Below, piece after piece: positions 1 through 54,996 of a stretch of 54,996 bases of DNA. Source of the stretch: Geobacter sp. GTDB lineage: Bacteria > Desulfobacterota > Desulfuromonadia > Geobacterales > DSM-12255. The stretch is from positions 1 to 54,996 of the forward strand of contig JACRPV010000017.1 in assembly GCA_016223015.1 (NCBI GenBank), given 5' to 3'. Below the pieces are notes generated by a model, which saw nothing but the letters and a program-made list of their open reading frames with translations, had not been told where the DNA came from and did no database searches. Every line of letters starts with the position of its first letter. Position 1 is the stretch's first letter. A program made the position numbers and the translations under genes.

Positions 1-285
1 ACCTGACGTATCGGTGTTATCCTGAGCGACAGTCAGTAACAGTTGAACGGGAACAAGGGCAAGTGTATATGGAAATATCTTGATGAATGAACGTGTGAAG
101 ACTTGCATTGTCGGTATGTGTTCAGTTATTGGATTTACCGCTTCAGCCCTATTGTCTTATCCCCTTCCAGGGAGGCAAGCAGATTAAGTCCTTTCTAGAT
201 GAGGCGGTATTTTTGTTTACTGCTGCTTAGCTTGTCGGGAATAATCATGCAATTACTAAAATGCTGAGGACTCAACAATGGTTAC

Positions 286-2361
286 TCACATCCTCAAGTC
301 ATCCAAAAACTCCGATGGTACATCCCCGCTCGTCACCAGCAGATGATCCCGAGCACGGGTGCAGGCGACGTACAGCAGGTGCCGCTCGGTATCATAGACC
401 TCCTGAAGGTCAGCATCGTCAACGACTGTTTCGATACGTTCCTGAAGCGGTATGACTTCATCATCGCAGGCCATCACTACAACAACACGAAATTCCAGAC
501 CCTTGGCAAGATGCATGGTGCTGATAGATACCTGACCAACGGCTGTTTCTACGTGTTCATCAAGCACCTTGCCGACCAGCCCGGCTTTTTCCACGGCAGC
601 GCTAGCTCGGTCCAGTTCCGCTGCGGAGCGCACGAAAACGCCAATTTCGTGAGGATGTATCCCTTCACTTGTTCGGTCGGTAAGCCATTTCCCAACTGTT
701 TCGATTTCTTCTTCTGGCGTATGCAACGCTTCGACAGTTGGTGCAGGGCCGTTGAAGACTGACGTAGTTCCGCGTCTTTCTTCCGTATTACCGTCAACAT
801 CCGACAACTCAGGCCCCAACAGCCGATCGGACTGCATCCTGATCTGGTGTGAGGTCCGGTAATTGATCCGCAAGGTCCGGGCACGGCCGCGCACTTCAAC
901 CCCAAGCGCCTTCCAGGAAAAGGGCTGCTGGAAAATCCGCTGGCCAAGGTCGCCGGCAAAGAAGAGGCAATTGTGGTGTTCGGCACCCAGCGCAGCCAAG
1001 AAGCGTAACTGAGCAACGTTAATATCCTGAGCCTCATCCACTACGCAGAAGTCGAAGGGAGGATTCTTGCTCTCAACAAGACGGGTCGCCAACCGGCTGA
1101 AAATGTCGGCATGGGTAACCAGATTAGCGGATTTGAGCTTGGCCCGAACCTGCTCGAAGATCGACCAGAGCAGAAGCCGTTGCTGTTCCTGTAGCCGGGT
1201 TTTGCGCCCCAATCTGGCAACGTCGCGATACGACTCCCAGCTATCCAGTTGCCACGCATCAACAATCTGTTCCCATTCTGCAAGTAAAAAGCGCAGGCTG
1301 AATTTCTGTCCTTCGGCGTTACCGGCAGCCTCGGCAAGAAGCCGTTGCAGCTCTTCTCGGGAGACAATCTGTGGGCGGCCAAAATTCAACTCATAGAGTC
1401 GCTGGCCAATCGCATTCATGGCATGCACTTCCAGTCGTTCACCCAGACGGGGTTCATTGCTGAGCAGTCGCCGCATTTTTGTGCGTAATGCATTTGCCAG
1501 GGTATCGGAAAAAGTAGTGAGCAGTACGCGGGCATCAGGATTGGAGCGTGTCAGGAAAACTGCCCGATGCAGGGCAACGATGGTCTTACCCGTACCTGCT
1601 GAGCCTGAAACCCGTGCCGGGCCGCTATAGTCCCGCTCCACCAGTTGTCGCTGGGCCGGATGGAGAAAAACGGTCCACTTCTCCCAGGGAAAATCGAGCG
1701 CACGTTCCAGCTCTTCCACGTTGTTCATTACCCGGAAACGACGCTGGGCGTCAGGATGATCGAAGGGGCCACTGCCAACAGCCACCGGTTGTGGCTGCTG
1801 CGGAGTAACGCCAGTGGCTAAATCCAGTAATGCTTCAGCTGCCTCGCCGGGAAGATGCTCTGCCAGTATTAACAGGGTGTCTTCATTGGCCTGCCGTACG
1901 TCAGCCAGCCACTCTTCCGGCACACCGTAGCCGAGCAGGGTATCTGACGCGATATGGGCAAACAATGGCAGTTTAGGTTGGACCGGTTGCGGCGCTTCCA
2001 CATACCTGGGGATGGTGATTTCTTGCACCGTCTCCCGAATCTCTACTAACTGGGCCGCGCCGGTTCTAGGGTGAACCTCCAGCTTGCGTCGCACTGCCCA
2101 TTGGTAGGCTGGGTCATGGTGATCAACATAGCAAAGCAGCAGGCTTTCCGTCGTTTTATGAACTATTATCCGCAGGTCACTGCTGACCCTCACTGACCAG
2201 AAGTTCTTATCCCTGGCCTTGTCGAGTTTATGAAAGCTCATCCCAGGATTGGCCGGGTTCAGTTGCAGATCAAAGGCCGTGGTTTTCACGGCCTTTTGCT
2301 CTTCGCCGGTCAGTTTGGCGAGGCTGTCGGTAAATGTATCGGCAATGCGGAATTCCATCAT
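286..2361 (-). CDS. UvrD/REP-type helicase with N-terminal RelE/ParE-like fold domain
   Basis: 691 aa ORF; Walker A GSAGTGKT, VVDEAQD Walker B, C-terminal STMHLAKGLEFRVVVV and LLYVACTRARDHL motifs of UvrD helicases; N-terminal ~95 aa (FHKLDKARDKNFWSVRVSSDLRIIVHKT..LLCYVDHHDPAYQWA) looks like a RelE-family fold. Confidence 0.88.
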   Translation of the reverse strand: MMEFRIADTFTDSLAKLTGEEQKAVKTTAFDLQLNPANPGMSFHKLDKARDKNFWSVRVSSDLRIIVHKTTESLLLCYVDHHDPAYQWAVRRKLEVHPRTGAAQLVEIRETVQEITIPRYVEAPQPVQPKLPLFAHIASDTLLGYGVPEEWLADVRQANEDTLLILAEHLPGEAAEALLDLATGVTPQQPQPVAVGSGPFDHPDAQRRFRVMNNVEELERALDFPWEKWTVFLHPAQRQLVERDYSGPARVSGSAGTGKTIVALHRAVFLTRSNPDARVLLTTFSDTLANALRTKMRRLLSNEPRLGERLEVHAMNAIGQRLYELNFGRPQIVSREELQRLLAEAAGNAEGQKFSLRFLLAEWEQIVDAWQLDSWESYRDVARLGRKTRLQEQQRLLLWSIFEQVRAKLKSANLVTHADIFSRLATRLVESKNPPFDFCVVDEAQDINVAQLRFLAALGAEHHNCLFFAGDLGQRIFQQPFSWKALGVEVRGRARTLRINYRTSHQIRMQSDRLLGPELSDVDGNTEERRGTTSVFNGPAPTVEALHTPEEEIETVGKWLTDRTSEGIHPHEIGVFVRSAAELDRASAAVEKAGLVGKVLDEHVETAVGQVSISTMHLAKGLEFRVVVVMACDDEVIPLQERIETVVDDADLQEVYDTERHLLYVACTRARDHLLVTSGDVPSEFLDDLRM

Positions 2362-2400
2362 TCCATCCTTATCCGCGGTTTCTTTTATGAATTTAGGGCA

Positions 2401-3135
2401 TCAATGAGCAAGGGCATTGTCCAAGGCCCGATCAAGTTCAAAGCGAAAAGCATCAAAACTCGGCATACCAATACGACCGGGATCAATACGTCCTTCACGA
2501 ACCCACTCTGCAAGGTCTTCTGAAGACACTTGATCTCCTATAATTGCAGCAAGTTGCCTCTTTAATGAAATCGGGCTTGCATCGTTCCCCGATTCCTCTT
2601 CGAGGGCAGTACAGTGTGTATATGGATTATCCTTCAGAGCGCACATTAGCCATGCTTCTGATTTTGGTTTTGGCACCATCGGAGCGCCACGTTCAAACTC
2701 AGCATCCTTAAATCCATGAACAATGGAGTTAAACTTGTCTTTCCACAAACTGCGTGTAGACGAGTTGCTACCATCCGAATCCCGGAACAAAACGGTAACT
2801 ACTGGGCATTCACGTTCAGTTTCCAATTCCTTGGCCATAACTCCAAGTGCTTGAGCATTTTTTCTAAAGTAAATTGTATCCGTTTTAACTTTTTCACCAG
2901 GCAACCGTAGCGAACGAATTGCAGAGATACTTTTGCTTCTTACTGCCACTTCATGTTCACCAACAAACCGCACTGACCCATTATCAATAAGAGAGTAGTT
3001 AAGTTTTTGTTCTGCCAGTTGATCAATTATTACCGCCATTGGACCTGCTTTAAATTGAGCACCTTCACAGGGAGGGACTCCACCATAACAAGTTCCAATA
3101 TCACTTGGCCCTTCTCCACTCAGCAGCAACATCAT
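2401..3135 (-). CDS. DUF4276/TOPRIM-like protein, partner of adjacent AAA ATPase
   Basis: 244 aa; N-terminal LLLSGEGPSD.GTC acidic motif and PKPKSEAWLMCALK motif typical of DUF4276-like proteins; 4-bp overlap with upstream ATPase gene. Confidence 0.65.
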   Translation of the reverse strand: MMLLLSGEGPSDIGTCYGGVPPCEGAQFKAGPMAVIIDQLAEQKLNYSLIDNGSVRFVGEHEVAVRSKSISAIRSLRLPGEKVKTDTIYFRKNAQALGVMAKELETERECPVVTVLFRDSDGSNSSTRSLWKDKFNSIVHGFKDAEFERGAPMVPKPKSEAWLMCALKDNPYTHCTALEEESGNDASPISLKRQLAAIIGDQVSSEDLAEWVREGRIDPGRIGMPSFDAFRFELDRALDNALAH

Positions 3136-4292
3136 TGCTGGGCACCTTCTTGGCAGAGATCGCGCACAACGTCTTCCAGATAGGTATCAACAAAAACCTC
3201 GCCCGGACCAAGGGAGCTGAGTTTTTTGGAAGGTACTGGCAAATCAAAAAAGCGCCTAGCCTTGGTTGCCCCCCTGGAATCACGATAGAGAAGAATCACA
3301 GATTCCTTGGCAACTTCATCTGGTAAATAATTCAAAATCATCGGGCTATGAGTAGTAACAACCACTTGCTGCTCAATTGAAATTAGCGTACTCACCAGTT
3401 TGCCAATAAGTTCAGGATTAATGCCGTTTTCAATTTCGTCGAACAGAAGAAACTTATGCTCTGTCTGTGTCTGAGCTAGCAAGGTCAGAATACGCAGCAT
3501 TCCATCATTAATATGTCGGGCATCCGTCTCCAAGGGTCTTCTACTGCTATCGAGATAATCTTCCCGTACCAATAGTTTTTTCCAACCATAACGAAGTGAT
3601 TTAATGTCCCATTCATTCACATGTGGGTAAAACTCGTGTAGCTTTTCTAATAGATGTGCATTTTGTTCACCCTTGAATTGAGCAAGAAACGCTGATAATT
3701 TTTCACCGCCTCTCCCGACATCATCAGCACTTTTTGAACTTTGACGCATCAAATGAGGAGAAAGCATTTCCAGCGACTTCAGACTTTGCATAAATTTCTT
3801 TAAGGCTATCAGTGATTCATGATGATGTTCATGGAGTTTAAGTTGCGAGAGCACTGACCCTTGATAAGCAAAGTCAATGGATCCCTGCCTGCGTTCAGGT
3901 AAATACAGCTGCCCATCAGAAAGCTTGAGTACTGTTGTGCCACCTCCAATTTTTACCACTTCCGATGTACAGCGAAGTAAGTTAACATTGAATAGGCCAG
4001 CCCAATCAACTTGACCAACATTTGGAAGTTCAAGTACCACCCTAAAGGTTATCAGCTGCTTCTTTAATAGTTTGCTCGTCAGTTCGGCCTTTTTCCAGTC
4101 ACGTAGAGCAAGCCATTCCTTGGTTTGTCCCGTCATTAGCTGCCCGACAAAATCGAACGCCTGAAGCAGAGTCGATTTACCCGCACCATTTAGACCAATC
4201 AAGCAGGTAAATTTTGTAAGTTGCTGTGGTTCTGGTGGTAACGAGAAATCCACTAGTGACTTAAAATTATCAATATAAAACGACTTAATCAT
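3132..4292 (-). CDS. AAA family (OLD/AAA15-like) ATPase
   Basis: 386 aa; IDNFKSLVDFSL..GLNGAGKST Walker A, LLFDEIENGINP Walker B, VVVTTHSPMIL. Confidence 0.85.
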   Translation of the reverse strand: MIKSFYIDNFKSLVDFSLPPEPQQLTKFTCLIGLNGAGKSTLLQAFDFVGQLMTGQTKEWLALRDWKKAELTSKLLKKQLITFRVVLELPNVGQVDWAGLFNVNLLRCTSEVVKIGGGTTVLKLSDGQLYLPERRQGSIDFAYQGSVLSQLKLHEHHHESLIALKKFMQSLKSLEMLSPHLMRQSSKSADDVGRGGEKLSAFLAQFKGEQNAHLLEKLHEFYPHVNEWDIKSLRYGWKKLLVREDYLDSSRRPLETDARHINDGMLRILTLLAQTQTEHKFLLFDEIENGINPELIGKLVSTLISIEQQVVVTTHSPMILNYLPDEVAKESVILLYRDSRGATKARRFFDLPVPSKKLSSLGPGEVFVDTYLEDVVRDLCQEGAQQ

Positions 4293-4468
4293 GCGTCACC
4301 TCAATTGGAAGAGTTTTGCATATGCATAACTTTCAGTTTCAATAAAGCTTCCCTAACTAATTTCCTTCAGTAGTAGCTGAACATTTCAATCAGTTTTACC
4401 ATATTCAGTTAAATTTATCGGCTTTTCAAAGTCGTCAACCATCACGCGACAAACTAACTTCCCAATTA

Positions 4469-6331
4469 TTAATCCTTATCGACATACTCTTCGATTAACG
4501 GGATAAAGCCTCGCCTACCGTGGTTTGCCCCCGTGAACCTAATTACATTTGTTGACTCGCCTATGTCGATAGGAGGGTCTTCATTTTCGAAAATGATTAC
4601 TTGGGCAAGCGGAAATTCCTTGGCTACCGACCGATAAAAAGCATCCTTAACATCCCGGCTGAATTCGCCTTCATCAGTATCAGGTTCCCTGTAAACAACC
4701 AAAGGAGAGTCGATTACAACTAGGCCCGGATGAGGCAATGATTCAATAAGGCATAACCGCATCAACGCGAGATTAAATGCGGCGTGAGCTATTGCGCGCA
4801 CCCCCTTCCCATGACTGGTACGGTCGCGGCCAGAAATCACTATATCTTGGTCTTCTTCACCGAATGTAACGCGACCGAGACCTGGAAATTGCCAATCTTT
4901 GAGCAAATATTCAATCTGTTGACAAAATGCTTCCGCCTCATCCGCTCCGACTTTTGTCGAGGTGCCCCCGGAGGGTTTTTCTGGCTTCATATTCGTTATT
5001 TCACGCAACAATATCGTAAGTTCATCTACTCGGCTCTGGATTTCAAGAGCACGTTTGTAGAGGTCTCTTTCTACTTGGCTGTCTCTCAACTTCTGCAAAG
5101 CTGCATTTACCCTCGGCTTGATCTGATCAGCCAGCTCAGTTGCTATGGTATTCAGTTCAGTCTGTTTCCTCTCGCAATCTGCTACAAGTCGAACAATCTC
5201 TGCATCATTTGATTCCCGTGTGGACTGCAGATCGGTTAGCAATATTTTGATTTTGTTTGCCTCAGCAAGAGACGCAGACGCCACATCATCTGGGGCAGCT
5301 TCTGGTCTTTGATGCGTGTGTACATGATACTCGGCTAAGGAACCACAAACCGGACAGCGTTCTTCCTTCATTTGGCCAAGCCGAACGCCAGCCTCTGCAA
5401 TTGTTTCCAGTCGTCGTAGATCGGAAACATACTGCTGCTGTAGAAGCTCAAATCTTTTCTGTAACTCGGTCAACACATCCTTTCGTGATTCCAATTGTCG
5501 CAGGTGTGTCCAAGCAGATCGTCGACGTTCTTCAATTATTGAAACGGTCTTTTGCTCGACTGCAAGTTCAGCTGACGCTAACGAAAACAAGGCGTCAACA
5601 CGAGCAAGATTTTGTCTCCACTCGGTCACACTGCCGTCAAGATTGAGCTCAACTGACCGCTGCCTAGCTCGATCTAGCAGTACCTCAATTACCTCAGCTT
5701 TGCCCTGTTGTTTCCCTCGGGTAATTTTGATGTCTTCCTTTGCAACGACGCTAGCGTCATCAACTCCAGACAATAATAGACGGAGAACAGAACTTTCTAC
5801 GGGTCGTGTAGAATAGCCACCTCGTAGAGAGTAAATCGGCGACAGCTCCCGAATGATGGTCTCTTCATTTACGAGGATCAGACGAGCAACGTCGCGAAAA
5901 CTGAGTGACCGGGTGGTTCCACGGCTGTTGGTGCGTATCTTTTTCCCTACCAGCCCTGATAACGTCAAAAGAAAGTTTGAGACAGTGCTTTCGTCTCCAT
6001 CTCGATGCTTTATCCCGAGAGTCAATCTTTCACCACTTTTTCGATATAGATTTACATCTCCACCCCTAATACCGCGCTCCAGGATGATTTCATCAGCCTC
6101 ATCTGGCGTGCGAAGACCGATCTGAAGTAAATCGTAGGGTTCTGCTTCAGGTATGGATTTTGGTGATGTGCTCGCACCAAACATGAAGTCGATGCACTGT
6201 ACAATAAAGGTCTTTCCAGTATCAGATGGGCCAGACACTACATTGAGTCCCGTCTTGAAACAAACCTCCGCCTTTGGCACGCCAATGCCAGAGAGTGTCA
6301 AACGCGTGATATGAAAACCACTTCCTGTCAT
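4469..6331 (-). CDS. ABC-three-component system SMC-like ATPase (DUF3732-type)
   Basis: 620 aa; GPSDTGKTFIVQCIDFMFGAS Walker A, central coiled coil with CPVCGS, LVVIDSPL Walker B; overlaps the middle-component gene. Confidence 0.8.
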   Translation of the reverse strand: MTGSGFHITRLTLSGIGVPKAEVCFKTGLNVVSGPSDTGKTFIVQCIDFMFGASTSPKSIPEAEPYDLLQIGLRTPDEADEIILERGIRGGDVNLYRKSGERLTLGIKHRDGDESTVSNFLLTLSGLVGKKIRTNSRGTTRSLSFRDVARLILVNEETIIRELSPIYSLRGGYSTRPVESSVLRLLLSGVDDASVVAKEDIKITRGKQQGKAEVIEVLLDRARQRSVELNLDGSVTEWRQNLARVDALFSLASAELAVEQKTVSIIEERRRSAWTHLRQLESRKDVLTELQKRFELLQQQYVSDLRRLETIAEAGVRLGQMKEERCPVCGSLAEYHVHTHQRPEAAPDDVASASLAEANKIKILLTDLQSTRESNDAEIVRLVADCERKQTELNTIATELADQIKPRVNAALQKLRDSQVERDLYKRALEIQSRVDELTILLREITNMKPEKPSGGTSTKVGADEAEAFCQQIEYLLKDWQFPGLGRVTFGEEDQDIVISGRDRTSHGKGVRAIAHAAFNLALMRLCLIESLPHPGLVVIDSPLVVYREPDTDEGEFSRDVKDAFYRSVAKEFPLAQVIIFENEDPPIDIGESTNVIRFTGANHGRRGFIPLIEEYVDKD

Positions 6332-6846
6332 GAACCCTCCTGAATATGCAGTACTGATTCCATCGCAAACTCAGCGCCCCATTCGCCAATGTGCCTGTCC
6401 GCCAACTGGTTCATTTCGTCGTCGGCCAGTGCGCCAAGTTCAGTAATCAGCCATGATGCCCTATCTCGGAGATGTTCCAAGTACTCAGAATCCAGCGCAT
6501 CAAGGAAAGCTGCTGATCGGTCGGTGGCAGCGAAATACACCCCTTGGTCTGTGTATCTACGTTCAAGAAGCCCCCGACTTTGGTATAGAAGCAACCCTTC
6601 CTCCAAAACACTACGCCGAACCAATAACTCGCCGCCCCGGTGTGGTGTCTGCGGATGAAGGCCCACAGGACCGCCAGGAATATCGTCTGAATGCACAACC
6701 AGGTAGTCAAAAACAACAAGCCGTTGCAGCGAATACCCGGCAGGAAAAGACTCGTTCAAAATAGCCAAAGCACGAAGCCCAATTTCAACAGGTCCATTGA
6801 ACGGGGTGCTGACACTCACTTGCTCGGCACTCGTCATTTCACCCAC
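6328..6846 (-). CDS. ABC-three-component system middle component (MC2-like)
   Basis: 172 aa; ALAILNESFPAGYSLQRLVVFDYLVVHSDDIPGGPVGLHPQTPHRGGELLVRR pattern; located between the ATPase and CTD genes with overlapping ends. Confidence 0.75.
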   Translation of the reverse strand: MGEMTSAEQVSVSTPFNGPVEIGLRALAILNESFPAGYSLQRLVVFDYLVVHSDDIPGGPVGLHPQTPHRGGELLVRRSVLEEGLLLYQSRGLLERRYTDQGVYFAATDRSAAFLDALDSEYLEHLRDRASWLITELGALADDEMNQLADRHIGEWGAEFAMESVLHIQEGS

Positions 6847-7910
6847 CTGACCTTCTTGTCATTTGCCAGCTGATGGCAGATACCTCCTCGATCAAGCACT
6901 GACAGTCTGGTGTTGAGCGCATGACCGGACAATTGAAGAGTCTTAGCCGTCTTAACGACTGCCATTACGCGGCGAAACCCATCCTCATGGGCTCCACGGA
7001 TCTCATCCTTGATACCACTGTGGACTTCTCCTTGAAGGATCTCAAATTCCCCTGGCGGCAATGTGTCACGCGAGAACACCCGCAGCGCTTCGGCGCTATA
7101 GAACTCAAGACGAGAGTCATCAAAATGCTCACGAACGTCAGGTTCTCCTGAAATGTCCCCAACTGCTGTAACATCCCGTTTCAAATGGTCGGCATATGCG
7201 TCAAGCAATTCACGGACGTAATTTGCCTCATAATCTGCAACAACTGCTGGCGGATGTTCAAATGATGATCTTACTGGAAGGCCACCTCCAAATCGTGCAA
7301 CATGCCAACGGGTCTTTGCGTGCTGTTCGATCAGCCTTAGCGGTGGGATCGCCTGAAAGATTGAAAAATCGAGGCTATTGATATACATCTTTAGTTGATC
7401 ATCCAATTCTACCGCTCCAGTTGAGCTTATACCGTTGCGGCAATACTTTTCCCAATTATCGAAGAGACCAGATCGAAGTTTGTCTGGTTTCTTTAAAAGA
7501 TTGGAGAGTCTGGTTCCGGCACCTTGTTGTGCAACGAAGTAGAAACGTCGAGGGTAGCTATAGTCCTTTCGATATGTGTAATAAACAAGCTTGCCAAGCT
7601 CTACCCATATGTCAGTCGGTGTTAAGCCATCTTTATAGTGCTTGCATTGATAGTTGTCCCAAACACTGCTGTCATTTTTGTCGTATGCAATAATGTCCCG
7701 CCCCATGTCTCCTGCGCCACCGCACCGTTCAACGAGGCCATAGTCATCGGTAAGCGAATGAGCCCATTCGAGAACAAATTCTTCCCATTGCCTGTCACTG
7801 AAGATCCGGATGCGCTCTATTGCCGGAATAGGGAGTCCCGTTACCACAAAATCTGCTGGCACTCCTGTTGGTGATGAAGGCTCTGTCAGCGGTCCTGTTT
7901 TGGTCGTCAT
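6834..7910 (-). CDS. ABC-three-component system effector: Mrr-like restriction endonuclease N-terminus + ABC-3C C-terminal domain
   Basis: 358 aa; N-terminal FVLEWAHSL..VERCGGAGDMGRDIIAY..DNYQCKHYKD (D-x(n)-QxK nuclease signature). Confidence 0.75.
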   Translation of the reverse strand: MTTKTGPLTEPSSPTGVPADFVVTGLPIPAIERIRIFSDRQWEEFVLEWAHSLTDDYGLVERCGGAGDMGRDIIAYDKNDSSVWDNYQCKHYKDGLTPTDIWVELGKLVYYTYRKDYSYPRRFYFVAQQGAGTRLSNLLKKPDKLRSGLFDNWEKYCRNGISSTGAVELDDQLKMYINSLDFSIFQAIPPLRLIEQHAKTRWHVARFGGGLPVRSSFEHPPAVVADYEANYVRELLDAYADHLKRDVTAVGDISGEPDVREHFDDSRLEFYSAEALRVFSRDTLPPGEFEILQGEVHSGIKDEIRGAHEDGFRRVMAVVKTAKTLQLSGHALNTRLSVLDRGGICHQLANDKKVRWVK

Positions 7911-7966
7911 GACATTGATTCTCCAGCGAGAGAGTTATTAGCTACATTTGGCGCCGAATCACCTCA

Positions 7967-8968
7967 TCAAACAAGTACACGCTTTCGATCCAATCCGAAG
8001 AAATCGGCAAGGACACCAAGCAATGACTGAACTGTTGAGGGCAAGGATGAAGGCATCGGCACTTCTATTCTGAACGCCGCAGCTTCAAGTTCGCGGGCTG
8101 TCTCAAAGAGCCCGCTCTGGGTTGCGGACTTCGAGAAGTACTCTTGCTGGCTGAGTTCGTGTTCTATAGTATCTGCGAGTCCGGGTTGTGAGACAACGCT
8201 ACCCACCAATGCAGCGGCCATTCGCCCAACCTTTTCTGTGAATGCTTTTCCTGCAACACCATATCTAAAGCCGCTGTCAAGAAGCACTCGTCGCTGTTCC
8301 TGTTCAATCGCTACATGCTCTCTCAAGATGAAATCGACTGAGACAAGGAAGTATGCACCTGTTACGTATACCATCCTCCAAGCAGGTGCAGGATTTGACA
8401 ACGATTCTTGTAATTGACCTAGGAAATACCCTATATCGTCAAGCCAAGCATTGCAGCCATCGAATGTAAGCGAGTCAAGAACACGTGATTTATTAGCTTC
8501 ATAACGTCCTCTCCAGTCGCCACCTAACTTACCTAAAGATGCTTGATCAAGCTGACTCAGAAGTTGCTCTTCAGAAATTCTCTGTAAATGGCTCCTGCTG
8601 CTGTGCGTAAGCCGGCTGAGAAATCTACCATCAAGCACCTTCACTTGATGCTGTAGACCAAACTCTCGTACGTCGGGTCTAACGTCAGTTGTAGCGACAA
8701 TACATCCATCAAGGTTTAATACTGATTGAAGTCCCTTTGCCCAAAATATTCTTTCCAATGCCTGTGGCGTTTTCTTGTTCTTGATGTCAACATTCAATCT
8801 CTCACGACTTAGGGCTGAGCTCCTCCCATAGAGCCACAAATCAATATCTGTCACATCGAATCGATTGAATCTGAATTTACTCCCTCTAATTACGAAGTAA
8901 CCAATACTCAGGAAATAGTTTCTGAGTGCCTCCTCAGCAGCAGGCCCCTTTAAGAGTTGTTCGCTCAT
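7967..8968 (-). CDS. Uncharacterised protein with PD-(D/E)xK nuclease-like N-terminus
   Basis: 333 aa; ALRNYFLSIGYFVIRGSKFRFNRFDVTDIDLWLYG...LNVDIKNKKTPQALERIFWAKGL; 4-bp overlap with preceding gene. Confidence 0.6.
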   Translation of the reverse strand: MSEQLLKGPAAEEALRNYFLSIGYFVIRGSKFRFNRFDVTDIDLWLYGRSSALSRERLNVDIKNKKTPQALERIFWAKGLQSVLNLDGCIVATTDVRPDVREFGLQHQVKVLDGRFLSRLTHSSRSHLQRISEEQLLSQLDQASLGKLGGDWRGRYEANKSRVLDSLTFDGCNAWLDDIGYFLGQLQESLSNPAPAWRMVYVTGAYFLVSVDFILREHVAIEQEQRRVLLDSGFRYGVAGKAFTEKVGRMAAALVGSVVSQPGLADTIEHELSQQEYFSKSATQSGLFETARELEAAAFRIEVPMPSSLPSTVQSLLGVLADFFGLDRKRVLV

Positions 8969-10218
8969 CTTGATAGCCCACCTTTTCTGATTTCACTCAA
9001 GAGGTTGCGTGCGCTCAGCTTCACGGCTTCTGTAGAATCCTTTCGTTGTACTTCTCGCGTTACCTCTGGATTTATGTACTCAGTCACCTTTGCTCCTGGA
9101 AGTTGGGGAATGCTCTCGCAAGTTATATCCCCGTCTTGAATTACAGATAGTGCCAGTCTCCCTACTTCTGGCTTCAGTAGTGACATTGTAAACATTCCAC
9201 CTGCTGTGGGTGTAACCTCTACAACCCCCTTATATTCCAATGCTTGATAGTCATTACCGATGGCCGTTGCTGGGCCAACTGTTCCTCCTGCTATTAGCTT
9301 ATTCATCAAAGCGGATATCATTTGGATTCGGCCTCGGTAGTAACTACTTACGGTCATTCCATAAGTTAACGATGCAACTAACGCCTTAGCCAGATCGAGT
9401 GCGTCGTCAGCTATTGAGTTTGTAAATTTTGAGAACGCAGCGGGGCGTGTTACAAAGTAGTTCTTGCCACTTTCATTCCCTACCACGCTGACATCGAACA
9501 TGCCAATAGAGTGCAACCTGGAAAACAACTCCTTTTCTAGTAAGTGTGTAACAGCCGAAAGAGGTAGGCAGCCAGATGCCTGAAGCTTGCTATTTAACTC
9601 AACAAGTAGACGAGACTCTTCTGGTTTAAGGGAACTCAAAACTGCATTTATCTTCTTTGCTTCATCACGCCTGAAAAGGTTACCGTTAAAGATTAATTTC
9701 TCCGTGGAAGATATGTTCTCCGAATCGAAGAAACCAATAGATCCACCAATTTGCAGGGTATTATTTACTTCACTGGTCGATAATTTGTATGTATCTGACA
9801 AATATTCAGCTGCGACTCTGTCAGTTACTGGTGATTCTGAAGCGATTTCGGACACATCTATCACTGCGTCTTCGTATGCTTCATGGTCAGACTCATCGAA
9901 GATCGTGGATGTATGCTCTAATACAGCCTGACCTGTCAGTCCCAGAACCTCAATGCCGCCAGGACTGCGAAGTATCAGTTTTTGTCTTTCAAGTTCAATT
10001 AAGATTGCTGGTGCTTCAGTTTTAGGGCTAATGTGGTTTGCCTTGGCAAGTGCATCCAGTCTTTTAGGCGTTATTTTAGATTGGCGTTCAGCTGAAATGG
10101 CTGATAACAAAGTCCCACACTTACCGGCGAAGCCAATAGCATCGAAATCTTGGTTTGTGGTCGCTTGAATTTTCCGGCCGTGATGTATCAGCCACGCTCC
10201 CTTCGTTTTCTTTTCCAC
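8965..10218 (-). CDS. Uncharacterised protein, translationally coupled to the nuclease-like gene
   Basis: 417 aa intact ORF with no clear family; stop overlaps the 333 aa gene start. Confidence 0.6.
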   Translation of the reverse strand: MEKKTKGAWLIHHGRKIQATTNQDFDAIGFAGKCGTLLSAISAERQSKITPKRLDALAKANHISPKTEAPAILIELERQKLILRSPGGIEVLGLTGQAVLEHTSTIFDESDHEAYEDAVIDVSEIASESPVTDRVAAEYLSDTYKLSTSEVNNTLQIGGSIGFFDSENISSTEKLIFNGNLFRRDEAKKINAVLSSLKPEESRLLVELNSKLQASGCLPLSAVTHLLEKELFSRLHSIGMFDVSVVGNESGKNYFVTRPAAFSKFTNSIADDALDLAKALVASLTYGMTVSSYYRGRIQMISALMNKLIAGGTVGPATAIGNDYQALEYKGVVEVTPTAGGMFTMSLLKPEVGRLALSVIQDGDITCESIPQLPGAKVTEYINPEVTREVQRKDSTEAVKLSARNLLSEIRKGGLSR

Positions 10219-10270
10219 AAATTCTCCTCGACGTTTTATGTAGAATATGAAGCCGTTTGCTGAAGGCGTA

Positions 10271-13075
10271 CTAAGTAACTCTAAACACCTTCATAACCTC
10301 ATCCCCCAGGTGGTTGATAACCTTCACCGCAATCCGCCCGGTCTTTGGTTTATCGAACGGCCGGGAGGTATCACTGTTCAGTGACGCCCATGCGTCTTCG
10401 TTGATCTCTGCTTTGAGGGTAGTCTTCAGTGACTTGTACGGATCGTTTGCCCCGAGGAAGTAGGCATGGCGGACGAAGAAGCTTTCTTCGTTGTAGTCAG
10501 TGTCGATGAACCAGCAGGCTATGCCTTCTGCGCCGTCGCTGCGGACTTCGCCGGTGTTAGGGTGGAAGACGTCCACACCGTTGACCTTGACTTGGATCTG
10601 GCCACCAGCAACATCATTGATGTCGATATCCGGTTCGCCGAAGATGACGAACAGGTTGCCCTTGCCGGTGTTCTTCAGATCGTCAGCCATGTGCAGGTCG
10701 GCGTTCATGCGGGCCTTGAGCACTGGGATGCGGCCGAGTTTGTCGAACTCAGATGAATGGGCGTCGTAGTTAAAGGCGCAGGCAATCAGCACGTCGAAGC
10801 CGGCGTCGCCCGCCTCGCGGGCAGCGGCTACCAGATCAGGACGGGAGACAGTGCCGAACTCGGGGCCGATGAAGATGGCAGCACGCTTCTCAGCGCCAAA
10901 CTCCTCATAACAACCTTCACCACAGACCAGGTCGCCCGGCCAGGGGACGAGGGATGTGAACGTGATCTTGTCTTCCTTGTGGGCTTGCTGAACTCCGGCA
11001 GTCTTGAGGTTTTCCAGTATCATTTGGACAAAGTCCCGCTCCTTGCCGAATCCGTCCTGTTGTTCAGCAATGGTGTCGATCAGTTCGTCGTCAGCTCCTA
11101 CTGTCAATACCCGGTGCGGCGACAGGCTTTCAACGGTGAATGGCCCGGCAACGCGGACTTTTTTCTTATCTTCGTAAGGTTTGTCATAGAGGAATTCGGA
11201 TTCTGCCTTGGCGGCAATAGAGGCATCGATCTCCTTCTGTCGGGCTCAGAACTGATCCCACCAATGAGCATGAAGCTTCTTTGCTGCCTCAGACCAGTTA
11301 GCGTCGGCAGCACGGGGGAGTTCCCACTCTTCCCAAGACTTGTTTAAATCCTGATTGAGTTGCTGCCGCAACGGTTCCAGTTTTACCTGAAAATTCTCCC
11401 AGATGACGTCGATTTCGGCATTGTTGGCGATGGATTTGAGGGTAACGTGCGGTACCCGCTCATAGACAAACCCTTGTCGGATATCGCTACGTGTGGGTTG
11501 GCTGGACGGTATAGATAGAGTAGCTTCAGCCTCCTTCAGTTGACCGTCCTTTGAGTCGGCCAAAAGGTAGTATGAGTAGCGAGCACCCATAATCCGGGCA
11601 CGAGCAAGCGCCAAGGCAACTCGGGAGGTATCGATGGTGATCCAGCGGCGGCCCCATTGCTCGGCGACATAAGCGGAGGTGCCGGAGCCACAAGTGGGAT
11701 CTAAAACTAAGTCACCAGGGTCTGTGGTCATAAGGAAACAACGTTCAATAACTTTTGCACTTGTTTGGACAACATATGTCTTTGCGTCGATGTAGCCAGG
11801 TCTATTTGTGTCAGCCCACAGATTAGTAATTGGTTGAATAGGGAAATCGTCCATAAATCTGACATAACGAATGCTGTTAGTAGAACTTTCAATGCGCCAA
11901 GCTCTAGCTAAACGGTTCATTCCTGAGGCGGACGTCTTCCAATGAGCATTATGGCCGCAGTTAAACTCGCGACTTTCAAAGAAGAATTTTCCGCTGCTGG
12001 TTGCTGTTGAGCCTTGTGATGCTATCCCATCAAGTGAATATGGACGGAGATGTTCACCAGATTCGAGTCGCCTACGAATTTCGGGAACACCGAGATTCTT
12101 GCGACTACCATCTGGAAGTGCAGCACGCGAATGCGCCCATCCACCACCCTCTCGTAACTCTTTCTCCTGAAAGAGCTGACGGTATTTTAAAGTATTCTTT
12201 TTCTTTGCATACCAGATCAAGTAATTGAATATGTTACCCATATCTGAAGATGATTGTCCCCCTGTAGTTACAAATGGAATTAAGCTAATGCGATTTGCAT
12301 CGCCGAACACTTCATCGAGGAGCGATGTTATGAGGTGATAGTTCTCATCGCCAATCTGCACAAATATCGATCCAGAGTCATTCAACAAGTCTCTCGCAAC
12401 CGTCAACCGATCCCGCAAATAAGTTAGATACGAATGAATCCCATCCCTCCAGGTATCCCGAAAAGCTTTGACCTGTTCTGGCTCGCGTGTGATGTGGCCA
12501 GTATTGCCGTCCTTCACATCGCGACTGGTGGTTGACCATTGAAAGTTGGAGTTGAACTTGATGCCGTAAGGCGGGTCAAAATAGATGCACTGCACCTTGC
12601 CCCGCAGTCCCTCCCGCTCCGCCAGTGACGCCATAACTTGCAGGCTATCGCCCAGAATCATCCGGTTGGCCCAGTGGGCATCGTGCTGGTAAAACTCGGT
12701 CTTGGCGCTTTCATTTGGGAGGCCATTGAAATCGGCAAAGAGATCGAACTGTGACTCGGTCGCTTTCGCATCGGCCTGGGTGCGGCGCAGCAGATCATCT
12801 ATAAGCACCTTGGGGTGGACCTTTTCCTGGATGTAGAGCGGAGGTGCTTGCACCACCAAGTCTGACCAATCCTGCTCATCCTTGCCGCGCCAGACCAGTT
12901 GCGGGTCCAGGTCACGGTTACGCCGCTCATAGGCAATTCGCACCGGGCTTTTATCAGCATCGTGCATAAGCGACTGATGCTCGGCAGTGGGGATGTTTTT
13001 TCTGGTTGCCTCGTCGTGGGTGAGTGTTTCGACGGCTATCTTTGTTGGTGCTTTTGCCATATTCTTTATCCTCAC
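10271..13075 (-). pseudogene. Type III-like site-specific DNA (adenine) methyltransferase (Mod), interrupted by in-frame TGA at 11246-11248
   Basis: 609 aa ORF with YFDPPYGIKFNSNFQ and LVLDPTCGSGTSAYVAEQWGRRW; after the TGA the same frame stays open to 10271 with a typical Mod C-terminus (ARQKEIDASIAAKAESEFLYDKPYEDKKKVRVAGPFTVESLSPHRV...KVFRVT). Confidence 0.85.
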
Positions 13076-13083
13076 GCTGCCGG

Positions 13084-16000
13084 TCAGGCAGTTACAATTT
13101 CGATCATTTTATTGAATTCAGCTTCAACCCTGGCTTCAAAGTCAACCTCGATCTGGTAAACCTCGGTGAACTCGGCAAAGGCCCAGCGGCCATAGCTCTT
13201 CACGTTGTTTACCCCCGGCACCCAGTAGACATCCATGGTGGATTTCTTCTCCTTGGCGTCCTCCCGGCGATAACCCTTTATCTCGACGATCAAGTTCAGC
13301 AGATCGTCCTCGCCTTTGCCATCATCGACCTTCACAATGAAGTCGGGCAGGTAGCGGCGGGTTTCTGAGCCATAACGGTATGGCACTTCCAGACCCAGGT
13401 TGTGGTTCTTGACATAGGCTGTGACTTTGGGATGCGCCTCTGCCACGCGGCAGAACTCGGCTTCCCAGTCGCTGTCGAGGATGACCCAGTTGATCTGGCA
13501 ACGACGGGCATCGGTCTCCCAGCGATCCTTCTTGGAGGTGTTGAAACTCACATGGCAGGTAGAGCCGGTCGGGTTGTACGGGTCGAGCACTGCCTTTATG
13601 GGACGCTTGCCGAGTTCCGAGCGGGTGATGCCGGCGGTAATCCGTTCACAGGCCATGTCCGCAAGTTCCTGGTACATGAGCTGCGCCGGGTATGTCTCAC
13701 CTTTGCAGACCAGGCAGCTATCGAGCCACTCCTTGGTGATCCGTTTGAGCTGGCCAAAGAGATGGAGTTTGGCATCCTCGCCGGGGTCACGCCACTTGGT
13801 GTAGAGCAGGCGCTGGGTGACATGGAACAGAAGGGTTGAGCGGCGCATATCCCCCAGGTGTGCAAGACTGAGATCAACCCCTTCACCGATAATGCCTGAG
13901 TTTCTGGTGATGGACGGGCCGACCAGATCGGGAGACAGCTCCAGTATTGAATCTTCATTAAACACTGCGGTCAGTCGCTCCTCGGGCAGCTCTACCCGGT
14001 AACCGGCAACGCGTGGGAACTGGATTTCGAGCGGGTCACGCTCCGGACGGACAGCCTTAACATGAATGGTTTCACGGGGCGGTTGTGGCGCGGCCACCAC
14101 CGGTTTGGCAGTGAAGTCGAAGGGAATGCCCAGCACGTCGGCATACTCGACATTGAAGAGACCATCTTCATTCAGTTCGTAGGACTGGCGACGCAAGGCA
14201 CGGCCAATGACCTGCTCGCACAGCAGCTGGGTACCAAAAGCACGCACCCCGAGCACATGGGTAACGGTGTTGGTGTCCCACCCTTCGGTAAGCATGGAGA
14301 CCGAGACCACGCAGCGGATCGATTCACCCAGGCGATCCTTCTTGCCGACTGTGTTCATGACCTCGCGCAACAACTCTTGATCGGTAAGGTTTTCGGCCTG
14401 GCGGCGGTCGCCGGTACGCTCGATGATTTCTCGACGGAAGCGGTCGATCTCGTCAGCAGCCATTTTGCGGAAATTATCATCCAGGGCATCGCCGGATTCC
14501 AGTTGCTCACTGTCGATCAGCAGGGTACGGGGGCGGGCAATCTGATTGCCATGGTCATCGAAGTTGCGGAACAGAGCCAGACGGCCATTTTCCAACGTCG
14601 TGGAGCCGTCATCGTTCTCCCGCTGAAAACCGGAGATGTAGTCATACACCAGCTTGGAGGTGGAGGTGTTGTTACAGACAACGATAAAGCAAGGCGGGAC
14701 ATTGATTTTGTATTCCAGCCAGAGGTTGAACGTTTTTTCGTAATGGCCATAAAGTGCTTCAAGGGCAGTCTGGAGACGGACAGGCAGACTGAGAGGATCA
14801 AGATCCTTTGCCTTGCCCCGGCCTTTCTTAGGCATATCCTTGCGAATATGTTCCCACAAATTGCGGAACATTGGCATTTCATCGCCCGGCAGGTTCTGCG
14901 CCACCGGAACGCGAGGAAGTTTGACGATGCCGCATTCGATGGCATCCATGAGCGAAAAGTCACACATGGTCCAGGGGAACAGGGTGCCTTCGGCATAGCC
15001 CGAGCCACTCAGGAAAAACGGCGTTGCCGATAGGTCGATAACCCGATTAAGTCCCAGCTTGCGGTTGACGATTTCCAGGCCGGTAATCCAGAGGCGGGCA
15101 GCCTCGTTGTTTTTCTCCGCTTCCTTCCTGTCGTCGCCGGTCAGATCGTCATCATCGTCATGATTTGGCTTTTCGCGGTAACAGTGATGCGCCTCGTCAT
15201 TGAGTACCAGGACGTTCTTCAATCCCATCAGGTCAGGCATGACCCGCTGCAACATCTGTCCTTCGGTCTCCAGCGTGTTGAGTTCCTCGCCACCACGCCC
15301 CTGGAGCAGCAGTCGGCCACCTTTGGACAGCTCTAGCCGCTCACGCAGTTTGAAGGCATGGTAATTGGTGATGACGATCTTGGCCCGATCGAGGTCATCC
15401 AGCATGTCGCTGGGGACAATTTCGCGACTCTGGTAATAGCTGTCCGGATCGTTGGGTTGCAATACGCGCAGACGGTCTTTTATGGTCAGGCCGGGAGCGA
15501 CGATGAGAAACCCGCGGGTAAACCGTTTGCTGGTGGGGCGACGCACCGCATTGATTGTCTGCCAGGCAATCAACATCGCCATGACCGTAGTTTTACCGGC
15601 ACCGGTAGCCAGCTTAAGCGCTAGACGCATCAACTCGGGGTTGGCGTCATTGTTGGCGTTAGAAATATGCTCAAGAAAACCTTCACCAGTCTTGCCCATC
15701 TGCGGAGCAACTTCGGTCAACCAGATTGCCGTTTCGATGGCCTCCACTTGACAGAAGAACGGGCGGACGCCATTGAACTGGTGATGACGCCAGTGTTGCA
15801 GCAGTCTGGCGGTCTCCGGCGTAACCTTCCAATCATTCGGGTTCGGGATAGTGCGCCACTTGTCTACCTGGATTCGCAGGGCATTGATAATCGAGGTTGG
15901 ATCGTATTGCTGCTGCTGAGTGGAAAGACCTACGCCGTCGTCAAAGAGCAGATTCTGCTGGTCGGCTGCCGTGCCTTTGCGTTTTTTAGGTTTGGGAATC

Positions 16001-16137
16001 GGTGTGATGAACTCGGCGCGACGACGCTTTTCGAGAATCTGCTGAGTTGGTTGGCCCGAAGGATCAAGCTCCCAGTGACGGGCAGGGTATTCGTATGGAG
16101 AGTTGAGGATTGGCTGCTCGAAAAAACGATTATCCAT
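13084..16137 (-). CDS. Type III-like restriction enzyme Res subunit (DEAH helicase + nuclease; BPTD_3080-like)
   Basis: 1017 aa; LKLATGAGKTTVMAMLIAWQ, VLNDEAHHCY, VSMLTEGWDTNTVTHVLGVRAFGTQLLCEQVIGRALRR, C-terminal YLPDFIVKVDD..NLIVEIKGYR. Confidence 0.9.
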   Translation of the reverse strand: MDNRFFEQPILNSPYEYPARHWELDPSGQPTQQILEKRRRAEFITPIPKPKKRKGTAADQQNLLFDDGVGLSTQQQQYDPTSIINALRIQVDKWRTIPNPNDWKVTPETARLLQHWRHHQFNGVRPFFCQVEAIETAIWLTEVAPQMGKTGEGFLEHISNANNDANPELMRLALKLATGAGKTTVMAMLIAWQTINAVRRPTSKRFTRGFLIVAPGLTIKDRLRVLQPNDPDSYYQSREIVPSDMLDDLDRAKIVITNYHAFKLRERLELSKGGRLLLQGRGGEELNTLETEGQMLQRVMPDLMGLKNVLVLNDEAHHCYREKPNHDDDDDLTGDDRKEAEKNNEAARLWITGLEIVNRKLGLNRVIDLSATPFFLSGSGYAEGTLFPWTMCDFSLMDAIECGIVKLPRVPVAQNLPGDEMPMFRNLWEHIRKDMPKKGRGKAKDLDPLSLPVRLQTALEALYGHYEKTFNLWLEYKINVPPCFIVVCNNTSTSKLVYDYISGFQRENDDGSTTLENGRLALFRNFDDHGNQIARPRTLLIDSEQLESGDALDDNFRKMAADEIDRFRREIIERTGDRRQAENLTDQELLREVMNTVGKKDRLGESIRCVVSVSMLTEGWDTNTVTHVLGVRAFGTQLLCEQVIGRALRRQSYELNEDGLFNVEYADVLGIPFDFTAKPVVAAPQPPRETIHVKAVRPERDPLEIQFPRVAGYRVELPEERLTAVFNEDSILELSPDLVGPSITRNSGIIGEGVDLSLAHLGDMRRSTLLFHVTQRLLYTKWRDPGEDAKLHLFGQLKRITKEWLDSCLVCKGETYPAQLMYQELADMACERITAGITRSELGKRPIKAVLDPYNPTGSTCHVSFNTSKKDRWETDARRCQINWVILDSDWEAEFCRVAEAHPKVTAYVKNHNLGLEVPYRYGSETRRYLPDFIVKVDDGKGEDDLLNLIVEIKGYRREDAKEKKSTMDVYWVPGVNNVKSYGRWAFAEFTEVYQIEVDFEARVEAEFNKMIEIVTA

Positions 16138-16168
16138 AGTTAGTTTATCTCCGGATACTATTGAAAAG

Positions 16169-16208
16169 AAAAGCCGCCCGTCAGCACTTAGCAGACAATG
16201 CGGCTTTT
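16169..16208 (-). terminator. Candidate terminator/attenuator hairpin upstream of the defence operon
   Basis: AAAAGCCGC...GCGGCTTTT 9-bp perfect stem followed on the - strand by T-rich CTTTTC. Confidence 0.5.
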
Positions 16209-16505
16209 AGTTTCACCGATATTTCTGAAGGGCACAGAGCCCATTGTCTCACCCTCCATAAATGCATGAAATTACGCCACGTTAATACAACTTTTCGCCT
16301 CGAATGTCAATTGATCTGAAAAAGTGATAAATCGGATTCAAAATTTCCGGGCAAACAGCACCCAGTCCGTTCAGGACAGAGTGCTGCAACACTCTGTAAT
16401 AATTGTATATTGAGTCCATTTTGAGTTGACAATTGAATTTAAGCTGGTCAAACTACCTATTAAAATCCAATCGAAGTCAGACCGCTAAAGAAAGGAGGGG
16501 ATGCG

Positions 16506-16871
16506 ATGGTAAGAAAGTCAGGTGCATTCGTGATATCAACTGTTGGAACAGTTCTCCCCTGCCTTCTTGCGGGAGCGATAGTGGGGTTATTCTTCATACC
16601 GTCTTTTTGGTACTGGACACTTGGTATTGCTGTATTGGCTCTATGTTACGTAATCCTTGATCGTGTTCACCTACGTCTTTATCTAGGATCGTTGAAAGGT
16701 CTTTCAACTTGGCCGCTCCTGAAATATGGGTACGCTGCCCCAGAATTGAGGCCGACAATGTCGGCTGCGGAATATGAGTGGTATATGAACTGGATTATCT
16801 ATAGCACTCCGTTTCGATTATTCCGTGATCGTCGCAGAAGAAACGACACTTCCTCCTTTCATCACTGGTGA
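16506..16871 (+). CDS. Hypothetical small membrane protein
   Basis: 121 aa with two hydrophobic segments; preceded by AGGAGGGG. Confidence 0.5.
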   Translation: MVRKSGAFVISTVGTVLPCLLAGAIVGLFFIPSFWYWTLGIAVLALCYVILDRVHLRLYLGSLKGLSTWPLLKYGYAAPELRPTMSAAEYEWYMNWIIYSTPFRLFRDRRRRNDTSSFHHW

Positions 16872-17176
16872 GGCCGAGCATACTCCCAAGCCCCCTTCAA
16901 TTTCAGGATCTCGTCACGGCTGATTTCAATGCAGCTATGATAAGGTGCAACAAGAGCATAGGGATCGGATTTGTAGAAGTGCACATTTGTACCTTCTGCT
17001 TGCTCAAGGTGTTCGAGAGCCTCAGCTGGTATCGGTATTTGCACACCTGAAACACGAAGTTCAACGCCGTACTCTGTTAGATCAAAAACCACTTTATCCA
17101 TCTGTCCAGACGGTACATTCCCGTTTCCCATAATGGCAATGATCCCGTCAGAAACGAATAGTATCTTTTCAATCAC
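16862..17176 (-). CDS. Hypothetical protein
   Basis: 104 aa ORF immediately downstream of traG; overlaps the 3' end of a convergent gene. Confidence 0.5.
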   Translation of the reverse strand: MIEKILFVSDGIIAIMGNGNVPSGQMDKVVFDLTEYGVELRVSGVQIPIPAEALEHLEQAEGTNVHFYKSDPYALVAPYHSCIEISRDEILKLKGAWEYARPHQ

Positions 17177-17179
17177 ACA

Positions 17180-20100
17180 TTACCTCCTTGTGCCTCGTGG
17201 CTGTGGCCCACCGCCTCTAGGGAGTGGCGAGGCTTTGCTCTGGTGTTGGAGAATTTTGCTGGTTCTTTGCATTTGCTGTTGTACATTTCGAGCTTGCTGC
17301 TCCGCGGTATGTGCTATCTCACGTTCTGCCGCGCTTGCAGCAGCATTTGCTGCTTCCTCTCGCTTTGTTACTGCAGCTTTATATGGGCCAACAGTCTTCG
17401 CAACATCCCCAACTATTCCAGCTGTCTCATGTAGAGCACCCTGGCCAACGGCAATCGTAGTGGCTGCCGCACCGGCATCAATCGAACGGCCATCCTTGAA
17501 TTCCTGTGAAGCCGCACTACCCGCCAGGTTCTGCCGCGATTCGACCCTTGTTCCGACCACCTGCGAACTCGAATAATCCGCCTTGACCCCGCCATCAGCA
17601 CGAACACTCCCGGTAATCCCACCACCAGATCTCGTACTGACCACCGCCGCCCCTTGCTGTGACATCTGCACAAACTGATCTTCGGTAATCTCGGAGCGCT
17701 GCCCGGCAATCAGATTCCCGCTCTTGTCCATCTTCCCCTGCACCTGGGAATAATGCAGGTTGCCTTCCTTGTCCTTGGCGTACATGAGGACGTTACCATC
17801 AAGCCCGCTGGAGAATGATCCGCCAACCACCTCCATCTTGCCGGTCTTATCGTTTTTGGCGTAATACCAATCACCATTGACCATCATTTGCTTGCCGCCC
17901 GCCTGGATCATGTAGCTACCGGACTTCCGTGAGACATTCAGGGCCTGATTCTCGTAGCCAGTCTTGATGAAATCACCGACCGTCTTACGCATCCCCTTGT
18001 CAGTAGTCGACACATTCCGATCCAGACGCTCGATATCAGTCCCGGTTCTGCTCTGACCGAGATCAAACTTCTGCACCCGGCCACCCTGGTCAATGGCAAA
18101 CGAGGCAAGGTTACCGTTCCGGTCGTAATCAGCCTTGTAGTCAAAGGCCTGACCAGACAGTTTGGCGACATGGGCAGCAGCACTCTGGAATCCGGCAGAG
18201 CGGAGCTGCTTCTGCAGTTCGAGTGCCTGTCCCTTGTCACCTTTGGCAACGGTGCCGGAATCGGACGAATTGACGATTCCGCCATCCATACCGACATTGA
18301 CAGCACTCTTGCCGTCAGCTGTCGTGAAGTTGATATTCTGTCCCTCCATCGCCTTTTGCATCTCAGCAAAGCCCCGTTCGGTCAGGTGACCGTCCTGGTA
18401 CATCTCCGGATCGTTCTGGAGTTGAGGAGCAATTCTACCGACCATCTGATCCGCTGCCGCGTGAACCAGCTGATTGCGGGCAATCCTCCCTGAAACATCA
18501 TTGCTGGTGAGCTGTTGGTAGTTGTCGTAACCACCGCCGGCGTAGATGCCCTGGATCTTGCCCCCGGTCTCCGTTGCTACGACACGGCCAGCTTCAATAC
18601 CTGCGGCTACCGGGCCTCCCATTTGATCTGAGAGTCCGGTTACCTCTGAGGCATGCTTGCCCTGCTGGAACAGCGCATTCATCTGCATGAGCTGTCCGGA
18701 AGAGATCCCGTAGGTATCGGCGATCTTGTTCACCGCATCGGCATTGGCAAAATCCCCCAGGGCGGTAACCTCAGAGCGCATGGCGTTGAACTCCCGCCAG
18801 TTCCCATTGAAGCCGAGAGACCTGGCTGCAGCGTAGGCTCCCATCTCTCCCTGCAGCTGACCTACGTTCTTGTCCATGTTGGCGGTCAGGAACCCGGCGT
18901 AGTTTTCACCGGCGCCAAAAACATTTGCCAAGGCTCGGTCATTGGCGACTCCCATGTTCGCGAAAGACTGAGTATCGCCGCCATAGCTGCCGGAAACCAC
19001 ATCCTTGGTCGCAGCAGACTTGTCGAGTCCCAGCCGGCCATCGAACGATTTTAATTCATACGAAGATGACAGGCCACTTTCCCGCATGGCCCTGCCGCTG
19101 CCGCCAAAACCAATGGATCTGCCCAGTTCGCTGTCAGCCGATATCCGGCTCGAAAACTCCATGCCGAAGTCCCGGATCATGTCACTGGAAGCAGTCGTCT
19201 TGCCTGACATACCGACCAATGACTGCGCCTGCCTGGCCTGGAAACTATGCTCGTTGCTCCAGGCCTGGGTCGGCATGGCTGTAACATTGCGCTGCATGGC
19301 CGAAGCTCTACCGGAAGGATCTTCAACTTCATGTGTAGCACGATTGCCTGCGGACTGAACCTGGCTGACCATCCCCCCGGCCATCATTGCCATGGCATGA
19401 CCACCGAACTTAATCAGCATCCCGGTGATGACCGTTGCCAGCATCATCCCGCTCATCCGGAGTGTGCCGAACATGCCGAGGATCTTCACGGTTTGATCCG
19501 GGAAGAAGTAGAGGGCATCCATGCCAAGCTTGTTCTGCCGGACCATCTCATAGGCCCGATTGGCATAGTCCACGGCAAACTGGTGGACGATGGCATCGGT
19601 AACTCCCCAGGCGGTCAACCAGATGAAGAAGCCGGCGATGATCCCGACGGCCTTGCCGATCAGCGGCGTTGGAATGAACAGTGCCAGGAACGGCAGCAGA
19701 CCGACGGCGATAGCGGTAAGCGCCGCCTTCAGGATCGGCAACCACTCGTTGGCAGACTTCATGGCACCGGAGGCATTGAGCAGGAACTGGTAGTTGGTGG
19801 CACCGGCAGCGTTACCGCTGCGGAAGATCTCCTCCAACCGCTGGGAGACGTAGGCCTGCTTCAGGAAATCGTCAATGCTCGCCGCTCCAAGGCCGGTGCC
19901 GGAATTGACGTTATTCAGCACCGTCTTGCACTGGACCATGGCAGCGGCATCGGTCACGTCATAGCCGAGATTGGCGCAGACAGATTCGATGTTCTTCCCC
20001 AGATTGGCCGGGGTGAGCGTCGCTTTGATGCTGGCCCAGGAATCGGTACAGGTGAGAGCTTGCCCTTGCGGATTGGCGGCATCATAATAGACCGTCCAGA

Positions 20101-20806
20101 TGGCAGGATTGACCGCCTTGTCCAGGGAACCGACAAAATTGGTTGTCGTCTTACGGAGTTCATCCACGGTAAGCCCGGCATTTGGATTCATCAGGGCATA
20201 GGATACGCAATCTTTGACGTAGCGCCGCATGGAGGCATCCAGATTACTGTCGATGGCCGTCAGGGGAATGCTGGTGAGCTGGGCGAGCCCCAGGAATCCT
20301 TTACCGCCGGCCTGAGTCTGGTAATTCAGGGGATCTCCGGCAGTGGTGACGATATCCACCAGGCCCCGTTCGATCTTGTTCAGGATGCCGGCTACTGCCA
20401 CTACACCATCCGGGATGCCGCCAACCGCCTGGTTCTTGTTGAATACCGGATCGTAGACGTGGATGGTTCCCTTGGGAACAACCAGGGCAAGATAGACCAT
20501 GATGCCGATCATGGTTGGTACGATCCAGGTCATGACCGAACCGTTGGCAGTACCAAGCGATTTGGCAAAAACCGTCACCCCGCCGAAGAAGAGCCCGGCA
20601 GTAATGACCACGAAATAGAGCGACTTGTAGGCGTTGTCACCGAAGATCAGCGCCAACTTGCTGAAGGCATTCACCACCGCGTCGTGACCACCCCAGACAT
20701 AGAATTCCATGTCCAAGGCCAGGGCCATGGATGGAATCAGCAGCAACAGTGCTGTGATGGCAATACTAGAAGTTGTCCGTGTCGACATGCACAACTCCAG
20801 CGGCAA
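17180..20806 (-). CDS. traG: F-type conjugal transfer mating-pair stabilisation protein TraG
   Basis: 1208 aa; N-terminal MEFYVWGGHDAVVNAFSKLALIFGD.. TraG_N domain with multiple TM segments and long hydrophilic C-terminus. Confidence 0.85.
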   Translation of the reverse strand: MPLELCMSTRTTSSIAITALLLLIPSMALALDMEFYVWGGHDAVVNAFSKLALIFGDNAYKSLYFVVITAGLFFGGVTVFAKSLGTANGSVMTWIVPTMIGIMVYLALVVPKGTIHVYDPVFNKNQAVGGIPDGVVAVAGILNKIERGLVDIVTTAGDPLNYQTQAGGKGFLGLAQLTSIPLTAIDSNLDASMRRYVKDCVSYALMNPNAGLTVDELRKTTTNFVGSLDKAVNPAIWTVYYDAANPQGQALTCTDSWASIKATLTPANLGKNIESVCANLGYDVTDAAAMVQCKTVLNNVNSGTGLGAASIDDFLKQAYVSQRLEEIFRSGNAAGATNYQFLLNASGAMKSANEWLPILKAALTAIAVGLLPFLALFIPTPLIGKAVGIIAGFFIWLTAWGVTDAIVHQFAVDYANRAYEMVRQNKLGMDALYFFPDQTVKILGMFGTLRMSGMMLATVITGMLIKFGGHAMAMMAGGMVSQVQSAGNRATHEVEDPSGRASAMQRNVTAMPTQAWSNEHSFQARQAQSLVGMSGKTTASSDMIRDFGMEFSSRISADSELGRSIGFGGSGRAMRESGLSSSYELKSFDGRLGLDKSAATKDVVSGSYGGDTQSFANMGVANDRALANVFGAGENYAGFLTANMDKNVGQLQGEMGAYAAARSLGFNGNWREFNAMRSEVTALGDFANADAVNKIADTYGISSGQLMQMNALFQQGKHASEVTGLSDQMGGPVAAGIEAGRVVATETGGKIQGIYAGGGYDNYQQLTSNDVSGRIARNQLVHAAADQMVGRIAPQLQNDPEMYQDGHLTERGFAEMQKAMEGQNINFTTADGKSAVNVGMDGGIVNSSDSGTVAKGDKGQALELQKQLRSAGFQSAAAHVAKLSGQAFDYKADYDRNGNLASFAIDQGGRVQKFDLGQSRTGTDIERLDRNVSTTDKGMRKTVGDFIKTGYENQALNVSRKSGSYMIQAGGKQMMVNGDWYYAKNDKTGKMEVVGGSFSSGLDGNVLMYAKDKEGNLHYSQVQGKMDKSGNLIAGQRSEITEDQFVQMSQQGAAVVSTRSGGGITGSVRADGGVKADYSSSQVVGTRVESRQNLAGSAASQEFKDGRSIDAGAAATTIAVGQGALHETAGIVGDVAKTVGPYKAAVTKREEAANAAASAAEREIAHTAEQQARNVQQQMQRTSKILQHQSKASPLPRGGGPQPRGTRR

Positions 20807-21506
20807 TCAGTTTGCGGTTGCGCCGCAAGGCAACCAGCATGGCGACAATCGGGATGATGATGAACACCGCCGTGGATACCACTACGAAGTATGCAGAGAT
20901 GAGAAAGATCCCCTTGAATCCCTGCACCCAGTAGTAGATCGAGGCGACCGTACTCGGCGAAGTCTTGGCGTAATAGAGCTTACCCACCGCCCACAGCACG
21001 TTCTTGTCGGTAAAGATCTTGAAATAGAGGAAGTGAAAGGCGATGAAAGCCAGTACCGCCTTGACAATGGCTCCGAAGACCATGCCGCCCAGGAGATTCA
21101 GTACCATCGCCCGGGTGTACTCACCGATGAAACAGGTAGAGGCCTTGGCCATGAAAATGGCGTACCCCAGCGAAAAACCGAGAGCCAGCAGGAAAGCGCT
21201 GAACTTGTCGAAGAAGGTGGGCGATGAATCACCGAACATCGGGATGTACTGCTCGATCACGCCGATGGCTACGGGGGTCAGCAGCGCTGAGACGATTCCC
21301 GACGCAAAGGAACTCCTGAATCCCACCTCCATGAATTCGAGCCGCTGCTTGGTGGTCAGGAAGCGAGCCTTGATTATGCAGCCGCCCAGCTCGTTGGCGA
21401 AGTTCTGATCGATGTAGGAGATCGCCTCCAGGAGCCCTCGTGGGTGGATCTCGTTGCTTTGGGGGATCGGCATTACATCCGGCGAGCTGTTGCTATCCTT
21501 CGACAC
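20766..21506 (-). CDS. Multi-pass membrane protein in transfer operon
   Basis: 246 aa with several TM segments, between signal peptidase and traG. Confidence 0.6.
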   Translation of the reverse strand: MSKDSNSSPDVMPIPQSNEIHPRGLLEAISYIDQNFANELGGCIIKARFLTTKQRLEFMEVGFRSSFASGIVSALLTPVAIGVIEQYIPMFGDSSPTFFDKFSAFLLALGFSLGYAIFMAKASTCFIGEYTRAMVLNLLGGMVFGAIVKAVLAFIAFHFLYFKIFTDKNVLWAVGKLYYAKTSPSTVASIYYWVQGFKGIFLISAYFVVVSTAVFIIIPIVAMLVALRRNRKLIAAGVVHVDTDNF

Positions 21507-21515
21507 TACGACCTC

Positions 21516-21767
21516 CTATCCCGTAAATGACCTGACCAGGTTCATGACCCCACCGCCATAGGCAACAATGGCGGCCAACAACAGGCAGATGGCGGCCAGC
21601 GTCGGGTTTCGCTGTCTCACCCCGACCCAGAAGGCTGACACCACCAGGGCGACAAAGAAGAAGCGTCCCCAGAAGCCATAGAGGAGCGTGGCAAAGAGCT
21701 TCTGCCAGAAGCCGGTATATTCCGCCTGTCCCATGTAGTGCAGCGGGTTGAGTTTTTCGATGGGCAC
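21516..21767 (-). CDS. Small membrane protein in transfer operon
   Basis: 83 aa, two TM segments, co-oriented. Confidence 0.55.
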   Translation of the reverse strand: MPIEKLNPLHYMGQAEYTGFWQKLFATLLYGFWGRFFFVALVVSAFWVGVRQRNPTLAAICLLLAAIVAYGGGVMNLVRSFTG

Positions 21768-21778
21768 GGCGGTTCCTC

Positions 21779-22291
21779 TCAGAAGATCGGGTCGGCTTTC
21801 GCCAGAATACGGCTCTTGTCGACAAAGCCGAAATATCGGGAGTCGTAGCTGTCCTTATGTTGCCCCATAACAAACATGAATCCCTTGGGCACAGGACCGT
21901 TGAAGGTAAAGTGTTGCAGCGGTTCCCCTTTCAGGGAAAAGTCCTTGGCCCGGACCAGGTACTCACCGTTGCAGAAGAACTTCTTCTCCACGTCGACGGT
22001 GAGCAGATCCCCCTCGTTGCAACCGATGATCTTCATCACATCATCCGATTTCTTGATCCCCATTCTGGCTGACAGTTCCTTGTGCCGGAACAGGACGTAA
22101 TCCCCGCGCACCACTTTGTCCGGGTACCGAATAAGCCAGTAGACCCGATGCGTGAGTGATGGCGTGAGGGTGACGCTGATCTTGTAGGGAAGCAGCGTCC
22201 CCGCCACGAGCAGGACCGTGATTGCCAGCCAGAGCCGCCAGTTGCGGAACTCAAGGTTTAACGGTTTCGGCATTGCGCACCACCGCGTCAC
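21779..22291 (-). CDS. Conjugative transfer signal peptidase, S26 family (TraF-type)
   Basis: 170 aa; SVTLTPSLTHRVYWLI catalytic Ser region, DDVMKIIGCNEGD catalytic Lys region, C-terminal MGQHKDSYDSRYFGFV. Confidence 0.85.
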   Translation of the reverse strand: MTRWCAMPKPLNLEFRNWRLWLAITVLLVAGTLLPYKISVTLTPSLTHRVYWLIRYPDKVVRGDYVLFRHKELSARMGIKKSDDVMKIIGCNEGDLLTVDVEKKFFCNGEYLVRAKDFSLKGEPLQHFTFNGPVPKGFMFVMGQHKDSYDSRYFGFVDKSRILAKADPIF

Positions 22292-22643
22292 CCATGATGA
22301 CCACCCGGTTTTTAGGAATGGCCGTGATGACGGTCTCCAGTCGGTCGAAACTCTTTTTCAGCTCGTCGTCATTCATCTTGCCGGCCAGGTAATTGTCCCG
22401 TTGCTGGGCGATGTACCCCTTGAGGTCAACGGCCACGATCTTCTGGGCATACCAGCGGTCATAGCCAACAATGGTGGCCAAAGATGCGCCAAAAGATACC
22501 GCCAAACAGAGCGCAACAATGGGGATCACTCCCGGTGGCTTTTTGGAATGCTCTTTTGGTAGCGTTGATGGTACCGAAACAGAAACCTTGCAATCGGACT
22601 GTTCATGTGAGGAGGTCGTCTCCATGCAGTTCCCTACATTCAT
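22251..22643 (-). CDS. trbI: Type-F conjugative transfer protein TrbI
   Basis: 130 aa; TM segment followed by VAVDLKGYIAQQRDNYLAGKMNDDELKKSFDRLETVITAIPKNRVVIMGDAVV. Confidence 0.8.
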   Translation of the reverse strand: MNVGNCMETTSSHEQSDCKVSVSVPSTLPKEHSKKPPGVIPIVALCLAVSFGASLATIVGYDRWYAQKIVAVDLKGYIAQQRDNYLAGKMNDDELKKSFDRLETVITAIPKNRVVIMGDAVVRNAETVKP

Positions 22644-22795
22644 TCTGTATGCTCTCTTTCCTGAATCAGATTTTCCTGTCCGGTACGATGAACAGGTCTT
22701 TATGTATATCCACTGGAACGATAAGCAGCGTTCATATTATTTGTTGCCATTTTGGCGTCACATGGTTACACTTTATTCCTGACAGGAGGTGTACT

Positions 22796-23077
22796 GTGGC
22801 ACATGCACGAGCAGAAGAACGAATCCCGGCACGGATGCCCACGGCGGTGTACGACCGTGTTGTTGAAGCCGCCCAGGCTGTTGGCGCTACGCTCAATCAG
22901 TTTCTGGTTCAATCGGCTCTGGAAAAAGCCAACGAGATTCTCGAACAGGAGCGTGTTATCAAATTGTCGGCACATGCTGCAAAGACCGTTTTCGACCTGA
23001 TGGATAATCCCCCTGTCCCTAACGAGCAATTGAAAGCTGCCATGAAACGTCGCGAGAAGGCCTTGTGCCCGAAATAG
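22796..23077 (+). CDS. DUF1778/TacA-type antitoxin
   Basis: GTG start behind GACAGGAGGTG; AEERIPARMPTAVYDRVVEAAQAVGATLNQFLVQSALEKANEILE ribbon-helix-helix; overlaps GNAT toxin gene. Confidence 0.85.
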   Translation: MAHARAEERIPARMPTAVYDRVVEAAQAVGATLNQFLVQSALEKANEILEQERVIKLSAHAAKTVFDLMDNPPVPNEQLKAAMKRREKALCPK

Positions 23078-23565
23078 AAGCCCTGTCAAAGCATCATGAC
23101 CGCACCGGTTTTGACTGCGGAGTGGTCGAGCTTAATGCTTTTCTCAAATCCACCGCACGACAGCATGGCGATAAAGGCATTTCCAGAACGTTTGTCCTGA
23201 CTGACCAGAACAGTCCTGCCATTATGGGATTCTTCACCCTTACCCTGTGCGAAGTAGTCGCGGTGAAACTCCCGGCCGCATATGCGAAGAAATACCCACA
23301 ACACGGTCTTCCTGCCGTACGGCTTGCCCGCCTGGCGGTATCACTCAAACATCAGGGCAAACGGTATGGAGAACTTCTGCTTACGGAAGCTGTTGACCGC
23401 ACCGCCTTGATTGCCGCGCAGGCCGGAGTCATCGGTCTGTTTGTGGATGCAAAGAACGATTCCGCTCGCACCTTTTATGAACGGTATGGATTCGTCACGC
23501 TGCCTGACCAACCCTTTCATCTGTTTCTACCGATCGATACAATTCGAATGCTCACCACCGGATAA
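23065..23565 (+). CDS. GNAT-family TacT-type toxin
   Basis: 166 aa; HDRTGFDCGVVELNAFLKSTARQHGDKGISRTFV..LARLAVSLKHQGKRYGELLL..FYERYGFVTLPDQP. Confidence 0.88.
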   Translation: MPEIEALSKHHDRTGFDCGVVELNAFLKSTARQHGDKGISRTFVLTDQNSPAIMGFFTLTLCEVVAVKLPAAYAKKYPQHGLPAVRLARLAVSLKHQGKRYGELLLTEAVDRTALIAAQAGVIGLFVDAKNDSARTFYERYGFVTLPDQPFHLFLPIDTIRMLTTG

Positions 23566-23579
23566 AATCCTGTCCCACG

Positions 23580-24548
23580 CTACATGCCAGAGAGATCTTT
23601 CAGAGAACGAGCCCCGGTTTCCCTCAGGATCTGTTCGAGCAGATATTCGAGGTTGGCATCGCCGTAGACGGTATGGTTCTCCGTAATGCTGGTGTTCTTG
23701 GCATCGCCTTCGCTCAGGGCGGTATCCTACACCTTGACGCCACGGGCATAGACAACAGCGGGCACCCGGTCGATGCCGTACCGTCTGAACAGCAGCGGAT
23801 CGACAGCCAGGCCGGCCGGCAGCATCTCGCACTCGCCATCTGCAGGATTGCACGACGCGTCACGTTGCAGCACCGATGCGATGAACCTGATGGTCGGCTG
23901 GATCTTCGTCATCCCCTCCATAAATCCACGCATGACCAGGGTAACGTTCGGATCACGCAAACAGGCCACCGAAGCCGCATAGTTCCTGACTGTCTGCAAC
24001 GGCATGGCCGATGAGATGAAGACGTAAACCCGTTCATCGCTGCCGAGCTTACCGAGAGCTTGAGTCTTGCTGTCCGGATAGAACCTGCCAGATGCATCCC
24101 CAAAAAGTTCTCCCGTTATCCGCTCCGTTTCGCTCTTCAGCCGACCCTGGAATTCCGGGGAACGATAGTAGGCGTTTAATGTTTCAGCCACCTGTTTCAT
24201 CTCGTGCTCGTCGGAATTGGCAGGGATTTTGAGGGTTCCGGTCATGCGGTTCGCACTGTCGAGCACCGCCGAAACCTCTGGAGTGCCCAGCGGCTGAGGC
24301 TGTTGCTCATTCCAGAGCTTCCCACCAACAAAAACCTTCACCCGCTGCCGGTCGCCGCTGATGACCGCCCGGCCAGGTTTGCCGGCACAGGTCCCGATGG
24401 CCTTCAGGTAGATGTTCTCCCCATCCTGGCGCTCCGTCTGGTAACAGGCATCCGGCGTATCGATGAACAGCTGCCGGGGATTGTCTCCTCGAACAACTGC
24501 GGGAATGGCCAAGGCGGCCAGTGTCAATTGAGTGCATAACCGACGCAA
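23580..24548 (-). pseudogene. trbC: Type-F pilin assembly protein TrbC with in-frame amber codon at 23727-23729
   Basis: 273 aa to TAG (RVYVFISSAMPLQTVRNYAASVA..LVMRGFMEGM..VDPLLFRRYGIDRVPAVVYARGVKV); the same frame continues to 23580 encoding DTALSEGDAKNTSITENHTVYGDANLEYLLEQILRETGARSLKDLSGM, a TrbC-like C-terminus. Confidence 0.8.
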
Positions 24549-25552
24549 CAGACCCTCCTTCGTGTCAGAGACCAGAGAAAATTGTCCGGTGAAGTATTGG
24601 CCGTGCCGAAGGGCGGATTTTTTGCCGTTCCCCAGATGAGTGACGGTCTGCCGATGGGGATGCAGTCATTGCCTCGCACTGGCCTTGCAATCTGGAGACG
24701 GTAGTTACTCTTGACCAGGATCGGTGTCACGACCCCTGCACTGGCGCACTGGTTGATGCCGGTATCATAGAGAAGCGTTTCCCGCCCGAGCTTGAACAGC
24801 ATCCGGGCTGCCAGGCCGGCATTCACGTTCAGTGGGTTGTTTTCGATCATGCTGCCAGACAGGGGGTAGAACGACCCCCAACTCCCCATGCACCAGAACA
24901 GTGGATCTATCGGCTGGGTCACGGTCGCCGCAACGCTGTCGGCAACACACGCCAGTTGCGAGACCGGGTTGCCGAACAGAAGCGCCTCCGGGTTGATGAT
25001 GAACGACAGACTGTCGTCGTTCCACATGGGATCGACTTCCGTCATATAGGCCAGGTCGAATGCCTTGTTCTCGGCGCAGGGGAAGTCCATGAAGAGCCGC
25101 AGAATCGACCAGGCCGGGAAATAGTAGTAATGGGCCTGCTGGAAGGCGAAGTCCGAATCGCCATACTCCTTGCTCCGATTCTCTCCGGAAGAATAGCCGG
25201 GTTTCGGGTTATTCATGCCGGTGCCCATCACCGGAAAACAGTACGGGTCCTTGACCGTTTCGATCATGCGGGCATGCTCCCAGAACGCGGTGGAGACACC
25301 CATGATCAGTATCCCTTTGCTGTCCGGACAGGCGCAGACCGGCGAAGTGATGTTGCCGGGAGCTGATTCGGCGCCGTTACCGTAGGTGACACTGCCCATC
25401 TTCACCGGAAACATGCACTGCCAGCAGATGTCGGTCACCGGGTTGAGCACCTTTCCCTTGCAGGCACCACCGGCAGCATGGGCAACCGTTACGGACAGAA
25501 AAAGCATGACCATGGTGATGATCGAGATGTTATTCAGCTGGTTCATCCTCAT
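24524..25552 (-). CDS. traU: Conjugal transfer pilus assembly protein TraU
   Basis: C-CKGKVLNPVTDICWQCMFPVKMG..CACPD..GVSTAFWEHARMIETVKDPYCFPVMG; start chosen near a signal peptide (longer ORF extends to 25657). Confidence 0.88.
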   Translation of the reverse strand: MRMNQLNNISIITMVMLFLSVTVAHAAGGACKGKVLNPVTDICWQCMFPVKMGSVTYGNGAESAPGNITSPVCACPDSKGILIMGVSTAFWEHARMIETVKDPYCFPVMGTGMNNPKPGYSSGENRSKEYGDSDFAFQQAHYYYFPAWSILRLFMDFPCAENKAFDLAYMTEVDPMWNDDSLSFIINPEALLFGNPVSQLACVADSVAATVTQPIDPLFWCMGSWGSFYPLSGSMIENNPLNVNAGLAARMLFKLGRETLLYDTGINQCASAGVVTPILVKSNYRLQIARPVRGNDCIPIGRPSLIWGTAKNPPFGTANTSPDNFLWSLTRRRVCCVGYALN

Positions 25553-26000
25553 ACCGCACCCTGAACTCGGACCCTTCGTCTGTAATGATGATTGCCGGTA
25601 CAGTGCTGTCGGTCGGATAGCGACCAATAGCCCCTTTGCCACCTTGAAGCTTTGCATTTACCTGGAACTGTTCGGCTGAGATGTCGCCCCAGTCGAAAGA
25701 GCGGAAGCGACTCTGCACCGCCAGAACCTTGTCCATGACCTTTCCGTCGACACTGAAGCTATCCATGACCCTGCGGGACAGGACAAACTGCTTGCCACGT
25801 TCTGTTGTTGCCGATTCCGATGCACCGCTGGTCAGTGCCCGGCCCGCCTTGGCCACCCAGTTGATTGGAGCAAGAATAGGTGCCGCCACGGTCGGCAGCC
25901 GGGTGGTTTCCTCAACAGTCGTCCAGGATTCGTGGGAGCAAGCGGCGCAAAGTGTCAGGATGCTGGCCATGGCGAGACATTGAGCTAGCAGTGGCTTCAT
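25530..26000 (-). CDS. Putative lipoprotein in transfer operon
   Basis: 156 aa; lipobox-like ILTLCAAC. Confidence 0.6.
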   Translation of the reverse strand: MKPLLAQCLAMASILTLCAACSHESWTTVEETTRLPTVAAPILAPINWVAKAGRALTSGASESATTERGKQFVLSRRVMDSFSVDGKVMDKVLAVQSRFRSFDWGDISAEQFQVNAKLQGGKGAIGRYPTDSTVPAIIITDEGSEFRVRYEDEPAE

Positions 26001-26653
26001 GGATTCCCTTTCTTGTCATGCGATGATCTTGATGCTGCCTTTGCCTTGCTGACCGGCAGCGCCACTTCAGTTACCTCCATCAACCGTCCATTCTGTTTGA
26101 TGACCGATGGCACAGCCTTCAGTTTGAGACGTTCGATGAGCTTCCCGTCGGCATAGAACACCGGACGACTGACCCGCTTCGCTACGGCTCCGAAGTTTCC
26201 TTCCGTAAGGAGAAGCGTCACATCGAGCCGCTTGTCATACTTCGATGCGGCAAGCCACTTGACCTGTTCCGGATCATTGCCGTTAATGACCACCAGTGTT
26301 TTCGGGTAGGTCACATAATCGAGGGGGTTAAAGGTGTACCCCTTGGGGTAGAGAATCCCTCCTTTGCCATCGGGGACGTCGATCTCGGTGGTATAGGTCA
26401 TATCAACCGGGAAGATCCGGTTCCGTTTCGCTCGCGGCAGGCTCATCCTGTCCGGAGGCCCCTGGTAGTTCTCGACCTTCCGCTTGTCCAGGATCTTGTT
26501 CCAGTCCACCTGCCGGGACCGTTCCTCGATTTCGGTCAGGGCGTCCCGTTCCGAGATCCGGTACGTCATGCCGAAAGTACCGAGCACCTTGGCCTGCACC
26601 GACGTAGCACCAATAACCATCGCAATCACTGCTAATCCTGACCGCTTGATCAC
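25997..26653 (-). CDS. traW: Conjugal transfer protein TraW
   Basis: 218 aa; signal peptide then KVLGTFGMTYRISERDALTEIEER..LVVINGNDPEQVKWL..VSRPVFYADGKLIERLKLKAVPSVIKQNG. Confidence 0.85.
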   Translation of the reverse strand: MIKRSGLAVIAMVIGATSVQAKVLGTFGMTYRISERDALTEIEERSRQVDWNKILDKRKVENYQGPPDRMSLPRAKRNRIFPVDMTYTTEIDVPDGKGGILYPKGYTFNPLDYVTYPKTLVVINGNDPEQVKWLAASKYDKRLDVTLLLTEGNFGAVAKRVSRPVFYADGKLIERLKLKAVPSVIKQNGRLMEVTEVALPVSKAKAASRSSHDKKGNP

Positions 26654-29600
26654 TTCGGTGTCGCCTGGTACTTGTTCTGGATGTTCTGCATAATGGTCTC
26701 TTGCGATCCCTGGATTTTGGTGGCCAGATCCTTCTGCACGTCGTCAAAGTACTCCGAGAGATCGATCCGCGAAAAGTCCAGGGCCTGGAATTCATCGGGC
26801 GTAAAGCCACGACAGTTCGGTTGTTCCGGCACCCCCCAGGCACCGTTCGGCTGGAAGGCCTGCAGTTGTGGTCTACCTTGTTCATGGATGATTCTTGCCA
26901 TTTTAGAGTTGAAACAGCAGAAACTCTTCGCCTTCTGCACACATCCCACCAGTGCCCATTTCTTCTCACAATAGTCCCCCACGTAATGGCAGTCCTTGGC
27001 TGCATTCTGCATCCCGGTCTGAATATCCCCCTGATCACAGCCGCTCCCCATCAGCACCTTCATGACCACCAGGATGACCACTGCGATGGCGATGGTAGCC
27101 GGGTTGAAGAGAGCAGCGGCATACGCCTGCAAGCCGGCACCGACAGCTGATGCACCGGTGGCGCCGCTGGCCATGGTAGCGTAGGCCCCGGTTGCCGCTG
27201 CCCCAGAGAGGGTGGTGGTCGTGCCGGTTGCGGTGACCACGGTCAAGGACGTCACTGCTCCGGTGGCGGTGGTTGATATAGCCGTAATCTGGGCTGCGCC
27301 GGTCACCAGAGCGTTCCCGTAATAGGCGACCTGGCCAATCTCGTAAGCCATCTGGATGCCTTGTACCGCCGCCTGGATGCTACCGCCGGTATCCTCGGAA
27401 GCGACCTGATCACTCTCGCAGCAGTTGTTGATCATCCCGACCTTGAGCCCCGGTGGCCGGCAGCGTGAGGCCTTGCCATTGAAGATGTACAGCTGGCCGA
27501 GACACTGGCCGTTGGGGTCACGAGGTCCGTCGTCCTGGAGCATTGTTTCATCAAGGGTGGTCGTTATCTCCGCTCCCGGAGTTCCCGGGTTGAAACAGGG
27601 GTTCGGGGAACACTGCATCTTGCTCTGATATTCCATGCAGGCATACTGCGTCCCGAGTGGACAGGTATTGAACCCCTCAAAGCAGCTGTCCTTCTGCGTG
27701 TTATAGATCCCGGCCCCTGAACAGATCGGCACCGCCTCGCATTTGCCAATGGGCAGCGGCATGTAGGTCGTTCCTGCCGGGCAGTCGTGCTGGGTTTCGG
27801 AGAGACACTGGGCGAGTGTGGTCGAGTAAGCGGTGGTTGCTGCCTGGGAGAATGTGGGGTCTTGCGGACAGGTTATCCCCTGGAGACATTTGAAGTCGGC
27901 CTGGCTCCAATTGTACGTGCCGCAATTCCGGGTAAGTGTGGCCTGACAGACGTTGAGGCTCGCGTCATAGGCGCCGTTGGCGCACACCGGGGCGGAATAG
28001 CAGAGATTGGCGGCGGAATCTAGCGAGTAGGCGCCGCAATCCCTGGTGACGGTTGCCTCGCAGAGGTCTATCGAAGAGTTCAACGTTCCGTTGGGACAGG
28101 TAGGCGCAAGAATACAGAGCCCTGAAGCACTGTCGTATGTACCCTGGTTACAGGTTGGTGAGTAAGTTGCCCAACAGACATCAAGAGTGGGGTCGAAATT
28201 GCCGCCGGTACAAGTGGGATTGGTGGCAGCCAGACACTGATTGCCATTGATGAGCGCTTGTCCGGGAGGGCAAACCATCTGTGGTGAGGACATTCCGAAA
28301 GATCCCGACAGCATCCAGTCACTGGCTGGAGAACCGTCGCAATATCGGTCCATGAAGTAGTAGCTGCAGTTGCCGACGCTGTCGCATTGCAGGGCCGACA
28401 GGGCGTAGCCGGTGCTGGTCAGCTCCGTTCTGGTAAGGAGCTCCAGAGGAGACTGGATCGTCATGGCGTCAGAGCCAAGACAGCAATAATTCGCAACGAC
28501 ACTGCCCTGGCCCTGGGGACCGCTGGGACAGGTAATGCTCACGTTGCAACAGGAATCGGCATACGATGTACAGAGAAATGATTGCGGGCTGCAGGACAAG
28601 ACCTGTTGCGAGCTGGCGTTGGTAATGGCGTCGCACTTGTTCGTGACTACATTGTACGTCGTGCCTGTCGGGCATTCCGGAGTTTTTTCGCAGCGTCCAC
28701 GGGTGCTGTTGTAACCGTAGCCGCTCGGGCAGGACGGTACGATGGGTTGAACGCAGAGATTGTATTGAGCATTGTAACTGCCGTAGGTGCAGATCGGCGC
28801 ACGCTGGCAGACACCGGTCTGGGCGTTGTAGGAATAACCGTTGGCAGTATCGCACACTGGCATCCAGGCCTTTTCGCACCGGTCCTTTGCCGCCACGAAC
28901 GCTCCACCATCAGTGCAGGCTGCCGACTTGACGCAGCGGTCATAGGTGGGGCTTGCCGGATTTCCATCATAGGCATAACCGACGGGACATTCGTTCTGAA
29001 CCAGTTTTTCGCACCGGTCAGTCGCTGGATTAAAGGTGCCGTTTTCCGGGCAAACTACGGCCTTGGTACATTTATCGATACCTGCATCCCAGCTGTAGCC
29101 GCTGCCGCATAGGTTTTGAGCCGTTGCCTGGCACATGTCACGGGTCGGCTCCAGGGTAGAGCCGCCCGGACAGACCGGTGCGGTATAGGTCTCCACGCAC
29201 TCAGTGGAGCCTACCGGACAGAATTGCCCTTGAGCCGTTTGAATACAGTTGGCTACCTCACCCGGATCGGCGGCATAGCCGTTATTATTGAGATCCTGGC
29301 CGCACATAATGTTGCTGATGGCATTGGGATCAGGTGGCTGAGGCGGGGGTGGCGGCGGTGGGGGTGTGATCGTGCCGGGATCGACATAGGAAAGCGCACA
29401 ATCGAGCTTGCCGGCAAATTCCACGATCTGGGAGGTACGTGCTCCATCAAGACCGCTAGTCCAGACGCCGTCACTCCCCATGACAACTGCCTGCGGGTCC
29501 TGGCCGGCATAAGGACCGGCTGCCGGCCAGTTTGTAAAGGGTAGTCCCGAACCGTCAAGAGTGGTAAATCCGCCAGGGCCGAATTCCTTCCAGGCGTCGA

Positions 29601-30021
29601 CATAGGTGCTCTTAGCTGCAGATGGCGCACCGAGATACGCGCCGTAGCGCTTGAGTAAGAAGTCCAGCGTCTGCTGACTGCCGATGCTGACCGGCTTGGC
29701 AGCACCGAACTGGCCCAAGGCAAGCATCCGCTTGAGTGAAGCCGTATCCGTACCGGTCATCAGGTATTCCCGGCTGATGTTGGCCGCAAAGTCGAAATAG
29801 CCGTCGGGAAGCGACTGGCTGCCGCTGACCGCTGATTTGGCGATGGCGTAGGTCTTGCCATTATACTCGGTGAAGAATGCCAGGGCGTCGATATAGCGGT
29901 AGGTAGTTCCCGGCGTGATCGTGTCCTGACAGCTGACAACGGCCTGCGCCGTGGCGGTCACCCCGGAGAGGGAGAGCAGGAGAACTGCATAGAGTACTGA
30001 ATAGGCAACACGGAATAGCAT
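26650..30021 (-). CDS. traN: Conjugal transfer mating-pair stabilisation protein TraN (Cys-rich)
   Basis: 1123 aa; signal peptide, long series of CPxG..Y/F..C modules, C-terminal GSGCDQGDIQTGMQNAAKDCHYVGDYCEKKWALVGCVQKAKSFCCFNSKMARIIHEQGRPQL. Confidence 0.85.
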   Translation of the reverse strand: MLFRVAYSVLYAVLLLSLSGVTATAQAVVSCQDTITPGTTYRYIDALAFFTEYNGKTYAIAKSAVSGSQSLPDGYFDFAANISREYLMTGTDTASLKRMLALGQFGAAKPVSIGSQQTLDFLLKRYGAYLGAPSAAKSTYVDAWKEFGPGGFTTLDGSGLPFTNWPAAGPYAGQDPQAVVMGSDGVWTSGLDGARTSQIVEFAGKLDCALSYVDPGTITPPPPPPPPQPPDPNAISNIMCGQDLNNNGYAADPGEVANCIQTAQGQFCPVGSTECVETYTAPVCPGGSTLEPTRDMCQATAQNLCGSGYSWDAGIDKCTKAVVCPENGTFNPATDRCEKLVQNECPVGYAYDGNPASPTYDRCVKSAACTDGGAFVAAKDRCEKAWMPVCDTANGYSYNAQTGVCQRAPICTYGSYNAQYNLCVQPIVPSCPSGYGYNSTRGRCEKTPECPTGTTYNVVTNKCDAITNASSQQVLSCSPQSFLCTSYADSCCNVSITCPSGPQGQGSVVANYCCLGSDAMTIQSPLELLTRTELTSTGYALSALQCDSVGNCSYYFMDRYCDGSPASDWMLSGSFGMSSPQMVCPPGQALINGNQCLAATNPTCTGGNFDPTLDVCWATYSPTCNQGTYDSASGLCILAPTCPNGTLNSSIDLCEATVTRDCGAYSLDSAANLCYSAPVCANGAYDASLNVCQATLTRNCGTYNWSQADFKCLQGITCPQDPTFSQAATTAYSTTLAQCLSETQHDCPAGTTYMPLPIGKCEAVPICSGAGIYNTQKDSCFEGFNTCPLGTQYACMEYQSKMQCSPNPCFNPGTPGAEITTTLDETMLQDDGPRDPNGQCLGQLYIFNGKASRCRPPGLKVGMINNCCESDQVASEDTGGSIQAAVQGIQMAYEIGQVAYYGNALVTGAAQITAISTTATGAVTSLTVVTATGTTTTLSGAAATGAYATMASGATGASAVGAGLQAYAAALFNPATIAIAVVILVVMKVLMGSGCDQGDIQTGMQNAAKDCHYVGDYCEKKWALVGCVQKAKSFCCFNSKMARIIHEQGRPQLQAFQPNGAWGVPEQPNCRGFTPDEFQALDFSRIDLSEYFDDVQKDLATKIQGSQETIMQNIQNKYQATPK

Positions 30022-30027
30022 CAGGTC

Positions 30028-32031
30028 TTACCTCGACTGCATCGGCTGTTTCTGGCCGCTGGAACAGATGTTGTCCTTGCCCGCCAGCCTGAGTGTCTGG
30101 ATCACCGTGGCAGCTTCGGCGAACTCGTTGATGCACTGGCAATCGATGACGATCTCTTCTCCGGGATCAGCCGGGCAGCTGTTGTCGATGCAGGTCTTGT
30201 AAAAAATGTCATAGGACTGGGCGGGAACACGCATGTCGGTGACATTCCCGGTTGTCGTCACCTGGGTATCGGTCTTGGCGATGCGGGTCTTGCAGGCCAC
30301 CTCGCATTCTGTTGCCGGGTCCCGTTGCGGCAGGTTGATGCTGCCATTGGCAACCGACCATCCCAGGGGACCGAGACGCGGGTCCTGGAAGGTCAGATTT
30401 GCCGTGTTGTCGCTGGCAGATGAAACAACCTGGCCAAACCGGGTTGTCACATCGGAGAAGTCGTACTGCTGACTGCCGCAGACATAGGTACGTTTCTTAT
30501 GCCACCAGTCGCGGCAGATGTTGTTTGTTCCCACCTGACCGGTGAATGGCTTGCACGATGGGAGCTGGTTGAGACCGGTCGGATTGAAGTTCTGGTTGGT
30601 CACAACACTGTCGATCTCCTCATCCTTCAACCGGCAGTCCGGGTCATTCGCCAGCGTTGCGCACCTATCCTCCACTGATTCCGTGTACTGGTCCTCCTTA
30701 TAGTCGAAGAAATAACTCCAGTTGAAGGTTGGCCCTTGGGCGCCCCCAGCCGGACATGACATCCCGACCTGAACGGATGTATCAAAGCCGTTGATGATTC
30801 CGTCCACCGACGCCGACGCGGTTGAACAGCCAGGGCCACCCATGTTGTTGATATTGAAAGTAGCGGACATCAGCTTTCCTAGCTTGGCAGGGTCCGGGGC
30901 CGAAACGGCGACGCTCTTGTAGGTGTGCCAGCCGTCACCTCCCGGGTTGTCATTACAGTTGTTGTGGGCGGCTCCAGGCCCTCCGGGACCGGTATCCAGA
31001 TATTGCAGGCGGTAGGTCAGATCATCGACCTTGTGGACACGCATGTAGATCAGATGGTCGGTGCAGACCTGACCGGGGCCAGAGTCGTTGAACGACGTGA
31101 CAGTGGTATCGACCCTGCTTGCGCGGTCAATGGTACAGACACTTGCCTTTCCCTGAGCCTGCCGTGCCGCACCTGAGTTGGAAATCAGGGAGTAGAAGCT
31201 GCTCGGATCGGAGGTCTGGGAGGTGGCGGCTGCATCCCGGGCGGCAGTCAACTGTGGCCAGTTGGTATAATAGCCGGTCAGGGTGGATACCGATGGCGAG
31301 GAGGCAAAGGCGGCGACACTGGATGCGGCGTTGTTCGTCTGGCTGGTCACCTGCCCGTAATAGGTGATGGTAGTGATGTCGGTATTGACGCTGGTAATGG
31401 TGAATGACGTGTTGCTGGTATGAACGGCATTGACAATGCCACCGCCGATGTCTTTGAGCACAATGGCGCTGTTGACCCAGACCAGGTTGCTGCCACAACT
31501 GCTGTTAATGCAGTAGCAGCCGCCAAGGTCGGTAATGGAGGCCGGGGCTTCAGTAACCCGACCATCCGTATCGGCAGCCCAGGTGTAGTATCTGCAGTTG
31601 GACCAGCTGCCGGCGTTGCATGAGATGAAACCGTTGGCGCAGACCCCTGAGACGAGCGCCGGCACGGTATGGGCATTGTCGATAGTCCCGTCGGTATTGA
31701 GATCCTGACTGACAATCACCTGCTGCAGGTCACCGGTACCGGACGGCTGGATAAACACTTCCAGGAATTTTGCCGAAGAAGGTGCGGTTAAAGTTGCCGG
31801 AAAGCTTGTGGCGCCGTTCACGGTCTGCATAAGGTTCGAGGAATTGGTCATCGGCAATGAAATATTGCTGTTGATGGCGTTCTTACTGCCAAACCGGGAC
31901 AGCGCTGACTTGCCGGCATCCTGACCGGCTGTTTTCCCGTCGATTGCCAGAGCAGACGAACTCCCCATCATCACGGCCATTGCCAGACTAGCTGCGGTAT
32001 TTCTTGACCATCTCACGGATTGCATCCTCAT
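30028..32031 (-). CDS. Secreted Cys-containing conjugal transfer protein, possibly TraN-related
   Basis: 667 aa; signal peptide; lies between traC and traN; CKTRIAKTDTQVTTTGNVTDMRVPAQSYDIFYKTC. Confidence 0.55.
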   Translation of the reverse strand: MRMQSVRWSRNTAASLAMAVMMGSSSALAIDGKTAGQDAGKSALSRFGSKNAINSNISLPMTNSSNLMQTVNGATSFPATLTAPSSAKFLEVFIQPSGTGDLQQVIVSQDLNTDGTIDNAHTVPALVSGVCANGFISCNAGSWSNCRYYTWAADTDGRVTEAPASITDLGGCYCINSSCGSNLVWVNSAIVLKDIGGGIVNAVHTSNTSFTITSVNTDITTITYYGQVTSQTNNAASSVAAFASSPSVSTLTGYYTNWPQLTAARDAAATSQTSDPSSFYSLISNSGAARQAQGKASVCTIDRASRVDTTVTSFNDSGPGQVCTDHLIYMRVHKVDDLTYRLQYLDTGPGGPGAAHNNCNDNPGGDGWHTYKSVAVSAPDPAKLGKLMSATFNINNMGGPGCSTASASVDGIINGFDTSVQVGMSCPAGGAQGPTFNWSYFFDYKEDQYTESVEDRCATLANDPDCRLKDEEIDSVVTNQNFNPTGLNQLPSCKPFTGQVGTNNICRDWWHKKRTYVCGSQQYDFSDVTTRFGQVVSSASDNTANLTFQDPRLGPLGWSVANGSINLPQRDPATECEVACKTRIAKTDTQVTTTGNVTDMRVPAQSYDIFYKTCIDNSCPADPGEEIVIDCQCINEFAEAATVIQTLRLAGKDNICSSGQKQPMQSR

Positions 32032-34435
32032 AACTCACTCCGCCATCGACCATTGCCTCAATTTCGGCGATCTCGGTCGCATCCGACGTGAAGACGTAGT
32101 AGGAGAAGGGGTCTACGGCCAATCTGCCAATACCGACGCCGAAGGGCGTGTCCATGAAGATCTCCGAATACTTCGGCTTGTTGCTCTTGGTGGATTTCAG
32201 AATCCGCATGGTGAATTCATCGTAGTCCATCAACTTCTCGTCCAGCGCCTTTTCGAAGTCAGACGACTCCAGATAGAATTTGAAGGCCGAATTGTTCCTG
32301 ATGACATCGCCAACCCCGCCGAAGAGCTTCATGTCGAGCACCGACTGGGTGATGATGGTAAAGCTGCCGCCGTATTTCCGGGCTCGACGGTACCCTTCTT
32401 CGATGACCTCTTTCAGGGTCGAACTCTCCCCAAGGAACTGCCAGGCCTCATCGAAAACGATCAGCCGCTGATCCGACTTGTCCGAAAGGTAGAGATCCTG
32501 GGTGACGGCGTTGATCACCTGAAGGGTGACGACGCGGAACAGTTCCTTACGGGACTTGAGATGCTCCAGTTCCAGCACCACGAACTCGTCATTGGAGATG
32601 TCGAGGCTGCTTCTGCCGTTGAAGAAGCGGCCAAATGAGCCATCACTCTTGAAATCGGCCAGGTTGAAGGCCAGGCGGGACGCGGCCTCCTTGATTTCGC
32701 CGCCTTCCGAGGAGTAGCGGTCGAAATTGAACAGATACTCGTGAACAGTGTCGATGCCGGCATCATTCCCTTCCTGCTGCCAAGCCCAGCGCACAGCCCC
32801 CTTGATGAGGGTCATCTCGGTCTCGCTGGGGATGGTCTTGCCGGTGGAGAAAACCATCTGGGCAACAATGGGAGCGATAACCGGGATGTCGTACTCGGGA
32901 TCGATGATGTTGGTGAAGGGGTTCAGGCAGACCGGAGAATCTTCGCTGAAGTCCAGATAACGGGCACCGAAGAGCTTGGTCATCTTCTTGTAGGAACCGC
33001 CGATGTCGATGATCCGGATCTTCGACTTCATGGCAAAGTAGTTGTAGACCAGATAGTTGATGAAAAAGCTTTTGCCGGCGCCGCTGGAGGCGCAGACCAT
33101 GGCGTTGTGGTTGTTGACCCCTTTGTTGAAGATGTCGAGGCCGAACAGGTTTCCCTTGCGCCCGGCAAAGAGCATTACCGGTTTGCCCAGGCCGGAGAAG
33201 TCCCCTTGTACCGGTAACGTCACGGCGATGCTGTCCACCGGCATGATATGGTCACGGTCGAGGGTATCGATGTTGCTGCCGCTGTCATAGAGACCGAACG
33301 GCAGGGATGAGATGAACAGGATGGGAAGTATCCCCTTGTCTTCCTGCATCACATAACCCTGGCCTTCCCAAACCCGCTTGGCTCTGGTAACAGATTCGTT
33401 CACCAGCCACTCGTCGCTGCCGTACACCCACATGATCGGGATGATCCGGTAGAATTTGGTGCCCCGTTCCAGTTCATCGACCGCCCAGAGGTATTCGTCT
33501 TTCTTGCGGGAGAGCGAAGGAGCGAAACTGCCGACACCCTGCTGCTGCAGAACCAGGTTGCACTTGGTGTGCAGCTTGTTCTTCTGATTGCGCAGCACAA
33601 TGTTCAGGGTGAAAAAGAACGGTGTCCGGATCTGGTCGGAGTCGGTCGCCATCCCCATGATCCCGCCGAAGAGTTGGTTGGTCTGGATCGGATCGCAATT
33701 CAGGGGGAATGATTTGGGCGTCACACAGCGAAAGTGCCGGTTGTCAAACTTGAGCGAGCTAAAGTGTTTCTCGACTTTTGTGACGAGCAGAACCTGTTTG
33801 CGGATGATATTAAGTTCGTCATAGTGGCTGGAGTTGCTGGAAGGATCTTCGTTCAGCATCCGCCGCATCCAGTCCAGCAGCCTTCCCGGTCTGACTACAA
33901 CCGGGGAAAGGCCTGCTCCCCGCAACACCTCCTGGATCGTGCCGAAGACCTCCTCCAGGTTCACCTGACCGTTTTCCTTCACCGGGAACTTGACCGTGAA
34001 AAACATTCTGAAGTTACGGACCGGAATGCCGCTCAAGCAGTCGAGACCTTCCACTCCCTCCTGAAAGAAGCGCGAAACGTTGTCTGAAACATCACGCACC
34101 AGCTTGCTGTCACGGGTCTTTAGGGAACCATAGGCGTCAACAACAGGTTTCACGTACGGATCGGCAAAGAGGATGAACTGCATGATCGAACCTTCGGGCA
34201 GATTAACGCGGAAGAGACCCTCCAGGGTTTTGATGCTGGTTTCGCTGGCAAAGGCCAAGGGAGCGCACTCCCACATCATGCCGAAGGTGTTGTCGGTATT
34301 CAGGTAGATCTGCTTCTTTTGTTCATAGGCAATCCAGGGGAGATAGTCGGAAAACTTCTCCCGCTGTGACAGCCTCCGCAGTTCCCCCCGGTTGATTCCG
34401 CCATCTTTGCCAAAAAGAGACGACATGATCCCCAT
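31988..34435 (-). CDS. traC: Type IV secretion ATPase TraC
   Basis: 815 aa; CASSGAGKSFFINYLVYNYFAMKSKIRIIDIGGSYKK Walker A, RLIVFDEAWQFLG Walker B. Confidence 0.92.
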   Translation of the reverse strand: MGIMSSLFGKDGGINRGELRRLSQREKFSDYLPWIAYEQKKQIYLNTDNTFGMMWECAPLAFASETSIKTLEGLFRVNLPEGSIMQFILFADPYVKPVVDAYGSLKTRDSKLVRDVSDNVSRFFQEGVEGLDCLSGIPVRNFRMFFTVKFPVKENGQVNLEEVFGTIQEVLRGAGLSPVVVRPGRLLDWMRRMLNEDPSSNSSHYDELNIIRKQVLLVTKVEKHFSSLKFDNRHFRCVTPKSFPLNCDPIQTNQLFGGIMGMATDSDQIRTPFFFTLNIVLRNQKNKLHTKCNLVLQQQGVGSFAPSLSRKKDEYLWAVDELERGTKFYRIIPIMWVYGSDEWLVNESVTRAKRVWEGQGYVMQEDKGILPILFISSLPFGLYDSGSNIDTLDRDHIMPVDSIAVTLPVQGDFSGLGKPVMLFAGRKGNLFGLDIFNKGVNNHNAMVCASSGAGKSFFINYLVYNYFAMKSKIRIIDIGGSYKKMTKLFGARYLDFSEDSPVCLNPFTNIIDPEYDIPVIAPIVAQMVFSTGKTIPSETEMTLIKGAVRWAWQQEGNDAGIDTVHEYLFNFDRYSSEGGEIKEAASRLAFNLADFKSDGSFGRFFNGRSSLDISNDEFVVLELEHLKSRKELFRVVTLQVINAVTQDLYLSDKSDQRLIVFDEAWQFLGESSTLKEVIEEGYRRARKYGGSFTIITQSVLDMKLFGGVGDVIRNNSAFKFYLESSDFEKALDEKLMDYDEFTMRILKSTKSNKPKYSEIFMDTPFGVGIGRLAVDPFSYYVFTSDATEIAEIEAMVDGGVSYEDAIREMVKKYRS

Positions 34436-34438
34436 GCG

Positions 34439-34933
34439 CTACTCCTCTTCGCCGGACGAGACGGTATCGCCCAGAAGCCAGCGCGGTTCGTCAACAAAGA
34501 AATAGACGTAACGCAGCATGTAGAACTCATTGTCCTGGCCGGTGTAGGGCAACATCAGCACCCGCATGGTTTTGGGCGGCGCAACGACCGGCGTGACCGG
34601 CTCTTTCAGGAGGCCACTGAACTTGTCGAAAAGTGCAGCTCGATACCTGTTGTAGGTGCCGTTCTCTTGCGACGCAGGATTTAACGACATATCCTTCTTC
34701 CCGTCAGGACAGGCACCGGCAGCACTATTCCCGGAAGCGCACTCTTCAGCCGTATTACTCTCTGGTGTGGCTTTGGTCTTGAGAGATCCACCGGCTGATT
34801 CGCTGTATGCTGTCTGCACGGAGACGCACTTGCCGTTGTAGCTTTCCGGACAGCTGAAACTGCTTTCATATGGGTTGAACAGGGCACAGCCGCTCATGCT
34901 CAACATTCCTATGACAATCAGGGCCTTCTTCAC
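34439..34933 (-). CDS. traV: Conjugal transfer lipoprotein TraV
   Basis: 164 aa; lipobox LSMSGCALFNPYESSFSCPESYNGKCVSVQTAYSES. Confidence 0.78.
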   Translation of the reverse strand: MKKALIVIGMLSMSGCALFNPYESSFSCPESYNGKCVSVQTAYSESAGGSLKTKATPESNTAEECASGNSAAGACPDGKKDMSLNPASQENGTYNRYRAALFDKFSGLLKEPVTPVVAPPKTMRVLMLPYTGQDNEFYMLRYVYFFVDEPRWLLGDTVSSGEEE

Positions 34934-36210
34934 TTTCTGCCTCCCTTGGCAATCTTTTTGATCTCCAGGTTGATCCCCTCACTGATGACCAGGGTCACCG
35001 GCTTCGTGGCTCCGACCTCGATAACCGGCATAGTCTGTCTGGCCAGTTCCATGTAGAACTTCTGGATCTCCTTGAAGCCACTCGACAGGCCGGACCCAAC
35101 TCCGGACATGGCGATGTCTTTGGGATCAACCGTCTGGGTGGTTCCGAGAGGGCTGACGGACATGGTTGTTGCTGATGCCTTGATGGCGTCACCAGCGCCG
35201 CCGAAGAAGCCGGCCAGCATGCTTCTGGCAATCATGGAGCCCATCTTGGCCACGACCCGCCCCCGCAGGCCGATCTTGCCGTCTTCATCGACAACGAAGC
35301 CTTTGACCTTTTGATCAACAACCGCCTGTCCCTTGCGGTCGAGACATGACAGGGATACCAGCAGCAGTTCCGCCCGCTCGGTTGCCAGGTTCCCCTTGCC
35401 GTCGGCAATCACGAAACACCCCTTGAGGTTTGCCTTGACGCTGTTGGGGAGAACCGCCGGGGTTTTGACCCTGAGCAGCACCGGCACCGGGTTACCTTTG
35501 GCTTCCGAAGTTGTGGGAGCGTCCAAGCCACTCAACAGGGTCGCCTCCATAAAGGAAGGAGGCAGATAGACCGAAGCGGCTGCGGTGTCTTTTTTTTTAT
35601 CCTCAGTTTCAATCTTGCTGGACTTACCCGCCCCGGAATGGGTGACGATGGCGATGTCGCCGATCTCAGTCTCAGGTGGAGATGGCGGCTGTCCTGGCGG
35701 CATGCCTTGTGTTGTGGAAGGGAGCGGAGGGAGAGGCATGCTGCCTTGCGGTATTGGCGGTGGTGGCGGCAACGGCTGCTTACTGTTTAATGCTTTGGGG
35801 AAACCTGCTTTTTGGGACTGTCCCGGCAGCTGTGCGCTTGCCGTGATGCGTGGATCGCCCTGAACGGTAGCCGCTGCACCTGCCGCCAACTGCGGCTGTG
35901 CTACGACTTGGCCGCTCTTCTCCCGGGTAATTTCGTCGAGCCTCTTTTGGAGCTCGGCAACCTTGTCATCACGTTTTGAAATCTCTTTCTGGCTTTCGAG
36001 GAACTGGGACTTCTCCAGCAGCTTTGGCTCGATATCCAACGTGGTCTGCTTTGCGCTTTTTGCCGGCAACTGGTTTTTCCCCCGATTCATGGCCATGTTC
36101 CCGAAAAAGAAGACCGCTAGAAAAGCACAGCCGCCACCGATCCAGACAACCAGGCGGCGTTGGTTCCCATTCAGATTGTTCCAGATGGAGAGCAGCCTAT
36201 TTTTCATCAT
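34930..36210 (-). CDS. traB: Conjugal transfer protein TraB (VirB10-like)
   Basis: 426 aa; N-terminal TM, coiled coil, Pro-rich segment, YLPPSFMEATLLSGLDAPT..PVLLRVKTPAVLPNSVKANLKGCFVIADGKGNLATERAELLLVSLSCL. Confidence 0.9.
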   Translation of the reverse strand: MMKNRLLSIWNNLNGNQRRLVVWIGGGCAFLAVFFFGNMAMNRGKNQLPAKSAKQTTLDIEPKLLEKSQFLESQKEISKRDDKVAELQKRLDEITREKSGQVVAQPQLAAGAAATVQGDPRITASAQLPGQSQKAGFPKALNSKQPLPPPPPIPQGSMPLPPLPSTTQGMPPGQPPSPPETEIGDIAIVTHSGAGKSSKIETEDKKKDTAAASVYLPPSFMEATLLSGLDAPTTSEAKGNPVPVLLRVKTPAVLPNSVKANLKGCFVIADGKGNLATERAELLLVSLSCLDRKGQAVVDQKVKGFVVDEDGKIGLRGRVVAKMGSMIARSMLAGFFGGAGDAIKASATTMSVSPLGTTQTVDPKDIAMSGVGSGLSSGFKEIQKFYMELARQTMPVIEVGATKPVTLVISEGINLEIKKIAKGGRK

Positions 36211-37135
36211 CTGCCTCCTGATTTACTTCTGCTGGACGATCTTTGGCATTCACTGACTGCTTTGCCGGGGCACTTTGTCTGGGACCCTCCATAACCGGCA
36301 GATCACCGGCCAGTTTTTGTAACCCAGGGTTTTCCGCCCGCTGCTCCACGACGTAGAGTCGTGAGGTGTCACCGGCACGAAGGATGTGGCGCTCAAGGGA
36401 TATTGCGACCGGGTTTTCCGCCAGTTCCGCTTTCAGAAACATCTTCTCGTTCAATTTGAACTCGTTAGTCTCGCCACGAAGGGACGCCTCATACTCCTTG
36501 ATCCGGAGGCCTTCTCCTTCGATATCCACGACCCGTTTAAGGGTCAGCTGGATTTCCCGGTATGAGGAGAACTGCTTCTCCTTTCTGCTGACGCTGTAGG
36601 AGTCGGGGATGTTTTCGGTGTAAACGTCCCGGATGGCCTTGAGCAGCTTTTTCTCGAACGGCAGACCGGCGTTGAGGGAGATGTTCTCCTTGATCTTCCG
36701 CTCCTTGCCAGAAGTCAGGCGAATCGTCTGGGAGGGGATGCGCTGCGGGAAGACGATCATGCTGAAGGTCTCGTCGCCGCAGACGACATACAGTTCGGTC
36801 GGAGTGGTTGAATAGGCAAACTTGTCGCCTTTCTTGGTTACCTTGAACTTCACAAAGGCATCCTTGCCGGTGATCTTGATGGTGAGCCCCTTCTCAGTGG
36901 AAGTCAGCGCTTCGCGGATATCAGCCGGGCAGGAAATGCGGTTCATGTCCGAACTGGACAGCCTGATGCTCGTAGTTGCTTCCGGAAGGACGATGGTGGG
37001 GAATTCTCCATCGGTGGGTTTCTCGGCAACCTGTTCAATTGTGGTAGCCTTCTGTTTCTGGATACCGCCTAGATCTGTCGCGTGTACCAACGCCGGCACC
37101 AACAATGCGGCCAATAAAGCAATCGTGCGCATCAA
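36197..37135 (-). CDS. traK: Conjugal transfer protein TraK (VirB9-like)
   Basis: 312 aa secreted; position between traB and traE; ISCPADIREALTSTEKGLTIKITGKDAFVKFKV. Confidence 0.78.
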   Translation of the reverse strand: MMRTIALLAALLVPALVHATDLGGIQKQKATTIEQVAEKPTDGEFPTIVLPEATTSIRLSSSDMNRISCPADIREALTSTEKGLTIKITGKDAFVKFKVTKKGDKFAYSTTPTELYVVCGDETFSMIVFPQRIPSQTIRLTSGKERKIKENISLNAGLPFEKKLLKAIRDVYTENIPDSYSVSRKEKQFSSYREIQLTLKRVVDIEGEGLRIKEYEASLRGETNEFKLNEKMFLKAELAENPVAISLERHILRAGDTSRLYVVEQRAENPGLQKLAGDLPVMEGPRQSAPAKQSVNAKDRPAEVNQEADDEK

Positions 37136-37755
37136 GCCCCCTTGTTCTCGCCCAGTACAGGCTTCTCATAGAGCCGCACCAGGATAAATTTTCCGTTCTC
37201 GATACGGTATTCGATGAGGTAGACCTTCTGGACGTCTTCAGCCTTCTGGTCCACCATGTAGGTCTTCTTGGTGCCGGAGACTTCCAGACGTCGTTTCTCG
37301 GCATCGTTGATGATCGAGTGGATGTAAAAGGCGCTTGCCGCCTTGGTGTTTTCAATTTTATCCGCCAGCTCGTACAGCTCCTTACGGGATGACTGGAACT
37401 CGGCGGGATCGTAGACAGCCAGCAGTTCGCTGAATTGCGACCGGGCATTGACCGGATTGTAGGTAAGAGCCAGATTGAGAATGTAACGAGTGAATTCCTT
37501 GAGGTATTCATCCGATGCTTTGTCGCCTGAGACTGAAATCTTCGAATTGATGGTTGGCGGAACGAGAATCACCCGCTGGCTGTTCAAGGCCATGAACAGT
37601 CCGGCGGTGTTGATGACAACAGCAATGCCAATCACCACGACAACGAATTTGAGCAGGCGGTTTTCGGCAAATATGTTGGAACTTTTCTGTAGAAATATGT
37701 CGAGGTTCACTTCTTCACTCCAGCTGTAGTGGTCATTCCAGAAAATCTCTTTCAA
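37132..37755 (-). CDS. traE: Conjugal transfer protein TraE (VirB8-like)
   Basis: 207 aa; N-terminal TM, YILNLALTYNPVNARSQFSELLAVYDP. Confidence 0.82.
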   Translation of the reverse strand: MKEIFWNDHYSWSEEVNLDIFLQKSSNIFAENRLLKFVVVVIGIAVVINTAGLFMALNSQRVILVPPTINSKISVSGDKASDEYLKEFTRYILNLALTYNPVNARSQFSELLAVYDPAEFQSSRKELYELADKIENTKAASAFYIHSIINDAEKRRLEVSGTKKTYMVDQKAEDVQKVYLIEYRIENGKFILVRLYEKPVLGENKGA

Positions 37756-38038
37756 AAAACTGCGGGTATCCCTTCATTGGGGCCAGGCCGATGAAATAGA
37801 GGATATGGCGCAGGAAGCCACGCGGGTACTGCCGCTTGAAACGGCTATACGCCCACGGCACGACGATCATCACCAGCCAGAAATACCCCCCGAACTGCTG
37901 GGCGAAGATAAAACTCGCCGTCATGATTGCCAGGTCGTCGGGCTCGAACCAGAGGACCTGAAACGGCTGCGTCAGGTATTGGGGAAACTTCCGGATCACG
38001 TGTTGTCTCCATTGGCCTGCAAGATGCCAGGGGGGCAT
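37733..38038 (-). CDS. traL: Conjugal transfer protein TraL (VirB3-like)
   Basis: 101 aa; FPQYLTQPFQVLWFEPDDLAIMTASFIFAQQFGGYFW..YPRGFLRHILYFIGL. Confidence 0.85.
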   Translation of the reverse strand: MPPWHLAGQWRQHVIRKFPQYLTQPFQVLWFEPDDLAIMTASFIFAQQFGGYFWLVMIVVPWAYSRFKRQYPRGFLRHILYFIGLAPMKGYPQFFERDFLE

Positions 38039-38056
38039 GTGCCCCCCCGATTGAGG

Positions 38057-38356
38057 TCAGATGATCATTCCGAGGGAAGTGACGATCTTGTCCGAGTTGA
38101 TGACAAGTACCCCTCCCAGGATGCAGAGGACTGCCGGGACCATCTTCTGCTGGATCATGACGACAACGCCGGCGATGATCGACAGGACTCCGGCAATAGC
38201 GCCAAATGGACCCTTGAGTATGTTGTTGATGAAGAAGTCATAGGCCTCGAATCCGAATGATCCGGCTACCGGGGCGACGAGGGCCATGGCCTGTGATGCC
38301 GCCAGCGTCACGATCATCGCGACGACGGTCATCAGAAGTACTTTCCGCTTGTGCAT
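38057..38356 (-). CDS. traA: Pilin subunit (TraA/VirB2-like)
   Basis: 99 aa; signal peptide + two hydrophobic helices; located just before traL. Confidence 0.7.
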   Translation of the reverse strand: MHKRKVLLMTVVAMIVTLAASQAMALVAPVAGSFGFEAYDFFINNILKGPFGAIAGVLSIIAGVVVMIQQKMVPAVLCILGGVLVINSDKIVTSLGMII

Positions 38357-38416
38357 TCATTTCTCCTTTGTGCTCTGGTGTGATGGTCAGACTGTGTTCA
38401 GCTAGATTCAGCGCGA

Positions 38417-39160
38417 TTACTGCTTACTCACCTCCTTTCCCTTGTCCAGCAGCCCGGTTATCCGTTGGATGTCTGCACCATTCACGTGAGCACCTTCGAT
38501 CCAGAGTGCCGGTGTTCCTCGTACGCCAAGCCCTGTCGCAATCTTTTCCATTTCCTCCAACTGTTGTTGCTGGGTGCCATCGGTTACGGAGATCGGTTTT
38601 CCGTCCAAGGCTCCGGCAAATACGTCGTGGAAAGCCTTGTCTCTGTCAGGTTGCGACAGGATGTAACGGGCCTTCTTCTCGGCATCGGGGTGAATCTTGC
38701 GTAGGGGGACGAAATATACGTAGCGGGTCACATCAGTTCGCTTCGAGAGAAGGTTGTCGACCTTACGGCAATAGGGACAGTCAGGATCAGTGAACTCGAT
38801 GACTTTCTTGGGGCCGTTGCCGATTTTTAAGGCCTTATCCAGGGGGAGATTCTTGATCCGTTCTGCAGCAACCTTCTCCCGCATCTCGGCGGTCAAGTTT
38901 TTGCCTTCCTTGGTCCAGATCTCACCGAAGAAGAGATACCCTTCAGGGCTGAAGTAAAAAACCTGTTCTCCTGCCGTGATCTCATACAGGCCCTTGAGCG
39001 GCGATTCCCTGAAGGAGTCAACTCGCAGATTCGGAAAAGTTTTCATCAAGTTCTCTTTCTCGGTTCCCACATCATCACTTGCCATTGAGAACCCCGCCGC
39101 TGCCACGAGAAGCAGCATCAGAGCGCCAACCGTAATTCTCCTGTCATTTCTCGGCTTCAC
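38417..39160 (-). CDS. DsbC-family disulfide isomerase/thioredoxin-fold protein
   Basis: 247 aa; IEFTDPDCPYCRKVDNLLSKR (CPYC active site). Confidence 0.88.
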   Translation of the reverse strand: MKPRNDRRITVGALMLLLVAAAGFSMASDDVGTEKENLMKTFPNLRVDSFRESPLKGLYEITAGEQVFYFSPEGYLFFGEIWTKEGKNLTAEMREKVAAERIKNLPLDKALKIGNGPKKVIEFTDPDCPYCRKVDNLLSKRTDVTRYVYFVPLRKIHPDAEKKARYILSQPDRDKAFHDVFAGALDGKPISVTDGTQQQQLEEMEKIATGLGVRGTPALWIEGAHVNGADIQRITGLLDKGKEVSKQ

Positions 39161-39762
39161 TTCTCCTCCTTTCGATGTTCCAGAATCTCTACCCTCCGGT
39201 TAAGACGATTCTCGATGGAAATGGGGCAGCACTTGCCTTTTCCTTCAACGGTACCCACATTTAGGCCATTAGCCTTAAAAATCCCGGCTACGTGATTCGC
39301 CCTCCTGATCGACAACCCCTCGTTGTAGTCACTACTTCCAACCGTGCAGGTGTACCCAGTCAGATCGAATGTGCTGTTTCTCGGCAGTTCCGTCAGGAGT
39401 CCGTTTAGCCTCTCACGTTCATGCCGGGACAACTTGGCGCTGTTGAAATCGAACTGAATGGGATCGAGGCGTGCCGGCGTAACAACGGCATCGCCTTTAT
39501 TGCTCTGGGCCGGTTGCACTTCACGCGTATCAGGGACCTCCAGCTTGAGTGGAGTGGTCATACGCAGGGCAAGTTTTGGCGTCATGGGCATCATGGAGAG
39601 CCGATTATCAGAACAGTCTGAGCAGACCACGAATTGGTCATCTGCCTTTGCGGTCACACTTTCCAGCGAATAGCTGAAAGGTCTCTGTCGAATGTCTGAG
39701 GCATGGGTTGCCAACGGGACAAGCAGAACAAGCGTGGCGATGCTCCATGATTTCACCTGCAT
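39157..39762 (-). CDS. OmpA-C-like (peptidoglycan-binding) periplasmic protein
   Basis: 201 aa; IQFDFNSAKLSRHERERLNGLL..LTGYTCTVGSSDYNEGLSIRRANHVAGIFKANGLN..RRVEIL. Confidence 0.75.
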   Translation of the reverse strand: MQVKSWSIATLVLLVPLATHASDIRQRPFSYSLESVTAKADDQFVVCSDCSDNRLSMMPMTPKLALRMTTPLKLEVPDTREVQPAQSNKGDAVVTPARLDPIQFDFNSAKLSRHERERLNGLLTELPRNSTFDLTGYTCTVGSSDYNEGLSIRRANHVAGIFKANGLNVGTVEGKGKCCPISIENRLNRRVEILEHRKEEK

Positions 39763-39792
39763 AGGCCCTCCTAAACGAGCTCTTCATAGAAA

Positions 39793-39814
39793 CAATCTAT
39801 AGGGGGGGCAGGTT
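39793..39814 (-). promoter_or_regulatory. Copy 1 of element regulatory motif AACCTG-N7-TATAGAT (upstream of tra operon)
   Basis: - strand AACCTGCCCCCCCTATAGATTG. Confidence 0.6.
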
Positions 39815-40047
39815 GGTCGGTATGGGCTGTGAACCAGAGAGCGGCAGAAAGAGCATTGGGGAGTTGGTATGAAACAGCAGGATCAGAAGTATTTATTTGA
39901 TGAATTTTCGTCTCTCTAAGTCGTGATTCGGTCATGTCGATGCAGGGACTGTAAGTTGTCTAATCTAGCTGCCGATACAGTTAAAATAAAATAATCATCA
40001 ATAGATTTGGAATGTTAGGGGTCATTACTCTTCCAGTGGCTCTGTCA

Positions 40048-40069
40048 AACCTGCCCCCTTTATAGATTT
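40048..40069 (+). promoter_or_regulatory. Copy 2 of motif (upstream of alpA-trfA)
   Basis: AACCTGCCCCCTTTATAGATTT. Confidence 0.6.
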
Positions 40070-40107
40070 ATTGAACAAGGAGAAACATCACGAACGGAGG
40101 AAAGGCA

Positions 40108-40281
40108 ATGGAAGCTCTTTTGAGGCAGCGTGACCTGATGGAGATCATGAACGTATCGCGAGCAACACTCTGGAGAATGCTGAGACACCAAAATTTTCCG
40201 AAACCGGTTGTTCTCATGGGTTGCAAACGGTGGCGTCGTGAAGATCTCGAATCCTGGCTGGAGGAAAGAAAAAGTGAGTAA
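40108..40281 (+). CDS. AlpA-like small HTH regulator (57 aa, below ORF-track cutoff)
   Basis: MEALLRQRDLMEIMNVSRATLWRMLRHQNFPKPVVLMGCKRWRREDLESWLEERKSE; RBS CGGAGGAAAGGC. Confidence 0.82.
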   Translation: MEALLRQRDLMEIMNVSRATLWRMLRHQNFPKPVVLMGCKRWRREDLESWLEERKSE

Positions 40282-40325
40282 GGCACGTCAGAGAACAAGA
40301 GCGACCCTGATCCGGGAGGTACCGT

Positions 40326-41165
40326 TTGCATGACGAATCACAACCCCAAATGCTTACAGACGCCAAAAACTCCTGTGTGCCTGATTCCTTCGAGCAGATA
40401 TTGGCAAGCCTTGCCGCAAGGCCCAAATATCTTCCCGAATGGCCAGACGGACAAAGGGCCATGCCGAACGAAATATTGCGTTCGGCACTCTTCAACTGTC
40501 GTAACAGGAACCTTTCTCGCGTGTTCATGAAGGAAGCTGAAATAGCCGTAATCGGAGATGGCCAGGTCATCTACCGTGGCGAGGAACTACGTCAGGACGA
40601 TGAGCTTGTCTGGATGCACCTCATGCATCTGATCAAGAAGATCCCGTTGGGGGAGTGTGTTGAGTTCACTCCCTATTCATTCATCAAGGCTCTCGGCTGG
40701 CCTATCAAGGGTCAGAATTATGAACGGCTGCGAACGTGTCTCAGTCGTATGCAAGCGACGGCGCTGCGCATCCAGTCGAAGCGCCTGCAGTGCTTCATCA
40801 GCATCTCACTGATTCAAAAGTTCATGTCGAAAAACGACCGGGATGAAAACCTTTCACGCTGGCAAGTCTGGGTTGGCAAGGAAATGCAGTTACTGTTCGA
40901 CGAAGAATTCCTGACCAGGGTGGCTTGGGAGACCAGGCGGTTATTGCCGGACGGAATTGCTTCAAAGCTTTTCGGCTACTGGGCGAGTCATCGCAAACCT
41001 TATCCGGTCAAGGTCGAGACCTTGTTGAAGCTGTGCGGTTCCGGGATGAAAGCAAAGCACTTCAAGGCGGAATTGAAGAAGGCCCTCGATCTTCTGAAGG
41101 AGGTTGGTTTTCTGGAAGCGTGGGAATTTAAGAATGAACTTGTCGTGGTTACCCGGAGGTATTGA
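40326..41165 (+). CDS. trfA: TrfA-family plasmid replication initiator
   Basis: 279 aa; LPEWPDGQRAMPNEILRSALFNCRNRN..YRGEELRQDDELVWMHLMHL..YERLRTCLSRMQATALRIQS. Confidence 0.88.
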   Translation: MHDESQPQMLTDAKNSCVPDSFEQILASLAARPKYLPEWPDGQRAMPNEILRSALFNCRNRNLSRVFMKEAEIAVIGDGQVIYRGEELRQDDELVWMHLMHLIKKIPLGECVEFTPYSFIKALGWPIKGQNYERLRTCLSRMQATALRIQSKRLQCFISISLIQKFMSKNDRDENLSRWQVWVGKEMQLLFDEEFLTRVAWETRRLLPDGIASKLFGYWASHRKPYPVKVETLLKLCGSGMKAKHFKAELKKALDLLKEVGFLEAWEFKNELVVVTRRY

Positions 41166-41290
41166 CCTATGACCGACCAGACATTGACTTATGACCGACC
41201 CCCTATTGACCTTTGGCCGACCGGTACTGACTTATGCCCGACCAGAATACTGACTTTAGACCGACCGGACTCATGACTTATGACCGACCG
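41163..41290 (+). repeat. Six iterons, consensus TGACYTATGACCGACC, ~22-bp period; candidate oriV
   Basis: TGAC starts at 41163, 41185, 41207, 41228, 41251, 41274; spacings 22,22,21,23,23; followed by AT-rich tract and DnaA-box-like TTATCAACA. Confidence 0.85.
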
Positions 41291-41407
41291 CCATGTTTTT
41301 TTTCCAGAAAACAATTGGTTGGTTACGGGGTTATCAACACCCGGCTAATCATCTTTTAACCATTATTTAACCAATAAGTGGCGTCGGATTGACAGGGAGG
41401 AATATCG

Positions 41408-41725
41408 ATGAACTGCCCATTTCCGGATGAAGCAATGAAGACCGTGGTTTCGTATCTGCGCAGATCAGGCCAGACCGTTGTCTATTCCGAAGGCTCATTT
41501 GTCCTTAATAAAGGCACTCCGAATCTCACCGTCATTGGACAAGCATATGCAAACGGTGCGGTGTCGCTGACTGAGGACGGCTCAATTCAGGTATGCGGGG
41601 TGAGGATCATAGCGGAGATGGATACCATAAAGCTACGCAGAAGGGTTGAGGATCATCTTCGTAAATCGGCATCAAAGCAGGACATTATCCGCATAGCAGC
41701 ATGTCTGGGAATCAGGTTGAAATAA
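41408..41725 (+). CDS. Hypothetical protein
   Basis: 105 aa ORF preceded by AGGGAGGA. Confidence 0.55.
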   Translation: MNCPFPDEAMKTVVSYLRRSGQTVVYSEGSFVLNKGTPNLTVIGQAYANGAVSLTEDGSIQVCGVRIIAEMDTIKLRRRVEDHLRKSASKQDIIRIAACLGIRLK

Positions 41726-41779
41726 CCGCTGATTCCTTTTTCCTGAAAAAGCCACACCAACTGGGTGGTATCGCGTCTG

Positions 41780-41902
41780 GATTCGGCACGCAAGCCGAAT
41801 CTGGTTGCTGAATCGAAATTTCATTCTGGCACGGCCAGGCTCAAAGCATTGGGCACTGGCAAAGCCGGTCATCGGAGCACGACTCCGTGGCCGGCTTTTT
41901 TT
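41780..41902 (+). ncRNA. Structured leader/small RNA candidate ending in Rho-independent terminator
   Basis: Hairpin GATTCGGC-ACGCAA-GCCGAATC (41780-41801), hairpin GCCAGGCTCA..TGGGCACTGGC (41834-41860), terminator AAAGCCGG..GGAG..CTCC..CCGGCTTTTTTT (41861-41902). Confidence 0.45.
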
Positions 41903-41919
41903 ATCTGGAGGGTTCAATC

Positions 41920-42477
41920 ATGGACTTTCAGCAAGCGGCTGCATGGGTAAAGGACCATCAGCTAGTAATCAAAGGCTATATCGCTAAATACCGAAGATTC
42001 TCCCCTTACGAAGAATGCGACTACATGCAAGAAGCATTTGAGGCGGCAATGATTGCGGCAGTACGCAGCAAACAGAAGCACATTCGCTTCGAGGCTGCCT
42101 TCTGGAAGGTATTCCGCAGCCAGATAAGCGTCATAACCCCTTCTCCGGACATCCTGACCCACGGATCAAACTCAATTCCCTCCCATCTGTGTACCGAGGA
42201 TCTCACGGCAATATCCGGCAAACGTAATAAAGGCAGACAAAAGCAGCCGAATACAGAGGTAATCTACAATTCAATCTGTCATCTCCTCACCGAAAAAGAG
42301 CAGCAGGTTCTCTATCTGTCGCTGGGGATCGGGATGGAAGGGAAGCTTTCAAACTACGAGATTGCCGAACGCTTGGGATGCGTCGTTTCAAACGTGCGCG
42401 ATATTCTCAGCAGGGCAATGGAGCGGATCAAGGCTCTTGTCAGTAGCGGTGCCATTGATCCCCAGCGTTTCGCCTAA
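41920..42477 (+). CDS. Sigma-70-like RNA polymerase sigma factor
   Basis: From ATG 41920: region-2-like YRRFSPYEECDYMQEAFEAAMIAAVRSKQKHIRFEAAFWKVFRSQI and region-4 HTH VLYLSLGIGMEGKLSNYEIAERLGCVVSNVRDILSRAMERI. Confidence 0.65.
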   Translation: MDFQQAAAWVKDHQLVIKGYIAKYRRFSPYEECDYMQEAFEAAMIAAVRSKQKHIRFEAAFWKVFRSQISVITPSPDILTHGSNSIPSHLCTEDLTAISGKRNKGRQKQPNTEVIYNSICHLLTEKEQQVLYLSLGIGMEGKLSNYEIAERLGCVVSNVRDILSRAMERIKALVSSGAIDPQRFA

Positions 42478-42513
42478 CAATTTATCATCGACAAACAGCA
42501 CAGGAGGTCACCA

Positions 42514-43002
42514 ATGAACCTGGAGGAAGCTGTAGCAACATACCGACCGGTATCACAGAAAGCTCTTAAACGATTGGTCAACGATGGCCTCATATCAGAG
42601 CCGTTGACCGACTCGGATCAGCATACTTTGGCAGTCCTCTGTCAAATCTGGTCCAGCGAATGGTATGTGGCCCAGATGAACATGACGTTCAAACCCGACA
42701 AGAGAGCTCTCATGCTAGCCTTTCCAAATTTCGGAAAGATTGAGCGCTACATCTTGAACTCCTATCTCCCCGATGAGTTCAAACAGAAATCGCGAGTTTC
42801 GATCATGGAAGTATCAAAGCGTATCCGCGAGTTTTTTCATATCGAATACCCCGAGTTCAAGATCATGCGTATCCGTCAGATCGCCTACAACATGCTACGA
42901 AACAGACGGGGGGAAACCAGAAAACTTTTCCTTGCACTATCGGCTCTTGAACGGAAGTCGTCCCAAAAACGTCTGGAGAAATCTGTCAAAAAATCCAAAT
43001 AA
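42514..43002 (+). CDS. Hypothetical protein
   Basis: 162 aa ORF with RBS CAGGAGGTCACC. Confidence 0.55.
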   Translation: MNLEEAVATYRPVSQKALKRLVNDGLISEPLTDSDQHTLAVLCQIWSSEWYVAQMNMTFKPDKRALMLAFPNFGKIERYILNSYLPDEFKQKSRVSIMEVSKRIREFFHIEYPEFKIMRIRQIAYNMLRNRRGETRKLFLALSALERKSSQKRLEKSVKKSK

Positions 43003-43056
43003 CAAACTTTTCGAAGGAAAGTCTTTGTAGAAAAGTTTGTATTACATCGAGGAGGC

Positions 43057-43680
43057 ATGATGCAAATTGAGGATTTGGAAGAAATACTCAACAACCGGAT
43101 CATCGAAGCGTATTCGGCAGGCTTTAGCGTAGTGGAGATCACCAAGGCCCTCAGAAAAACCAGCGTGGATTTCGTTCACAGCTTGCTGCGGGAAACAGGA
43201 CATATTCCGGCCATGGCCAGAAGCGAATACCGGCGTCAATATGATATCGATCCCAGATTGACGGCAGCATTTCGTAAAAAAGGCTTCTCCTTTGGCCGCT
43301 GGTGCCTTGGTTGGAAAATGGACCCTACATCGGCTACGGCTGAACTCAGGACTGCACCTGGAGAAGGAATTGCGACCACAACTCATATAGCGCTACAAAG
43401 AGACTTCCCGGAAGTATTCTTCAGCATGTTTGGCGGCAAAAGGATCAAACAGGGAAAGAGAAAAAGAGCCTCCGCCCAGCCGGCTTCGCTCAGAATCGAC
43501 TGGGATGTCGAACGCAAAACATTCTTTGCCACTGTTCCGGAGTATCCGATGATCGAAGGACGAGGAAAAGATTGGGACGAAGCGTTTTACGCCATTAAAT
43601 CAGCGTTCAGAATGCAGGAGTACATCAAGAGGTTGAACCGACTCGATCCAAATTCACTGAATGACGGTATGGCTCATTGA
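43057..43680 (+). CDS. Hypothetical protein with HicB-like C-terminal domain
   Basis: 207 aa; C-terminal DWDVERKTFFATVPEYPMIEGRGKDWDEAFYAIKSAFR resembles HicB partial RNase H fold. Confidence 0.55.
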   Translation: MMQIEDLEEILNNRIIEAYSAGFSVVEITKALRKTSVDFVHSLLRETGHIPAMARSEYRRQYDIDPRLTAAFRKKGFSFGRWCLGWKMDPTSATAELRTAPGEGIATTTHIALQRDFPEVFFSMFGGKRIKQGKRKRASAQPASLRIDWDVERKTFFATVPEYPMIEGRGKDWDEAFYAIKSAFRMQEYIKRLNRLDPNSLNDGMAH

Positions 43681-43814
43681 TGGTGGCATTTTAGCCACCA
43701 TCCTTTGAATAACGCAAATTGGCGCATTCATGGCTACTTTTTCGCTCCCATAGATGCCGCTAAAATTGGATGCCTCCAAATGGCAGCCATTTTTGACACC
43801 ATTTTCGCCACCGG

Positions 43815-43836
43815 AACCTGCCCCCCCTATAGATAT
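43815..43836 (+). promoter_or_regulatory. Copy 3 of motif (upstream of parM-like gene)
   Basis: AACCTGCCCCCCCTATAGATAT. Confidence 0.6.
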
Positions 43837-43881
43837 TAATTATGGAGGCGTAAATGCCTCACAAAAATATCGGGGGTAGTT

Positions 43882-44769
43882 ATGAATGTATTGGTGTGTG
43901 ATCTCGGATTCTCTTCGGCCAAGTGGATCTATGGGGATCGTAAGGGAAGGATTATCTCCGCGTTCAGTTACAACGGCGACAATCTGTTGGTGGGAGAGGA
44001 CTCCTTGATGTCGTCCGGCTCTTCCTATCTGAAAACAATGGAAGAACTGGTTCGCTATTATCCGGTCTTTGTCGAGCAGTGCCAAAAGCAGGCCGATACC
44101 GAAGGAGATATTCTTCTTGCTGTAGGTCTTCCATATTCCTATTGGCAGGAGCAGCACAAACCCGGGGGGGCGGTTCCCGCATTGGCAAAGTCGCTGACAG
44201 GAGGTTCCATCAAGGATGTTGCCGTTTTCCCGCAGGGGCTGGGAGGACTCAGGGACTATTTGGATGGCTTGCCGGAACGACCGACTGGAAACGTTCTCGG
44301 CATCGACATCGGATTCAACACCATCATCTTTACCCTGTTCTCGCCGCATCGAAAGCAGATCATTCATGGCAAGACCCTCAATAAACGTGGTGTCCACCAG
44401 ATGGCAACCAGCTTTCTCCTTCCCCGGATCAAGGAGCTCGCACCATCAGGAACCTTCACACCGGTCGAAATTGCATTCCTTATCGAAAAAGGTTATCTGC
44501 AATACGGCTTTGAACGCCACGACGTGACCAGAGAGATCCAGGAAGCCGGAGTTGCATATATTGAGCACATCATAAGGGACATTCAGGGGGAACTGCAGGC
44601 TCATGTCGGCATGCACGCGGACTTTGATCGAGTCCTGTTATTCGGTGGCGGCGCCGCCTTGCTGAAAAACGGATTACCGGCAAGAAACATTGAAGTTGTT
44701 GTCCTCCCCGAGCCTGAGTACGCTAATGCCAGAGGGTTTCAGTCTCTCGCTTTTGGAAAGGGTGTGTAA
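43882..44769 (+). CDS. parM: ParM/StbA-like actin-family plasmid segregation protein
   Basis: 295 aa; VLVCDLGFSSAKWIYGDRKG phosphate-1, VLGIDIGFNTIIFTLF phosphate-2, RVLLFGGGAALL adenosine motif. Confidence 0.82.
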   Translation: MNVLVCDLGFSSAKWIYGDRKGRIISAFSYNGDNLLVGEDSLMSSGSSYLKTMEELVRYYPVFVEQCQKQADTEGDILLAVGLPYSYWQEQHKPGGAVPALAKSLTGGSIKDVAVFPQGLGGLRDYLDGLPERPTGNVLGIDIGFNTIIFTLFSPHRKQIIHGKTLNKRGVHQMATSFLLPRIKELAPSGTFTPVEIAFLIEKGYLQYGFERHDVTREIQEAGVAYIEHIIRDIQGELQAHVGMHADFDRVLLFGGGAALLKNGLPARNIEVVVLPEPEYANARGFQSLAFGKGV

Positions 44770-44770
44770 T

Positions 44771-45085
44771 ATGCCCCAATACTCCATCAAGCTATGCACC
44801 TATGACCCGACAATCATCAATGCGTTCGATCGATTGCGCAAAAACAGAAAGCAGGCGGCATTCACCCATGAAGCGCTTAAACAGTTCCTTTCCACGGAGA
44901 AGGGGTGCCAAGTGCTTTTGCTTATGGAGGGGAAGACAGCTACGGAGCCCTCTCCGCCGTCTATTCCTTTGCCGTCTGATAAACAATGTATAGAAACACC
45001 GGCACAACGCGTTGGCGCAAAGACCCATTCTGCATTTACGCCGCAAATCGACAGCAGTAGCGTGTTGGACAGTATCTTGGAGTGA
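44771..45085 (+). CDS. ParR-like partner of ParM homologue
   Basis: 104 aa directly downstream of parM; short basic N-terminal helices (FDRLRKNRKQAAFTHEALKQFL), disordered C-terminus ending DSSSVLDSILE. Confidence 0.55.
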   Translation: MPQYSIKLCTYDPTIINAFDRLRKNRKQAAFTHEALKQFLSTEKGCQVLLLMEGKTATEPSPPSIPLPSDKQCIETPAQRVGAKTHSAFTPQIDSSSVLDSILE

Positions 45086-45217
45086 ATGACGTTCGGGAGG
45101 ACGACACTACACACCTTCGCACCAAACAGCTTAAAACCATAAAAACACCTTTAACTTTATAAAATCTGCATTTCGTGGTATCTATTATTACGAAATACAT
45201 CATTTTGCGAGTTACCC

Positions 45218-46699
45218 ATGACGCTAAACATGAAAAAATTACCATTGCTGTTTCTCTCCGACTCAAATACTTCGGGGGCGATCAGCCGCGAAGTCAAGGC
45301 TGGGCGTGTTCGCAAAATCGGCCCGCGGCTCTACACTACCAACATCAGTGACGACCCCGCATACATCATTCGACAGAACTGGTTGCAGGCACTGTCCCTG
45401 CTTTTGCCGGGATGCGTCGTGAGTTACCGTACAGCACTTGAAAGTCGCGTTTCTCCCGCTGGCCGGGTGTCTGTCACCGGGGAATATCCCAGGTCTCTCG
45501 AACTGCATGGCACAAAGTTTATCCAAATAAAGGGACCGCCACCAGTCGAAGGGGATACCCCTTTGCTGGGAATATTCATGTCATCCCGTGCCCGTGCTCT
45601 ACTTGAAAATCTTACCCCCTCCCGGGAGCGAATCGGTGGCGAGTTGAAAAACCTTCCGCGCGAGCTGATTGAACGTCGGCTGGCAGAGCAGTTGAACGTG
45701 GAAAAAGAAAAGTCGATCAACCGGCTGCGTGATCAGGCCCGGCTCATTGCGCCACAACTGGGACTGGAGAAGGAGTTTGCCGAGCTGGACGATATTATCG
45801 GCACATTGCTTAGGACCCGTAAAGCCACACTTGCCGACCCGATTGCCAAAGCACACCAGCTTGGCGCCCCTTATGATCCGAATGCCCTGGCGCGTGTGGA
45901 AGCGCTCTGGTCAGTTCTGGCGACAAGGCCGCATGAATACTGTCCGACGATTACCGGTTCCGGACCGTCGTTTTACACTGTTGCCTTCTTTGATGCATAT
46001 TTTTCCAATTACATCGAAGGGACCCGGTTCAAGGTGGACGAGGCCAAGGAAATAGTGGATTCAGGAGTGATTCCGGCGGTACGGCCTGCCGACGGACACG
46101 ATATCCTTGGCACGTATCGGGTGGTAAGCAGCCTGGAAAACATGCGGCGGACACCAGGGACAGCGGAAGAGATGATTGAACTTTTGTGTGCCAGGCACAC
46201 CGATATCATGGTCGGGCGACCAGACAAAAGACCAGGGCAATTTAAAGAGGAAACAAACTTTGCCGGGGCTACCCGTTTCGTTGATCCCGATCTGGTGCTC
46301 GGCACCCTTATGCAAGGCTTTGGCATGTACAAGTCACTTGAGCACCCGTTTGCCCGTGCCCTACTAATCATGTTCCTCGTTGCCGAGGTACACCCCTTTG
46401 ATGACGGAAACGGTCGCACAGCACGGGCCATGATGAATTCTGAACTGGTCGCTGCAGGCGAAACACGGATTATCATCCCCTCGGTGTTCAGGAATGAATA
46501 TGTTGCCTCACTGAAACGATTGACCAATCATCTGCAACCGGAATCATTCATAAGTGTCATGTCATTTGCACGGGAGTTCGTCTTCAATGTTTCCTTTGAA
46601 GAGTATGGTGCAGCCAGATTACAGATGGAGGAATGCCATGCCTTTGATGATCCGGCGGATGACAAAAAATTGCTTATCCCGAACAATCTATCGACGTAG
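45218..46699 (+). CDS. Fic-domain protein with N-terminal AbiEi/wHTH-like domain
   Basis: 493 aa; Fic motif HPFDDGNGRTAR; inhibitory helix SNYIEG; N-terminal LLFLSDSNTSGAISREVKAGRVRKIGPRLYTTN. Confidence 0.88.
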   Translation: MTLNMKKLPLLFLSDSNTSGAISREVKAGRVRKIGPRLYTTNISDDPAYIIRQNWLQALSLLLPGCVVSYRTALESRVSPAGRVSVTGEYPRSLELHGTKFIQIKGPPPVEGDTPLLGIFMSSRARALLENLTPSRERIGGELKNLPRELIERRLAEQLNVEKEKSINRLRDQARLIAPQLGLEKEFAELDDIIGTLLRTRKATLADPIAKAHQLGAPYDPNALARVEALWSVLATRPHEYCPTITGSGPSFYTVAFFDAYFSNYIEGTRFKVDEAKEIVDSGVIPAVRPADGHDILGTYRVVSSLENMRRTPGTAEEMIELLCARHTDIMVGRPDKRPGQFKEETNFAGATRFVDPDLVLGTLMQGFGMYKSLEHPFARALLIMFLVAEVHPFDDGNGRTARAMMNSELVAAGETRIIIPSVFRNEYVASLKRLTNHLQPESFISVMSFAREFVFNVSFEEYGAARLQMEECHAFDDPADDKKLLIPNNLST

Positions 46700-47053
46700 C
46701 TGTAGCGGCTTGCAATCATAATCAAACCGAATCGCAATCATTGAGTTTTACGGCTCACATTATTTGATTCTATCCGGCATCTCCGGCTCAAATTATCTGC
46801 AAATGAGATTGCAAACATAAATCTGGGCTTACAATTATCCTGACCGGGCTCGATTTAATTGCAACTGTAAGGTTATAACTAAGAGGCTTGCGACAATTGA
46901 GTTGTGCCTTAAAGTAGATGTCGATGGCAATGCAGCACCCTCATCAGGGGCTATGGCGGTACATTAGAAATACATACAATAAATTATATATTGACACATG
47001 GAACCTCGATCTCGTAAAGTTAGTTGAAAGATTGCTCAACTATCGAGGTGTAA

Positions 47054-47422
47054 ATGTCGGAATGCACGGTCTGCTCAATCAATCTGATTAACGAAGCAAA
47101 GGTCACTGCTGTCAGAAATGCCAGTCCACCGGAAGAGGTCTTGATCCGCCTTGCAGAAACATTCAAAGTGCTCGGCGACCCCACCCGGGTCCGCATACTC
47201 CACGCGCTTTCCCTCGAAGAACTCTGTGTCTGCGACATAGCCAGTCTTCTGGCAACCACCAAATCTGCGATCTCTCATCAGTTGCGACTGCTCCGCTCAT
47301 TACGGGTGGTCAAATTCCGAAAAGATGGCCGGATCGTCTACTATTCGCTGGATGACAGCCATGTCGGCAATCTCCTCCGGGAAGGTCTCAGTCACATCAC
47401 GTCACAAGGAGAATTGCCATGA
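47054..47422 (+). CDS. ArsR/SmtB-family (CadC-like) metal-responsive repressor
   Basis: 122 aa; FKVLGDPTRVRILHALSLEELCVCDIASLLATTKSAISHQLRLLRSLRVVKFRKDGRIVYYSLDDSHV. Confidence 0.9.
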   Translation: MSECTVCSINLINEAKVTAVRNASPPEEVLIRLAETFKVLGDPTRVRILHALSLEELCVCDIASLLATTKSAISHQLRLLRSLRVVKFRKDGRIVYYSLDDSHVGNLLREGLSHITSQGELP

Positions 47423-47814
47423 TTCGAAAAGTCAGTGTCGCGTTTACCGGTGGCGCTCTCGGTGGTTTCGTTGACAGTTTCAACATCTGGTTCATGGGCA
47501 CAGTCGGCATCAGCGATTTGATCGGTTTGTCCATGAAGCCGGAGTTCACAGCTCCCTGGCTCTATCAGCGGATGGTCTGGGGCGGCATCTGGATGTTGCT
47601 GCTCCTGCTGCCATTGCTCAAGAAAAAAGTGTTGCTGCGTGGCTGCCTCTTCAGCCTCCTGCCGTCGGCCATGATGCTCTTCATGGTATTGCCGGAAATG
47701 GGTAAAGGGATGCTGGGGCTTGGTTTCGGGGCAGTTACGCCGGTTGTCGTCATCGGCTTAAACTGCATCTACGGCATGGTGGCATCTTTGTGGTACCGGA
47801 AGGGAACTCACTGA
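47419..47814 (+). CDS. Small membrane protein
   Basis: 131 aa, several TM segments; overlaps arsR-like stop. Confidence 0.65.
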   Translation: MIRKVSVAFTGGALGGFVDSFNIWFMGTVGISDLIGLSMKPEFTAPWLYQRMVWGGIWMLLLLLPLLKKKVLLRGCLFSLLPSAMMLFMVLPEMGKGMLGLGFGAVTPVVVIGLNCIYGMVASLWYRKGTH

Positions 47815-47815
47815 C

Positions 47816-48490
47816 ATGGCAAGCATCGAACGCGACAGCCTCCTCGCCCGGGCCAACCTATTGGCACTGCTTACCATCGGTTACAATCTGGTGGAAGGTG
47901 TCGTATCCATGGCTCTGGGGGCTGCCGACGAAACCCTGGCCCTGTTCGGTTTCGGGGTCGATTCATTCATCGAGGTCATCTCGGCCATAGGCGTCTGGCA
48001 TATGATCAGACGGATCAAAGCAAACAACGGCGAAACAAAAGATGCCTTCGCGCAGCGGGCGCTCACGATCACCGGTGGCGCCTTTTATCTCCTGACAGCC
48101 GGCCTGGTTGCCACAGCGATTTTGAACATGATTTCGCAGCATAGACCAACGACAACCTTCTGGGGCATCATCGTCTCTCTGGTTTCCATGTCGTTCATGT
48201 GGCTGTTGATCCATCACAAAACCAGGGTTGGCACCGCAATGAACTCACCGGCCATCCTTGCCGATGCCGCCTGCTCCAAGGCATGTGTGTATCTGTCGGT
48301 TGTCCTGCTGATAGCGAGTGCCGGTTTCCAACTGACCGGCATCGGCAGCCTTGACGCCATCGGCGCATTGCTGATCGCCTGGTTCACGTTCAAAGAGGGG
48401 CGGGAGTCTTTCGGCAAAGCGAATGGCATGACCTGCTCGTGCAGTTGCAGTTGCAGCGCAACACCCGCCGTGGAGTGTGGCGATCAATGA
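47816..48490 (+). CDS. Cation-efflux (CDF)-like transporter with Cys-rich C-terminus
   Basis: 224 aa; NLLALLTIGYNLVEGVVSMALGAADETLALFGFGVDSFIEVISAIGVWHMIRR; C-terminus CSCSCSCSATPAVEC. Confidence 0.75.
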   Translation: MASIERDSLLARANLLALLTIGYNLVEGVVSMALGAADETLALFGFGVDSFIEVISAIGVWHMIRRIKANNGETKDAFAQRALTITGGAFYLLTAGLVATAILNMISQHRPTTTFWGIIVSLVSMSFMWLLIHHKTRVGTAMNSPAILADAACSKACVYLSVVLLIASAGFQLTGIGSLDAIGALLIAWFTFKEGRESFGKANGMTCSCSCSCSATPAVECGDQ

Positions 48491-49182
48491 CCGGCTCGAT
48501 TCTCCTCGTTGAAGATGACATCAGAATTGCGGAAATTGCGATTGCCTATCTTGAGCGGGCGGGGTTCAGGGTGATGCATGTTGTCAACGGTCGTGCAGCC
48601 ATTGAGCGCATCTCGACCGATCCTCCATCATTGGTATTGCTGGATCTCATGCTGCCTGACCTGAGCGGTGAGGCGATCTGCCGTGAGTTGAAAGAGATAG
48701 CCGATATTCCGGTCGTCATAATGTCATCCAAGGCTTCAGAGGAAGAACGACTGGCAGGGTTCGCCCTTGGTGCCGACGACTATATCGTCAAACCGTTCAG
48801 CCCCCGTGAACTTGTGGCACGGGTCCAGGCGGTGCTGAAGCGGGCCGGCGTATCGGAGAACGGCATGCGGCTCAGTTTCAACGCCGGGCAACTCATAATC
48901 GATGACCGCAGCCATACGGTAACCTGTCGAGGTGCTGCCATCCGATTAACTGCGGTGGAGTTCAAGATCCTCCTTGTCCTTGCAGCGTCGCCGGCAAAAA
49001 CGTTCACCCGCGAGGAACTGGTGGACAAAGCGATGGGATATCACTTCGATGGTTATGAACGGAACATCGACAGCCACATCAAGAACATCCGTCAGAAACT
49101 GGGTGACAGCCCCAAGTCTCCTACGTTCCTGATCACGATGTACGGCCTCGGTTACCGGTTCGGCGGCGTACGGGATGTTTAA
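48487..49182 (+). CDS. OmpR-family response regulator
   Basis: ATG at 48487; SILLVEDDIRIAEIAI..LVLLDLMLPDLSG..ADDYIVKPFSPRELVARV; winged-helix output domain. Confidence 0.92.
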   Translation: MTGSILLVEDDIRIAEIAIAYLERAGFRVMHVVNGRAAIERISTDPPSLVLLDLMLPDLSGEAICRELKEIADIPVVIMSSKASEEERLAGFALGADDYIVKPFSPRELVARVQAVLKRAGVSENGMRLSFNAGQLIIDDRSHTVTCRGAAIRLTAVEFKILLVLAASPAKTFTREELVDKAMGYHFDGYERNIDSHIKNIRQKLGDSPKSPTFLITMYGLGYRFGGVRDV

Positions 49183-50545
49183 GAAGTTACTTTTCATACT
49201 CCTGTTCATGGCCTGCCTTGGTGTTTCATCGGCCGTCCTGCTCCGGGAACTGGTCGAGCGTGACTTCAGCCGCATGACCGAAGCAGCGCAGGAGGATCGT
49301 GTCTCCTGGGTTGTTGCCGATCTGGAATCTACCTTTGCCAAACAAAAAGGGTGGTACCCGGAGATGGCGGTCGAGGACGCCGTCTGGGCGTTGCAACTGG
49401 GGTTGGAGACCAGGGTACGAGACCGCGACGGCAGCATCGTCATGGAAACGACCAAAGCACTGACGTCATTATCTCCTGAACAACAAGCCCGTCTTCAAGG
49501 TGAAACACGAATCAGTCAAGTTCCTGGCAAAGGTGATTTCCATACCTATCCACTGTTTCTGCATGGTGAGGAGGTCGGGCAGCTGGAAGTCAGATTCCTG
49601 CCCGATCACCGCAACAGTTTCTTCGTAACCCGCACCAATCGCCTTCTGGCCTACTCGGCCATACTCCTCAGCGTCATTGCCTGCATACTGAGTGTTCTGC
49701 TTGCCCGCCGATTGAGCCGTCCCATCGTCAGATTATCGCAAGCAGCCCATAACATCAGCCAGGGCAATTTAAGCGAACGGGTCGAGATACCCGGTAGCGA
49801 TGAACTGACCGTCCTCGGTAAATCGTTCAATCAGATGGCCCACACACTTCACGTGCAAAACAATCTGCGCAAACAGGTCTTCGCCAACCTTGCCCATGAA
49901 CTGCGCACACCCCTGACTATCATGCGCGGGCAACTTGAAGGGATTCTGGACGGTGTCATAGCCAATGACGAAATGCGCATCAAACTGTTGCTTGAGGAGA
50001 ACCAGCGGCTCACCAATATTGTCGCTTCGATGGAGGAATTCTTTCAGGCACAGGCCAGCGTCCTTACTCTTTCCCCTGCCGATCTGGACCTTCGGCAGAT
50101 GTTCGACAATCTGGCCAGGAATTTCGAAGCCATCGCCATTGATAAAGGGGTCGGGATCAGGATCGATACTGACGACGGTGTCATGGCGCACGCCGACCCG
50201 GAGCGGCTCTCCCAGATTCTCATCAACCTGATCAGCAATAGCCTGAAGGCAACTTCACCGGGAGGGACCATCACGCTGGGTGGCAAAAGATCACCTCGCG
50301 GCTGCATCATCACAGTCTCCGACACCGGCTGCGGTATCGCAACGGAGGATCTCCCGCTGGTATTCGAGCGCTTCTATCGCGGCAGAGAAGGCGGCCTTGG
50401 ACTCGGGCTGGCGATTGTCAGGGAGTTGGTGGATGCGCATGGCGGCACCATAACAGTAACAAGCGAACCAGGGGTCTGCACCACTTTTACGATCATGTTT
50501 CCTGATTCAGCGAAAACTCCACAATTCTCCACAACTGCTCCATAA
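49175..50545 (+). CDS. HAMP-containing sensor histidine kinase
   Basis: 456 aa; HAMP, VFANLAHELRTPLTIMRGQLEGI H-box, ISNSLKATSPGG N-box, GLGLGLAIVRELVDAHGG G-box. Confidence 0.93.
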   Translation: MFKKLLFILLFMACLGVSSAVLLRELVERDFSRMTEAAQEDRVSWVVADLESTFAKQKGWYPEMAVEDAVWALQLGLETRVRDRDGSIVMETTKALTSLSPEQQARLQGETRISQVPGKGDFHTYPLFLHGEEVGQLEVRFLPDHRNSFFVTRTNRLLAYSAILLSVIACILSVLLARRLSRPIVRLSQAAHNISQGNLSERVEIPGSDELTVLGKSFNQMAHTLHVQNNLRKQVFANLAHELRTPLTIMRGQLEGILDGVIANDEMRIKLLLEENQRLTNIVASMEEFFQAQASVLTLSPADLDLRQMFDNLARNFEAIAIDKGVGIRIDTDDGVMAHADPERLSQILINLISNSLKATSPGGTITLGGKRSPRGCIITVSDTGCGIATEDLPLVFERFYRGREGGLGLGLAIVRELVDAHGGTITVTSEPGVCTTFTIMFPDSAKTPQFSTTAP

Positions 50546-50615
50546 TTCTCACACATTCATTTGCTATTCTGCCAGCATCAACATTGATTCAAATTCTGGC
50601 AGAGGAGAGAACATC

Positions 50616-51005
50616 ATGAAAAAGGGAATGATTGCAGTTGTAGCAGTTGCAGGGGCGTTGTTGGCAAGCACGGCTGTCTATGCAGGTTGGGGCTGGGGTG
50701 GCGGTTGCTGCGCAACCGGCAACAGCCAGACGGTCAGTACGCAGAAGGTGCGCAGTTTCCAGAAAGATACGGCAAAAGCACGGGAAAACCTGATGGAAAA
50801 GCGGCTCGATCTTCAGGATGAGTTAGCCAAAGATGTCCCAGATGGCAAACGGATAGCATCGCTCCGCAAAGAAATCACAGCCCTTCAGAGTCAATTGCAG
50901 GCAGCAGGCGACAAGTACGGCGTAGACAACTGGGCCATGGGTGGCGGCATGGGACACCGCCAGCAGATGGCCGGTGGCTGCGGATGCGGCATGTGTGGCT
51001 GGTAA
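50616..51005 (+). CDS. ZraP/Spy-like periplasmic metal-associated protein
   Basis: 129 aa; signal peptide, coiled helices, C-terminal GGGMGHRQQMAGGCGCGMCGW. Confidence 0.72.
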   Translation: MKKGMIAVVAVAGALLASTAVYAGWGWGGGCCATGNSQTVSTQKVRSFQKDTAKARENLMEKRLDLQDELAKDVPDGKRIASLRKEITALQSQLQAAGDKYGVDNWAMGGGMGHRQQMAGGCGCGMCGW

Positions 51006-51038
51006 CAACAGATATGTTGAAGATACAGATCCCTGGGA

Positions 51039-51389
51039 ATGGTTCATAGCATGACTGGAAGGACAGTATTCATAGCCGTAGTGTCATTTCTCCTCACTGC
51101 GATGCTGCATACCGAAGTCTCGGCGTGTCGCGAGTGCGGCTGCAACAAAAAGTATAATGGGTATTGCATTAATCAGCGCTGGGGGTGGTACGGAGCTCGC
51201 AAGAGCGTGTCTTCGGTCGAAGAGGCTCGGCGTGACCTGACCGACTACTATGCAGACAGCGATCTAAAGATTGGTCGAATCATCGAGAAATCCAGCTATT
51301 TCGAGGCAGAACTCCTCGACAGGAACCAGAAAAAGGCGGATACGGTAATAATTAACAAACGGAGCGGACGCATCCGCTCCATACAATGA
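51039..51389 (+). CDS. Periplasmic Cys-containing hypothetical protein
   Basis: 116 aa; signal peptide then ACRECGCNKKYNGYC. Confidence 0.55.
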   Translation: MVHSMTGRTVFIAVVSFLLTAMLHTEVSACRECGCNKKYNGYCINQRWGWYGARKSVSSVEEARRDLTDYYADSDLKIGRIIEKSSYFEAELLDRNQKKADTVIINKRSGRIRSIQ

Positions 51390-51402
51390 AGGGAAAGACG
51401 AA

Positions 51403-52296
51403 ATGAAAACAAAATTGTGTTTAGGTGTCGCAGTAGTGGCTCTCTCTGGGGCTTTGGCCGGATGTGGCGGCGGTGGTGGTGGTACGGTTGCTGGAACCAG
51501 TACCGTAAGTGGTGTCGTAGCAGACGGATATCTGCGGAACGCTGAACTGTTCATGGATTTGAATGGCAATTATCAGTGGGATGCAGGCGAGCCGAAAACA
51601 GTCACGGGTCAGGGAGGCACCTACCACCTGGATGCTTCGTCTGACCTTGTCGGCAGATACCCGATCGTTGTCCGTGCCATTGCCGGGCAGACCATAGATG
51701 AGGATCACCCTTTAACTCCGATTGCCAACGGTTATATCCTGTGCGCGCCGTCCTCGAACACGGCGTTCATCAGCCCGATGTCAACCCTTATCCAGCAGAA
51801 ACTGGCGAGCAATCCGGGCATGACCATGGCTGATGCCATGACCCAACTGCGCAATCAACTCAATCTACCTGTTGGCGCAGACATGTTCGGCAACTATGTC
51901 ACCGGCTCCCAAAGCGGTCAGTATGCTGCGAATTACCAGGCCATGTATCAGGTTGCGACGCAGATGGCAGATTTGATGGCCCAACAGGCGCCGCTGGTCA
52001 TGACCGGCACCGGCGTCAACCTGAGTCGTTATCAAGCCATGATGGGACAGATGAATCTCTACATGCCGCAGATTGTCCAGAATGCCACGAACGGCCTCCC
52101 CATCACCAGCCCAACCATGACTACCTTTTGCAATCAGATGGCTACATTCCTGCAAAATACCGGCACCGGTGCAGGGTTCGGCAATTATTCGGCGATGTTC
52201 AGAAACTACACCAGCCACACGTCATTCTGGAGCAACAACGGCGGCACTTGGCAGCCAGGCGGGATGATGGGGTCCGGCGGGGGCATGATGCGATAA
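51403..52296 (+). CDS. Putative lipoprotein
   Basis: 297 aa; lipobox SGALAGCGGGGGG. Confidence 0.65.
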   Translation: MKTKLCLGVAVVALSGALAGCGGGGGGTVAGTSTVSGVVADGYLRNAELFMDLNGNYQWDAGEPKTVTGQGGTYHLDASSDLVGRYPIVVRAIAGQTIDEDHPLTPIANGYILCAPSSNTAFISPMSTLIQQKLASNPGMTMADAMTQLRNQLNLPVGADMFGNYVTGSQSGQYAANYQAMYQVATQMADLMAQQAPLVMTGTGVNLSRYQAMMGQMNLYMPQIVQNATNGLPITSPTMTTFCNQMATFLQNTGTGAGFGNYSAMFRNYTSHTSFWSNNGGTWQPGGMMGSGGGMMR

Positions 52297-52330
52297 CTGT
52301 ACACACGCATCGTACCTTGTCATGATTGAT

Positions 52331-52360
52331 AAAGCCCCCTTGGGAAACCTTGGGGGCTTT
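52331..52360 (+). terminator. Stem-loop terminator
   Basis: AAAGCCCCC..GGGGGCTTT. Confidence 0.7.
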
Positions 52361-52786
52361 CCTATGGAACGCGTATTGTCAGAACTTTGAGCCAACAATG
52401 CTAAAAAGTCTCGGCAACACAAGAACATGTCATATTGGTGGGGAAAGAATATCAGGAAAATGGAGAGTGGACCGGCATAGTTTTGAGTGTCCAAATATCG
52501 AGGGTTTTCTGGACGCTATAGTTGCAAATAATGTGAACCCACTATTTATGATTGCGAGTCCAGATTTATGTTTGCAATCCCATTTGCAGTTAATGTGATT
52601 CTGAGGCACCGGATAGAGTCAAATAATATGAGCCGAGACGTTTATGAGTGCAAGCCGCTACACGTAGCAAACAACAGCTTCCTGATGCACAGACATCACC
52701 GACATCATAGTGCAATACTGAAGTGATTGTAGACAACGAGTCATTTTGCGATATAAAGCAGTGGAAATTAAATTTTCGGAGGGAAT

Positions 52787-53056
52787 ATGACTAAAGTTGA
52801 ACTCGTGGCAAAAATTGCAGCAGACGCAGATCTCACAAAGGCCCAAGCAGAGAAGGCACTTAACAGTTTCGTTGCAGCAACCACTGCCGCAATGAAAGCT
52901 GGAGATAAGCTGACACTTGTTGGCTTCGGGACTTTCAGTGCCGTGACCCGTGCAGCTCGCACCGGCAGGAACCCGCAAACCGGTAAGGCAATTAAAATTG
53001 AGGCCAAAACCAATGGCAAATTCACTCCTGGCAAGGCTCTGAAAGATCTGAACTAA
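52787..53056 (+). CDS. hup: HU-family DNA-binding protein
   Basis: 89 aa; MTKVELVAKIAADADLTKAQAEKAL..LVGFGTFSAVTRAARTGRNPQTGKAIKI. Confidence 0.95.
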   Translation: MTKVELVAKIAADADLTKAQAEKALNSFVAATTAAMKAGDKLTLVGFGTFSAVTRAARTGRNPQTGKAIKIEAKTNGKFTPGKALKDLN

Positions 53057-53156
53057 AGCCTGCAACATCTACGGCTAAGAAGAAATAGGCTGCAGCTAAA
53101 GCACTTTGGTTTCATACCGACCGGCAGATCCAGCATAAACACCTGTCGAGTTAAAA

Positions 53157-53196
53157 CAAAAAGTGGGTGAACTTACGGGTTCACCCACTTTTTTAT
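53157..53196 (+). terminator. Rho-independent terminator downstream of HU gene
   Basis: AAAAAGTGGGTGAAC-TTACGG-GTTCACCCACTTTTTT. Confidence 0.85.
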
Positions 53197-53301
53197 TCGG
53201 TGATCAGTGCGGGACTTGCATCATTATCCGCGCTGTCCGTAATAACTGAGCCCAAAATAAAGCCATTTCATAAATTAATTCAATATGTTACGTATGTAAA
53301 A

Positions 53302-53549
53302 GATGCAAAAACGGATGCAAAGTGCTCAAAAGTGAAATGTAATAGGTAGAATTATTTTCAGCAATGACCCCATCGTTCCCGCCGTTAATATCAATAATTA
53401 CTTTTCTTGATGTCGGCTTCACCCGTTAAGCCCAATAATACAAGCAGGTTACACGTACGGAATAACTTATGGCTGTCACTTCAACGTTCAAAACGTCTCA
53501 GGCTATTTCTTATTGTCTCAGAAACAAACGGATGCAAAAACGGATGCAA
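53302..53549 (+). repeat. Pair of 19-bp direct repeats GATGCAAAAACGGATGCAA (53302-53320, 53531-53549)
   Basis: Identical 19-mers 229 bp apart next to tRNA-Gly; each contains two GGATGCAA/AGATGCAA units; candidate integrase arm-type sites. Confidence 0.55.
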
Positions 53550-53569
53550 GGGGCAAGATAGGCATAAAA

Positions 53570-53598
53570 AAGGGGTTAGACTCTACGTCTAACCCCTT
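53570..53598 (-). terminator. tRNA-Gly terminator hairpin
   Basis: AAGGGGTTAGA-CGTAGAG-TCTAACCCCTT followed by T-tract on - strand. Confidence 0.8.
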
Positions 53599-53606
53599 GA
53601 TTTTAT

Positions 53607-53681
<75 letters not shown>

Positions 53682-53799
53682 TTGAGCCCTTTCTTTTAGC
53701 TTATACTGACTCACCTTGTCAATAGCTTTTCAATTCGACATGTCGGAAATGAAAGAGCCCGCAAATGCGGGCCCTTTCATCCAACTCCTGGAATGGCAT

Positions 53800-54120
53800 T
53801 CAGGCTGAAGCTCCTTTGACGAAGCTGCCAATACGGGCAATCATCCTCTCCGCGACAGACTGGCTTGCTACGTTGTAAGCACCCGACTCAACCTGTGCCT
53901 TAATCTCTGCCACCTTGTCGGCCCGGAACTGCTCGCTGCCGTTAGCCGAAGAAGCCGTTTTGCTGATACTGTCAGCCGTCTGGGATATGGAAAGCTTGTC
54001 GGTTTCAGCTTTCTTCTTATTTTCTTCCGCCTGACGGGCGTTCTGCTGGGCTACCTGGTTGACCGTTTCTTCACGAATATAATTAACTGCAACTTGTTGA
54101 TTACTTTCTTCAATCCTCAT
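53800..54120 (-). CDS. flgM: Anti-sigma-28 factor FlgM
   Basis: 106 aa; DKLSISQTADSISK..FRADKVAEIKAQVESGAYNVASQSVAERMI. Confidence 0.88.
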   Translation of the reverse strand: MRIEESNQQVAVNYIREETVNQVAQQNARQAEENKKKAETDKLSISQTADSISKTASSANGSEQFRADKVAEIKAQVESGAYNVASQSVAERMIARIGSFVKGASA

Positions 54121-54196
54121 TCCATATCACCTCCGCATACTTATTTATTATGATATCATATCGGCCGGGTATGCAAAAACTTTAGCAGAAATTCTC

Positions 54197-54847
54197 TTAC
54201 CACCGGATTGGCAGTGTCAGTAGCTCGCGGAAACTGTCGATGTGCCAATCCGCGCCCTGCAACGCATCAAGCTCGCCATACCCGTAGGTGCAGGCAATTG
54301 TCCTGACCCCTGCAGCTTTGCCGGCGGCGATGTCGTTGATGCTGTCACCCACCATGACCGTATCCGCCGCATCCCGCTTGAATTGCCGCATCACGTGGAG
54401 CAGCGGTTCCGGTGACGGCTTCCGGGCCTGGAATGAATCGGCACCGTACACTGCCTCGAAATGGCCTGCTAACCCCAACACTTCCAGAAGGGTCCTGCAT
54501 AAAGATGCATCCTTGTTAGATACGAGCGTCATGGCCACACCCCGCTCCTTCAGGAGCGCGAGGGTTTCGGCGACACCGGGATACGGGGTGGTCTGATCGG
54601 CTATATGCGCCGCATTGTAGGCAAGGAACAGGTCCAGCCCTTTCCGGATATCGTGCACTTCGGCACCGGGCAAAGCCTGTTCCACCAGTCGCCTCGCCCC
54701 TTGCCCGACCAGCGTCTGAACCTGCTTTCTGACCAGATGCGGCCGGTCGAATGCCGACAGCATGTGATTGACCGCTTCGGTCAGGTCGTCGAGGGAATCG
54801 ATGAGGGTGCCGTCAAGGTCGAATATGATCAGGGTGCCGTTTGCCAT
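54197..54847 (-). CDS. gph: Phosphoglycolate phosphatase (HAD family)
   Basis: 216 aa; IFDLDGTLIDSLDDLTEAVNHML..TLVSNKDASL..KPSPEPLLHV..VMVGDSINDIAAGKAAGV. Confidence 0.92.
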   Translation of the reverse strand: MANGTLIIFDLDGTLIDSLDDLTEAVNHMLSAFDRPHLVRKQVQTLVGQGARRLVEQALPGAEVHDIRKGLDLFLAYNAAHIADQTTPYPGVAETLALLKERGVAMTLVSNKDASLCRTLLEVLGLAGHFEAVYGADSFQARKPSPEPLLHVMRQFKRDAADTVMVGDSINDIAAGKAAGVRTIACTYGYGELDALQGADWHIDSFRELLTLPIRW

Positions 54848-54913
54848 GACTTCCTATCTGAAACAAAGGGGCAATTCTTGCGAACGCCCCTTTTGATCCT
54901 CACTGCAGAAATC

Positions 54914-54996
54914 CTACTCCCACTCTATGGTGGCGGGAGGCTTGCTCGAAATGTCGTAGACCACCCGGTTGACCCCTTTGACCTCGTTGATGATCC
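54914..54996 (-). CDS. guaA: GMP synthase C-terminus (partial, runs off window)
   Basis: - strand IINEVKGVNRVVYDISSKPPATIEWE*. Confidence 0.92.
   Translation of the reverse strand, partial: IINEVKGVNRVVYDISSKPPATIEWE

Follow-up and report, generated by a model that had tools for sequence, protein, structure and literature searches.

Two overlapping genes of a Geobacter contig, here called A and B, make up what we on balance take to be a self-contained, horizontally mobile two-protein system against invaders, in which A would guide B to cut invading DNA. The window, i.e. the whole stretch of 54,996 nt that was analysed, holds them with these features:

8965 to 10218, minus strand: gene A, 417 aa, with about four tandem winged helices predicted; proposed recognition or licensing subunit
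7967 to 8968, minus strand: gene B, 333 aa, predicted PD-(D/E)xK nuclease with a helical C-terminal region
8771 to 8935, minus strand: catalytic core of B, about residues 12-66, EE ... TDIDL ... VDIKNKK, from alignments, the span being derived from residue numbers
8965 to 8968, minus strand: overlap of the A stop and B start, 4 nt with an ATGA junction, from the sequence
8135 to 8175, minus strand: approximate site of an in-frame 10-residue gap in B, from alignment columns 288-301

The sequence-only reading had described two intact, overlapping genes lying between a type III-like R-M system and an ABC-3C system, and this layout holds: both ORFs are present at these coordinates, and the flanks are as described, the ABC-3C system being a Lamassu operon. 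A starts with GTG, shortly preceded by AGGAG, and B with ATG; the ATGA overlap is consistent with translational coupling, and in homologues the two genes overlap by up to 35 nt or are separated by up to 3 nt. Upstream of the pair are a type III-like methyltransferase gene and a BPTD_3080-type restriction gene (13084-16137); downstream are LmuA-LmuC-LmuB (Lamassu, equivalent to ABC-3C CTD6/MC2), then PDC-M25A and PDC-M25B.

Some peculiarities of the window can be listed separately: (i) An in-frame stop at 11246-11248 (minus strand) breaks the methyltransferase gene adjoining the pair, whose reading frame runs on past it to 10271; the ORFs of 609 and 278 aa are one interrupted gene, as supported by their coverage by the PADLOC profile PDLC03632, and it sits beside a restriction gene that looks intact. 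(ii) PDC-M25A and PDC-M25B form a candidate defence pair at 2401-4292, after the Lamassu operon. (iii) Further downstream of A and B, at 286-2361, lies what reads as a UvrD-like helicase with a RelE-like start, and a homologue of it is found near the pair in a Desulfuromonadaceae genome (L002, 3747-5843). (iv) F-type conjugation genes and replication/ParM-like genes were read at 17180-37135 and 40326-44769; they suggest that most of the window belongs to an ICE or a plasmid.

The case made for the pair depended on its being kept as a unit in other genomes, and it is so kept: all of the roughly 50 loci that were looked at, from eight phyla or more, have the two genes side by side in the order A-B. 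Neither A nor B was found by itself among these loci, except in copies that are decayed or lie at a contig edge. A search of genome contigs with B as query returned 28 loci, which belong to Pseudomonadota, Desulfuromonadaceae, Acidobacteriota, Bacteroidota, Ignavibacteria, Chloroflexota, Cyanobacteria and Planctomycetota, and A, intact or broken, lies immediately upstream in all 28. Searches with A added further loci, including plasmids of Vibrio, Mesorhizobium, Rubrobacter, Streptomyces and Rhodococcus, with B directly following it each time. The most distant A proteins are only about 22-29% identical (about 22% in Rhodococcus and Streptomyces); even there the gene that follows has kept the nuclease motif. 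Because these loci keep both genes in the same order with low dN/dS (approximately 0.014-0.10 in both A and B, in pairwise comparisons where it was estimable), A and B can be taken as real genes; as judged from the same comparisons, both are under strong purifying selection. Distance matrices of A and B across 41 pairs correlate with r = 0.97, which fits co-inheritance, as physical linkage predicts.

The diverged Actinobacterial branch, with A 22-29% identical, resides on plasmids (L033, L034, L035, L036 and L037); the copy on pRZP5 lies between conjugation genes and a MobF relaxase gene. The idea that Actinobacterial A works with a different effector was rejected, as its partners keep the TDxD ... 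(D/E)xK motif.

No third gene common across the loci was found, and the unit is two genes only. Membership in the neighbouring R-M or Lamassu operon was considered for the pair and rejected, because no neighbour gene is conserved across loci.

The pair is rare and patchy: it occurs in 3/277, 3/369 and 2/395 genomes of three class-level samples (roughly 0.5-1%), each of which was built around a genome in which the pair was already known, this genome being counted, and one of the 3/369 is a weak fragment. A match at L047 was too weak and fragmentary to be counted. The pair is horizontally mobile and travels between very distant bacteria: it is located on plasmids, integrative elements and chromosomes, also on IMG/VR contigs, and a Pseudomonas and a Stenotrophomonas copy share 96% nucleotide identity. 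Among 50,697 phage records, no homologue was found. The complete intact pair is present in 22 of 5,426 E. coli genomes, and the E. coli integrative elements that carry it have an integrase or a relaxase. In strain W2-5, the two proteins are WP_023142848 and WP_023142847, encoded at NZ_CP032989.1:1736439-1738743. The copies of one E. coli group lie at tRNA-Pro next to yejM, between an upstream integrase and a downstream ABC-3C system. A second group (L066, L070, L072) lies beside hxsABCD radical-SAM His-Xaa-Ser genes together with DUF6119 or TIGR04141 genes.

Such locations raise the question of whether A and B serve the mobile elements themselves, in plasmid or ICE competition, in exclusion or in the processing of element DNA, rather than in phage defence. 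Besides carriage on plasmids and integrative elements, and the F-type transfer genes of the window, this idea can draw on the integrase found close upstream in the E. coli tRNA-Pro copies, in Brenneria and in L030. We nevertheless think it improbable, since no single integrase or relaxase is constantly linked to the pair and many copies stand beside unrelated defence systems without transfer genes.

Proximity to defence genes, on which the sequence-only reading had based its proposal of a defence function, was evaluated at 27 non-redundant loci, the window excluded (26 from genome contigs, plus L030). At 13 of these, a PADLOC-matching defence or R-M gene lies within 4 kb of the pair: Gabija (L016, L022), Lamassu LmuB (L005, L013), type I R-M (L020, L026), Hma (L028), Iet (L025), PDC-S06 (L029), PDC-M07A (L012) or type II methyltransferases (L011, L018, L023). 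With a mean of 7.5 neighbours of at least 100 aa per locus, only about 0.8 such loci would be expected, at a background of about 0.4% of genes that is a literature figure rather than one from matched control loci (about 21,700 genomes hold 301,372 defence genes, an average of 13.9 each; PMC9090908), and with PADLOC matches that include plain methyltransferases. Were 2% of all genes defence genes, 13/27 would still be improbable (P ~2e-5). About half of the loci have no recognised defence neighbour, and some lie among housekeeping or mobile-element genes. The pair is probably a defence system, with anti-phage activity suggested by this association.

The PD-(D/E)xK core that had been proposed for the second gene is borne out, with the right motif named. 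In an extended alignment of B, residues E12, D41, D43, K63, R73 and G79 are identical in 41/41 diverse homologues, and residue 61 is Asp in 38, the remaining three, diverged Actinobacterial members, having Glu. The E/D ... D ... (D/E)xK pattern of the superfamily is conserved, and by alignment B carries a complete site. Its AlphaFold2 model (pLDDT 84.5) displays the alpha-beta-beta-beta-alpha-beta core fold of the superfamily (H9-21, E25-34, E37-48, E56-63, H69-83, E88-93), followed by the helical C-terminal region. The nearest solved structures found by Foldseek are AF1548, MspJI, AspBHI, EndoMS, Can2 and Card1, and the best PDB matches are mostly nucleases with this core; the likeness is confined to the catalytic core, and whole-chain TM scores are low. 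Motif and model together point to an active metal-dependent PD-(D/E)xK nuclease, with DNA as its likely substrate. The window copy lacks a stretch of 10 residues, including a near-invariant Leu, that is present in homologues; because these conserved residues are absent, this copy of B may be impaired, though the family is not.

Structure prediction and Foldseek, proposed at the outset for both proteins, yielded for A a winged-helix array. Its AlphaFold2 model (pLDDT 71.5) is built of repeated helix-helix-helix-strand-strand units, i.e. three helices with a beta-wing, assigned at moderate confidence, and the prediction for most of A is winged helices in tandem, about four as parsed from the secondary structure, at residues ~26-91, 114-177, 199-257 and 269-347. 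The best Foldseek matches are the tandem winged-helix proteins RPC62, ESCRT-II and ScpB, at low TM, and also MepR; these support the predicted domain type but not the overall arrangement. Against viral structures, Foldseek returned only generic helix-turn-helix and uncharacterised proteins, and matches of A to Pfam winged-helix profiles were all sub-threshold. The most conserved stretch, GPATAIGxDYxxLE, falls in the last predicted winged-helix unit. No NTPase domain was detected in A or B.

The first gene had been said to belong to no recognisable family, and neither A nor B reaches the cut-off of any family in Pfam, NCBIfam, PADLOC or PHROGs; sequence and profile searches of the PDB gave chance matches only. 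Nor does either match a named system, a point on which the sequence-only reading had also staked its case: PADLOC 2.0 profiles, including those for Lamassu, Gabija, Shedu, Druantia, BREX and DISARM, gave nothing at E 0.1, and diverged members of A and B gave marginal matches only. By these comparisons the pair is unnamed in profile libraries of 2023-2026.

Across loci, no partner methyltransferase or ATPase accompanies the pair. Classical R-M was therefore rejected as its general mode: there is no linked cognate methyltransferase of the kind that type I, II or III systems have. A different possibility is modification-dependent, type IV-like restriction by a split Mrr or DpnI, with the winged helices of A reading a modified base and B cutting nearby. 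In EcoKMrr and DpnI, both modification-dependent, DNA is likewise recognised by a winged helix and cut by a PD-(D/E)xK nuclease, again with no methyltransferase partner required (PMC12707154), so that the architecture of the pair would be compatible with such restriction. The catalytic fold of B is nearest to AF1548, MspJI and AspBHI, as noted, and Mrr_cat appears as a sub-threshold Pfam match in a few B members, which was all that the Mrr_cat and Mrr_N profiles gave. However, EcoKMrr and DpnI are single chains with one winged helix and show no significant sequence similarity to A or B, whereas the pair consists of two proteins with a tandem array. B has D/E-x-K where Mrr and MspJI have Q-x-K, and sequence comparison revealed neither an SRA nor any other reader domain. 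Dam and Dcm marks are usual in E. coli. The pair coexists with them, and with nearby DNA methyltransferases elsewhere, so common methylation marks are unlikely to be general triggers. We regard type IV-like restriction as an unlikely account of the pair.

The favoured account, A guiding B, proposes the following. As a DNA-binding winged-helix array, A would bind B and supply target recognition or licensing, acting as an activator rather than an inhibitor; B would then cut invading DNA, of a phage or a competing mobile element, and spare the chromosome. EcoKMrr and DpnI, which unite the two domain types (PMC12707154), are a precedent for this account too. With no dedicated methyltransferase, A must take its cue from one of three sources: a structural feature of DNA, such as an end or an intermediate of replication or injection; a modification or sequence that the host lacks; or a protein of the phage.

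A coupled gene pair that is carried by mobile elements and encodes a DNA-binding protein first and a nuclease second could also be a toxin-antitoxin module: B would be the toxin, and A would both inhibit it and repress its own expression. At five loci, A is broken with B intact, although three of them came from searches with B, which favour loci where B is intact, and some are draft assemblies. In Vibrio parahaemolyticus plasmid pHZ52-3 (L065), ISVa2 interrupts A at 6563-7483, and B is intact, with the same protein accession as in a sister plasmid; elsewhere A has stops (L012), is split (L015, G912) or is truncated (L019). These loci suggest that A probably does not serve to keep a toxic B in check. 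The proteins, of 417 and ~340 aa, are moreover large for a toxin-antitoxin pair, and we give that arrangement very little credence. Tolerance of B without A would fit A as an activator or targeting subunit.

Known defence systems share parts of this design. Shedu (SduA) also has a PD-(D/E)xK nuclease, works in defence without a methyltransferase and uses a separate recognition part to pick its target (PMC12904381), but it is a single gene with an N-terminal clamp, and its PADLOC models miss A and B. Lamassu/ABC-3C co-occurs with the pair at several loci, and LmuA of the window has a weak Mrr-type nuclease match along with CTD6; in contrast, Lamassu is driven by an SMC-type ATPase, A and B match no Lmu profile, and at most loci they occur without Lamassu. 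Gabija (GajAB), found next to the pair at two loci, resembles it in having two genes and a DNA nuclease. It differs in its enzymes: GajA joins an ATPase to a Toprim nuclease and GajB is a helicase, whereas no NTPase domain was detected in A or B. In the literature searched, the combination of domains and the two-protein layout are not described, while the domains themselves are of known kinds.

Whether the pair has already been described is a matter of novelty, compatible with its being a two-protein anti-invader system. It could be among the E. coli systems of recent machine-learning screens, absent from the 2023 PADLOC models. According to the main text and legends of the DefensePredictor paper (PMC13092281), 42 E. 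coli systems were validated from 69 strains, 13 of them with PD-(D/E)xK; at 22/5,426 genomes, the chance that a set of 69 strains holds the pair is about a quarter, so an existing DS number is possible. On the other hand, the pair is absent from that main text and those legends, its accession numbers were not found in the literature searched, and its E. coli genes were still 'hypothetical' in RefSeq records of September 2026. Literature searches, with supplementary tables of recent screens (e.g. DefensePredictor 2026) outside their scope, found no named match, and we rate prior description as rather unlikely.

A stronger version of our proposal, which we put forward tentatively, is that A and B are an undescribed, widespread two-protein immune system in which an NTPase-free tandem winged-helix protein recognises some structural trait that marks DNA as invading and in turn licenses a PD-(D/E)xK nuclease, allowing self/non-self discrimination without modification of host DNA. 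A pair spread across at least eight phyla, with its active site kept and with no methyltransferase, would need some other means of distinguishing foreign DNA from that of its host, and the predicted winged-helix array could provide such recognition in compact form. Its wide spread, and the fact that it can be tested at once in E. coli, add to the interest of the pair: with 22 complete genomes of this species carrying it intact, its function is quickly testable in common strains with panels of phages, and a profile HMM for each protein would enable annotation software to detect the A-B system.
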